This document shows positions 1-27,934 of a stretch of DNA of 27,934 bases, piece after piece; position 1 is the first letter of the stretch, and the number at the start of each line of letters is the position of its first letter. The notes below the pieces were generated by a model. The model ran no database searches. It was not told the DNA's origin and saw only the letters and a program-made list of their open reading frames with translations. The position numbers and the translations under genes were made by a program. This DNA comes from a virus, in the IMG/VR virus record IMGVR_UViG_3300048590_001245, positions 1-27,934 of that record; one strand, 5' to 3'.

Positions 1-1087
1 ACTCGTAGTCAAACGTGACGTGGCCTTCGGTGATCTGGGACACGGTGTTCGCCTCGGGGTCTATCCAGCAGTGGCCGCCGAGGATGGCCTCCTGGGCCTT
101 GAGGTCGCGCAGGTAGTTGTTGATGCTCTCTGTGACCTGAGCGACGTAGCTTCTTGTGATGTTGCGGTCGACGGCCCAAAGGTGGCTCTGCAGGATCGCG
201 TCATCGATAAAATCCCTGAGGCGCCGCACGTTGATAAACTTGTGCCGGCTGTCCAGCGCGTCGGCCTCGTCGTAAAGGGTCCGGTTGCCCCACAGGCGAA
301 AGCCCTGCTCGTTCACAAAGGTGGCGATTTTGTTTTTGTTCAAAAGGTTGGCGCCGGACTCACCCGAGGAGGGATCGAGCGAAAACTCGACCGGATGGGT
401 AAGGCCGACGACCGACGAGCACAGCCGGTTGGACGGCGACACCCAAAACCCAAGCTCAGCGTCGGTCTTGGCGATCAAGGCGGCGGCGAGAACCGAGCCG
501 CCGACCACCCCGATCGGAGCGGCCAGCCGGACGTTGGGATAGACCGGATAGAGCCTTGAGCTGCGAAGACTCGCAAAGCTCCCGATCACCGCTTGCAGAT
601 CCCCGCTGTCTGGGCTCTCAAGGGGCGCCACAGCGCGCAGCCGCCCTGCCACGACGCTGAGAGCTGCCCTCACCGACTCGTCGGCGGAAAACTCGGGCGC
701 AATCACAATGCGCGGCTGGGCGCCAAGCGCTGCCTTGGCCTTGAGCAGGCCGTATACGCCTGTCAGCTCGCCTTGCGTGCCCGCCACCTGGGTAGCCAGA
801 GCGTCGGCCTCGCCAAGCCCGACTGTGACGACCACGCAAACGGCCTGCGTCTCCTCGTAGATTGCAGCAAGCGTCTTTGGCAGACTCCCTGGCGCATCGA
901 GTGCCCCGAAAAGCTCTCTGGCTTCCCTTGCTCCTCTGACGAGCATGGGCGTGTGGGCAGTCACTTTGTCTGACAGAGCCGACGTCCCAACGACCCCAAT
1001 GACCGACGTGGCGGGGGTTCTCACCCCGGGGGCCGTCCTGGTCGTGACCGGCACGACCTCGATTCCATGCCAAAAACCTTCAGCCAC
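1..1087 (-). CDS. Contractile tail sheath protein (P2 FI-like), 3' end outside window
   Basis: This is the sheath subunit that stacks around the tail tube and contracts during infection. I translated the minus strand from a GTG at 1087, which has a GGGGAGG ribosome site seven bases upstream. The frame stays open to position 1, giving about 362 residues and no stop, so the C-terminus lies off the left edge. The N-terminus reads AEGFWHGIEVVPVTTR, then TSVIGVVGTS, as in P2 FI-type sheaths. Later segments such as SRLYPVYPNV, FVNEQGFRLWGNRTL and RRLRDFIDDAI match the conserved sheath core. The start overlaps the stop of the upstream coiled-coil gene by 8 nt, and the sheath follows the tail-fibre gene as part of the same leftward operon. 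Family assignment is from remembered motifs. Confidence 0.88.
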   Translation of the reverse strand, partial: MAEGFWHGIEVVPVTTRTAPGVRTPATSVIGVVGTSALSDKVTAHTPMLVRGAREARELFGALDAPGSLPKTLAAIYEETQAVCVVVTVGLGEADALATQVAGTQGELTGVYGLLKAKAALGAQPRIVIAPEFSADESVRAALSVVAGRLRAVAPLESPDSGDLQAVIGSFASLRSSRLYPVYPNVRLAAPIGVVGGSVLAAALIAKTDAELGFWVSPSNRLCSSVVGLTHPVEFSLDPSSGESGANLLNKNKIATFVNEQGFRLWGNRTLYDEADALDSRHKFINVRRLRDFIDDAILQSHLWAVDRNITRSYVAQVTESINNYLRDLKAQEAILGGHCWIDPEANTVSQITEGHVTFDYE

Positions 1088-1232
1088 CTGGCGACCTCCC
1101 CTGTTCGAGTGCCGTGATCCTGGCTTCCTGCTCGGTGACTTTCGTCTGCAGGGCTCGCACCTCACTTGCCATCAGCTCTTGGAGCCTTCTCGTCTCGTCG
1201 ACCAGAAGCGCTATCTGCTCTTCGAGAGTCAC
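1080..1232 (-). CDS. Small coiled-coil phage protein (50 aa)
   Basis: A GTG at 1232, preceded by GGAG seven bases upstream, opens a 50-residue frame. It sits in the gap between the tail-fibre gene and the sheath gene and overlaps the sheath start. The sequence is a leucine/glutamate-rich heptad pattern (MTLEEQIALLVDETRRLQEL, then EVRALQTKVTEQEARITALE), so nearly the whole peptide should be a coiled coil, ending in a short SPGG tail. The tight spacing and ribosome site argue that it is translated. Its function is unknown. It could be a fibre chaperone or a small structural peptide of the tail, and no family is recognised. Confidence 0.55.
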   Translation of the reverse strand: MTLEEQIALLVDETRRLQELMASEVRALQTKVTEQEARITALEQGRSPGG

Positions 1233-1236
1233 GTCC

Positions 1237-2361
1237 CTACTCCATAAAGAAAACGGCAGGCTTTCGCGCCGAGCGAGAAAAAAGCGCCTGAGTGGCCTCG
1301 ACTATTTTTAGACCCCAAAGACCCTCCTTTAGGCCTGGAGAGGTAAGCTCTGCCTCGGAGAACTCAAACTCGACAAGCCCGCTGCCGAGATAAAGATACT
1401 TCTCGCTGTAGTCGGCTGTTTCGAGGCGAAAGCGCCGCTGAAAGTCGTTGAGATAGATCTCGAGCGTCAGCTCGCGCGGGAAAGAGGCGCCCGTGCGCAG
1501 AAGCCAGAAGTCTCTGAGCCCGACCTTGAGGCTGCCAGACGTCTTCTTGGTAAATTCGTACACGAGAGGCCCCCCCATATCGGGGACGGGAGTCGACACC
1601 TCGAGCTCGAGCTCCTGCAGAAGAGCTTGAGCCCCCGCCCCAGCAGGCCAGCCAAGAAGGGCTCCAAGCCGCTCCTTGTAGCGGGCAAGCTCACCTCGAG
1701 CCTCGGCCACTTGGGCCTCAAGCTCCGCTTTGACCCCCTGCAGAAGCCTCTCAGTCTCGGCCTTTTGGGCCTGAAACTCGGCCCGCAGAGCCGCCAGCGA
1801 GGCCTTGGCGACCTCCTTGAAGGTTAAAAACTCCCCTCGGGTGGCGGCCAGCTCTCGCATCAGCTCGAGCGTGTGCCGCTGGCCTTGCGTGAGAGACAGC
1901 GCCACCGCAGCAAGCTCCCGTGCCAAGGAGAGGTTGAGGCGCTCTCCGACCCCTTCGACTGCAATGAGAGAGTCCGGGATCTCTTCGAGAATGAGGTCGA
2001 TGCCAAAAAGCAGGTCTTCCGACGCTATCCGCTTGGCGAGAATCTCGCCTGCCCTAGAGAGCACGGCAAAGAGGATCGGTCCGTCCACCCCTTCGAGGCT
2101 TGCCACAATGCCCATCTCGCCGACGTCGTAGGCTTCTCTCCCAGAGCGAAACTCGGCTGTGAGGTGAACGCGGTTTCCAGAGACCCGGTTTGAGTCGGCA
2201 AGACTCGAAGCCTCGACCCTCTCCTTGAGCGCCTCCTCCGAGCCGTCTGGATCGTAGGAGGCCTTTCCCAGCTCAATGCCGACAAAGCGAAGCCTCTTGC
2301 CCCTGGCCTCGGCCTCGGCCAGGGCCTCGAGCCCGCGTCTTGTAATCCTAGGGCGCTCCAT
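1237..2361 (-). CDS. Tail fibre / tail-collar fibre protein (P2 gpH-like N-terminus)
   Basis: This is a receptor-binding or fibre-attachment protein of the phage tail. The N-terminus, MERPRITRRGLEALAEAEA with RFVGIELGKASYDPDGSEEAL and later YDVGEMGIVASLEGVDGPIL, follows the P2 gpH-type tail-collar pattern (IT..G...LA.A, a GxG-like turn, then E-GI....DG). A central alanine/glutamate-rich helical stretch at about residues 160-245 should form a coiled coil, followed by a C-terminal beta-rich domain. At 374 residues it is short for a gpH fibre, and no long distal repeats are present. The ATG at 2361 overlaps the stop of gpI (TGATG); a TTG one codon earlier is also possible. No VR-like sequence is seen in it, so it is not a second DGR target. 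Confidence 0.78.
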   Translation of the reverse strand: MERPRITRRGLEALAEAEARGKRLRFVGIELGKASYDPDGSEEALKERVEASSLADSNRVSGNRVHLTAEFRSGREAYDVGEMGIVASLEGVDGPILFAVLSRAGEILAKRIASEDLLFGIDLILEEIPDSLIAVEGVGERLNLSLARELAAVALSLTQGQRHTLELMRELAATRGEFLTFKEVAKASLAALRAEFQAQKAETERLLQGVKAELEAQVAEARGELARYKERLGALLGWPAGAGAQALLQELELEVSTPVPDMGGPLVYEFTKKTSGSLKVGLRDFWLLRTGASFPRELTLEIYLNDFQRRFRLETADYSEKYLYLGSGLVEFEFSEAELTSPGLKEGLWGLKIVEATQALFSRSARKPAVFFME

Positions 2362-2927
2362 CAACGCCCCACGACGGCGGCAAAACGCTTGATGCGAGTC
2401 AGGCGCGCAAACATCGCTGCCCCGACTGTGGCCTCGGCCTCAAACATGACGTCGAGGTCAAAGCGGGCTCTAAGCGGCTTTAGCGACTCGATGACGCGCA
2501 GGATGCGGCGTCTTTCGGCCTCGCCAAGGGGGCGGTTGTCCTTGTTGAAAAGGATGACCTTGAAGGTGTAGGGCTCCCTCGGCTCGGGGTGGTCCCACCA
2601 CTCGCGGATTCTAGCCCTGACGCCAAGGGTCTCCATGGCCAAGTCGATGGCAGCCAGGGTGCCGCGCAGCCTTTTGATCTTCTCAAAGCGAGAGATGATC
2701 TCACGGCGCCGCCTCGTCAGGTCGTCTTCGCTCTCCACCCCGACAAAGTCCTCGTCCCACAGCTCAACCCCCCTCTCCCAAGCCAGATACGGCAGAAAGG
2801 CCGGCGGGCAGGTGTCAGGGTCAAAAAGCGAGGCAAAGTCAAAGGAGAGGCCCTCGAGCCTCTGCCCTGCGACCTCCTCGAGCGTCCTCTCAAGCGGCGT
2901 CGAATTTTTCGGCAGAAGGCTTGTCAC
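2361..2927 (-). CDS. Tail protein I (baseplate component)
   Basis: This is the P2 gpI-type baseplate protein, 188 residues. It opens with LLPKNSTPLERTLEEVAGQR and continues DPDTCPPAFLPYLAWERGVELWDEDF, the hallmark of the family (an N-terminal helix, then P..LP.LAW......W). The later RRREIISRFEKIKRLRGT and MFEAEATVGAAMFARL segments also fit. The GTG start at 2927 overlaps the gpJ stop as GTGA, and the gene ends in overlap with the fibre gene. The order gpV, gpW, gpJ, gpI, fibre matches P2, which supports the call independently of motifs. Confidence 0.88.
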   Translation of the reverse strand: MTSLLPKNSTPLERTLEEVAGQRLEGLSFDFASLFDPDTCPPAFLPYLAWERGVELWDEDFVGVESEDDLTRRRREIISRFEKIKRLRGTLAAIDLAMETLGVRARIREWWDHPEPREPYTFKVILFNKDNRPLGEAERRRILRVIESLKPLRARFDLDVMFEAEATVGAAMFARLTRIKRFAAVVGR

Positions 2928-3787
2928 GAGGACATCTCCAGCTTGAGGCCGTCCTCGCCGTCCTCAAGAAGCGGCGCCTCAAAGGCCTCGCACAAGACGC
3001 CGCCCGTGGGCTCGAGCAGCTCGGCCGAGGTGACGTCGTTTTGGGCATGGAGCGCGGCGTAGAGGACAGACGGCTCGAGGCTTGCCCCCACCCGAAAGCG
3101 CGTCCTAAAAAGCTCTCTAAGCGATGCCTCGGCCTGCCCCTGCACCATCCGCCAGTCGGCACCGTAGGGAACCTTAAGACGCGCACGGAGGCGAAAGCGC
3201 CTCAGGCTTGCCTCCTCGACAGTCAGCTGATCGGTCAGCGCGCGCACGTAGGCCATCTTGTCGCGAAGCAGCGCCAGGTCGGCCGCGCGCACCGACTCTT
3301 CTGTCTTGGGGTCAAAAAGAACCCAAAGCTTGATCCGCGCCGGAGAAACCTCGGCGCAGTTGGCGTCGACGACATACCCACCCCCGGAAAGCCGAACGGC
3401 CTTGGCCTGAGCGATGTAGCCGACTTTTGACCCGGCAGCCGACAAGAGATCGTCCTCGTCCAAAAACCGCCCAAGGAGACTCTCGTCTGTCTCGCCAGCG
3501 GCCCTCGTCAAGCCGCGGCGTGCTGCGACGTGATCGAGGTTTGCCCCCCGGGCAAAGGCCGGCATGGTGGCACGCGCGGCCTCGTTCACACGGGCGCGCA
3601 GGAGCAGCTCGCGGTAAGCACACACCTCGAGCACCTTGACGGCGGGGTCTGACTCGAAAAGGTCGACGGCTTCGCCGTAGCGAGCGCGAAAGTCTTCGAG
3701 TAGCTGGCGCTTGATCGCCTCATAGCTCAAGGTCTCCACCACCTCGGGCGCCGGCAGGCGGCGAAGATCGATCACGCCAGCTTTCAC
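2924..3787 (-). CDS. Baseplate assembly protein J
   Basis: This is a baseplate wedge protein of the P2 gpJ / Mu gp47 family, 287 residues, close to the usual 280-300. Typical features are IDLRRLPAPEVVETLSYEA with the following helix, FESDPAVKVLEVCAYRELLLRARVNEAARA, and GANLDHVAARRGLTR, the signature of the family. It then has ETDESLLGRF and a VLFDPKTEESVRAADLALLRDKM stretch. It lies between gpW and gpI with 4-nt overlaps on both sides (GTGA at the start), so the three are probably translationally coupled. Nothing suggests truncation. Confidence 0.92.
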   Translation of the reverse strand: MKAGVIDLRRLPAPEVVETLSYEAIKRQLLEDFRARYGEAVDLFESDPAVKVLEVCAYRELLLRARVNEAARATMPAFARGANLDHVAARRGLTRAAGETDESLLGRFLDEDDLLSAAGSKVGYIAQAKAVRLSGGGYVVDANCAEVSPARIKLWVLFDPKTEESVRAADLALLRDKMAYVRALTDQLTVEEASLRRFRLRARLKVPYGADWRMVQGQAEASLRELFRTRFRVGASLEPSVLYAALHAQNDVTSAELLEPTGGVLCEAFEAPLLEDGEDGLKLEMSS

Positions 3788-4128
3788 CGCTCAAGCCTCA
3801 CGGCGAGCGAAAACGGCGTGTCTGTCACCTTGATGATGCCGTCAAGCAGGATGGAGACTGTCCCGTCTTCGACTTTTTTCTCGTCCTCTGGCCCATCGAG
3901 CACCTTGACGGCGCTGAGCCTCACGCGGGGCTCCCAGCGGGCTACGGCCTCGTGGACGGCCGTAAAGATCGACATCTTGTCGATGCCTCTCCCCAGCAGC
4001 TCAAAAAGCCTGGAGCCGTAGTCTCTCAGCATGACGCGCGAGCCCTTAGGCGTGGTGAGGATGTCTTCGAGGCTTTGGCGGACGTGCTCCTCGGGGGAGA
4101 GACTCTTTCCCGTGCGACGCGACATCAT
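3784..4128 (-). CDS. Baseplate protein W (gp25-like)
   Basis: This is a 114-residue baseplate wedge component of the P2 gpW / T4 gp25 family. The N-terminal half contains EHVRQSLEDILTTPKGSRVMLRDYGSRLFELL, which is the family motif (helix, then TP.GSR....YGS.L..L). The C-terminus continues with a WEPRVRLSAVKV strand. It starts at ATG 4128 (ATGATG, a second Met follows) and overlaps the stop of the small upstream gene, while its own stop overlaps the gpJ start. Length and position agree with P2-like tail clusters. Confidence 0.92.
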   Translation of the reverse strand: MMSRRTGKSLSPEEHVRQSLEDILTTPKGSRVMLRDYGSRLFELLGRGIDKMSIFTAVHEAVARWEPRVRLSAVKVLDGPEDEKKVEDGTVSILLDGIIKVTDTPFSLAVRLER

Positions 4129-4310
4129 CCAAACTTTCCCTTCCCACTGCCTGGGTCGACCTGGACCTCGTTTTTCTCGACGATGTAGGCGACCAGCTCG
4201 GCGAGCAGATCCGCCAACACGCCTCCCCTGGCCCCGTCGGCGTCGAGCTTGAAGCCAAGCTCTTTCATCTTGGCGAGTATCCTCTCTCTCACTTCGGCCT
4301 GGTCAAGCAT
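4125..4310 (-). CDS. Small phage tail-cluster protein (61 aa), function unknown
   Basis: A 61-residue protein lies between gpV and gpW. It starts with MLDQAEVRERILAKMKELGF and has a predicted helix LADLLAELVAYIVEKNEVQV. It overlaps gpV by 8 nt and gpW by 4 nt, so it is almost certainly part of the translated operon. Many Mu- and P2-like tail clusters have a small open frame at this point. I do not recognise a domain. There are no cysteines and no membrane segment, so a soluble helical linker or baseplate accessory protein is the simplest reading. Confidence 0.68.
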   Translation of the reverse strand: MLDQAEVRERILAKMKELGFKLDADGARGGVLADLLAELVAYIVEKNEVQVDPGSGKGKFG

Positions 4311-4860
4311 GCTTGGCCTTGCAGCGGGCAGAGCCCTGCGGGTGCGGCCCCCCGGTAAAGGCGCAGACCGCTTCGGTCGTCACGACGCCTGCGGCCGCGT
4401 CGGCGCCGCCGAGCGCCACGCTGTCGGCCTCGACGACGACCGCCTTGGCCTTTACGACGATGCTTACCCCGCCTTGGACCTCGAGCCTTGCCCCCTCGGG
4501 CAAAACAACCCGCATGGCTTTGGCCGCCTTGTCGTAGGACACGCTGGCGCCATCGCTATAGCTCAGGCGGTGGCCATCCTCCTTCGGCAAGCTGTCTTTT
4601 GTCATGACAGCCCCGAGGATGACCCCTTGAGCAAGGGAGCCCGACGGAAAAAGACAAAGAACCTGCTCTCCGACCTCAAGCGGCCAGTTCTCGCGGTCGC
4701 CCCGCCCGCGTCTTTTCAAGGTCGAAAGCGGCGGGGTCTCAAGCCCCCCTTCGATCCTGACCCTTGCCCTTGCCCCGAAGTCCTGGGTGGCCGTGACGAC
4801 GCCAAAGCTCACAAGGCTTGCAAGCTGGCGCCGCATCTCAGCTGCCTCAAACGCCTTCAC
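4303..4860 (-). CDS. Baseplate spike / assembly protein V (gpV-like)
   Basis: This is the central spike protein that punctures the cell envelope below the tail tube. It has 185 residues. An N-terminal OB-fold region runs LVSFGVVTATQDFGARARVRIEGG, then WPLEVGEQVLCLFPSGSLAQGVILGAV, typical of P2 gpV / gp45. Beyond residue 105 come short beta-helix-like repeats (LEVQGGVSIVVKAKAVVVEA). The C-terminus, CAFTGGPHPQGSARC, resembles the tips of spike proteins that bind a metal or a PAAR-like cap. Its GTG start overlaps the upstream stop as GTGA. Confidence 0.85.
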   Translation of the reverse strand: MKAFEAAEMRRQLASLVSFGVVTATQDFGARARVRIEGGLETPPLSTLKRRGRGDRENWPLEVGEQVLCLFPSGSLAQGVILGAVMTKDSLPKEDGHRLSYSDGASVSYDKAAKAMRVVLPEGARLEVQGGVSIVVKAKAVVVEADSVALGGADAAAGVVTTEAVCAFTGGPHPQGSARCKAKHA

Positions 4861-5513
4861 AGCTTGTCCTCCGTGAGCCTTGTCTTGCGCACGATGACGG
4901 GAGCGGGGGCTGTGCTTCTTCGCACGACGACCACCGGTGCTCTGCTAGCCCCCTGACGCGGCTTTGCCGGGGGAGGCGCAGGCTTTGGCGCCGGTTTGGC
5001 TGCCGGCTTGGGCGCTGGCTTGGGCGCTGCCTTAGCGGGCTTTTCCTTCGGCGGCGGCGGCGGCTTCTTGGGCTTTGGAATCTTGTGCTTTCCGCGAAAG
5101 CCGTGCTCGAAGTCGGAGCACTTCTTGAGCGACCTCTCGCGAATCTCAGGTGGCAGGTCCAAAAGCTTGGCCCTTAGCTTGTCAAAATGCCTCCAGGTCC
5201 AAAACTGCCAGCTCCTTCGAGCTTTGGCGGCGGCCTTGAAGGCCTCGCTTCTTGTGACAAACTCGTAGAGGTCGTCTTGGCCGCTGCAGACGTCAAGGCC
5301 AAGCTTGAGGATGGCCGAGCAAAACTGGACGGTCCAAAGGGGGGAGGCCTTAGCGGGCTCTTTGAGCTTTTTTTCAAGCAGCGGCCAGGCCCAATCGCCG
5401 ACGTAGCCGTCAAAAGCCATCTTGGAGAAGGGGTCAAAGGCCGTAAACGGCAGGTAGCCGAGCCTGGTGGCCTCTTCGGTGAAATCAAGCACCACGCGCT
5501 TTCTTTTGGTCAC
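4857..5513 (-). CDS. Unknown phage protein with proline/alanine/lysine-rich tail
   Basis: The most likely start is the GTG at 5513, which overlaps the stop of the upstream gene as GTGA and gives 218 residues. Longer in-frame starts would run into that gene. The first 125 residues form an unrecognised globular domain rich in aromatic residues (GYVGDWAWPLLEKKL, RSWQFWTWRHFDKLR) with three cysteines. After about residue 135 the protein becomes a low-complexity linker with PKPAPKPAAKPAPKPAPPPA repeats, and it ends in a basic segment with VVVVRR and VIVRKTR. The position just before gpV suggests a tail or baseplate protein. A linker like this often tethers an exposed domain, but no enzyme motif is visible. 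Confidence 0.72.
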   Translation of the reverse strand: MTKRKRVVLDFTEEATRLGYLPFTAFDPFSKMAFDGYVGDWAWPLLEKKLKEPAKASPLWTVQFCSAILKLGLDVCSGQDDLYEFVTRSEAFKAAAKARRSWQFWTWRHFDKLRAKLLDLPPEIRERSLKKCSDFEHGFRGKHKIPKPKKPPPPPKEKPAKAAPKPAPKPAAKPAPKPAPPPAKPRQGASRAPVVVVRRSTAPAPVIVRKTRLTEDKL

Positions 5514-5965
5514 GGCGGCACCTCTGCTGCCTCTGGGTACATGGCGAGAGTGTCCCAGTCGTTGACGCCAAGGCGCACCAGCTGCGCCCACTCGCAAGAC
5601 CACACCTCGTAGCCTGCGACGGCAAGGTCAAACCGAGAGTCGACGCAGCGAAGCACCCGAGCCTGCCGCGCGTAGTCGACAAATGTCTGGTTATGGACAG
5701 CAAGGGCGATCCTTGCTGCGACGTCGCGAGCTGTCACCTGCTGGCGGCCGCGGGCGGGCGGCAAGACGGCCAGAGCCTCCCAGCGCGTCTCAAAGTCCAT
5801 CTCGCCTGTCATCGGGTCGCCCTCGGGCTCAAAGTCGGTCATCTCAAAAAAGATGGCAGGCACCTTCTCGATCTTTTTGGTCTCGGGATAGGCATCGTAG
5901 ACGGGGATTTTCGGAAAAACCCGCCTAAGCTCGTCACCGACTTTCTGGTAGATCTCGCCAAACAT
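5510..5965 (-). CDS. Probable tail terminator / neck protein
   Basis: A 151-residue protein starting at ATG 5965. The opening MFGEIYQKVGDELRRVFP, the following VPAIFFEMTDFEPEGDP and the alternating strands and helices ending WAQLVRLGVNDWDTLA fit small tail-terminator or Mu gp37/P2-neck type proteins, which cap the tail and join it to the head. Identification is by size, fold-like pattern and position (between a minor-tail-Z-like gene and gpV), not by a strict motif. Its stop overlaps the next gene. Confidence 0.6.
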   Translation of the reverse strand: MFGEIYQKVGDELRRVFPKIPVYDAYPETKKIEKVPAIFFEMTDFEPEGDPMTGEMDFETRWEALAVLPPARGRQQVTARDVAARIALAVHNQTFVDYARQARVLRCVDSRFDLAVAGYEVWSCEWAQLVRLGVNDWDTLAMYPEAAEVPP

Positions 5966-5972
5966 CTCGTCT

Positions 5973-6476
5973 CTACCCGAGTAGGCCTCCGCGGTATTTG
6001 ACCTCGTGCAGGAGGTTTCTCAGAAACACCTCGCGCACGTCCACCTGGAGCGCCGCGGCAGCGGCGGCCCTGTGCAGCTCCACCTTCTGAGCAATAAGCG
6101 GATGGCGCGCTCTCGACCCCCTCCGGTAGACCTTTCTTTCCAGCCGTCCGAGCCGGCTGCGAGCGACAAAGGCCCCTTCGACAAACCTTCCCTGGCGAGT
6201 CGAAACCCCCGCCCGGCCTTGCCTGGCTCCTGCCAGGATCAAGGGCAGATCATGGGTGATCATCGAGAGCGTGGCTTTCATCCCTCTGCCTCTGGTCTTG
6301 ATCCTCTGGCGCACGGGCCTTAGCAGCACTCTCGCCTCGTCTGCCGTCTCATGTGCCAGCTCTCGTGCAAAAGTCCTCACCGTGCGCGAGAGAGCCCGCG
6401 CCATGGCCGCCTCGAGAGTCTTCTCAGACATCTGGACCGCTTCTGCGAGGCCTTCGATTTCCTTTTCGAGGCTCAA
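5973..6476 (-). CDS. Minor tail protein Z-like / tail completion protein
   Basis: A 167-residue basic, alanine- and arginine-rich protein. The N-terminal helix (SLEKEIEGLAEAVQMSEKTL) is followed by RALSRTVRTFARELAHETADEARVLLRPVRQRI, which matches the pattern of phage minor tail protein Z / gpS-like completion proteins that act at the head-tail junction. The C-terminal DVREVFLRNLLHEVKYR helix also fits. The start is TTG at 6476, overlapping the upstream stop as TTGA; this start type recurs in the operon. The exact family is inferred. Confidence 0.62.
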   Translation of the reverse strand: MSLEKEIEGLAEAVQMSEKTLEAAMARALSRTVRTFARELAHETADEARVLLRPVRQRIKTRGRGMKATLSMITHDLPLILAGARQGRAGVSTRQGRFVEGAFVARSRLGRLERKVYRRGSRARHPLIAQKVELHRAAAAAALQVDVREVFLRNLLHEVKYRGGLLG

Positions 6477-6820
6477 GCGAAGTCCTCTCCAAGCTCGGTG
6501 TCGAGCTCTTCGGCAAGATCAAGCTGACTCATCCCGGTCAGATCGTCGTGGCAGGCGGCCACCCGGTAGCGCCTGCCCTCAACGGCAAAGACATCCCCAG
6601 CCTCGGCCCCCGAAAGATCACTCGTCAGGCCGAGAAACTGGCTGTTCTCGGCCGAAACGCGCATCGAGCCGACGGCCTCGTCGAAGAATTTCACGTCAAA
6701 GACGCCTGTCACTTCTCTGCCGGAAAGCTTCCCGGTTTGAAACACCCCCCGGTGGACGAGGTCTGTTCCTCTAAAAAAAAAGGTAATGTCCCCCTCGCCG
6801 AAGGCATCTTTTGGTGTCAA
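6473..6820 (-). CDS. Probable head-tail connector protein
   Basis: The likely start is a TTG at 6820, overlapping the capsid gene stop as TTGA with a purine-rich AGGCGAGAG just upstream. This gives 115 residues beginning MTPKDAFGEGDITFFFRG. A longer frame extends into the capsid gene, but its N-terminal 60 residues are an arginine/histidine-rich shadow of that gene. The remainder is a beta-rich protein (GDVFAVEGRRYRVAACHDD) typical of lambda FII / head-tail attachment proteins. Position between capsid and tail-completion genes supports a connector role. Confidence 0.62.
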   Translation of the reverse strand: MTPKDAFGEGDITFFFRGTDLVHRGVFQTGKLSGREVTGVFDVKFFDEAVGSMRVSAENSQFLGLTSDLSGAEAGDVFAVEGRRYRVAACHDDLTGMSQLDLAEELDTELGEDFA

Positions 6821-8736
6821 CTCTCGCCTCGTTTTGACCGGGCGCGATCTGGTCCAGGTCCAGGCTCTGGCCCCTGGGGTGGCTTGATGGTGTCGTAGAA
6901 GGCAAAGGACTCGGGGTGGCGGATGGCGATGTCGACGTCTTGAATGACTCGGATACGCACTGTCCCCGAGGTGCCCTTGAGATAGGGGTTCACCTGGACG
7001 TCGAGCACCCCCCACTCGCCGATCACGAGATCGGCCCAGTTGCCAAAGATCATGGCGCTCTTGTCGCTGTTCAAGTTGTCGGGGACGATGGTCGAGACCT
7101 CGGCCGGGTAGCCGTTGACGATGCCACGCCCATTAGACCCGCTTCCCCAGATAAAGGTGCTGCTGTTCTCGTTGACGAGCGTGGTTTTCAGCATGCCCGA
7201 GACCCTGGGGTTTGTGAGATAGGCGAGCGAGCCGAAATTGGCGTTGGCCTTGGCAATCGCCGTCTCGAGCATAACGACGGCGTTAAAGTCAAAATCGGTG
7301 AGCGGCACATTGGCCACCCCCTCGGTCGAGAGAATGCCCCGGGGCTGGTTGTCCTTGCCGCTGCCGGCGATGGCTGCCAGGTCGATGGCGCTTGCCACGG
7401 CCGTGGCGAGGTCTTCTCTGACGACCTCCTCGACGTCGATGGAGCTTTGGAGGATGAGCCGCCGGGAAATATCGGTGAAGGCACCAACCGACTTGGGCGA
7501 AAGCGGCACCTGGTCGGTCTTAAAGGGCTGCTCCTCGACGTCCTTGGTCTCTGCCACCCAAAAGGCCTTGGCGCCGCCAGCCATCCGCGGCAGCGTCACG
7601 TTACCTTCAAGGCCCGAGAGGATCTTGGCTCCGAGCTGGCGGATCACAAGCCGTGCCCGAAGCGCCTCGATAAAGCTGCCTGGCGGGATATTGGTGGCAA
7701 CCAGCGAGCCGGCAGACCCCGGGGCTGTCGTCGTCTCAAAGCGCGAGGCAAACATCACGTCCGAGGGCACAAGAAAGCCGCTGGTCTCGCGCTTAAACTT
7801 CGCCGCTGCGGCCTCGCTCACCTCGCGCTCAAACTCGGCCCCCCGCCAGTCGTTGTTGAGGGCAGCGCGCATGGCTTTCAGAAAAGAAAACCGCTTGGTC
7901 TCGTCGCGGCTGAGACCGATGTTCTCGCGCGCCGAGGTGGGGGCTGCCGCCGGCAGCTCAGGGCGTGACTCCATTGCCAAGAGGAGCTTTCGCGAAAACT
8001 CGTCGACCGACAGGCCTTCCATCAGGGCCGCGCGCGCCAGATCTTGTTTTTGAAACCTGTCTCCAAGCGAGATGATCTCGAGCGCCCGCTTGCGTTCGTC
8101 TTCGGCGCCTGCTGCCACCACCACTGCAACGTCCTCCCTCTTTGGCTCTGCGGCGCTCTCCTCTTGGGGGCCGCCCAGCTGGTTGATGTCTTCAAAGTGA
8201 CTGCCCCGGCCGACTCCGACTGTCGGGTCGGCCGGCACGGCCTCGAGCGAGATCTCGAGCGGCTCCCAGTCGGTGACGCGGTAGGTGTCAGGTCCCTCGC
8301 TTTTTTGCTCCTCGAGCTTTAGCTCGTGGTAGCGGTAGGAGACCGACACGTTACTTTTGATGCCGTCTTTGACGTCCTGGAAGGCTTCCTCGCCGAGCTG
8401 GTTTCTGGAAAATTTCACAAGCGCCTTGCCGCGCCGGCCCTCGACGGTGGCCTCCAGCACGACTCCGATCTGCTGATTACGGTCGTGGTTTAAGAGAAAA
8501 GCTCCGCCGCGGTTGATCCTCGCAAGGCGCACGGCCCGCGCCCCGTGGTCGAGAACCTCTCTTCCAAACCACCGGTCGACGGGGGCTTCCGAGGAAAACG
8601 TCAAAACGACCGTGCGGGCCTCGTCGTTGATCTCGCCCGAGGCAAGGTCAGAGAGCCTATGAGAGATACTGCTCGTCTGACTCAGTAGCCTCTGCCTCAC
8701 CCTCGTCTCCGCTATCTTCTTCACTGCCCTCTCCAA
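6817..8736 (-). CDS. Fused prohead protease and HK97-fold major capsid protein
   Basis: A 639-residue polyprotein. The N-terminal third looks like an HK97-type prohead protease: RGGAFLLNHDRN with candidate catalytic His at about residue 84, and SNVSVSYRY with a candidate serine at about 131-133. A variable, acidic scaffold-like region (about 190-290) follows. The C-terminal half is an HK97 major capsid protein: VPSDVMFASRF, PRMAGGAKAFWVAE, then DLAAIAGSGKDNQPRGIL, MIFGNWADLVIGEWG and RIRVIQDVDIAIRHPESFAF. Such fusions are known in phages with GpA terminases. The annotated start lies 80 nt inside the portal gene; a later GTG (8724 or 8697) would shorten the overlap. Self-cleavage presumably releases the shell protein. 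Confidence 0.9.
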   Translation of the reverse strand: MERAVKKIAETRVRQRLLSQTSSISHRLSDLASGEINDEARTVVLTFSSEAPVDRWFGREVLDHGARAVRLARINRGGAFLLNHDRNQQIGVVLEATVEGRRGKALVKFSRNQLGEEAFQDVKDGIKSNVSVSYRYHELKLEEQKSEGPDTYRVTDWEPLEISLEAVPADPTVGVGRGSHFEDINQLGGPQEESAAEPKREDVAVVVAAGAEDERKRALEIISLGDRFQKQDLARAALMEGLSVDEFSRKLLLAMESRPELPAAAPTSARENIGLSRDETKRFSFLKAMRAALNNDWRGAEFEREVSEAAAAKFKRETSGFLVPSDVMFASRFETTTAPGSAGSLVATNIPPGSFIEALRARLVIRQLGAKILSGLEGNVTLPRMAGGAKAFWVAETKDVEEQPFKTDQVPLSPKSVGAFTDISRRLILQSSIDVEEVVREDLATAVASAIDLAAIAGSGKDNQPRGILSTEGVANVPLTDFDFNAVVMLETAIAKANANFGSLAYLTNPRVSGMLKTTLVNENSSTFIWGSGSNGRGIVNGYPAEVSTIVPDNLNSDKSAMIFGNWADLVIGEWGVLDVQVNPYLKGTSGTVRIRVIQDVDIAIRHPESFAFYDTIKPPQGPEPGPGPDRARSKRGES

Positions 8737-10132
8737 AGCTCAGACCGAATTTTTCGGCCTTGGCCTTCTCGGCTACGATTTCTGAAAAGACGTCGTCCAG
8801 TGACCTCCCCTGCTCGGAGATGATCTCTGTGCGCGATTTGAGCCCGGCCTCGAGCGCCAGGATGTTGGCCTTGGTGTCTTTGAGCGGGTCGACCCAGGCC
8901 CAGCGCCTGGCGACCCACTGCGGCGAGTCAAAGCGGTCCATGTTGACCGTTGTGATTTTCGTGAATTTCTTGGAAAGCACCGCTCCCGTCAACCACTTCG
9001 CGTAGACGGCCTCGCACAGGTTCTCAACCAGCCAGTTTTGCAGGCACACGTAGTGGTCACGCTCTTCGAGAAGACTCGATCGGAGAGACGAGTAGCTGAC
9101 GCTCTCGACGTCGTTGGCAAGCGAGTTGTAGGAGATGCCGAGGCCTGCCGAGATGCCGCGCAAACAGGCCTTCACGAAGGGGCCGAAGTTTCCGGCCGGG
9201 TGCTCGGGGTTCCAGGGCTCAAACTCGACCCCTTCCGGCAGAAGCTCGAAGGCTCCCGGCTCGGCCTTCTGGATGACGTTTCCCTCTTCGTCGGGCTTGA
9301 GGTCGTCGCCGACATAGCCCGCGCCGCCGGTCTGCTTGAAAAAGCCCATCTTGGTGCTTGCCACCCGGGCTGCGACCAGCTCGGCCTCCTCGTAGCCACC
9401 GAGCATCTTGAGGCGACTCATGGCCGTGTGAATCCACGGCACGCCGCGGGTTTGTTGCGGCATGTCCTGCATGAAAACGTGCAGGATCTCGCCGGCCGGG
9501 ATGCGCCGGTAGTGCCGGCCTGCCACCACCTCGCCCGTGTCGCGACCTGACTTGAAGTAGTAGGCAGTCGGCTTTCCCCACTCGTCGAGCTCGACTCCCA
9601 TCGAGATGAGCCTCTCGCCCTTGCTGTCTGAGAGCTTTTCGTCAAGCAGGGCCGGGTCGATCACCTGCAGCGCCAGACCGTAGGGGTAGCGCTCGCCGTA
9701 GACAAAGCGAAGGAAAGCCTCGCCGTCGCGCGCCACCCCCTGGAGCACAAGCCGCTGAACATCCCGCCAGGAAAGCCTCCCGGTAACGTCGCAACTGCCC
9801 TTTTTCCCCCAGCGGCGAAACTGCTCCTCGATCTCGTCGTTCACCTGGTGGTCGATTTCGCCCTGCACCTTAAACGAGCACCTAAGCTGAATGCCCTTGG
9901 GGCCGACCACGTGCGTGTTGAGGAGCGCCAGAAAGCGCTTCACGTAGTCGTTGTTTTGCGCCAGATCGCGCGAGCGACCCCGAAGACGAGACAGCGAGGC
10001 GAGGATGTCTTTGTCGTAGGGGGTGTCAGCCCCCCAGCCAGCTGCCTGCAGCCGGGAGGTCTTGGCAGCGTCAAAAACCCTTTTTTGAACCTTGTCTTTG
10101 CGCCCGAGAAAGACTCTGGCAAACCAGCCCAC
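8657..10132 (-). CDS. Phage portal protein, lambda family
   Basis: This protein forms the ring through which DNA enters and leaves the head. It has 491 residues, a usual length. Recognisable blocks are GWGADTPYDKDILASLSRLRGRSRDLAQNNDYVKRFL, which opens lambda-type portals, then LNTHVVGPKGIQLR, DGEAFLRFVYGERYPYGLALQVIDPALLDE, RIPAGEILHVFMQDMPQQTRGVPWI and LRGISAGLGISYNSLANDVESVSYSSLR. The start is GTG at 10132, six bases after the gpW-like stop. The C-terminal 40 residues are acidic and overlap the start of the capsid gene. Confidence 0.95.
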   Translation of the reverse strand: MGWFARVFLGRKDKVQKRVFDAAKTSRLQAAGWGADTPYDKDILASLSRLRGRSRDLAQNNDYVKRFLALLNTHVVGPKGIQLRCSFKVQGEIDHQVNDEIEEQFRRWGKKGSCDVTGRLSWRDVQRLVLQGVARDGEAFLRFVYGERYPYGLALQVIDPALLDEKLSDSKGERLISMGVELDEWGKPTAYYFKSGRDTGEVVAGRHYRRIPAGEILHVFMQDMPQQTRGVPWIHTAMSRLKMLGGYEEAELVAARVASTKMGFFKQTGGAGYVGDDLKPDEEGNVIQKAEPGAFELLPEGVEFEPWNPEHPAGNFGPFVKACLRGISAGLGISYNSLANDVESVSYSSLRSSLLEERDHYVCLQNWLVENLCEAVYAKWLTGAVLSKKFTKITTVNMDRFDSPQWVARRWAWVDPLKDTKANILALEAGLKSRTEIISEQGRSLDDVFSEIVAEKAKAEKFGLSFGEGSEEDSGDEGEAEATESDEQYLS

Positions 10133-10138
10133 GCGTCT

Positions 10139-10396
10139 TTAAAACCTCACGAGGACTTGGCGGGCAGACGGCAGGTCTCCGCGTCTAAGCCGTGCCTCAA
10201 GGCGAGCAATCTCTTTTTGGTAGTAGTCTTTTGCCTGAAGCAGCTCTTTGAGCGGGATTTTGTCGAGCCGGCGCTTTCCGAGGTTGGTCTCGATCTCAAA
10301 GGAGGAGATGTCGCTGCCGACGCGGCCTGCAATCGTAGCGTCGATGGCAGCCGAAATCGACCTTGCGCGCTCGAGCGCCACTTTGACCTCTTCCAC
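10139..10396 (-). CDS. Head-tail joining protein (gpW-like)
   Basis: The likely start is GTG at 10396, which shares a base with the TAG stop of the terminase (TAGTG) and gives 85 residues. The longer open frame upstream lies over the terminase gene in another phase and reads as basic low-complexity sequence. The protein is helix-rich: EEVKVALERARSIS, a short ETNLGKRRLDKIPL turn, then KELLQAKDYYQKEIARLEARL. Size, shape and position between large terminase and portal match lambda gpW, which completes the head before tail joining. Confidence 0.72.
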   Translation of the reverse strand: MEEVKVALERARSISAAIDATIAGRVGSDISSFEIETNLGKRRLDKIPLKELLQAKDYYQKEIARLEARLRRGDLPSARQVLVRF

Positions 10397-12240
10397 TAGT
10401 TTCTCCAGGCGTTCACAAAGCCGACGCCACTTGGCCGCTTCTTGAGGAGGACCTTTTTTTTCTCGCTCGCCTTGCCGTGGCTGTCTCGAAGGCGCTCCAT
10501 CCTCTGGGTGATCTCGCGAAAAAGCGGGTTGAGGATGACGGCGGCCGCGTGCGCGTAGACGGCCGTGTCGAGAGCTTCGTTGCGACGGTGCCGCGGCAGC
10601 TCCCACACCTTGACGGGGTGGCCATTTTGGTAAGTGATCTTCACGCGTTCTGAGGTAAGCTGTTTATAGTAATCGCCGGAAAGCGCCATGGGGAAATGTA
10701 TGTAGCCGGGGCCAGGATCTGAAAGCTTGAGCCTCTGGTAGAGAAGCGTCTTCCCCTCGTCGACGCCAAGCGGATAAAGCACCACCTCGCGCCCGTCCGA
10801 GGGGCTTTTGCGTCTGGTCGGCGCACCGACGACTGGCCTTCCCGTGCCGCGCACGCCTTTTACGGCAAAGACCCTCTGGCCGGTCTTGCCGCGCACGTAG
10901 TCGTAGACGATCTTGGTGTTGTCGCCCGCGTCGACGGCGGTTGCCACGACCCGGACGGGAAAGCCCCACTCGTGGCGAAACTCTCGCGAGCGAAGCTCGT
11001 CGAGCTCTGCCCACGGCGCCTCTGTGGCGACGTCCCCCCAAAAGACATAGTAGCCGATCACCCAGGCCTCCCAGTCCTCGCCGTAGCCGATGACGTGGGC
11101 CTCAAGGCGGTCGTCTTGGACGTCGACTCCAAGACAAAGCACCCTGACACCGGCTGGCACCTCGGCCTCGTAGTTTTCGGCTCTCGTGGAAAGCAGACTC
11201 GAGGCCACCGTGTCGACCTCGTCCTCGTAGGGCTCGCCGAGAAAGGTGTTGTAGAAGACCTTCATTTTCTCGGTGTCGCGCTGGGCTGCCATGTACTCGT
11301 CAGCCGTCTCGCCAAAGGAGACCCACGGCGAGTAGAGGGCCGAGATGTGAAAGCCGACACTTGCCCCCCGCCTCTCGGGATCAAGGCAGCGCCAGCGACC
11401 GGCCTTGAGGGCTGTCAATTTGTGGCCGTCGTAGATCGCCCCCGCACACTCCTGGCAGCGGTAGAAGGCTGTCTCAGTCCTGGCCTCCTCCCAGACCACC
11501 CCCTCCCATTCAAGGACGATAAAGGCTCGGCAGTGGGGACAGGGCAGCTCGAAGACGTGCCGTCTGGAGGCCTCGTAGAGGCGGTTGATCTTGGAGGTCC
11601 GGCGCTCCCGCGAGGGCGAGCTGGTAGCGATAAATTTTCGGTTGTAGAAGGTCGACGACCTCTTTCGCGCCAGATCGAGCGGGCTTCCCTCCGAGCCGGC
11701 TGAATCCGGCATCCGGTCGACCTCGTCGGCGTAGACGATGCGAATCGGCCTAGAGGAGAGCGAGGCTGGCGAGTTGGCGCCAGCCAGCGAGATGTGACCG
11801 CCGGCAAAGCGCTTGTGCAGCATGGTGTTGGAGGAGTCCTTGGCCTTGGGGTCTTCGACGATCTTGGCAAGGACCTTTGCGTCGCGAATCATGGTGGCCA
11901 GGCGGTCTTTGCTCCAGATCTCGGCTAGCTCGAGGGTCGGCAGAAGCACCAGCTGGGGGCTTGGCTCCTGGTGGGTGTAGTAGCCGATGCAGTTGAGAAG
12001 AAACTCGGTCTTTCCGACCTGGGCTGCAGCCTTGACGATGACCTCTTTGACCTCTGGTGCCTTGACGGCCTCCATGATGCCTCGAAGATAAGGCACAGCG
12101 TCGGTGCGCCAGCGGCCTGGCGAGGCCGAGGCCTCGCCTGAAAGGACACGGTAGCGCTCGGCCCAATCCGAGATGGAAAGCCGAGGCGGCGGGGCAAAGG
12201 CTTCGCGAAAGACTTCGAGCAGCTCCCCTTTTGCCCTCAA
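10396..12240 (-). CDS. Large terminase subunit, GpA family
   Basis: This is the ATP-driven DNA packaging motor and nuclease, 614 residues. An N-terminal DWAERYRVLSGEASASPGRW is typical of GpA. The Walker A-like KAAAQVGKTE is at about residues 70-79 and Walker B IRIVYADEVDR at about 166-176. A pair of CxxC motifs (CPHC at about 234, CQEC at about 262) probably binds zinc. The nuclease domain starts with LCLGVDVQDDRLE at about 369-380, where Asp is a candidate metal ligand. The start is TTG at 12240, overlapping the small-subunit stop as TTGA. The C-terminus is short and basic. Confidence 0.95.
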   Translation of the reverse strand: MRAKGELLEVFREAFAPPPRLSISDWAERYRVLSGEASASPGRWRTDAVPYLRGIMEAVKAPEVKEVIVKAAAQVGKTEFLLNCIGYYTHQEPSPQLVLLPTLELAEIWSKDRLATMIRDAKVLAKIVEDPKAKDSSNTMLHKRFAGGHISLAGANSPASLSSRPIRIVYADEVDRMPDSAGSEGSPLDLARKRSSTFYNRKFIATSSPSRERRTSKINRLYEASRRHVFELPCPHCRAFIVLEWEGVVWEEARTETAFYRCQECAGAIYDGHKLTALKAGRWRCLDPERRGASVGFHISALYSPWVSFGETADEYMAAQRDTEKMKVFYNTFLGEPYEDEVDTVASSLLSTRAENYEAEVPAGVRVLCLGVDVQDDRLEAHVIGYGEDWEAWVIGYYVFWGDVATEAPWAELDELRSREFRHEWGFPVRVVATAVDAGDNTKIVYDYVRGKTGQRVFAVKGVRGTGRPVVGAPTRRKSPSDGREVVLYPLGVDEGKTLLYQRLKLSDPGPGYIHFPMALSGDYYKQLTSERVKITYQNGHPVKVWELPRHRRNEALDTAVYAHAAAVILNPLFREITQRMERLRDSHGKASEKKKVLLKKRPSGVGFVNAWRN

Positions 12241-12533
12241 ATGACCTCTCCCCTGGAAAGCTCGGCCAAGGCGTCGTCGATGGCCCGAGTGAGCACCTCT
12301 TCGACCTCGGCTGGCTCACCAAGGAGAGCCAGGGTGGGCGCCAGCGACGCTGGGATCGCAAGAAGCCTCGCCTTGGCTGCCATGACGGCCGCCTTCCAGA
12401 GCTTTTTCACCTCGTCGACTGGCACGAGCTGGCGCTCTTTCTCGAGCAGCTCCAGCTCGAGCTTGTCGGCTCTCACCTTGGTGAGCCGCACCTGCTCGAC
12501 CTCGAGGGCTCCTCCTTTGTGTTCTTCCCTCAA
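12237..12533 (-). CDS. Terminase small subunit, short Nu1-like
   Basis: A TTG at 12533 overlapping the recombinase stop (TTGA) gives 98 residues. The core TKVRADKLELELLEKERQLVPVDEV, followed by AKARLLAIPASLAPTLA, is the C-terminal oligomerisation part of Nu1-type small terminases. The usual N-terminal winged-helix DNA-binding domain (about 60-70 residues) is absent: starting earlier adds only 15 residues that overlap the recombinase. Either DNA recognition for packaging is supplied elsewhere or this is a naturally short relative. Downstream it overlaps the large subunit by 4 nt. Confidence 0.75.
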   Translation of the reverse strand: MREEHKGGALEVEQVRLTKVRADKLELELLEKERQLVPVDEVKKLWKAAVMAAKARLLAIPASLAPTLALLGEPAEVEEVLTRAIDDALAELSRGEVI

Positions 12534-14257
12534 AGCCTCACTCCGGTGGAGGTTTGCAGACGGACAGTCGGCAGCCACCTGGTGTCGACCTCGGCGTCGT
12601 CGATTTTTAGATAGGCGTAGGTCTGGTCGACGGCGCTGTGATTCATTTTGAGCTGGATACTACGGATATCGGCGCCGTCTTCGTAGGCAAACTTGGCCCA
12701 CGAGACTCTGAGACTGTGGGCTCTTCTTTGGCTTCCCCCGGCAGCAAGCGGGGTGATGCCGGCCTTGTCGAAAAGGACACTAATGCGGCGACAGCTGGTC
12801 GAAATGCCTAGCGGCTTGTCCTTGACCTCGAGAGAGGCCGAGAAAAGGTAGGCCTCGGGAGGGGCGTCGTGAAAGTAGCGCTCGATATAGGCCTCGACCA
12901 TGTCGGCGACTGGCTTTGAGACGCCGACAGTGTAGCGATCGGCGTTGGCCTTGCTTTCAATGGCGAGGCTTTTGCCGCGGCGTGTCTCGACGAGGTCGCA
13001 CTTTCTAAGCGAAAGAAGCCCGCTGTGGCGCATGCCGACGCCGGCCAAGAGGTAGACGGCCAAGAGGTCGCGGTGGGCCTTCCAGCGCTGGGGGATGTTC
13101 AAAGGCGGCGTCGACTTCAAGATCTCCTGGGCCGTGGCGATGACCTTGGCGGTTTCGTCTCGGGTGAGCGCCTCGGTCTGGACCTTTCTGTCGATCTTTG
13201 GAACCTTGAGCCTTTGAAGCGGGTTTTTCGGGATCTCCTCTTCGCCAGCGCAAAACTGCATGAAGGCTTTGACGGCCGACAGCTCGCTGGCGATGGTGGC
13301 CGGCTGCTTGCCAAGCTCGGCTCGGTACTGCTTGAAGGCCACGACGCTTTCCAGCGTGAACTTGTCGAGACGGTCGGCGGGGCTTTCGAGCACGTCCTTG
13401 GCAAAGGCGCGATAGGTGCCAAGGTGCTTGCGGTAGAGCTTGGCGGTGGCGGGCTTTCTTTGGCCGGAAAGAAAGATCTCGAGAAGCTGCTCGAGCCTCT
13501 CTTCGGGCGTCTCTGCGAGGTTTCCAAGCCTTGCTAGGCTTTTGGCCGGCTCGGACTTGTCGCTCTCCACCTTGCGCGCAAGCGGTCGCTGGTGGCCGCG
13601 CGTGTAGCGGTGGGCGGCACTCACCGACACGCCGTACTTCTTTGCCAAGGCCTCCAGCGTTGCGCCCTCTCGCCTCTCGCGCTGCATGTCGGAGATAAAG
13701 CTTTTGCCGTGGGCCTCGGCGATGCTCGGCAGCCGTCGGGGGCGGAGCTTTTTCTGATGAGTGTTCATGACCCCGGTGAGAAACGAGCTGGTCATCTGCT
13801 CTTTGGGATCAAGCAGCAGGTTTTCATCAAGCAGCCGCACGTAGAGGCCGTCTTTCCGGCGCTTCTCGTAGAGATCGACGAAGAGGTCGATGTCGAGCCT
13901 GGGGTGGTTCAGGCCATCGATCACCACCACACTGCGGTCTTCGGCCGTCAGCATCAGCGAGCGAAAGGAGGTATTCTTTTCGAGTACCACCCGCACCTTG
14001 TTCATGCGCTCGTCCAGGTGCGGCAGCATCTTGCCGGGATGCCGCCTCTCCTCCTGCGCCCGGTAGAGCCGCTTCATCTCCTCCAGTGAGCCACCAAGCG
14101 ACACGTAGTAGATCGTCAGCACCCGACTCTGCTCCTTCCCCAGCACGCTTTTGCGAATAAATAGCGCCCAAGCCCCACCCCTTTCTTCGTCGTGAGAAGT
14201 AGGAGGTAAGACAGGGTTACTCCGAAGGGCCGGGACGGCACCGAAGATGAGACGCAA
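12530..14257 (-). CDS. Chimeric recombinase: resolvase-like N-terminus plus tyrosine recombinase
   Basis: This probably integrates or excises the phage DNA. The C-terminal half is a tyrosine recombinase: a SAM-like core-binding domain at about 250-340, then a catalytic domain with Arg410 (AGVGMRHSGLLSL), His514-x-x-Arg517 (RRAHSLRVSW), His540 (KMNHSAVDQTYAYL) and probable nucleophile Tyr549. The N-terminal 220 residues resemble a serine recombinase: LFIRKSVLGKEQ with a serine at 37 where resolvases carry the catalytic one, SVVVIDGLNHPRL where they have a DRLSR motif, and a helix-turn-helix at about 198-218 (ATLEALAKKYGVSVSAAHRY). The DRLSR arginines are not conserved, so that domain may be inactive. 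The start is a TTG at 14257 with AGGG nearby; no better in-frame start is seen. The gene overlaps the small terminase. Confidence 0.8.
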   Translation of the reverse strand: MRLIFGAVPALRSNPVLPPTSHDEERGGAWALFIRKSVLGKEQSRVLTIYYVSLGGSLEEMKRLYRAQEERRHPGKMLPHLDERMNKVRVVLEKNTSFRSLMLTAEDRSVVVIDGLNHPRLDIDLFVDLYEKRRKDGLYVRLLDENLLLDPKEQMTSSFLTGVMNTHQKKLRPRRLPSIAEAHGKSFISDMQRERREGATLEALAKKYGVSVSAAHRYTRGHQRPLARKVESDKSEPAKSLARLGNLAETPEERLEQLLEIFLSGQRKPATAKLYRKHLGTYRAFAKDVLESPADRLDKFTLESVVAFKQYRAELGKQPATIASELSAVKAFMQFCAGEEEIPKNPLQRLKVPKIDRKVQTEALTRDETAKVIATAQEILKSTPPLNIPQRWKAHRDLLAVYLLAGVGMRHSGLLSLRKCDLVETRRGKSLAIESKANADRYTVGVSKPVADMVEAYIERYFHDAPPEAYLFSASLEVKDKPLGISTSCRRISVLFDKAGITPLAAGGSQRRAHSLRVSWAKFAYEDGADIRSIQLKMNHSAVDQTYAYLKIDDAEVDTRWLPTVRLQTSTGVRL

Positions 14258-14768
14258 AACCCTTGAGCCACAAGGAGCCCTCGCGCACGGCCATGCATTC
14301 TGTCGGTAAATGAACCTATGACTCTAAGATAGCAGACAAAAAGCGGCAGGTTTACGGCTTTCACCAAAGCAGCAACAGCTTCCGATACAATGCACAGAAA
14401 GCATGCAAATGGGTCCTTTCCCACCCCCCTTTTGCGGTGCCGGCGGCGCCGCGCCACCTCCCTAGAGAATGAAAAAATTTGCGGACTTACGGCCGGTGCT
14501 GGGAAGAAGGATGGTTCCGTATATACCTTTGCTTGTAGAAGCTTGCTTGAGCTCAAGTATATACAAAGTGCGGCCCGCTCCTCTCACCGCCAACCACCCC
14601 TTAACCACAGCCCCAAGCAGCCACGAAGGCTCGCGAATTTTTGAAATGCTCAGTGCCAGTCGAGAGATAGCCGAAGCATCATCTGTGTACTCAATAAGGT
14701 ACGCAATTGGGTACACAATATGCTAGCCTTCAAAGAGCAAAGAAATGCCCCCCGGAGGTGCCCGACCC
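14258..14768. other. Divergent intergenic region between prophage operon and accessory island
   Basis: About 510 bases separate the recombinase start from the plus-strand antitoxin. No convincing gene is seen: open frames here have poor codon structure. It holds two copies of the palindrome GTATATAC (14519-14526 and 14555-14562) about 36 bases apart, and a GC-rich palindrome GCGGCGCCGC near 14447. The antitoxin operator is at its right end. Because it adjoins the recombinase, a promoter for the leftward operon and possibly an attachment site would be expected here, but I cannot identify either. Confidence 0.4.
14684..14717. promoter_or_regulatory. Inverted-repeat operator of the Phd/RelE-like pair
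   Basis: TGTGTACTCAA and TTGGGTACACA form an inverted repeat with one mismatch and a 12-base spacer that contains a third GGTAC half-site. A TATGCT sequence, a possible -10 element, begins two bases after the repeat. The location just upstream of the antitoxin start suggests the autorepressor site usual for such pairs. No good -35 is visible. Confidence 0.5.
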
Positions 14769-15047
14769 ATGGAAACAACCAACGCCCGAAAGCTCAGAGC
14801 CGAGCTGAAAGACTATCTCGACCTCGCCGCCACAGAGCCCATCCGCATCAACCGTCGCTCCGGTGAAGCCTTCATCCTCATGCGTGAAGACCTCTACGCT
14901 TCCATGCAAAACGAAATCCTCTCCCTGCAACGCCGGCTGCTCGGTATGTCGCAGGCGCTCGAAGGACAAGGCAGCGCCGTCGAGCCCGGCGAGGTCGCCG
15001 AGCGCCTTCGCGCCCGTGCGCGGGCAAAGAAGGACGCCGCCACGTGA
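14769..15047 (+). CDS. Phd/YefM-like antitoxin
   Basis: This is the probable antitoxin and autorepressor of a type II pair. The ATG at 14769 has GGAGGTG eight bases upstream; an earlier ATG at 14745 lies before that site. The 92-residue protein reads METTNARKLRAELKDYLDLA, then PIRINRRSGEAFILMREDLYASM, the Phd/YefM N-terminal DNA-binding fold in which a short strand pair follows the first helix. The C-terminal LRARARAKKDAAT would contact the toxin. Its stop overlaps the toxin start as GTGA, so the two are co-translated. Confidence 0.75.
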   Translation: METTNARKLRAELKDYLDLAATEPIRINRRSGEAFILMREDLYASMQNEILSLQRRLLGMSQALEGQGSAVEPGEVAERLRARARAKKDAAT

Positions 15048-15388
15048 AAACTCAGCTCGTCGAGCTGCCAAGCTACCTGAGCGACCTGGAAGAGATCCTC
15101 GACTTTCTCGATAAGCAAGACAAAGACGGCGCCGCGCTCTTCTGGTTTGCCGACGAGCTGGAGGCGGTGCTGGAGTTTATCAAGACCAATCCGACCAAGC
15201 CGGGAGTCCACCCCGTCACGGGAGATCAAAGCTGGCCCTTTGGAAAAGGCCACTACCGCATATTTTTCAAATGCACGCAGGCGCCTGAGGCAACGCGCCT
15301 CTACCTGATCCACGTCATCGACAACCGGAGAGCCAATCTGCGCGTCTACCCAAGCAATCGACTGCCAACCTACAACGCCGACGACTAA
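15044..15388 (+). CDS. RelE/ParE-like toxin
   Basis: A 114-residue protein starting at GTG 15044. SYLSDLEEILDFLDKQDKDGAALFWFADELEAVLEFIKTNP is the helical hairpin of RelE/ParE-type toxins; it is followed by strands PGVHPVTGDQSWPFGKGHYRIFF and TRLYLIHVIDNRRANLRVYP. RelE members cleave mRNA on the ribosome, whereas ParE members block gyrase. The sequence alone does not separate these. It is intact and coupled to the antitoxin upstream. Confidence 0.72.
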   Translation: MKTQLVELPSYLSDLEEILDFLDKQDKDGAALFWFADELEAVLEFIKTNPTKPGVHPVTGDQSWPFGKGHYRIFFKCTQAPEATRLYLIHVIDNRRANLRVYPSNRLPTYNADD

Positions 15389-15406
15389 CCCCTCCCCCAA
15401 GAGGGG
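15389..15406 (+). terminator. Short hairpin after the RelE-like toxin
   Basis: CCCCTC, a CCCCAA loop and GAGGGG form a six-pair hairpin starting right after the toxin stop. There is no T-run, so it is at best a weak terminator or a transcript-end stabiliser. Confidence 0.3.
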
Positions 15407-15472
15407 CCGACGGCGCTACGCAGCTACCACCCAAACAAGTCAGCGTCGGTGCCTATAGAGCCCGCTGGAGAG

Positions 15473-15982
15473 ATGATGGTAAACGACGTTAACCAGAAAA
15501 AAGCGGACCTCAGTGAGGCCCAAACCCTTGAGGAGGACTTTCGAGCCCATCGACAAGCCGATTGGGTGGCCCCCCAAGGCGACGAGCGCTCTGAGATCCA
15601 CGAGATCGACCGACAGGTGAAAGAAAACCTCGCCAAGCGTCACGGCGGCGGCCGGCCCAAAAGCGACGAGCCCCTGGTGGCCGTCTACATGAAGTGGCCA
15701 GAGTCGCTGCTTGCCAACGCCAAGGAAGAGGCAAGGCGCCTCAACATCGGCTACCAGAGCTTCATCAAGATGGCCGTCACCGAGTACATCCGTCTAAGAC
15801 GCGCCAGAGAGCGCGAAACAGCCCAGCTCGGCGACAAGTACACGCTCGCAGAGGAGATCGAGGCCGCAAAGAACGACCGCCTCGCCGAGTGGGCGGGAAA
15901 GGTCGAGCCCCTCGATCCCGGCCAATCCGTCGACGAGGTGATCGACGACATGCGGGGAGGCCTCCCCAGAGAGCGCCGCTGA
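15473..15982 (+). CDS. CopG-family antitoxin-like protein, no visible toxin partner
   Basis: The ATG at 15473 (ATGATG) has GGAG a few bases upstream, giving 169 residues; an earlier GTG at 15449 lacks a ribosome site. The centre, GRPKSDEPLVAVYMKWPESL followed by EEARRLNIGYQSFIKMAVTEYI, is a ribbon-helix-helix of the CopG/BrnA kind that binds operators as a dimer. An acidic, charged N-terminus of about 75 residues and a C-terminal SVDEVIDDMRGGLPRE tail flank it. No toxin gene is adjacent: about 80 bases lie upstream and 240 downstream without a good frame. It may be an orphan antitoxin or a plain regulator. Confidence 0.65.
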   Translation: MMVNDVNQKKADLSEAQTLEEDFRAHRQADWVAPQGDERSEIHEIDRQVKENLAKRHGGGRPKSDEPLVAVYMKWPESLLANAKEEARRLNIGYQSFIKMAVTEYIRLRRARERETAQLGDKYTLAEEIEAAKNDRLAEWAGKVEPLDPGQSVDEVIDDMRGGLPRERR

Positions 15983-16161
15983 TACCAACGCCCTGCTCGA
16001 GACGCTTCTTCGGAGGGATCGGTCTGGCTGCCAGGCTGGGCGGCCGAGCTGGCGATGGCGAACATCAGAAGCCATGCCCCGATAGCCTAAAAATATCTGT
16101 TAATTCAGGCATATATATACGCGGTTAAGTTACTCGTTATTCTGACGATAAGGTGTGTACT

Positions 16162-16184
16162 TCACACATTAGTGTGAGTATAAT
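16162..16184 (+). promoter_or_regulatory. Promoter with overlapping operator for the MqsA-like pair
   Basis: TCACAC-ATTA-GTGTGA is a perfect six-base inverted repeat at 16162-16177, followed one base later by a consensus -10 TATAAT at 16179-16184. No good -35 exists at 17 bases, which fits a promoter whose upstream part is an operator. A repressor bound at the dyad would cover the -35 area. The HTH antitoxin encoded second in this operon is the natural candidate. Confidence 0.6.
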
Positions 16185-16221
16185 ACGGAAGGCTTGCGTG
16201 AAGAGAGGAACGATCAGCTGC

Positions 16222-16671
16222 ATGAGTGACTTCACCAAGAGAAGGCTCAAAGACTTCCACGAAGCTCTCAAGCCCCGCTGTCACACGGAGAAGAGTTTTC
16301 ACGACAGCTTTCTCGTCAGGCGAAACCATCTTGTGAAGAGCGCCGAGAAGGATCCCAACATGATCCGACTCAACCTCGGCGACGAGCAAATCGCAGCCGT
16401 CATCGCCACCGGTCAACTCAACGAAGACCAGTCACGCATGAACGGCACCCTGCCTGAGATTGCCCTCGAGGGAAAATTTAGAGACTTCCCCTGGACCGAG
16501 CTCGACACGACAGGGGGCGATAAAGCAGTCGACCATATTGAGCCGCTCGTGGTCGTGAGAGTTGTTGTCCGCCAAGGAGCAAGAAAGCACATCGTCGTCA
16601 CCGCCTATCGACCATGGCGGGAAATCATAAATCCCGATCTGCTTCCGGAGGTGACATATGACTTTTGGTAA
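16222..16671 (+). CDS. Putative toxin partner of MqsA-like antitoxin, family not recognised
   Basis: A 149-residue protein beginning MSDFTKRRLKDFHEALKPRC. A GTG at 16198 with GGAAGG upstream is an alternative start, but it would be nearly leaderless from the promoter at 16179. The N-terminal third is basic and helical. The C-terminal half alternates strands: IEPLVVVRVVVRQGARKHIVVTAYRPW. The order, small basic protein first and zinc-finger/HTH protein second with a 14-nt overlap, is that of MqsRA and HigBA modules, so a toxin is inferred from context. It shows no MqsR, RelE or HigB motif I can name. Confidence 0.55.
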   Translation: MSDFTKRRLKDFHEALKPRCHTEKSFHDSFLVRRNHLVKSAEKDPNMIRLNLGDEQIAAVIATGQLNEDQSRMNGTLPEIALEGKFRDFPWTELDTTGGDKAVDHIEPLVVVRVVVRQGARKHIVVTAYRPWREIINPDLLPEVTYDFW

Positions 16672-17218
16672 CCTGCAGCGCCTAGACCAACGCCGTCTCC
16701 AGGATGAGTTCGAAGACGCCCACGCCACGTGTGACTGCAAAGGCAAGTGGAAGGTCACGACCCGAGAAAACATCCCCCACACCATCGAAGGGCTCGGCAT
16801 GGTCCTCCTGGTGAAAGCGCCCTTTGTCGAGTGCGACACCTGTGAGGCGCTCTATTTCTACCCAGGGCTCGAGCAGAATCTCAGGCTCGGCATTGCCACA
16901 CAGCTCATCAACGATGCGCACGCTCTCGACAAGCGGCAACTGAGGTTTCTTCGCATCGTTGCCGGCATGACCCAGCAAGAAACCGCCAGTGCCCTCAACA
17001 TGGACGTCAAGGAATACAACAAGTTTGAATCAGTCAACAACGCGACCCGCCATCTCAGCATCGACCGGCAGTTTCGTCTCCGGGTGATCTATGCCCGCCG
17101 TCTAGGGCTCGATCTGAATGAGCTGGCACGTATCGCTGATCATCTCGACCCTGATCAGACCGTCCATCTGCCACAGCGGATCGAAAGCAATGACCTCTTC
17201 AACCGCCTCGCTCTTTAA
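16658..17218 (+). CDS. MqsA/YgiT-like zinc-finger plus HTH antitoxin
   Basis: A 186-residue protein with a GGAGG site before ATG 16658. The N-terminal domain has a CDC pair and, 30 residues later, CDTC (about residues 25-27 and 58-61), a four-cysteine zinc site as in MqsA. The C-terminal half is an XRE-type helix-turn-helix: LDKRQLRFLRIVAGMTQQET followed by ASALNMDVKEYNKFES, in which the helix after Q-Q-E-T is the recognition helix. It likely neutralises the upstream protein and represses the operon at 16162-16184. The C-terminal 40 residues extend beyond typical MqsA. Confidence in the fold is high, in the function moderate. Confidence 0.72.
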   Translation: MTFGNLQRLDQRRLQDEFEDAHATCDCKGKWKVTTRENIPHTIEGLGMVLLVKAPFVECDTCEALYFYPGLEQNLRLGIATQLINDAHALDKRQLRFLRIVAGMTQQETASALNMDVKEYNKFESVNNATRHLSIDRQFRLRVIYARRLGLDLNELARIADHLDPDQTVHLPQRIESNDLFNRLAL

Positions 17219-17326
17219 AGACAAAGGGGTGCTTAGCCAAAGGTCGGCACACAGGTGCGCTCGCCGTAGACGTTCTGCCGACGCAGAGCGCGCTTCCCCA
17301 TTTCTTGCTGGTGGAGTTTTTAGGCA

Positions 17327-17437
17327 ATGACTCCAGCACCTCTTGAAGTCTCCCCGCACGCTGCACTCCGCCTCAAGGAGCGTCGCAGCTCGCGCACTGA
17401 GGTGCGTCGCAGCTTACTGGAAGGACTGAGCCCGTGA
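17327..17437 (+). pseudogene. Shortened DUF4258-like gene (36 codons)
   Basis: ATG at 17327 opens a 36-residue frame: LEVSPHAALRLKERRSSRTEV and a further helix RRSLLEGLSP. This matches the start of DUF4258 proteins (S.HA..R..ER..S...V...L), which are normally 70-90 residues; the strand-rich C-terminal part is missing. The stop overlaps the GTG of the DUF2283 gene as GTGA, the usual arrangement for this pair, so the fragment has kept its coupling. It could be a decayed gene or a functional minimal leader. Confidence 0.5.
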
Positions 17438-17724
17438 AGGTGACGAAAGACGCCAAGCTAGACGTCGCATACATCAAGCTCCGCACCGGCAAGGTCGCAT
17501 CCACGGTCGAGCTGCGCCCGGGCATCTTGTTCGACCTTGACAAGAACGGCCAGGTGCTTGGGATCGAAGTGCTAGCATTGAGCCAACTCGCGCCGCTGCT
17601 CAAAGCAAGCGGCTCAAGCGGTCGAACCGCCCGAGCGCGTAGGCAGCAGCCAGGCAGCAGACGGCAAGAAAACGCGGAAAACCGAAGGTCATCGACAGCA
17701 GCGCAGCGGTCGTCAAATCGTTAG
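17434..17724 (+). CDS. DUF2283 family protein
   Basis: A 96-residue protein from GTG 17434. KVTKDAKLDVAYIKLRTGKVASTVELRPGILFDLDKNGQVLGIEVLALS is the complete DUF2283 pattern (D...D..YI.L..G.V..T.E..PGI..DLD..G...GIE.L). DUF2283 genes often sit next to DUF4258 genes and are suspected antitoxins. After residue 55 the protein turns into an arginine/glutamine/serine-rich tail without structure, which is longer than usual for this family. The partner upstream is truncated, so the pair is probably inactive as a toxin-antitoxin system. Confidence 0.7.
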   Translation: MKVTKDAKLDVAYIKLRTGKVASTVELRPGILFDLDKNGQVLGIEVLALSQLAPLLKASGSSGRTARARRQQPGSRRQENAENRRSSTAAQRSSNR

Positions 17725-17756
17725 TCTTTGTCGCAATCTAACCAGCTGGGTGCGGC

Positions 17757-17776
17757 GTCTTTTTGCAGAGAAAGAC
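17757..17776. terminator. Hairpin between convergent genes
   Basis: GTCTTT, an 8-base loop and AAAGAC make a six-pair hairpin. It lies between the plus-strand DUF2283 gene and the minus-strand HigA gene, where a bidirectional terminator could serve. There is no T-tract, so this is tentative. Confidence 0.3.
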
Positions 17777-17803
17777 GGGGGTCGGACGCAGGGAGCCGCT
17801 TGC

Positions 17804-18154
17804 TTACTCTTGTTCATCCTCGCGCCGATCCCAAACAATCCGGGGACGCCTGCCTAACACACGCCCCAGCTCCACAAGACTGGCTAGCGTGAGATTCGCC
17901 TCCGCATTGACGATCTTATAAGCCTGCCGAGTACTTGTTCCAAGTCTCGAGGTGAGCATGGGGACCCCGATTTTTTCAGTCGCCATGAACTCAACCACAG
18001 TCTTGCTCAGCTCTTCCTGCATCGCCTTCAAATCGGCAAGCTCTTGCAAAGCTTCGAGCCTGCTTTCCGCTCGCTCCTCTGGCGTCAGGCGCGCATTCAG
18101 CAGCTCGTCGACGTCCTGGAATTGTTCAAGTCGCTCTTTGGTAAAGCGAGCCAC
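17804..18154 (-). CDS. HigA-like XRE antitoxin
   Basis: A 116-residue protein from GTG 18154. Helical N-terminus (FTKERLEQFQDVDELLNARL), then LADLKAMQEELSKTVVEFM and a helix-turn-helix at about residues 60-100: MATEKIGVPMLTSRLGTSTR and AYKIVNAEANLTLASLVELG. This is the form of HigA partners of Gp49/HigB toxins. The toxin normally precedes the antitoxin, and a stub of one is found immediately upstream on this strand. It therefore appears to be a solitary antitoxin that may protect against related toxins or act as a regulator. Confidence 0.7.
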   Translation of the reverse strand: MARFTKERLEQFQDVDELLNARLTPEERAESRLEALQELADLKAMQEELSKTVVEFMATEKIGVPMLTSRLGTSTRQAYKIVNAEANLTLASLVELGRVLGRRPRIVWDRREDEQE

Positions 18155-18157
18155 AGC

Positions 18158-18253
18158 CTACTCCTTGTCCTGCAGCCGTTTTTGAGCAGTTTCGATGTCG
18201 GATGCTTGCGATCCCTTGTCATCACCGACGAGCAGGATGGCCCCGTCCTTCTC
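18158..18253 (-). pseudogene. Remnant of a HigB/Gp49-like toxin
   Basis: Reading the minus strand, 31 sense codons lie between an in-frame TAA (18254-18256) and a TAG. They translate as EKDGAILLVGDDKGSQASDI and a following helix ending LQDKE. This is the C-terminus of Gp49/HigB toxins (G.ILL..DK....DI..A...L). No start codon remains in frame. A strong ribosome site (AAAGGAG at 18263-18269) and an AT-rich, promoter-like stretch lie just upstream, so an internal deletion seems to have removed the toxin body while leaving its expression signals and the antitoxin. Confidence 0.65.
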
Positions 18254-18468
18254 TTATCGGATCTCCTTTGATTTTACTATATGAAAAATTTGTCATAAAG
18301 TACAAACTCTAGCCGCCCTATCCGACGTCATCCCAAGCCCCTCTACTCCCTCCATAAAAGTCGAGCTGTTGAGCCAGATTCTCACTTTCCCTAAAGACTT
18401 TGAGGCAAAAGTCCGACCTCCTCCTACAAGCCGCCTAGAGGAATCCGTGCCTGCTCGGAGTTGCCCGA

Positions 18469-21400
18469 ATGCCCAAGCACCACCAACTCTCCTCGGCTCT
18501 GACCGGGCTGTGGCTCGCCCTGGCGCCGCTGGCTGCTAGCGCAGGCCCGTTCCCGTTGTCCTACGGCGGACGCCTGACTGATGCGACCGGTGCACCGTTG
18601 TCGGGGCCGGTCGATCTTGCCGTGAATTTCTTCCGAAGCGAGACCGGCGGCAATCCGCTGCTCGGCGAGCCGGTCGTCGCCCCCTCCGAGACCCTTCAGG
18701 ACGGAGTTTTCCAGCTTACTCTCGATCTGCCGGTCGACGACTACACGACGATTTTCCCCTCGGCCGAAACGACCGCCTATATCGAGATCACCGACCAGAC
18801 CAACGCGCGCACCTATCCCCGGCAGCGCTTTACTGTCGTACCGCTGGCAGCCCGGGTGCCGGTCGACGGCAGCACCGTGACGTTTGACGACAACGGCCGC
18901 CTCAAGGCCACTCTTCCGGCCGCCGCGGCCAATACGCCCGGCGTGATCAAAGCGACCGGCGCCTTCGTCGAAGTCGACGCAGGGGGTGACATCACCGCCA
19001 TCAAACAAGCACAGAGCTTCTCCGGCACGCTGAGCGGTGACGTCAGCGGCACGCAGAATGCCACAGTGGTCACCAAGATCCGCGGCAAGGCCTTCACGGA
19101 TGCGCTCGATGCCAGCAATGACCAGAAGGTCGTCAAGTGGGACAACGCCACCGGCAGCTTCAAGCTCATGAACGACATTGCCAGCGGCGGCCTGAACGCT
19201 GGCGACGTCACGTCGACCACCATAGCCGACGGCACCATCGCAAACGCCGACATCAGCGCCTCGGCCAACATCGATGCCGGCAAGATCGGCACGGGAGCAG
19301 TCGACAACACGCACTTCAACTATTTGGCGGGCCTGACCTCAGACCCGCAAGCCCAGCTCAACGCCAAGCAGTCGACCATCACGGCCGCCACCGTCCTGCC
19401 GGTCGGCTCGCTCACCACGGACCTGCAGGCCGCCGTGACGCTCGGCGGCTATGGCAGCGGCGCGGGACAAACCGGCGAGCTGCGCTTTACCGAGCGTGAC
19501 GGGCTCGAGAGCAACTACGTCGGCCTCAAGGCGCCCGACGCGGTCGCAAGCAATCAGATCTGGACTCTGCCAGCCGCAGACGGCACGGCCGGCCAGCTGC
19601 TCAGCACAAATGGCTCGGGCGCCTTGTCTTGGGTGACAGCAACCACCGCCAGCTCGGGAGACACCCTGACCAACAAGACGATCAGCGCCGACGACAACAC
19701 GATCACGGGCATCGACGACTCGGAGATCAAAACAGGCGCGGGTATCGCCCGCGCCAAGCTGGCTTCCGGCACGGCTTCCCACGTGCTCGTCAACGACGGC
19801 AGCGGCGTGATGAGCTCCGAGGCGCAGCTTTCGATCTCCCGCGGCGGCACCGGGGCCGCCACCGCCAGCGCGGCACTCACCAACCTGCTACCCGCCCAGA
19901 CCGGCAACTCCGGCAAGGTTCTCTCGACCGACGGCACGGCGGCCTCGTGGAGTGCTCTCAACGCGGCCAACTGGGACACGGCGCACACCGACCGCCTGAA
20001 GTGGGACGGCGGCTCTGCCGGCCTCGTCGCCGCCACCGGCCGAACGAGCCTCGGCCTCGGCACATCGGCTACGCTCGATGCCGGCACCGCCGCCAATCAA
20101 CTGGTGCAGCTCGATGGCACGGGCAAGCTGCCAGCCGTCGACGGCTCGGCCCTTACCAGCCTCAGCCCCGCCAACCTCAGTGCGGCCGTGGCCGTAGCCA
20201 AGGGCGGCACCGGCGCGACGACGGCCGATGGAGCTCTGACGAATCTTCTGCCCGCACAGACGGGCAACTCCGGCAAGGTGCTCACGACCGACGGCAGCAC
20301 GACGTCGTGGCTTGCTCTCAGCACCAGCAACTGGAATACAGCCTACAGTGAGCGTCTGCAGTGGGACGGCGGCTCTACCGGCCTTGTCGCTGCGACGGCC
20401 CGCACCAGCCTAGGCCTCGGCACGGCCGCCACGTTGGACGTCGGCACCACTGCCAACAAGGTCGTGCAACTCGACGGCACTGCCAAGCTGCCCGCCGTCG
20501 ACGGCTCGCAGCTCACGAGCGTCGTCACGACAGCGACGGTCGACAGCGCCGGTGCCGTGATGAACGGCGACTTCGGCTCAAACGGCCTGATGGCCCGCAC
20601 CGGTGCGGGGACCTACAGCGTCGTGACCGATAACTCCGCCAACTGGGACACCGCCTACACGGACCGCATGAAATGGGACGGCGGTGCCACCGGCCTGGTC
20701 GCCGCGACCGCGCGCACCAGCCTCGGCCTTGGCACCAGCGCGACACTCGATGTCGGCACCACCGCCAACAAAGTCGTCCAGCTCGACGGTAGTGCCCGGC
20801 TTCCGGCCGTCGACGGCTCGCAGCTCACCAATTTGCCGGCAGCCAGTCTCACCTGCCCCACGGGCTATATCCTGGTGCCGGGCAATGCGAGCTTCACCAA
20901 CGCAAGCTTCTGCGTCATGAAGTACGAGGCTAAGAAGGATGGCGCCACCGGCCAGGCCGTCTCGACCGCCACGGGCACCCCCTGGGTCAACGTCTCCTGG
21001 TATGAGGCTCAAAGCGCCTGCAAGCGGGTCGGCGGCCACCTTGTCAACGAAGGCGAGTGGATGACCATCGCTCGCAACATCGAGGCAACCGCCATCAACG
21101 ACATCGACTCTGCAGCCGGCATCCAGCTTGCCACCGGCCACTCCGACAACTCTCCGGCTAGCGCCTTGGCCGCGGTGGCGGACCCCTCGCTTGCGAGCTG
21201 CACGCTGACCCTTGCACTCTCCGATGCCAGCAACAACTCCTGCGCCCTGCGTGGCCCCGGCACCTACGCCAACAACAGCACCGACTACGGCTACTACGGT
21301 ACCAGCAACGGCTACAGCACAGCCTACTCGGCTGGTGGTGCCAACAAGTCGCAAATGCGCACCCACGTCCTCAGCAACGGCAATGTCATCTGGGACATGG

Positions 21401-21711
21401 CCGGCAACGTCTGGGAGTGGACGGATGCGCAATGCGATACGACGAGCTGGTACACCACCGGATGGGTCGAGTGGAACAACGCCAACGTCACCGACTGGGA
21501 GAAACTAGTCGCTGGCCCAAGCGGCTCTCTGACCTCCTCAAACGGGGCCGGTCAGTATTATGGATGCAGCGCAAGTGGCAATGCCCTGCTCCGCGGCGGC
21601 CTCTGGTACTATGGCCCGATCGCCGGCGTGTTCGCCGCCACTCTGTACTATGGGCCGTCGGACGTCAGCAGCTCCGTGGGCTTTCGCTGCGCCTTCTCCA
21701 ATGCCCACTAA
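18469..21711 (+). CDS. DGR target protein: exported, tail-fibre-like repeats, FGE/C-type-lectin domain
   Basis: A 1080-residue surface or secreted protein that is diversified by the DGR. The N-terminus is a Sec signal peptide (hydrophobic ALTGLWLALAPLAASA, cleavage likely after ASA at about residue 24). A beta-sandwich-like domain (SYGGRLTDATGAPLSGPVDL) follows. Residues 500-790 carry three 65-residue copies containing RTSLGLGTAATLDVGTTANK and LPAVDGSQLT, the type found in phage tail fibres. From about 794 the formylglycine-generating-enzyme-like fold begins: CPTGYILVPGNASF, FCVMKYEA, VSWYEAQSACKRVGGHLVNE, MAGNVWEWTD, and GFRCAFS at the end. That domain presents 12 template-adenine-dependent codons at 1045-1069, of which 11 differ from the template. 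GGAG lies 9-10 bases before the ATG. There is no anchor at the C-terminus, so how it stays on the surface is unknown. Confidence 0.9.
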   Translation: MPKHHQLSSALTGLWLALAPLAASAGPFPLSYGGRLTDATGAPLSGPVDLAVNFFRSETGGNPLLGEPVVAPSETLQDGVFQLTLDLPVDDYTTIFPSAETTAYIEITDQTNARTYPRQRFTVVPLAARVPVDGSTVTFDDNGRLKATLPAAAANTPGVIKATGAFVEVDAGGDITAIKQAQSFSGTLSGDVSGTQNATVVTKIRGKAFTDALDASNDQKVVKWDNATGSFKLMNDIASGGLNAGDVTSTTIADGTIANADISASANIDAGKIGTGAVDNTHFNYLAGLTSDPQAQLNAKQSTITAATVLPVGSLTTDLQAAVTLGGYGSGAGQTGELRFTERDGLESNYVGLKAPDAVASNQIWTLPAADGTAGQLLSTNGSGALSWVTATTASSGDTLTNKTISADDNTITGIDDSEIKTGAGIARAKLASGTASHVLVNDGSGVMSSEAQLSISRGGTGAATASAALTNLLPAQTGNSGKVLSTDGTAASWSALNAANWDTAHTDRLKWDGGSAGLVAATGRTSLGLGTSATLDAGTAANQLVQLDGTGKLPAVDGSALTSLSPANLSAAVAVAKGGTGATTADGALTNLLPAQTGNSGKVLTTDGSTTSWLALSTSNWNTAYSERLQWDGGSTGLVAATARTSLGLGTAATLDVGTTANKVVQLDGTAKLPAVDGSQLTSVVTTATVDSAGAVMNGDFGSNGLMARTGAGTYSVVTDNSANWDTAYTDRMKWDGGATGLVAATARTSLGLGTSATLDVGTTANKVVQLDGSARLPAVDGSQLTNLPAASLTCPTGYILVPGNASFTNASFCVMKYEAKKDGATGQAVSTATGTPWVNVSWYEAQSACKRVGGHLVNEGEWMTIARNIEATAINDIDSAAGIQLATGHSDNSPASALAAVADPSLASCTLTLALSDASNNSCALRGPGTYANNSTDYGYYGTSNGYSTAYSAGGANKSQMRTHVLSNGNVIWDMAGNVWEWTDAQCDTTSWYTTGWVEWNNANVTDWEKLVAGPSGSLTSSNGAGQYYGCSASGNALLRGGLWYYGPIAGVFAATLYYGPSDVSSSVGFRCAFSNAH
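19969..20835 (+). repeat. Three 65-residue coding repeats in the DGR target
   Basis: Copies at 19969-20163, 20329-20523 and 20641-20835 encode near-identical blocks, beginning NWDTA or NWNTA and ending AVDGS.LT. Copies 1 and 2 are also preceded by a shared 45-residue block (GGTGA...TNLLPAQTGNSGKVL), so a longer unit was duplicated. These probably form the stalk that holds the variable domain away from the cell. Confidence 0.8.
21582..21695 (+). repeat. DGR variable repeat (VR)
   Basis: This 114-bp segment ends 16 bases before the end of the target gene. Against TR (24071-24184) it is identical at all 92 non-adenine positions. Thirteen of TR's 22 adenines are replaced: seven by T, four by C, two by G. 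Changed codons encode residues 1045, 1047, 1048, 1050, 1051, 1058, 1060, 1061, 1065, 1067 and 1069. The last 20 bp (GTGGGCTTTCGCTGCGCCTT) contain no adenine and are the expected initiation-of-mutagenic-homing region. Just past 21695 the two repeats diverge at non-adenine bases. Confidence 0.97.
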
Positions 21712-21750
21712 GTCCTTGGTTTCTTGGACCTTGGTCCTTGGTTTTGGGGT

Positions 21751-21769
21751 CTGGGGGCGTAGCCCCCAG
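21751..21769 (+). other. DGR hairpin downstream of VR
   Basis: CTGGGGGC and GCCCCCAG form an eight-pair GC-rich stem with the loop GTA, 39 bases after the target stop and 55 bases after VR. In Bordetella phage BPP-1 a similar hairpin/cruciform behind VR aids target recognition. Here the loop is three bases and the distance is longer. It might also end transcription of the target gene, though it has no T-run. Confidence 0.65.
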
Positions 21770-21776
21770 CGGCTCC

Positions 21777-21803
21777 ATTTCGGAAATTTCCGAAATTTCG
21801 GAA
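21777..21803. repeat. 9-bp repeat cluster 1
   Basis: Three tandem units ATTTCGGAA, ATTTCCGAA, ATTTCGGAA, then a diverged fourth. Units alternate between the two orientations of TTCSGAA, so 21777-21796 is a perfect 20-bp palindrome. The cluster starts seven bases after the VR hairpin. Confidence 0.85.
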
Positions 21804-21874
21804 ATTGTGCCGAAACAGCACATTCGCGTAAGTTGTTGATTTAATTTATTATGTCTATTTCTCCATCAGGCAGC

Positions 21875-21942
21875 ATTTCCGAAACTTCGGAAACGTCACT
21901 TCCGCAACTTCCGCAACTTCGGAAATTTCCGAAATTTCGGAA
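21875..21942. repeat. 9-bp repeat cluster 2
   Basis: Seven units of the form AYTTCSGMA (ATTTCCGAA, ACTTCGGAA, a 5-base break, ACTTCCGCA twice, ACTTCGGAA, ATTTCCGAA, ATTTCGGAA). It lies 79 bases upstream of the DNA-binding protein start and is the most degenerate cluster. The last three units repeat the alternation of cluster 1. Confidence 0.85.
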
Positions 21943-22020
21943 ATTATGCCAGTCAGGAATTTTCTCCTTTTGAGTGAGGATATCCCCTGCTAGGGTGCTT
22001 TGCGCTCCCAATCAAGGATC

Positions 22021-22719
22021 ATGCCGCCCGCGATGCCACGCCGCAGCCAGCCCCAATCCCAGCTCGAGGTAAGCGTCGATACTGCCGCGAAATCTCTCGG
22101 TGTTTCTGAGCGCATGGTCCTCAACTACATCAAGGCCAGACAGATCAAGGCGCTGCGTGTCGGCAAGCGCTGGTATGTCGACCTCGCCTCGCTGGAGGCC
22201 TTTCGGCAGGCCAGCGGTCTCACGGAAAGGGAGCCTCAGGCCATTTCCGAAACTTCGGAAATTTCGGAAATTTCGGAAATTTCGGAAACGCTTCCGAAGT
22301 CGCCGGAGGCCACAGGCAGCGAACGCCCGCCGCGCCCCAGGCGGGCCTCCTCTGGGAAGAACCTCGACGGGCTTGCCTGCTACCGGCTGTGCCTGGAGGC
22401 TTTCCGGATGCCGATGTGGGGGGACGCCGACAAGCTCCGCTACGGCCATCGACTGCGTGATCTGCAGGGCGCGATTCTCGAGCAGCTCGGCTCCGGGTTC
22501 TATTCGTATGGCGCAGAAAAGCGCGCCTACTATGACCGCTCCCGAGGACTGATCGGTGCGGCGTTGGCGCTCGTTTACAGTGATCCTGATGCGAGGCTGC
22601 GTTGGGCCAGCGACGTCGCCTTTCTGGAGGGCGATGTGCTGCCCGCGTTTGCGTCTTTGATCAAGAAAATCGAGCGTGGTCAGGACCGCGACGGCCGGGG
22701 GCGACGCCATGAGCGCTAG
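22021..22719 (+). CDS. HTH_17/excisionase-like DNA-binding protein with helical C-terminal domain
   Basis: The ATG at 22021 has AAGGA very close upstream; ATG 22033 is an alternative. The protein has 232 residues. Residues about 20-70 are an excisionase/MerR-like winged helix: VDTAAKSLGVSERMVLNYIK then RQIKALRVGKRWYVDLASLE. The linker at 75-93 contains SEISEISEIS, encoded by 9-bp repeat cluster 3. From about residue 117 a helix-rich domain of about 105 residues follows (ACYRLCLEAFRMPMW, LRYGHRLRDLQGAILEQL, GLIGAALALVYSDPDARLRW, VLPAFASLIKK). Its size and helix layout recall Avd, which is encoded next, so it may be a diverged Avd-like bundle. Its stop overlaps avd by 11 nt. It probably regulates the DGR or helps recognise the target; this is inference. 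Confidence 0.8.
   Translation: MPPAMPRRSQPQSQLEVSVDTAAKSLGVSERMVLNYIKARQIKALRVGKRWYVDLASLEAFRQASGLTEREPQAISETSEISEISEISETLPKSPEATGSERPPRPRRASSGKNLDGLACYRLCLEAFRMPMWGDADKLRYGHRLRDLQGAILEQLGSGFYSYGAEKRAYYDRSRGLIGAALALVYSDPDARLRWASDVAFLEGDVLPAFASLIKKIERGQDRDGRGRRHER
22243..22287 (+). repeat. 9-bp repeat cluster 3, inside the DNA-binding protein gene
   Basis: Five tandem units (ATTTCCGAA, ACTTCGGAA, then ATTTCGGAA three times), followed after ACG by the palindromic CTTCCGAAG to 22299. The nine-base period keeps the frame and encodes ISE/TSE triplets in the linker. The first two units match the first two of cluster 2. Confidence 0.85.
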
Positions 22720-23086
22720 AAGCCCCAAGATCCTCGCCGACAGCTACCAATTGACCGTCATGGTATTTGGAAGAACACGCAGCTTTCCCAAACACTACCG
22801 CCCGACACTTGGCCGCCGCCTGGAGGACCGGGCGATCGACCTGACGTCAGCCGTCCGCGTCGCTAGCCTTGCCAAAAGTGGCGGCAAAGACTCGCGGCGG
22901 TCCGCCTCCTTGGAGAGCGCCTCGGAGCACTTGGACGAGATCCGGATTCTGCTTCAGCTTTCGCATGACATGCAGATCATTCCGACCACCGGCTATGCCG
23001 AGCTGAGCGAGCTGACCGCCGAGGTCGGTCGGCAGATCGGTGGCTTTGGGAAGTTCGAGGCGGATGCCCGTGACCACGCTCCTTGA
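22709..23086 (+). CDS. avd: DGR accessory variability determinant (Avd)
   Basis: A 125-residue four-helix bundle protein that forms a pentameric barrel, binds the template RNA and is needed with the reverse transcriptase for adenine-directed cDNA synthesis. ATG 22709 has GGGGG six bases upstream. Characteristic blocks: SFPKHYRPTLGRRLEDRAID, then SLESASEHLDEIRILLQLSH, and EVGRQIGGFGKF at the end, equivalent to the FP...R..LG.RL, L..A...L...R.LL.L..D and GR.LGGW motifs of Avd. Basic residues in helices 1 and 2 would face RNA. It overlaps the upstream gene by 11 nt and the reverse transcriptase by about 23 nt, so expression is coupled. Confidence 0.92.
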   Translation: MSARSPKILADSYQLTVMVFGRTRSFPKHYRPTLGRRLEDRAIDLTSAVRVASLAKSGGKDSRRSASLESASEHLDEIRILLQLSHDMQIIPTTGYAELSELTAEVGRQIGGFGKFEADARDHAP

Positions 23087-24017
23087 CGAGGTGGCGGCGT
23101 TCGAGAACCTTGCACGGGCTTTCCAGCTCTGCGCACGCGGCAAGCGTGCCTCGACCGGCTATCAGCGCGCCATGTTTGCCCACGGCGAGAAGCTCGTCGC
23201 CATGCGCGGCAAGATCCTAGCAGGCCAGTATCGCTGGGGACGCTACCGGGAACTCTTGGTGAGAGACCCCAAGTCGCGTCGCGTCTTGGCGGCTCCCTTT
23301 ATGGACCGCGTCGTCCATACAGCCATCCACGAGATCATCGAGCCGATCCTCGATCCCCTGGTACCGGAGAGCGTGTATGCCTGCCGTCACGGCAAAGGCA
23401 ACCGGAAGGCCGCGACGGATCTTCTTGCGGTGCTTCGCGAGCATGGCAAAGACCGCTTCGTCATCAAGCTCGACGTCGCGCAATACTTTGCCTCGATCCG
23501 GCATGACGTGCTGCTCGCCAAGCTTTTCGAGGCGCTGCCAGACCGGAGTCTCGAGCCTCTTCTGGCTTCACTCCTGCAAAGCCATGCCGAGTATGCCTCT
23601 CGCGGCTACGGCATCCCGATCGGAAACCTGACGTCCCAGGTGTTTGCCAACTTTTATCTCGTCTCCGCCGACCGTGTCGCCACCGAGCAGCTCAAAGGCG
23701 GCTTCTACTTCCGTTACATGGACGACATGGTCCTCGGGGGCCGCAATAAGTCGGTGGTCCTCGACGCGGCCGACGCCGTGACCCAGCACGTCGAAAGCGA
23801 GCTGAGACTTTCGATTCCCCACTTCAAGCGGATGCCGCTCGGTAACGCGCCCGTGCCGTTTTTAGGATATGTGCTCGATCACGGCGGCTATCGGATTCTA
23901 AGCCGCAACAAGAGGAGGTTTGCCAAGCGGATAGGGCGCCTGGAACGCTCGGGAGCCCGCCCGAGCCGGATGGCGCAGAGCGAGCTGTCGTTTCGTTCTT
24001 TCGAGAATTTGCTATGA
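23064..24017 (+). CDS. DGR reverse transcriptase
   Basis: This enzyme copies the TR RNA into cDNA with random bases opposite adenines. ATG 23064 has GAGG six bases upstream and gives 317 residues; a GTG at 23040 is earlier but has no better site. Key motifs: KLDVAQYFASI at about 135-145 (motif 3, first catalytic Asp), GIPIGNLTSQVFANFYL at about 183-199, in which IGNLTSQ replaces the QGxxxSP of other reverse transcriptases and is diagnostic of DGR enzymes, and FRYMDDMVL at about 216-224 (catalytic YMDD). FLGYVLDHGGYRIL is the motif 7 region. No maturase or endonuclease domain is present, as expected. It is followed 53 bases later by TR. Confidence 0.96.
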   Translation: MPVTTLLDEVAAFENLARAFQLCARGKRASTGYQRAMFAHGEKLVAMRGKILAGQYRWGRYRELLVRDPKSRRVLAAPFMDRVVHTAIHEIIEPILDPLVPESVYACRHGKGNRKAATDLLAVLREHGKDRFVIKLDVAQYFASIRHDVLLAKLFEALPDRSLEPLLASLLQSHAEYASRGYGIPIGNLTSQVFANFYLVSADRVATEQLKGGFYFRYMDDMVLGGRNKSVVLDAADAVTQHVESELRLSIPHFKRMPLGNAPVPFLGYVLDHGGYRILSRNKRRFAKRIGRLERSGARPSRMAQSELSFRSFENLL

Positions 24018-24070
24018 AAAAGGTGTCGGGCTCAGAATGGCCGCGCCTGCCGTTCAGCGTTGTCCGAAGG

Positions 24071-24184
24071 TGCCCTGCTCCGCGGCGGCAACTGGAACAA
24101 TGGCACGAACGCCGGCGTGTTCGCCGCCAATCTGAACAATGGGCCGTCGAACGTCAACAGCAACGTGGGCTTTCGCTGCGCCTT
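24071..24184 (+). ncRNA. DGR template repeat (TR) within the template RNA
   Basis: This 114-bp copy is the unchanging donor for VR. In VR's frame it reads ALLRGGNWNNGTNAGVFAAN and so on. Eleven of the 12 adenine-bearing codons begin with A and ten are AAC or AAT, the codons that reach most residues without stops when adenines change. The final 20 bp match the VR end perfectly. It lies 53 bases after the reverse transcriptase stop, so the template RNA is probably the 3' part of the operon transcript. RNA ends are unknown. Confidence 0.96.
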
Positions 24185-24237
24185 GTCGTTCGCCCGGCGG
24201 CCGTGAGACTTGGGGGTTCGCTGTCTGCGTGAGGGAA

Positions 24238-24259
24238 GTCTTTTCAGCGATGAGAAGAC
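24238..24259 (+). other. Hairpin with GNRA loop downstream of TR
   Basis: GTCTTTTCA and TGAGAAGAC pair over nine positions with one wobble, closed by a GCGA tetraloop. It begins 53 bases after TR, where BPP-1 carries a structured spacer needed for cDNA priming and Avd binding. It is a candidate structural element of the template RNA. Confidence 0.5.
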
Positions 24260-24317
24260 CACGCTGAGCCTTCTGATGTTTGTCCCAAGGCACTTCGAGC
24301 CAGACACCTGTGGCTGA

Positions 24318-24351
24318 CCGAGCTGAGGGTGGGAAACCGCCCCCAGCTCGG
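24318..24351. terminator. Large GC-rich hairpin closing the DGR
   Basis: CCGAGCTG and CAGCTCGG form the base of a long stem with inner GGTGGG/CCGCCC-type pairs and an AAA-containing loop. It lies between TR and the convergent ParE-like gene. No T-run follows, so it may be a bidirectional terminator or the 3' end of the template RNA. Confidence 0.5.
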
Positions 24352-24372
24352 GGTCCGAATCGATATCACCTG

Positions 24373-24699
24373 TCAGCTCCCAAAGAACTTCGGCGGTAGA
24401 TACGGAAACACACCATGAATCATGACGTCAGCCGAACTGTACGAATAAAGAATTACGTCGCCCTGAGCTGTGCCGGTCGATGCGATCGTCTTCACGCGGT
24501 ACGCTTTGTCCGCAGTCAGCGGCGCCGCCTCGGGATAACGCGCAAGCTCCTCGATTGCCGCGAGGACGTGCTCACGATAGCGGCGCCTGGTCTCTAACGG
24601 AAACGGCTGAAAGGCACCCATCGCACGAGCACGGCCACGAAATCGCCGTCGCGCACCTTCGGAGGCCCACCGCCATGGCAAGGCGGCGCGCTCAGTCAC
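24373..24699 (-). CDS. ParE/RelE-like toxin
   Basis: The GTG at 24699 overlaps the antitoxin stop by 8 nt and gives 108 residues. The first 27 are arginine- and alanine-rich, then GAFQPFPLETRRRYREHVLAAIEELARYPEAAP is the helical part and AYRVKTI...GDVILYSYSSADVMIHGVF the strands of a ParE/RelE-like fold. Assignment rests on this pattern and on the paired antitoxin. The long basic N-terminus is atypical, and a start at ATG (about residue 27) would give a more standard-length protein. Confidence 0.6.
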   Translation of the reverse strand: MTERAALPWRWASEGARRRFRGRARAMGAFQPFPLETRRRYREHVLAAIEELARYPEAAPLTADKAYRVKTIASTGTAQGDVILYSYSSADVMIHGVFPYLPPKFFGS

Positions 24700-25042
24700 G
24701 GTCTTCGGCCTCCAGCGCGTCGAGCTCGACATCTTCCTGTTCGGCCGCGGCGAGCTCCTCAGCTGCTGTCGTAGTCGGCAGGGGCTCCTGGTGCTCGAAG
24801 AGCTGCCAGAAGGTCAGCAGCTCCAAGTAGCGTTCTTCGGTCACAACGACCTTGATGGGATGGCCGCGGTGGACGATGCGCAGGGCCTTGTCGTCTGTCA
24901 CGTCGCCGAGAAGGGCGTTACCTTCGGGGCTTCGTATCTTGCTCACCGTAACGGTGCCGGCAAAAAGTGGCTGTTGGCTACGCGCTTTGGCGGCCGGAAC
25001 CGTAAGCTCTTTGGCGGGAGCCGGTTGGGGTTCTGGTCTCAT
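24692..25042 (-). CDS. Phd/prevent-host-death-like antitoxin
   Basis: A 116-residue protein with AAAGGA six bases before ATG 25042. A flexible, proline/alanine-rich N-terminus of about 30 residues precedes DDKALRIVHRGHPIKVVVTE and RYLELLTFWQLFEHQEP, the Phd-like strand-helix pattern (a short basic strand and a Y.EL helix). The C-terminus is very acidic (AAEQEDVELDALEAEDRD), suited to covering a basic toxin. It precedes and overlaps the toxin gene, and three repeated half-sites lie upstream. The unusual N-terminus makes the DNA-binding part uncertain. Confidence 0.62.
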   Translation of the reverse strand: MRPEPQPAPAKELTVPAAKARSQQPLFAGTVTVSKIRSPEGNALLGDVTDDKALRIVHRGHPIKVVVTEERYLELLTFWQLFEHQEPLPTTTAAEELAAAEQEDVELDALEAEDRD

Positions 25043-25059
25043 AACGTCCTTTGCCTTTC

Positions 25060-25091
25060 AGGATCTGTTTAAAGATCCATTTTCAGATCCT
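25060..25091 (-). promoter_or_regulatory. Three-half-site operator upstream of the Phd-like antitoxin
   Basis: GGATCT at 25061 and AGATCC at 25073 and 25085 sit at exactly 12-base spacing, so all three lie on about one helical face. AGGATCTG and CAGATCCT form a perfect inverted repeat at the outside. This fits cooperative binding by the antitoxin or its complex and autorepression. The site lies 18 bases upstream of the start codon. Confidence 0.55.
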
Positions 25092-25154
25092 AAGGCTTAT
25101 CGGCGTCTTTGTCCAGAAGCTTGAGCAGGCAATATGTAACCATTATCATTGAAA

Positions 25155-25346
25155 TTAATCGTCCATAGCTTCAGGCGTAGCCCTTAAAAGCTCAGAGCCC
25201 AGCTCATAACCGCGGGAACGCTCAACCTTCGGCGCCTTCACTCTGGCTCTTCTTGTGCTGGGCCGGCTCGGTTCCCTTGGCCTCTGTACGCGCTCGGCCG
25301 CCCGGTCGCTAGCGCGCCAGTGGTCCTCGAGCTTTTGCCCTGCCAA
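25155..25346 (-). CDS. Possible small basic protein (63 aa), doubtful
   Basis: A TTG-initiated frame sits between the patatin gene stop and the antitoxin operator. It encodes a highly charged peptide, with SRPSTRRARVKAPKVERSRG in the middle. No ribosome site is seen and no family is recognised. The rest of this 322-base gap (25043-25364) contains only the operator and AT-rich sequence near 25130-25160. It may be a real small gene or chance. Confidence 0.25.
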   Translation of the reverse strand: MAGQKLEDHWRASDRAAERVQRPREPSRPSTRRARVKAPKVERSRGYELGSELLRATPEAMDD

Positions 25347-25364
25347 GGCAAAGCCGTTTGCGTG

Positions 25365-26276
25365 TCAGCCTAGGTATTTTTCCTCGAGCCAAGACACTGC
25401 TGCGGTGAGATCCGCGCTTTGAGCCCACTGCATGAGTTCTCCCAGCGCGGCTGTTTCATCTGTTCCGACGTGGCGCGGAAGCACCTCATCAAAGCGAAAA
25501 TAGGCATTTCGCCCGAGAATCTGTCGGCACTGGTAGTCGGCGATCCCGACGTTGGCGTCGATCATCAGGCTTGCCATCGGCTGAGCCCACTGGGCAAAGC
25601 CCCAGTCGAGAGTCTTGCCGGAGATCCACTGTGGACTGCTTCCGCTCGAAAGCGAGAAGACGCGCAGCGAGCGGAGATCCTGGCGGCCGATGTCCGGGTT
25701 GATGGCCAGAGCCACGGCCGCCATCGCCGGGTTGTTGCACCCTACTCCACCGTCGACGTAGCCCTGGTAGCTTGGAAAGTAGGTCGGCGCCGCGCTCGAG
25801 CGCAAGGCTACGTCGACCATCCGTTCCGTCCCGTCTGAATCGGCCCCGGGGTAGTTGTGGAAGAACTTCATTTTCCACGTCCTCGGGGAACCCTCGTTGT
25901 CGAGGTCGAAGCTCGGAACGAGCACGCGCCGCCTTAGATCTGAGAGCTGCTGCTCGCCGAAGGTCCGCTCGAGAAGGCGCTTGAGGTAGCCCTGGTCATA
26001 GTCAGCGCCTATGACTTTGCCCATGTCCTGGAGGTTGTCGCACCAAGAGTCGTCAAAGACCTTGGCCCCATGCTGTTCGAAGAAGGAGACAAGCTCGGCT
26101 GCCGCCCTCCCCGAGGCCAGAGACAGGGCGTTAACAGAGCCAATCGAGGTGCCCGCAAAAAGGCGCACCGATGGCAGAAACGCAGGCACGGCTTCGGCAA
26201 GTCGAGCAAGGAGCACAGCCTGGTAAGCTCCTCGCACCCCGCCGCCATCGAGCGACAAGATCCGATAGGGCTTCAT
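25365..26276 (-). CDS. Patatin-like phospholipase
   Basis: A lipid acyl hydrolase, 303 residues from ATG 26276 (an ATG six codons earlier is possible). It has the oxyanion motif LSLDGGGVRGAYQ at about 9-19, the nucleophile elbow GTSIGS with Ser44, and the catalytic Asp in GYVDGGVGCNNPA at about 175, so the Ser-Asp dyad is complete. No signal peptide or membrane anchor is visible, so it acts in the cytoplasm or at the inner membrane face unless released by lysis. It starts 63 bases after the endolysin stop on the same strand. It could aid membrane breakdown at lysis, or be a defence effector of the CapV type, although no cyclase gene is in the window. Confidence 0.9.
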   Translation of the reverse strand: MKPYRILSLDGGGVRGAYQAVLLARLAEAVPAFLPSVRLFAGTSIGSVNALSLASGRAAAELVSFFEQHGAKVFDDSWCDNLQDMGKVIGADYDQGYLKRLLERTFGEQQLSDLRRRVLVPSFDLDNEGSPRTWKMKFFHNYPGADSDGTERMVDVALRSSAAPTYFPSYQGYVDGGVGCNNPAMAAVALAINPDIGRQDLRSLRVFSLSSGSSPQWISGKTLDWGFAQWAQPMASLMIDANVGIADYQCRQILGRNAYFRFDEVLPRHVGTDETAALGELMQWAQSADLTAAVSWLEEKYLG

Positions 26277-26338
26277 GCGAGGCTCAAGCCGCATCGATAT
26301 GACCCCGGGTTATGGTTTGTACCGTAAGGTCGAGCCCT

Positions 26339-26818
26339 TCAAGCCGACTGCCGAGTCACGTGGAAAAGCCGCCGCATCCAGCCTCGTCCAAAGGTCTTGA
26401 AGGTCGCAAGGCCCGCATAGCGCTCGGCGCGCTCAGCCATGAAGTCGACGACCAGCTGCTCACAGTCAGCCTTGGCGGCAGCGCCAAGCGTCTGAGGGCC
26501 GATGACGCCGTCGACCGTGACGCCTAAAACCTTTTGGAGGATACGAATTGCCGTCTTGGCGCCTTGATTGATGGCAGCGTCAAACACGACAAGCCGCAAC
26601 TCGGCCGGCAGCTCGCTGCAACGCGCCGCATCCCAGAAGTCCCGCCGGTAGATCGCCCGCGCCTCATCGAGCGTCAGCTTCATGATCCCCTGTCGACCGA
26701 GCTTGGGATAGGCCGCAAGCGAGATGCCAAATTTCGTAAGCCCGCCGGGGTCGCGCGGGTCGTCGACCAGGCCGCCTTCCAGCTTCAAAATGATCGAGAC
26801 GGCCTTACGAAATTGCAC
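26339..26818 (-). CDS. Phage endolysin, glycoside hydrolase family 108
   Basis: A 159-residue muramidase. The N-terminus, RKAVSIILKLEGGLVDDPRDPGGLTKFGIS, is the GH108 signature, with Glu14 of the EGG motif as the catalytic acid. The region DEARAIYRRDFWDAARCSELPAELR and the downstream VFDAAINQGAKTAIRILQKVLG follow. The last third, GVTVDGVIGPQTLGAAA, is the small C-terminal domain usual in this family. The GTG start at 26818 has GGGAGAGG six bases before it. There is no signal peptide, so a holin must let it reach the wall; none is certain here. It lies upstream of the patatin gene. Confidence 0.92.
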   Translation of the reverse strand: MQFRKAVSIILKLEGGLVDDPRDPGGLTKFGISLAAYPKLGRQGIMKLTLDEARAIYRRDFWDAARCSELPAELRLVVFDAAINQGAKTAIRILQKVLGVTVDGVIGPQTLGAAAKADCEQLVVDFMAERAERYAGLATFKTFGRGWMRRLFHVTRQSA

Positions 26819-26925
26819 CGAGCCTCTCCCAGAGCCGACGATTTCGTGTGATCACCAAGATTTTGGAACATTCCTTGCTCTTTGTCTCGTCGGCGACGTG
26901 GCGTCGTCAGCAAACACCTGAAAAA

Positions 26926-27934
26926 TCAGGGAAGCAGTTCGAAAAAATCGAGAGCACTGTCATGCGACTGGACATCAACGACATGTTTCGAAACGTCTGG
27001 ACGGCCATCCCAGCCGGCATCGGCATTGGCGCCGGAATGAAGATCTTCAACTGGGTCTACGCTCTCCTCGACAAGATCATCTAGAGCGCACGCCCTCGAA
27101 AGCCCCTTCGCGGCCCGCCACGCCGAGAGCTTCTCGGCGTAGGTCTTCCGCTCTCCAAGCACCAGCCCGGCCTGCAAGACGTCGGGGCAAGACTCGATCG
27201 CATCGCGATAGCCTAGCTGCCGGCTGCTGTGCGGCGTATAGACCTTGAGCCGTACGCCCTGGTACTCAGGCCTCCCGGACAAAAACTCCAGAGCCGCTTG
27301 CGCCCGGTAGTGCCGTTTGGTGAAGCACACCACCAGCCGCCTCCCGTCGAAAATCCCTACCCGCTGCCGCCAGCGAATCGCTGCCAGGGAAACCTCCCTG
27401 CCGAGGCTAGAAAGCGGCATTTGAGCTGCGCGGCTTGACTCCCGGTCAGCCCCGGCAGCCTCGCCGTCATCTTCGCCAATGCCGTCGGCAAGAAGGCTTT
27501 GAAGAGAAGCGTGAACAAGGGTGAGCTTAGGCAGAGTCGCCTCTGGCTCCCTTCCCTCTGGAACCAAAAACCCCAGCCCCAGGGGGTATAACCCCCTTCT
27601 TAGATCTATTCCGCCTTGTTTTGGTGAGTTATCAAAAAGCATATCGTCGGCCAACCACGCGGGAAGCTCGCGGTCCGAAAAGCGCCCCACCATGTGGGGG
27701 AGGTTGCGATAAATCGCCTTCACGATCGAGCGAACCTGGCGGCAGTTGCGCGAATACTCGCAGCCAGGAACCTCGACCATGCGCAGCTGAATCTTCGCCT
27801 GAGCCTCTTCCCGAGAGTAGCCATGCCACTTGTAAGCAAGGGCAAGCGACGTCAGCCACGCGTTACGCTCCCCGTCCTCAACCAGCTCGGGTCTCTTGAT
27901 CGAACTGACCGAGCAGAGAACCCTACCGCGAGCC
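26926..27934 (-). CDS. Primase-like replication protein, C-terminal part, 5' end outside window
   Basis: The frame is open from the right edge, so the start lies outside. Near the edge it reads LVEDGERNAWLTSLALAYKW, then HGYSREEAQAKIQ and NCRQVRSIVKAIYRN, which fits the PriCT domain of phage and plasmid primases (GeRN..L..LA.....G...E.......V..I...). Further on come RWRQRVGIFDGRRLVVCFTK and a variable C-terminus I do not recognise. Codon third positions are GC-rich down to about 27085, then become poor over the last 53 codons, where a convergent plus-strand peptide overlaps. Internal starts such as ATG 27780 exist but would cut the PriCT-like domain. Confidence 0.55.
   Translation of the reverse strand, partial: ARGRVLCSVSSIKRPELVEDGERNAWLTSLALAYKWHGYSREEAQAKIQLRMVEVPGCEYSRNCRQVRSIVKAIYRNLPHMVGRFSDRELPAWLADDMLFDNSPKQGGIDLRRGLYPLGLGFLVPEGREPEATLPKLTLVHASLQSLLADGIGEDDGEAAGADRESSRAAQMPLSSLGREVSLAAIRWRQRVGIFDGRRLVVCFTKRHYRAQAALEFLSGRPEYQGVRLKVYTPHSSRQLGYRDAIESCPDVLQAGLVLGERKTYAEKLSAWRAAKGLSRACALDDLVEESVDPVEDLHSGANADAGWDGRPDVSKHVVDVQSHDSALDFFELLP
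26962..27084 (+). CDS. Small membrane peptide (40 aa), holin-like in form
   Basis: ATG 26962 opens a 40-residue peptide: MRLDINDMFRNVWTAIPAGI then GIGAGMKIFNWVYALLDKII. Residues 12-34 should form one glycine-rich membrane helix. Its codons are strongly GC at the third position, whereas the opposite frame over the same bases is not, which supports coding on this strand. GAGAG lies about eight bases upstream. A longer in-frame start exists at 26848. It could be a holin or another small phage membrane protein, but it points against the endolysin, so the link is uncertain. Confidence 0.5.
   Translation: MRLDINDMFRNVWTAIPAGIGIGAGMKIFNWVYALLDKII

Follow-up and report, generated by a model that had tools for sequence, protein, structure and literature searches.

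The window analysed here, the whole 27,934-base stretch of an IMG/VR record, is a linear fragment. A contractile-tail module of P2-like type lies on the minus strand, with genes for the sheath, a tail fibre (phrog_3737), gpI/J/W/V-like baseplate proteins, neck proteins, capsid, portal, terminase and integrase. The sister contig G001 (34,824 bases), with 4 differences from the window in 19,978 bases, prolongs it leftward through a tube/closure-type protein, the tape measure and tail proteins up to a ParA gene, and the phage is P2-like and temperate, its prophage being probably plasmid-like. A full DGR, consisting of a target, an HTH_17 protein, Avd, a reverse transcriptase (RT) and a template region (TR), occupies the plus strand between the integrase and patatin genes. 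The features are as follows:

18469..21711, plus strand: DGR target, a predicted exported MAT-like fibre of 1080 aa; one open frame, intact in six phage assemblies including the window
18544..18906, plus strand: N-terminal beta-rich domain of putative anchor type, residues 26-146; alignment, model pLDDT 83, mostly strands
18469..18543, plus strand: predicted Sec signal peptide, residues 1-25, ASA ahead of GP at the cut; rule-based prediction with control, same position in 42/42 homologues
18907..20847, plus strand: stalk with three ~300-nt repeats (19843-20142, 20203-20502, 20515-20814) and RTSLGLGT motifs; repeat search, motif positions, local matches to phage tail fibres
20848..21708, plus strand: FGE/C-type-lectin tip, residues 794-1080; Pfam PF03781, model pLDDT 91.6, fold matches
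21582..21698, plus strand: variable region (VR); TR/VR comparison, hypervariable between assemblies
22000..22719, plus strand: HTH_17 accessory protein of the DGR cassette; Pfam PF12728, with a 48% identical counterpart before avd in the chromosomal DGR of G006
22676..23086, plus strand: Avd accessory protein, ORF from the first possible start; phrog_3206 Avd (E 9.7e-17), bAvd
23040..24017, plus strand: DGR reverse transcriptase; PF00078, phrog_1423, tree
24071..24187, plus strand: TR; TR/VR comparison, with an 86% nt identical TR in the chromosomal DGR of G006
1237..2364, minus strand: the phage's own tail fibre, adjoining the gpI-like gene, without a signal peptide; phrog_3737 (E 5.7e-28), 80-91% conserved in phages without a detected DGR
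12530..14257, minus strand: tyrosine integrase, bounding the cargo slot on one side; PF00589, phrog_1
25365..26294, minus strand: patatin phospholipase, close to where the slot ends on the other side; PF01734, with 99% and 82% identity to the copies in phages that have different cargo

The patatin beside the slot resembles CBASS phospholipases. A sigma-70 promoter scan of 17600-24500 gave no signal above chance level.

The first 25 residues of the target, MPKHHQLSSALTGLWLALAPLAASA followed by GP, were predicted to be a Sec/SPase I-type signal without a lipobox, by a rule that calls for a basic n-region, an uncharged hydrophobic core and AxA ahead of the cut. As a control, the rule was applied to the 23 genes of the window, and the target and only one other gene passed. 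A hydrophobic core with AxA is found directly ahead of the N-terminal domain (N-domain) in all 42 distinct homologue N-termini (41 under a stricter rule), and the Sec signal peptide that the earlier note had claimed is thus borne out both by the prediction and by the homologues that share a signal ahead of the same domain. Among 27 distinct DGR targets of viral contigs, five passed the rule: two belong to the window protein's own group, two are L025 and L031, and one is a weak match. There is little doubt that the target is exported, and we infer that the signal is cleaved. A PDB sequence search with the whole protein gave no match, nor did any NCBIfam family match the target.

The stalk carries RTSLGLGTSA, RTSLGLGTAA and RTSLGLGTSA at residues 525, 645 and 749, within three direct repeats of ~300 nt. 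The three tail-fibre-type repeats of the earlier note are therefore present, but the exact string that it had given for them, RTSLGLGTAATLDVGT, occurs once, the other two copies being variants. When the stalk was compared with 50,697 phage records, most of its best matches were proteins annotated as tail fibres, including those of HMO-2011 and HTVC309P.

The tip matches PF03781 at E 3.6e-6, above the family cut-off, and its model (pLDDT 91.6) resembles TaqVP (Z 19.5), Mtd (Z 14.4) and TvpA (Z 13.5), as well as the MAT tip Bd2740 (8OKS; Z 10.3 over 106/109 residues). The formylglycine-generating-enzyme-like variable domain proposed earlier agrees with the Pfam match, the confident model and the best PDB match, which is itself a DGR protein. 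As modelled, the tip is a C-type lectin fold of the FGE subtype and a putative adhesive tip. FGE has its catalytic cysteine pair between RGG and GFR, in the C-terminal segment; neither the window nor the TR has a cysteine there, so a catalytic FGE was rejected and the tip is taken as a binding scaffold rather than an enzyme. Members of the tip family are also found in Saccharibacteria, joined to type IV pilin N-termini, and in Bdellovibrionota, where they follow lipoprotein-type signals.

The VR and TR differ at 14 positions, 13 of them TR adenines and the last at the edge, and the RT is of DGR type (phrog_1423 and PF00078 matches). The target is also encoded on five further viral contigs, with identities of 100, 93 or 88%. 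Two of these assemblies, G003 and G005, show 14 differences in 14,021 nt, 12 of which fall in the 117-nt VR, every one at a TR adenine (chance of such a concentration about 1e-23). The DGR therefore works in nature, and diversification is ongoing. Between the window and G003, 46 silent and 9 replacement codons were counted in the tip outside the VR, against 2 silent and 11 replacement codons inside it. The 12 variable codons could yield about 9e12 tips without stop codons.

The N-domain was traced to bacteria. The MAG LJ_bin-0460 (G006) has 30 copies, and matches were found in 12 of 58 genomes of its Oligoflexia-like phylum, which also contains Oligoflexaceae (G010) and Oligoflexus (G014) MAGs; within this phylum, 47, 36, 24, 20 and 11 copies were counted in G028, G032, G029, G031 and G030, respectively. 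Among 50,697 phage records nothing matched credibly (the best at E 0.5), and 72,556 plasmids gave no match. In IMG/VR, a protein scan for close relatives returned only the five sister contigs, and a profile added one related phage. A PDB structure search of the domain gave nothing significant (best E 6e-3, TEAD proteins, TM about 0.3), and the viral structure library gave nothing under E 0.001. Two proteins of G006, L101 and L107, combine a signal peptide, the N-domain, a GGTG-type stalk and an FGE tip; the tip of L101 ends at the contig end, ahead of the VR. Judged by these searches, the N-domain is a domain of a bacterial exported-fibre family, not of phage fibres.

Bdellovibrio bacteriovorus MAT proteins have been described with a signal peptide, a conserved ~130-aa beta-rich N-domain, a phage-like trimeric stalk and mosaic tips, and are surface displayed (Caulton et al., PMC10769870). 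The N-domain profile found one weak match in the B. bacteriovorus genome (E 0.0145), which is the N-terminus of an S74 MAT frame, and a profile-profile comparison (hhalign) of the N-domain with the MAT N-domain, for one pair, gave a probability of 74% and E 3e-5. In the reverse direction, a MAT profile run on twelve genomes returned one strong MAT match in Bacteriovoracaceae and 13 weak ones (E 0.08-0.9), of which 10 coincide with N-domains found by the first profile. These weak reciprocal matches suggest that the two N-domains are probably homologous. The earlier note had regarded the target as a hybrid; a phage-style stalk on an exported protein is indeed present, but not as a one-off, since this fibre architecture already exists in bacteria. 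The signal peptide, N-domain, phage-like stalk and variable tip are an existing bacterial (MAT-like) architecture, placed on a phage together with a DGR.

The cassette also has bacterial kin. The chromosomal HTH_17-Avd-RT-TR cassette of G006, on a contig without phage structural genes, encodes proteins 48%, 56% and 58% identical to those of the window, and its TR is 86% identical; a VR partner of this TR was not found on the G006 contigs examined. A contig of the Bacteriovoracaceae MAG.360 (L212), without phage genes, has a target-HTH_17-Avd-RT-TR arrangement in the same order as the window, and its target is a stalked, FGE-tipped, lipoprotein-type protein of 1763 aa with 14 of 14 TR/VR mismatches at TR adenines. 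The RT of the window is 58-61% identical to the RTs of G006; other viral RTs reach at most 35% identity to it, over a short segment. The RT tree joins the window first to G006 (100/97), then to G010 (99/95), then to Bacteriovoracaceae, with 100/100 for the whole group; this group is separate from all other viral RTs, and the phage RT is nested in a bacterial clade. Transfer of the cassette from a bacterium to the phage is the simplest reading, though it may have gone the other way.

The target gene lies on the strand opposite to the tail module and outside it, in a slot whose content varies among related phages. In G000 and G001 the slot between integrase and patatin holds the exported fibre with its DGR. 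In the closely related G070 (TerL 97%, capsid 98%, patatin 99%) it holds a different N-domain fibre, likewise exported, which has 1519 aa and a stalk of RTNLGLG type, and no RT was found in G070. In G071 (TerL 83%, capsid 85%) contiguous sequence across the slot holds McrBC and DNA methyltransferase genes, and neither an exported fibre nor an RT was found, as was also the case in the partial contig G074. The phage's own tail fibre is conserved at 80% in G071 and 91% in G074. A swap of the slot's content while the phage keeps its own tail fibre is not the behaviour expected of a virion adsorption protein. Taken together with the bacterial N-domain family and the bacterial kin of the cassette, the slot swap and the independent tail fibre therefore point to lysogen cargo. 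We consider it probable that the locus is swappable cargo, a DGR-diversified MAT-like surface fibre serving the host cell rather than virion adsorption. The earlier proposal that the diversified binding serves the host or lysogen and not the virion is favoured by the bacterial N-domain, the position in a swappable slot outside the tail module and the presence of a separate tail fibre. Display on the cell surface is rated highly likely, and use of the fibre by the lysogen rather than the virion nearly as likely. The best database matches of the stalk, which are phage tail fibres, were counted against the cargo reading.

The main alternative is that the target is the receptor-binding fibre of the virion, its DGR switching tropism as in BPP-1 and its signal being a hydrophobic segment for assembly or baseplate docking. 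The likeness of the stalk to the tail fibres of HMO-2011 and HTVC309P speaks for this, as does the report that phage DGR targets are mostly tail proteins (PMC8144416). However, the N-domain family is bacterial and always stands behind a signal peptide, the gene lies apart from the tail module and on the other strand, and it is absent from G071 and replaced in G070, whereas the tail fibre at 1237-2364 is kept in phages without the target. On the N-domain family, the signal peptide, the gene location and the slot swap, a virion tail fibre was rejected as the best reading and is regarded as unlikely. Slightly less likely still, the fibre might serve the prophage against other phages, covering or mimicking lysogen receptors (superinfection exclusion) while the DGR tracks rival phages. 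The slot can hold defence-type cargo, as in the McrBC/methyltransferase island of G071, and a CBASS-like patatin adjoins it; yet the fibre in the slot of G070 is undiversified, and the bacterial relatives are adhesin-like families with up to 47 copies. An assembly chimera, a chromosomal DGR locus wrongly joined to phage contigs, would account for the bacterial kinship of the cassette but is extremely improbable and was rejected, as the gene occurs in six separate assemblies, with phage genes on both flanks in G000, G001 and G003, and the arrangement is common to divergent (88-93%) lineages.

On the lysogen-cargo reading, the lysogen would export the 1080-aa fibre through Sec, the N-terminal domain would hold it on the cell surface, and the long phage-like stalk would project the C-type-lectin tip. 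The DGR (Avd and RT, with the HTH accessory protein) would write a copy of the TR, randomly altered at its adenines, into the tip gene, and lysogens would thus differ in about 12 binding-site codons. The variable tip would then let the host cell adhere to particles, prey or other cells and so serve the fitness of both lysogen and prophage, with selection acting on cell attachment. We infer the surface display, the ligand type and the host identity; possible ligands include other bacteria, prey, particles and rival phages, and when a host was sought through capsid relatives in two candidate phyla (58 and 290 genomes), only distant ones turned up.

The general view of phage DGRs is that they serve tail tropism. 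A working phage DGR with a host-type exported target in a swappable slot means that a DGR on a phage does not imply a receptor-binding protein. The case further connects DGRs with the sets of MAT-like fibres in Bdellovibrionota and Oligoflexia-like bacteria, in which they could vary how prey or other cells are recognised; a literature search found no paper linking DGRs to MAT fibres. More speculatively, and with a chance well short of even, a phage-plasmid may give a predatory or particle-attaching bacterium a self-diversifying recognition fibre of MAT type. If true, lysogeny itself would bring adaptive recognition of new prey or surfaces, a lysogenic conversion that evolves by targeted mutagenesis.

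Among known systems, the MAT fibres of B. bacteriovorus share with the target the order of signal peptide, ~130-aa beta-rich N-domain, phage-like stalk and C-terminal tip, and the tip of Bd2740 is a C-type lectin fold like that of the window. However, MATs are chromosomal and without a reported DGR, whereas the window gene is phage cargo with a VR in an FGE-subtype tip, and the homology of the N-domains is weak. The DGRs of L212 and L210 (LJ_bin-0460) share the gene order HTH_17-Avd-RT-TR and have RTs 42-58% identical to that of the window, and L212 also has a long, stalked, FGE-tipped exported target; they differ in lying on contigs without phage structural genes, and the L212 target bears a lipoprotein signal and a different N-terminus. 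The BPP-1 DGR is phage-borne as well, with a C-type lectin VR scaffold (Mtd, Z 14.4), but Mtd is a cytoplasmically made tail tip, while the window target is predicted to be exported and lies outside the tail module. In a survey of 92 phage-encoded DGRs, the targets were without detectable signal peptides or TM regions (PMC6199706), whereas bacteria are known to have surface-displayed DGR proteins, and signal peptides or TM segments are usual in cellular targets (PMC8144416). The surface lipoproteins of Legionella and Treponema are likewise exported proteins diversified by DGRs, and TvpA shares the C-type lectin fold (Z 13.5); these targets are lipoproteins, a phage-like stalk with a MAT-type N-domain has not been described there, and no phage association was found for T. 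denticola (PMC4891356). TaqVP of a Thermus aquaticus prophage DGR (PMC6328139) is the best match of the tip (Z 19.5), of the same FGE subtype and also prophage-borne, but it is a single-domain protein without the long stalk or the MAT-type N-domain. The DGR and the fibre class are thus already known, while their combination and its carrier are new.

From its gene content and contig ends, the phage looks like a phage-plasmid, because it carries a ParA gene and a PriCT_1 Rep-like ORF and because contigs of this group end in 15-bp tandem repeats. The sister phage contig G001 and two further phage contigs, G004 and G005, each stop within such repeats, whose sequence differs from lineage to lineage, and this is the pattern that iterons or partition repeats would produce. 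The features considered here are as follows, with coordinates in the window unless stated otherwise:

26926-27933 (-), and 14034-15825 of G001 (locus L071): ParA gene and PriCT_1 Rep-like ORF
25365-26294 (-): patatin, kin to CBASS phospholipase effectors
8959-13970 of locus L292 (related phage G071): McrBC-like genes and an N6/N4 DNA methyltransferase
21776-21945 and 22243-22297: arrays of palindromic 9-bp units, from a repeat search
16153-17218 (+): candidate toxin-antitoxin pair

The patatin, which adjoins the cargo slot and is kept in both related phages G070 and G071, matches a PADLOC effector at E 3e-60 and NF041079 at 177 bits, below the family cut-off of 200, while no cyclase partner was recognised within the window. 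In G071, the slot of the DGR fibre is instead filled by the McrBC-like genes and methyltransferase. The TTTCGGAAA/TTTCCGAAA units are arrayed both upstream of and within the HTH_17 gene, and might serve as operator or autoregulation sites. A DUF4258-like ORF and the ORF after it, which resembles MqsA-type antitoxins, possibly form a toxin-antitoxin pair; each match is weak.

Among bacteria, the Oligoflexia-like phylum of MAG G006 has very large repertoires of exported N-domain fibres, with 24-47 copies per genome in G028, G029 and G032, some of them lying in frames that span 9,000-15,000 codons. A further small set of stalked DGR targets, which also bear a signal peptide and have MTAIDLRKFIFPFVLMLLSVCIAFGQN in the stalk, occurs on putatively viral 4-5 kb contigs (L025, L031), and its RT is only distantly related. 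In many Saccharibacteria the FCVMKYEA-type FGE tip is fused to the N-terminus of a type IV pilin, and in Bdellovibrionota it is joined to lipoprotein-type signals (loci L078-L156); as judged from these architectures, a single tip family is placed on many different surface anchors.

Follow-up and report, generated by a model that had tools for sequence, protein, structure and literature searches.

A recently active diversity-generating retroelement as likely cargo of a phage-plasmid, with a putatively host-displayed fibre as its target and a candidate array-binding accessory protein

The DNA analysed here, referred to as the window, comprises 27,934 nucleotides and constitutes a complete IMG/VR record by itself (IMGVR_UViG_3300048590_001245). 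It carries a genuine, complete diversity-generating retroelement (DGR), the features of which are listed in Table 1. Our overall reading, to which we assign a probability of roughly 0.76, is that of a recently active DGR that is cargo of a phage-plasmid, has a fibre displayed by the bacterial host as its target, and includes an additional protein, here designated HTH-Avd, that acts on an adjacent repeat array.

Table 1. Features of the window (strand is given where it applies)
Feature	Coordinates	Strand	Basis or remarks
Phage's own tail fibre gene, adjoining the gpI/gpJ baseplate genes	1237..2364	-	phrog_3737
Major head protein with protease domain	6817..8736	-	phrog_617
Portal protein	8657..10132	-	phrog_21
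Terminase large subunit	10396..12240	-	phrog_15
Tyrosine recombinase (integrase or resolvase)	12530..14257	-	gene-family match
Putative cargo slot with fibre and DGR cassette	17745..24368	.	divergence step at either edge; other fibre in sister phage-plasmid
Target gene, 1080-aa fibre	18469..21711	+	signal-peptide-like start, MAT-like N-terminal domain, repetitive shaft, FGE/C-type-lectin-like tip
Variable repeat (VR), final codons of target gene	21582..21695	+	alignment with TR
CTTGG-repeat element, directly 3' of target stop codon	21714..21741	+	26/28 identical in L252
Candidate DGR target hairpin/cruciform CTGGGGGC-GTA-GCCCCCAG	21751..21769	+	read from sequence, 55 nt after VR
TTTCSGAAA array, 9-bp period, part 1	21777..21806	.	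repeat scan
TTTCSGAAA/TTCCGCAAC array, 9-bp period, part 2	21874..21945	.	copy number strain-variable
HTH-Avd protein	22021..22719	+	HTH_17 (BldC/Xis-like) N-terminus, SEI-repeat linker, predicted Avd/S23-fold four-helix C-terminus
Tandem AATTTCGGA units within HTH gene, encoding SEISEIS	22242..22288	+	one unit fewer in L049/L051
Avd (accessory variability determinant)	22709..23086	+	phrog_3206, bAvd
DGR reverse transcriptase (RT)	23064..24017	+	IGNLTSQ and YMDD present
Template repeat (TR)	24071..24184	+	alignment with VR
PriCT_1 replication protein, cut by contig end	26926..27933	-	PriCT_1

The gap-free alignment of VR and TR spans 114 bp and shows 13 mismatches, every one of which falls on one of the 22 TR adenines (7 to T, 4 to C and 2 to G), while the remaining positions are unchanged (92/92) and the homology stops sharply at either end. 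The probability that 13 random differences among 114 positions would all hit the 22 adenines is 1.1e-11. These counts had been put forward by a sequence-only reading of the same DNA and were reproduced exactly upon realignment, and the intact RT, Avd and C-type-lectin-like target that it described were borne out by database matches. The RT, which bears the GNxxSQ and YMDD motifs of DGR-type enzymes, matches RVT_1 (3.3e-17) and phrog_1423, ‘Reverse transcriptase’ (2e-72); Avd matches phrog_3206, ‘Avd protein of DGR’ (9.7e-17), and Pfam bAvd (1.1e-8, under the Pfam cut-off); and the C-terminal tip of the target, which contains the VR, is of lectin type as judged by an FGE-sulfatase match (residues 965-1075, 3.6e-6). 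The cassette is arranged in the order target-HTH-Avd-RT-TR. Apart from the known pairs, neither the window nor any of the five further IMG/VR records in which the same locus was detected yielded a second VR; related genomes contain one VR per full DGR locus, with weak partial matches in genomes G008 and G006. A complete, active DGR is by itself of a known kind, more than 30,000 having been reported and found to be broadly active (PMC8144416); what sets the present case apart as a variant is its location on a phage-plasmid, a target that looks like a host-type fibre, and the module made up of HTH-Avd and the array. The sequence-only reading was silent on this setting, on the apparently secreted, host-type nature of the target, and on the extra HTH gene and repeat array.

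That reading had also claimed recent activity, and had suggested that VRs of related strains be aligned with the TR. Among the relatives, L051 and L052 differ at 13 positions over 6,097 aligned bp, 12 of which lie within the VR and all of these (12/12) at TR adenines, against a single difference in the ~5,980 bp outside the VR (Fisher p = 1.5e-30), in agreement with the claim. Furthermore, the TR of L051 differs from that of the window by three non-adenine substitutions, all three of which are shared by the VRs of L051 and L052, indicating that the VR was overwritten from its own TR after the lineages split. When four distinct VRs were pooled and compared with their TR (the nearest available TR in the case of L049 and L052), 52 of 88 adenine sites were found to be changed (22 to G, 20 to T and 10 to C), compared to 0 of 368 other sites. 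In window/L048 and in L049/L050, which are two of the three closest pairs, both members carry the same VR, and turnover is thus recent rather than continuous. All sources are metagenome assemblies, in which each VR is represented by one assembled variant. The DGR is recently, though not constantly, active, and these population data point to retrohoming as the process involved.

On the minus strand, the first 14 kb (1-14 kb) contain genes for the tail fibre, baseplate, head, portal, terminase and recombinase. L048, which is 99.98% identical to the window over 20 kb and 100% identical over 8 kb, extends into sheath, tube, tape-measure and gpD genes, and then into ParA and a 15-bp tandem (iteron) array, while L049 terminates in another, different 15-bp array. 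No end repeats were found in L048, and the contigs are linear fragments. The only plasmid relative of the PriCT_1 Rep among 72,556 is that of Pigmentibacter ruber (Oligoflexia: Silvanigrellales). Structural and packaging genes are therefore accompanied by genes for the replication and partition of a plasmid, the combination that characterizes a phage-plasmid, and by its gene content the window contig is part of a phage-plasmid with a contractile tail.

Within this replicon, the fibre gene and DGR cassette occupy what appears to be a slot for exchangeable cargo. Identity between the window and L051 is 98.2% up to position 17738, falls to 90.6% over 17745-24368 and returns to 97.5% from 24369. 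The sister record 3300035703_003858 (33.6 kb; MCP 97%) has the same flanks as the window, yet its slot holds a different, signal-bearing fibre of the target's family, of about 1,520 aa; no RT match was obtained in the stretches examined, and the repeat array is absent. The presence of a different secreted fibre in the same slot supports the notion of cargo that alters the host surface, from which the host would presumably benefit. Close relatives of the DGR, with 64-65% identical RTs, are found in genomes G006 and G007 in a chromosomal context (ScpA, ScpB, pseudouridine synthase and QueA), where TR/VR differences likewise fall on adenines (10/10 and 11/11, respectively), and the DGR of the window could accordingly be host chromosomal DNA that was misjoined to a phage contig, or that lies just outside a prophage. 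This explanation was rejected, and is considered very improbable, because the window, L048 and four relatives share their gene order with the phage genes to the left, and because the sister record carries another fibre in the same slot; the records that reach far enough also show lysis and Rep genes to the right.

The target has a start (MPKHHQLSSALTGLWLALAPLAASA/GPF) that, judged by eye, resembles a Sec signal peptide, followed by an N-terminal domain of ~125 residues of which 24, 36, 30 and 6 copies are present in the MAGs G006, G007, G008 and G009, respectively. The paralogs examined in these MAGs exhibit signal-like starts and swapped tips, among them one of the S74 chaperone kind and others of FGE type. 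A search of 50,697 reference phages did not detect the domain in any of them (0/50,697), and single-protein searches of IMG/VR found it confined to the phage family of the window. Two of the paralogs match, through their shafts, solved MAT fibres of Bdellovibrio (8ond, Bd2133, 2.9e-5; 8ojn, 1.3e-4), while the target itself returned no match to Bdellovibrio MAT proteins. The MAT proteins, or mosaic adhesive trimers, form fibres on the surface of the predator; their N-terminal domain is conserved while the tips are interchangeable, and one such tip is an Mtd-like C-type lectin (PMC10769870). The target and its family share with them a signal peptide (here by inspection), a conserved N-terminal domain of ~125-130 aa, a fibre shaft, swappable or mosaic tips, among which is a C-type lectin tip (Bd2740), and a large family per genome; unlike the MAT fibres, the window fibre has a DGR-mutated tip, and its N-terminal domain is likened to theirs by architecture and not by sequence. 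In this architectural sense, the target is built as are the Bdellovibrio MAT prey-recognition fibres. Eleven of the 12 VR codons that bear an adenine were seen to vary.

Phage DGRs are understood as a means of changing phage tropism, and an ordinary phage DGR, whose target would be the phage's own tail fibre and whose diversification would switch the host receptor as in BPP-1, thus has to be considered. The location of the cassette in a phage genome, the resemblance of its RT (32-37%) to those encoded by the DGRs of Vibrio, Aeromonas and Bordetella phages and the fibre-like appearance of the target shaft agree with such a role. It is nevertheless disfavoured, and we regard it as improbable, since the signal-like start would export the protein ahead of tail assembly, the N-terminal domain belongs to a cellular multigene family that is absent from the reference phages, and a separate tail fibre gene sits among the baseplate genes; moreover, the chromosomal orthologues share the architecture of the target. 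Based on these sequence features, the target is most probably secreted and presented at the surface of the lysogenised bacterium instead of forming part of the virion. A phage-borne DGR would then appear to alter a host surface protein, which would amount to lysogenic conversion by a hypervariable adhesin.

As regards the host, genomes G006-G009, G023, G025, G038 and G056 all fall into a single group of 58 genomes at the phylum level, and the cassette appears to have originated from a DGR on the chromosome of this bacterial lineage. A 60% identical protein is carried by genome G060; this protein and the Pigmentibacter link of the Rep suggest Oligoflexia-like bacteria. No near-identical match to Bd2133 was found in the 58-genome group, for which reason the placement is taken no further than Oligoflexia-like. 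The phage-plasmid's own host presumably falls within this group, and is possibly predatory. The Rep link to Silvanigrellales, together with fibres like those of the Bdellovibrio prey-recognition family, leads to the idea that DGRs may diversify recognition fibres in Bdellovibrio-like bacteria, of which no description was found in the titles, abstracts and passages of the open-access literature that were searched.

The gene preceding Avd encodes an HTH_17 domain and a C-terminal domain without a Pfam match. A profile search located this HTH-Avd protein next to the RT in the window family and in G006, G007, G008, G010 (L065, RT 42%), G023, G038 and G056, with no match in the remaining DGR loci examined; the G009 locus lacks the gene and has a transposase-like gene directly upstream of its RT. 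The AlphaFold model comprises a winged HTH with structural matches to Xis, BldC and RdfS, a low-confidence linker and four helices. Modelled alone (pLDDT 93), the C-terminus matches S23-family and Avd structures (2gsc, TM 0.70-0.75; 4dwl, 0.62; 8ub7_B, 0.72, a chain of a DGR ribonucleoprotein that we take to be Avd), with weak E-values of 0.08 and above. No BLAST alignment to Avd sequences was obtained, and the profile-profile comparison with these gave a probability of 0.9% (E 0.064). The model thus suggests, at weak E-values, an Avd/S23 four-helix fold. Titles, abstracts and passages of the open-access literature yielded no description of a DGR with such a protein or array, and HTH-Avd appears to be an additional, new accessory protein of the cassette.

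The gap between the VR and the HTH gene contains TTTCSGAAA units with a 9-bp period, which continue inside the HTH gene and differ in copy number between strains. Six copies are present in 321 bp of the window, against 0.03 expected, with four in L065 and five in L252; for comparison, 620 kb of other DGR loci gave 14 copies. At the corresponding place, L060 and L251 carry TTCCGGAA arrays, while L250 and L062 do not contain the TTTCSGAAA pattern. Head-to-tail binding of BldC to 9-bp direct repeats, for example AATTCGGAC, has been reported (PMC5859096), and the AATTTCGGA unit of the window is close to this repeat. HTH-Avd shares its predicted fold with the winged-HTH proteins BldC, Xis and RdfS, of which BldC assembles head-to-tail on 9-bp direct repeats (AATTNNNNC), and differs from them in that its HTH is fused to a predicted Avd/S23-fold bundle and linked to a DGR; its binding to the array is a prediction. 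The protein could instead be a plain autorepressor of the DGR operon with no part in retrohoming, a role to which we accord slightly less than an even chance: HTH_17 proteins are often regulators and in most loci the HTH gene is preceded by the array, whereas the modelled Avd fold of the C-terminus (at weak E-values), L062, which has no array directly upstream of its HTH gene, and L252 argue against it. In L252, a 1.7-kb gene separates the array from the HTH gene while the array still adjoins the VR, which tips the balance slightly towards action at the target. HTH-Avd and the array together suggest a DNA-bound accessory factor for the control or targeting of the DGR.

The DGR would, in the mechanism that we propose, be functional cargo of a temperate phage-plasmid with a contractile tail. 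By analogy with the enzymology of BPP-1, RT and Avd would copy the TR RNA into cDNA, randomise its adenines and replace the VR, and the mutated VR codons would alter the FGE/C-type-lectin-like tip of the fibre displayed on the lysogenised bacterium. HTH-Avd would probably polymerise on the 9-bp array between the VR and the rest of the cassette, and could then either control the operon or hold the RT/Avd complex near its target. A more far-reaching proposal, which we consider unlikely, is that the phage-plasmid provides a possibly predatory host with a self-mutating fibre for prey or partner recognition, and with an array-polymerised factor of Avd fold that directs retrohoming to the target.

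The DGR of the Bordetella phage BPP-1 (Mtd/Avd/bRT) has in common with that of the window an RT, Avd, adenine mutagenesis between TR and VR, a C-terminal lectin-fold target and, as a candidate, a hairpin after the VR. In contrast to BPP-1, the window has an RT that is about 32% identical, the gene order given above, a target that looks to be secreted and not a virion protein, and, in addition, the HTH-Avd gene with the repeat array. DGRs of cellular genomes whose targets are membrane-bound or secreted (Roux et al. 2021, PMC8144416) share the signal-bearing target, the C-terminal variable tip and activity in natural populations; the DGR of the window differs from these in residing on a phage-plasmid, although its close relatives are chromosomal.

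Two further elements lie between the target stop codon and the array. The CTTGG element is conserved at the same place in L252 even though the RT of that locus is only 49% identical, and within IMG/VR its pattern occurs only in the phage family of the window. An Rfam scan of the window returned no match. The known DGR hairpin is GC-rich, lies 4-34 bp past the VR and has a GRNA loop (PMC3240598), whereas the candidate hairpin of the window combines an 8-bp GC stem with a GTA loop, also in contrast to BPP-1, and is conserved in L049 and L051. The same GTA loop is carried on a different stem in L065, while L251 has a GRNA loop (GACA).

The 9-bp units that lie in the HTH-Avd protein gene (window 22242-22288) and in the array between the VR and this gene (window 21874-21945) differ in copy number between strains by entire units. 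Each unit within the gene encodes SEI, and the linker length of the HTH protein thus tracks the DNA repeat number. Other features of the cassette, its surroundings and a related locus are listed in the table.

Features of the window and of L252, a more distant DGR locus with a related RT
Feature	Window	L252	Remarks
CTTGG-repeat element, conserved	21714-21741	5134-5162	directly 3' of target stop codon
AAA-ATPase/PD-(D/E)XK gene		5580-7283	separates array from HTH gene
Toxin-antitoxin-like gene run (Phd/YefM, CopG, DUF2283, others)	14745-17724 and 24373-25042		both sides of cassette
Tyrosine recombinase, 575 aa	12530-14257		adjoins terminase gene; additional HTH region at N-terminus
Patatin-like phospholipase gene	25365-26294		adjoins GH108 endolysin gene

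Several of the toxin-antitoxin-like genes flanking the cassette are absent or replaced in relatives. The near-identical record L048 differs from the window at four positions in 11.9 kb (24330, 24428, 24547 and 24617), all of which are clustered in 290 bp just 3' of the TR, close to where the cargo slot ends on the right. This cluster could have arisen by recombination or through assembly mixing. The tyrosine recombinase, if carried on a plasmid, could act as a dimer resolvase.

DGR RTs of the window clade occur at two loci (L182 and L183) in the single bacterial MAG G008, and these are 59-61% identical to the window RT. A further locus, L253 (G009:C166), retains a related DGR RT and TR and is probably disrupted, since its contig carries no Avd, HTH or target gene and a transposase-like gene lies directly upstream. 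The MAGs G006 and G007, which possess chromosomal DGRs, each encode 24-36 signal-bearing fibre genes, the tips of which are highly dissimilar to one another, with open frames reaching 9,481 aa (G006:C24).

Follow-up and report, generated by a model that had tools for sequence, protein, structure and literature searches.

A DGR cassette carried by a phage holds rows of a short palindrome, TTCSGAA, in three places: just beyond its variable repeat (VR), ahead of the first gene of its operon, and within that gene, which encodes a helix-turn-helix (HTH) protein. Distantly related bacteria show the same layout, which makes it probable that the repeats serve as landing sites for the encoded protein. 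The arrays are, moreover, restricted to these DGR loci. That the HTH protein binds the arrays is very probable. With less assurance, we lean on sequence grounds toward a fuller reading, in which the protein would bind the arrays cooperatively, bridge them, and most likely regulate the DGR operon negatively.

The window, the whole stretch of 27,934 nucleotides that was analysed, is an IMG/VR phage contig (IMGVR_UViG_3300048590_001245) with head and packaging genes, an integrase, and the DGR cassette, whose features lie on the plus strand. The target gene (18469..21711) ends in an FGE-sulfatase/lectin-type C-terminal domain (Pfam FGE-sulfatase, 3.6e-6) that holds the VR (21582..21698). Self-comparison with the VR places the template repeat (TR) at 24071..24187. 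The two repeats are 88% identical, and 13 of their 14 differences over 117 positions fall at an adenine in the TR, which identifies the cassette as a DGR. VR sequences vary between phage haplotypes. Past the VR, the sequence predicts a hairpin, CTGGGGGC-GTA-GCCCCCAG (21751..21769), with an 8-bp GC-rich stem and a 3-nt loop (4 nt in the relative L010); it resembles the BPP-1 target hairpin, as far as that is described in the accessible text (PMC3240598). There follow the HTH protein gene (22021..22719, ATG at 22021), bAvd, the accessory variability determinant (22709..23086; PHROG 3206 Avd, 9.7e-17; Pfam bAvd, 1.1e-8, under the curated cut-off), and the reverse transcriptase (RT) (23067..24017; PHROG 1423, 7e-72; Pfam RVT_1, 3e-17). 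These three reading frames overlap and thus probably form a single operon. The nearest relatives of the RT occur in loci that also contain Avd and TR-like sequence. With a DGR-type RT, an adenine-directed TR/VR pair, and Avd all present, the cassette is, as judged from its sequence, a DGR. (Elsewhere in the window, at 15044-15982, two adjacent small genes resemble by eye a toxin-antitoxin pair; the first has no Pfam match.)

The window contains 16 copies of TTCSGAA where 4.4 would be expected, and none of 100 shuffles reaches 16; 14 of these sites are concentrated within 520 bp (21779-22298). Eight lie between the VR and the HTH gene, where 1000 dinucleotide shuffles give a mean of 0.18 and never reach 8. 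Tandem Repeats Finder reports period-9 arrays at 21777-21806, 21900-21945, and 22243-22288, and an additional 18-bp row at 21875-21945. Array 1 (21777..21806; like the other two, assigned no strand) starts 8 bp past the hairpin and consists of three 9-bp units, ATTTCSGAA. Array 2 (21875..21945), delimited by repeat scan and haplotype alignment, stands before the HTH gene and comprises two units, degenerate TTCCGCAAC units, and a three-unit core. Array 3 (22243..22298, from the repeat scan) lies in the stretch that codes for the protein's linker: five 9-bp units and one shifted site, in frame and encoding ISETSEISEISEISETLPK. The initial annotation had described three such clusters, the last of them coding for the linker, and both points stand: the clusters are real, with 14 sites within 21777-22298. 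Its description of the units as alternating in orientation is correct for arrays 1 and 2 (G,C,G; C,G; G,C,G) but not for array 3 (C,G,G,G,G,C); array 3 of the relative L012 alternates fully. A scan of the intergenic region found no terminator or sigma-70 promoter; an extended −10-like stretch, TGCTAGGGT, can be seen by eye at 21988-21996. A known RNA element was considered and rejected, with Rfam matches only far under gathering scores.

Three phage haplotypes could be aligned across the arrays. Array 1 and the core of array 2 are each identical at 31 of 31 ungapped columns, and the outer part of array 2 at 17 of 21. The array cores are thus identical at 62 of 62 columns against 82 of 121 other between-gene columns, in a comparison whose array columns were picked after alignment and which omits the hairpin, outer array 2, and some flanking columns. 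Unit number differs: array 2 of the window has one TTCCGCAAC unit more than the other haplotypes, array 3 is one unit shorter in L010 and L012, and one array 3 unit of L012 is turned to the opposite orientation by a synonymous Ser change. Every Glu and Ile in array 3 is coded by GAA or ATT, codons that make up 17% and 15%, respectively, of those for the same residues in ten phage genes; in codon choice the array stands apart from the rest of the phage. A collection of 2.9 million was searched with the 27-base array pattern, which was found in five other viral contigs, all relatives of the window phage, and a looser pattern brought in 13 further viral contigs, one place each. A family-alignment search of viral contigs recovered only the five relatives already known, and no homologue of the HTH protein was found in annotated phages and plasmids at E 0.01.

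Structure models divide the predicted 232-residue protein into three parts: a winged helix-turn-helix (wHTH) domain (residues 16-66), a disordered linker (70-113), and a four-helix bundle (115-231). The first part matches Pfam HTH_17 (1.7e-9; 38.3 bits, cut-off 27), as do nine of nine family members at a looser limit, and its closest structures are Pukovnik Xis and BldC. The best structural matches of the bundle are Avd and S23/IVP proteins, with rmsd of about 1.8-2.4 over about 100 residues; VIA-align Z-scores are 11.2-12.8 to Avd and 11.6-13.2 to IVP, against 11.0-11.7 for an unrelated bundle. Foldseek gave no match to the bundle below 0.001, comparison with Avd and S23/IVP sequence profiles gave hhalign probabilities of 0.1-2% (P 0.02-0.4, not significant), and a conserved stretch of the bundle, LGAGYYSFG..K, is absent from the Avd alignment. 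On these models, the bundle is probably Avd-like in fold, rather than by proven descent. This extra domain sets the protein apart from BldC-family members, which are lone wHTH domains; by analogy, it may nonetheless work like BldC on DNA.

At the loci of the nearest bacterial DGR RTs (42-64% identity), this HTH gene directly precedes avd, with two exceptions: in L081 a transposase-like gene intervenes, and in L082 only the end of the HTH gene is on the contig. Profile searches found HTH homologues beside DGRs in 7 of 58 genomes of one class and in 17 of 368 genomes of another phylum; the latter set yielded 19 loci, 17 with an adjacent Avd and 16 with an adjacent RT. The 28 loci tabulated represent 23 protein clusters at 60% identity, the table leaving out L255 (a split gene) and the fragments L082, L185, L214, G100, G170, and G121:C85. 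Searching these loci for the repeat around the HTH gene, as the initial annotation had proposed, was strongly positive: at least two sites lie upstream in 18 of the 23 clusters, and at least two inside the linker-coding stretch in 8. Canonical arrays are absent in five clusters (L080, L184, L253, L254, and L256).

From this arrangement we infer binding by the HTH protein, bridging, and repression, in the following general model. Several wHTH domains of the BldC/Xis type would occupy adjacent positions on the DNA, tied into a single complex by their C-terminal bundles. Spanning the start of the HTH-avd-RT operon, this complex would keep the post-VR array and the in-gene array together, with negative autoregulation of the operon as the most likely output. 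In-gene sites would fall in the linker because no other part of the protein is free to take on constraint at the DNA level. Autoregulation is favoured because the HTH gene leads the operon, the arrays flank its start, and RdfS, which belongs to the same HTH group, is a repressor of its own promoter, according to the part of that study available (PMC11963761). Points that weigh against this model are the five clusters without canonical arrays, the presence of in-gene arrays in just 8 of 23 clusters, the negative sigma-70 scan, the 9-bp phage spacing in place of 10.3 bp, and the A at position 9 of the phage unit where the BldC consensus has C.

The position of the arrays, however, fits a role at the VR better than that of a plain operator, since their distance to the VR is the steadier. 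Across 15 loci, the array lies 68-228 bp past the VR stop in every case, whereas its distance from the HTH start ranges from 13 to 322 bp (Levene P 0.0001; the set includes L213, where the last counted site is inside an intervening gene and about 1.9 kb separate the main array from the HTH start). The array-bound HTH protein could, through its Avd-like bundle, bring the RT-Avd-RNA complex to its target, or could keep the DNA after the VR bent or open for efficient write-in of the mutagenic cDNA; that complex would be extended further by the in-gene array. The arrays of L213 and L185 stay by the VR even though other genes separate them from the HTH gene, and the resemblance of the bundle to the Avd and S23/IVP folds is as this account would predict, although the sequence homology of bundle and Avd is not significant. 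(The gene between array and HTH gene in L213, at 2062-3783, looks by eye like an AAA-ATPase.) In L183 (G022:C41), the TR is inverted relative to the VR, the arrays, and the HTH gene, which is compatible with either reading.

Remote VRs point both ways. The remote VR L316, with no adjoining HTH gene in the stretch read, is followed by two sites 20 bp apart, 133 bp past the stop, as expected if arrays belong to the VR; against this, the remote VR L320 has no array after it, although it comes from an array-bearing genome. Five sites accompany the remote VR L318, on a contig that ends before the next gene. The remote VRs in G003 and G037 are without arrays, a result that decides nothing because the HTH loci of those genomes, L080 and L184, themselves have no canonical arrays. 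(Many copies of GAAGATCGTCACGGAGACG lie downstream of a remote VR in L205, G037:C4.) Given the steadier VR distance, the two loci with intervening genes, and the divided evidence of L316 and L320, a role at the VR is a serious rival to autoregulation, and both may hold; taken as the account of the arrays, we consider it possible but doubtful.

Alternatively, the sites might serve some other phage or host factor, in replication, partition, or excision. Against this, they are nearly confined to these loci: among the 21 genomes of the family, the paired-site pattern falls inside these DGR loci at 39 of its 40 places, contrary to a genome-wide scatter unrelated to DGRs, which the initial annotation had named as grounds for abandoning the idea. 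Of 118 other DGR loci, 1.02 Mb in all, 117 have at most two sites per 300 bp and one has three; 16 DGR loci of the same phylum, from genomes without the HTH gene, likewise have at most two. L184 and L214, moreover, have a variant half-site, GCGGAA/TTCCGC, upstream of the HTH gene, and their proteins have a different recognition helix, HPRTIRNL, a hint from sequence that site and protein change together. Excision is suggested by the fact that HTH_17 proteins are often excisionases, but the integrase is about 8 kb away. One of the contigs found with the looser pattern, L065, from an unrelated phage, does hold ten TTCSGAA sites (2249-2525) in an intergenic stretch by a primase-like gene, with no DGR seen; perhaps these are an array for another protein. 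On balance, a separate factor is an improbable owner of the DGR arrays.

Within the DGR loci, too, the sites are placed selectively. The 28-locus table gives 7.30 sites per kb upstream of the HTH gene (119 in 16.3 kb) and 13.62 in the linker-coding stretch (66 in 4.85 kb), against 0.78 in the HTH domain (3 in 3.8 kb), 0.11 in the C-domain (1 in 8.8 kb), and 0.11 in downstream genes (5 in 47 kb). Synonymous resampling of the linker (400 runs) gave a mean of 6.1 sites and a maximum of 15, compared with the 66 observed. Up to about 100 bp, the separations between sites cluster at multiples of 10.3 bp (R 0.71, n=286; matched in none of 1000 null runs), and for in-gene sites R is 0.87 at 10.3 bp but 0.08 at 3 bp (n=110). 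The phasing set took one locus per close group, leaving out the phage clade and L239 (three sites); its null, random placement within each span, ignores common descent, and the density and phasing totals count related loci repeatedly, so that the figures are descriptive and short of proof. The phage itself, with its 9-bp spacing, is the exception. A repeat driven by the protein would track codons; these sites track the double helix, as fits proteins lined up on one face of the DNA. What the analysis shows for the arrays is selection on the DNA, not on the protein sequence, and helical phasing in relatives. Helical phasing and synonymous resampling lead us to reject as very improbable a neutral minisatellite, whose 9-bp units would slip (unit number does differ by one among phage haplotypes, in arrays 2 and 3) and be tolerated in the gene where they read SEI in frame: in relatives, in-gene spacing is 10 bp or multiples of 10.3 rather than codon multiples, and unlike sequence separates many sites; linker sites are tenfold above the synonymous expectation, and the adjacent coding sequence is nearly site-free.

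Known systems resemble this one in part. The BPP-1 DGR (mtd-avd-TR-brt), in the portions of its descriptions available, shares the VR target, the GC hairpin after the VR, Avd, RT, TR, and adenine-directed differences; in the window, by contrast, the operon starts with an extra HTH gene, arrays occur both past the hairpin and within that gene, and the TR comes after the RT (PMC3240598, PMC12875486). BldC of Streptomyces has the same wHTH fold and, in the accessible text, binds 9-bp direct repeats, AATTXXXX(C), head to tail, a period equal to that of the phage arrays; it differs in having 68 residues and no C-terminal bundle, in being a chromosomal developmental regulator, and in the C of its consensus at position 9, where the phage unit has A (PMC5859096). 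Pukovnik Xis and RdfS share the HTH_17 winged-helix fold but act at att sites with integrase, whereas the HTH gene of the window is a companion of DGRs, and its product includes a fused bundle. Among structures, the four-helix bundles of DGR Avd and S23/IVP proteins are the best matches for the C-domain; neither has significant sequence similarity to it, and a separate Avd is encoded adjacent to the HTH gene. In some DGR loci, an HTH gene replaces VMAP (PMC10907252); in the part of that article available it reads as an effector, distinct from the gene described here. The initial annotation knew of no DGR with such an arrangement, and none with such a protein or array was found in the accessible portions of the open-licence literature either (including PMC8934634, PMC8144416, PMC10907252, PMC6642488, PMC3240598, and PMC12875486).

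A bolder proposal, in which we place little confidence, is that wHTH and Avd-like bundle together make a hitherto undescribed DGR accessory protein, the DNA-targeting subunit of the DGR machinery, whose helix-phased arrays would mark the 3' side of the VR and be written as a second code into its own linker, so that one complex would both pick the target and set expression.

Together, these results describe a clade in which a putative DNA-binding accessory protein is accompanied by a defined array in cis, at the edge of the target. They offer a clear case of a putative DNA-binding array within coding sequence that is in step with the helix and not with the codons. They also make DGR regulation, and target recognition beyond the hairpin, testable with one protein and one motif.

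What the first reader, a model, noticed from the sequence alone, without database searches (positions are those of the whole stretch)
22021..22719. Possible Avd-like bundle fused to a DNA-binding domain, in tandem with avd
The C-terminal 105 residues are helix-rich, similar in length and helix spacing to Avd (for example LRYGHRLRDLQGAILEQL opposite RPTLGRRLEDRAIDLTSA), and the gene overlaps avd. A DNA-binding domain attached to a second Avd-type module could bring the Avd-RT-RNA complex to the target DNA, a role not assigned to any known DGR protein.
Basis: inference. Interest (0 to 1): 0.7.

Follow-up and report, generated by a model that had tools for sequence, protein, structure and literature searches.

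The report
DNA-binding partner protein of a DGR
Beside a bacterial gene-diversifying machine (a diversity-generating retroelement) sits a conserved gene for a DNA-binding head joined to a helical bundle that resembles the machine's helper protein Avd, and the DNA just after the diversified gene carries unusual repeat arrays that could be where it lands, so how such machines find their target could become testable.

Summary
ORF 22021-22719 encodes an HTH_17/Xis-type winged helix (9 of 9 homologues) plus a ~105-residue C-terminal domain predicted as four helices; its end overlaps avd by 11 nt. The Avd idea is supported by fold only: the five best PDB matches are S23/Avd-family structures (Z 11.0-12.0, rmsd about 2 A), but unrelated bundles follow within 1 Z, and sequence profiles show nothing. 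It is not an orphan: the C-terminal domain occurs in 6 of 383 related genomes (7 copies, one cut by a contig end), every copy beside a DGR reverse transcriptase and Avd. Unexpectedly, these DGRs carry two repeat arrays just 3' of the variable repeat: heptads (about TCMTTGG; 7 of 7 loci, 0 of 36 control DGRs) and palindromic iterons (TTYCSGAA; 6 of 7 loci, 4 of 5 lineages). The doubled iteron occurs nowhere else in the three 4.3-4.7 Mb genomes that hold it. Best reading: a dedicated DNA-binding subunit of a DGR subclass, probably docking the Avd-RT-RNA complex at its target; transcriptional control of the operon is the main rival. No binding, pentamer or retrohoming role is shown. New variant of a known kind; interest 0.68.

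The parts
18469..21711 (+). DGR target gene: 1080 aa, N-terminal signal-like sequence, C-terminal FGE-sulfatase/C-type-lectin-like domain
   Evidence: ORF; PF03781 E 3.6e-6; signal sequence by eye
21582..21698 (+). Variable repeat (VR)
   Evidence: 88% to TR; 13 of 14 differences at TR adenines
21713..21741 (+). Heptad direct repeats, starting 2 nt after the target stop codon
21751..21769 (+). 8-bp stem / 3-nt loop hairpin 3' of VR
   Evidence: strand folding (z -2.1 for the 77-nt stretch)
21778..21803 (.). Iterons: three TTYCSGAA palindromic units at 9-nt spacing
21876..21883 (.). Iteron, single unit
21926..21942 (.). Iterons: two units at 9-nt spacing
22021..22719 (+). The gene of the finding: HTH + four-helix-bundle protein (here 'HTH-bundle protein')
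22072..22209 (+). HTH_17/Xis-like winged helix, residues 18-63
   Evidence: Pfam; Xis 4j2n and BldC 6ama
22244..22287 (.). Iterons inside the coding linker; four units here, three in relatives L008/L010
22366..22695 (+). Predicted S23/Avd-like four-helix bundle, residues 116-225
22709..23086 (+). avd, overlapping the previous gene by 11 nt
23064..24017 (+). DGR reverse transcriptase
   Evidence: RVT_1 3.3e-17, phrog_1423 2e-72
24071..24187 (+). Template repeat (TR)

Best explanation
The gene encodes a dedicated DNA-binding subunit of a subclass of diversity-generating retroelements. Its Xis/BldC-like winged helix binds repeated sites clustered just 3' of the VR (palindromic TTYCSGAA iterons, possibly also the heptads), several copies side by side, and its Avd/S23-like four-helix bundle contacts the Avd-RT-TR-RNA complex, so that the complex is held at the target and retrohoming into this VR is favoured. 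Shown here: the two-domain protein, its exclusive linkage to DGRs in the genomes searched, adenine-specific VR/TR differences, the arrays and their rarity elsewhere. Inferred: that this protein binds these arrays, that the bundle touches Avd or RT, and that the effect is on retrohoming.
For: Linkage: 7 of 7 copies (6 genomes of 58; the same 6 of 383 in a second search) lie beside DGR RT and Avd; among 46 viral DGR-RT loci only the 2 from the window's own phage group carry the domain. Same order target - HTH-bundle - avd - RT - TR in the window and an Oligoflexaceae MAG at 36% identity; gene distances covary with RT and Avd (r 0.67-0.80; 7 to 32 of 720 permutations as high). DNA binding: HTH_17 in 9 of 9, fold matches to Xis and BldC. 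Bundle: weaker in 64. Live DGRs: 95 of 97 VR/TR differences at TR adenines over 7 loci. Heptads: with a motif built from the other lineages, the window after VR is the best of the whole locus in 6 of 7 loci; 0 of 36 control VRs reach 3 units. Iterons: enriched between VR and gene in 6 of 7 loci (P 4e-10 to 1.5e-25 for palindromic units; L074 was held out from motif definition, 9 units, P 4e-13); doubled iteron genome-wide only there: all hits of G015 (5 places), G016 (2) and G019 (1). In L070 the avd-RT unit is inverted, yet the gene and the array stay directly 3' of VR.
Against: No direct evidence of binding. The arrays lie between target and operon, so they could be an operator; in L074 an ORF stands between array and gene and may be the first gene of the operon. 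L011 has no full iteron (only TTCCG/CGGAA enrichment, 7 in 175 bp), L071 none (no VR beside it). A remote VR-like copy in G001 (L186, adenine-biased over the core) has no array. BPP-1 retrohomes without such a protein (passages). Profile comparison to Avd is null. The fold match is not clearly above other bundles (talin Z 10.5, PMEI 10.4). The C-terminal domain is less basic (pI 7.1-9.1) than Avd (8.7-9.5). Triple iterons also occur in 19 viral contigs without any DGR gene in the stretch fetched.
Confidence: 0.42

Rival explanations
1. A transcriptional regulator of the DGR operon: the winged helix binds the iterons as an operator upstream of its own operon, and the bundle is only an oligomerisation domain.
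For: Arrays lie in the intergenic region upstream of the gene in the window, L010, L072, L073 and L070; the gene is first of a translationally overlapping pair with avd in most loci. Known parallel: the MerR-type CvkR represses its own CAST element (PMC9938897, seen only in the listing).
Against: L071 has the gene as head of avd-RT but no VR beside it and no array; in L070 the avd-RT unit reads the other way and has no array upstream of avd; heptads begin within about 40 nt of the end of VR, not at a promoter. The conserved bundle is unusual for a simple regulator.
Confidence: 0.3
2. A second RNA-handling module: the bundle joins or mimics the Avd pentamer on TR-RNA, and the HTH is a loosely used or vestigial nucleic-acid grip; the arrays are unrelated.
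For: Fold match to Avd; overlap with avd; covariation with Avd and RT.
Against: HTH conserved in 9 of 9 at 30-54% identity; arrays concentrated at these loci.
Confidence: 0.13
3. An excisionase (RDF) or other phage regulator that happens to sit beside the DGR.
For: Best PHROG hits of the HTH are excisionases; an integrase gene lies at 12530-14257 in the window.
Against: The full protein is seen only with DGRs, also in loci with no phage genes among the few neighbours tested; matches among viral proteins cover the HTH only.
Confidence: 0.05
4. The repeat arrays are neutral minisatellites and the protein has some other role.
For: Unit number varies within the gene's own linker (4 vs 3); triple iterons exist in 19 unrelated viral contigs.
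Against: The same unit recurs 3' of VR in 4 of 5 lineages whose RTs share only 45-64% identity, and nowhere else in three genomes.
Confidence: 0.1

Closest known systems
Avd (accessory variability determinant), BPP-1, PDB 4dwl / 8ub7 / 8ub8
   Same: Predicted four-helix bundle of the same size (100 residues, rmsd 2.1 A, Z 11.1 to 4dwl); encoded with DGR RT
   Different: No sequence-profile similarity; a separate avd is present in every complete locus; extra HTH; less basic
S23 / 23S rRNA intervening-sequence proteins (2rld, 2gsc; PF05635)
   Same: Best structural match (Z 12.0, 11.0)
   Different: No S23 Pfam hit at E 10 in 8 of 8 C-terminal domains; fused to HTH; DGR-linked
Xis / BldC-type MerR-like winged helices (4j2n, 6ama)
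   Same: N-terminal domain; 36-42% identity to Pukovnik Xis over ~50 residues; BldC binds DNA direct repeats as cooperative multimers (PMC5859096, title and start of abstract)
   Different: Those are single-domain proteins; here joined to a bundle and a DGR
BPP-1 target hairpin/cruciform 3' of VR
   Same: A cis element just 3' of VR; hairpins occur here too, one with a GACA loop that fits GRNA (L070)
   Different: Here direct repeats and palindromic iterons are added; BPP-1 needs no sequence beyond +24 (PMC3240598 passages)
Other DGR accessory proteins HRDC and MSL
   Same: Named as further accessory proteins of some DGRs (PMC10053308 passages)
   Different: Different domains; no such hit on the DGR proteins scanned here

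Membership tests
Diversity-generating retroelement (locus) | DGR-type RT, TR and VR with adenine-specific differences | tested here: met
   RT phrog_1423 2e-72; 13 of 14 differences at A in the window, 95 of 97 over 7 loci
Diversity-generating retroelement (locus) | Avd accessory gene | tested here: met
   bAvd matched by 8 of 8 Avds at E 1 or better (the window's own below the curated cut-off)
Avd / bAvd (C-terminal domain of 22021-22719) | Sequence-profile match to bAvd, DivGenRetAVD or S23 | tested here: not met
   No such match at E 10 in 8 members; hhalign null while Avd-S23 gives E 0.0014 over 103 columns
Avd / bAvd (C-terminal domain of 22021-22719) | Four-helix bundle of Avd/S23 topology | tested here: inconclusive
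   Rows 1-5 are S23/Avd at Z 11.0-12.0, but below the Z 13 caution for bundles and within 1 Z of unrelated rows
Avd / bAvd (C-terminal domain of 22021-22719) | Pentamer; binding of RT and TR-RNA | not testable with these tools
   No complex prediction offered
HTH_17 / Xis-like winged helix (N-terminal domain) | Pfam HTH_17 above its cut-off | tested here: met
   38.3 bits vs 27 in the window; 9 of 9 homologues match at E 1 or better
Excisionase / RDF | Works with a partner integrase | tested here: inconclusive
   Integrase 7.8 kb away in the window; none among 5 non-DGR neighbour proteins of L070, L072 and L074 scanned in both libraries, nor among 2 of L071

The most novel reading that the evidence does not exclude
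A DGR subclass in which target choice is made by a sequence-specific protein: an Avd-like bundle fused to a winged helix reads an iteron array beside the VR and parks the mutagenic RT complex there, so that moving the array would move the mutagenesis.
Probability: 0.33. Interest if true: 0.87.

Novelty: new variant of a known kind. Interest (0 to 1): 0.68.

Why it matters
How DGR cDNA gets into the VR is still described as incompletely understood (PMC12875486 passages), and no DGR protein with a sequence-specific DNA-binding head came up in the searches made (the 2018 Nucleic Acids Research DGR survey is not held). A DGR-linked DNA-binding protein with candidate sites next to the VR turns target recognition into a question for gel shifts and reporter assays, and could give programmable mutagenesis a protein-based address.

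Tried and rejected
Sequence homology of the bundle to Avd/S23/HepT by profile comparison: null for Avd (77 of 100 column shuffles score as high), 16 of 100 for S23, 3 of 100 for the HepT control over only 16 columns, so not informative. PDB sequence search with the bundle profile: only chance-like hits (portal protein E 0.043). Foldseek against BFVD and PDB: HTH matches dominate, nothing at E 0.001. Bundle predicted alone: worse model (pLDDT 61.5). Plasmids and phage records: no relative of the bundle. Search for VRs of L071 and L110: none convincing; L184 shows 51 differences of 146, 18 at A. First idea that the heptads are a dispersed repeat: the triple TTGG pattern occurs 3-11 times per genome, near its reversed-pattern control in some, so only the VR-adjacent clustering, not mere presence, is meaningful. 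First idea that the iterons are host-wide mobile repeats: not so in 7 genomes, but rare unrelated triples exist in other viral contigs. The heptad motif was first seen by eye in these same loci (one search is partly circular); one search repeats it leaving each lineage out, though the units themselves were marked by eye. Of 44 control loci only 36 gave a VR/TR pair, and several are near-duplicates. L008 had no TR (contig end), so it is not among the 7 VR/TR loci; the truncated L069/L075 copy of the gene and L005 were left out of the HTH-bundle alignments.

Full report
What is there. The window is an IMG/VR record of 27,934 bp. It holds a complete DGR: target gene 18469-21711 with VR 21582-21698, the gene of the finding 22021-22719, avd 22709-23086, RT 23064-24017 and TR 24071-24187. 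VR and TR differ at 14 positions, 13 of them TR adenines.

The protein. Residues 18-63 are an HTH_17 winged helix (E 1.7e-9), most like phage Xis and BldC in fold. A low-confidence linker follows, and then a C-terminal domain with no family match. The full-length AlphaFold2 model has mean pLDDT 68 (the five models range from 44.8 to 68.0), with block means of 72-90 over the C-terminal helices. In the VIA second look the first five rows are S23/Avd structures (2rld 12.0, 8ub8 11.5, 8ub7 11.2, 4dwl 11.1, 2gsc 11.0; rmsd 1.9-2.1 A over 98-104 residues). Next come talin (10.5, rmsd 3.8), PMEI (10.4) and ROP (10.2). The tool warns that helical bundles can reach Z 13 without kinship and that rows within 1 Z are tied, so this is suggestive, not proof. 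The bundle modelled alone is poor (61.5) yet ranks Avd 2nd and 3rd at Z 6.5 and 6.3, behind ALPK1 at 8.1. Foldseek gives no significant match (S23 rows at E 1.1 and above). Profile comparison with Avd is null, whereas Avd against S23 in the same set-up is found (E 0.0014). I therefore call the domain Avd/S23-like in predicted fold and do not file it as a member.

Relatives. In public viral contigs only the same phage group appears, five contigs at 93-100% identity, one of them a fragment. In one phylum (58 genomes held, centre G001, an Oligoflexaceae MAG) 6 genomes carry 7 copies, one of them cut by a contig end. A search of 383 relatives found the same six. All 7 copies sit beside a DGR RT and Avd. 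Of nine closely related RTs (E 2e-49 or better), two lack the gene: G020 (L110), where an IS-like ORF (identified by eye) lies upstream and no avd was found, and G011 (L111), a more distant RT with an Avd-type gene. Identities between lineages for HTH, bundle, Avd and RT covary (r 0.67-0.82; 7-32 of 720 permutations as high; 6 lineages only). In G015 (L070) the avd-RT unit is inverted, and the gene stays next to the target on the target's strand.

The cis elements. Seven loci from five lineages have a VR beside or near the gene: W and L010, L011, L072 and L073, L070, L074. In them 95 of 97 VR/TR differences are at TR adenines. Directly 3' of VR lie heptads close to TCMTTGG. With a matrix built from the other lineages only, the post-VR window is the top-scoring place of the whole locus on both strands in 6 of 7 loci (in L010 one of 235 bins scores higher). 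Of 44 viral DGR loci without the gene, 36 gave a VR/TR pair and none has three or more units in the 110 bp after VR. Further 3' lie palindromic units TTYCSGAA, mostly 9-11 nt apart or at multiples near that in L074: 6, 6, 5, 3, 12 and 9 units in W, L010, L072, L073, L070 and L074 against expectations of 0.2 or less. L011 has none but is enriched in TTCCG/CGGAA (7 in 175 bp, P 1e-7). L071, whose VR was not found, has none. L074 played no part in defining the unit. In seven whole genomes the doubled unit occurs at 8 distinct places in three genomes, all between VR and the gene; in 363 kb of control DGR loci it does not occur. In 2.9 million viral contigs a triple unit matched 25 stretches: 5 contigs of the window's group and 19 others without the gene, Avd or RT in the stretch fetched. 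So the array is rare but not exclusive to DGRs. Four iterons lie inside the gene's own linker in the window, three in L010. Hairpins 3' of VR occur in W, L070, L072 and L074, of which only L070 is clearly beyond shuffles (z -5.8; W -2.1); such hairpins are an established DGR target element (PMC3240598 passages).

Mechanism. The simplest account that uses all parts is that several copies bind the array through the winged helix and hold the RT complex near the VR through the bundle. What speaks for this rather than plain autoregulation: the array lies with the VR when avd-RT is inverted (L070), and is absent when the gene has no VR beside it (L071). What keeps autoregulation alive: in most loci the array is also upstream of the gene, and in L074 the ORF between them may belong to the same operon. 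A remote VR-like copy in G001 without an array (L186) shows that arrays are not needed everywhere, if that copy arose by retrohoming and not by gene conversion. None of binding, docking or an effect on retrohoming is shown.

Known work. Passages read: PMC3240598, PMC10053308, PMC12875486, PMC6642488, PMC10769870. In PMC8144416 the terms accessory, Avd, helix-turn-helix, DNA-binding and neighborhood were not found (97). PMC5859096 and PMC9938897 were seen in a listing only. Named accessory proteins in the passages are Avd, HRDC and MSL. Searches with DGR plus helix-turn-helix, DNA-binding, excisionase, accessory terms, pentamer, recruit, Bdellovibrio/Oligoflexus and iteron showed no such protein in titles or abstract openings; full texts of the hits were not all read, and the 2018 survey is not held.

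Noticed in passing
window 18469-21711; L070 9217-14103; L072 944-5944: DGR targets begin with signal-like sequences followed by phage-fibre-like repeats, recalling the large fibre adhesins of Bdellovibrio (passages of PMC10769870, one with a C-type lectin tip matching Mtd). With non-phage neighbours elsewhere, the DGR may belong to the host beside a prophage rather than to the phage.
   Followed up: partly
window 1-14257 vs 14700-25100: Phage head, tail, terminase and integrase genes are on the - strand left of 14257; the DGR is on the + strand right of the integrase, among small pairs that look like toxin-antitoxin genes (14745-15388, 24373-25042; by eye).
   Followed up: partly
L186 (G001:C312) 143-258 and 1238-1349; L187: Further FGE-type genes in G001 with VR-like copies of the L011 TR, one inside the gene body and adenine-biased over its core: possible remote targets.
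   Followed up: partly
L110 (G020:C166) 3114-4936: Clade RT with a TR-like stretch but no avd or HTH-bundle gene; an ORF that looks like an IS91-type transposase (by eye) ends at the RT start: probably a broken DGR.
   Followed up: partly
L011 2658-3174: A BrnT/BrnA-like pair (by eye) inserted between avd and RT.
   Followed up: no
L071 3155-5926: AEP-TOTE conflict-system primase (PF22548, E 5e-97) directly downstream of the DGR in G013.
   Followed up: no
window 22244-22287: The iteron array expands inside the coding linker (4 units here, 3 in relatives), so linker length follows DNA repeat number.
   Followed up: partly
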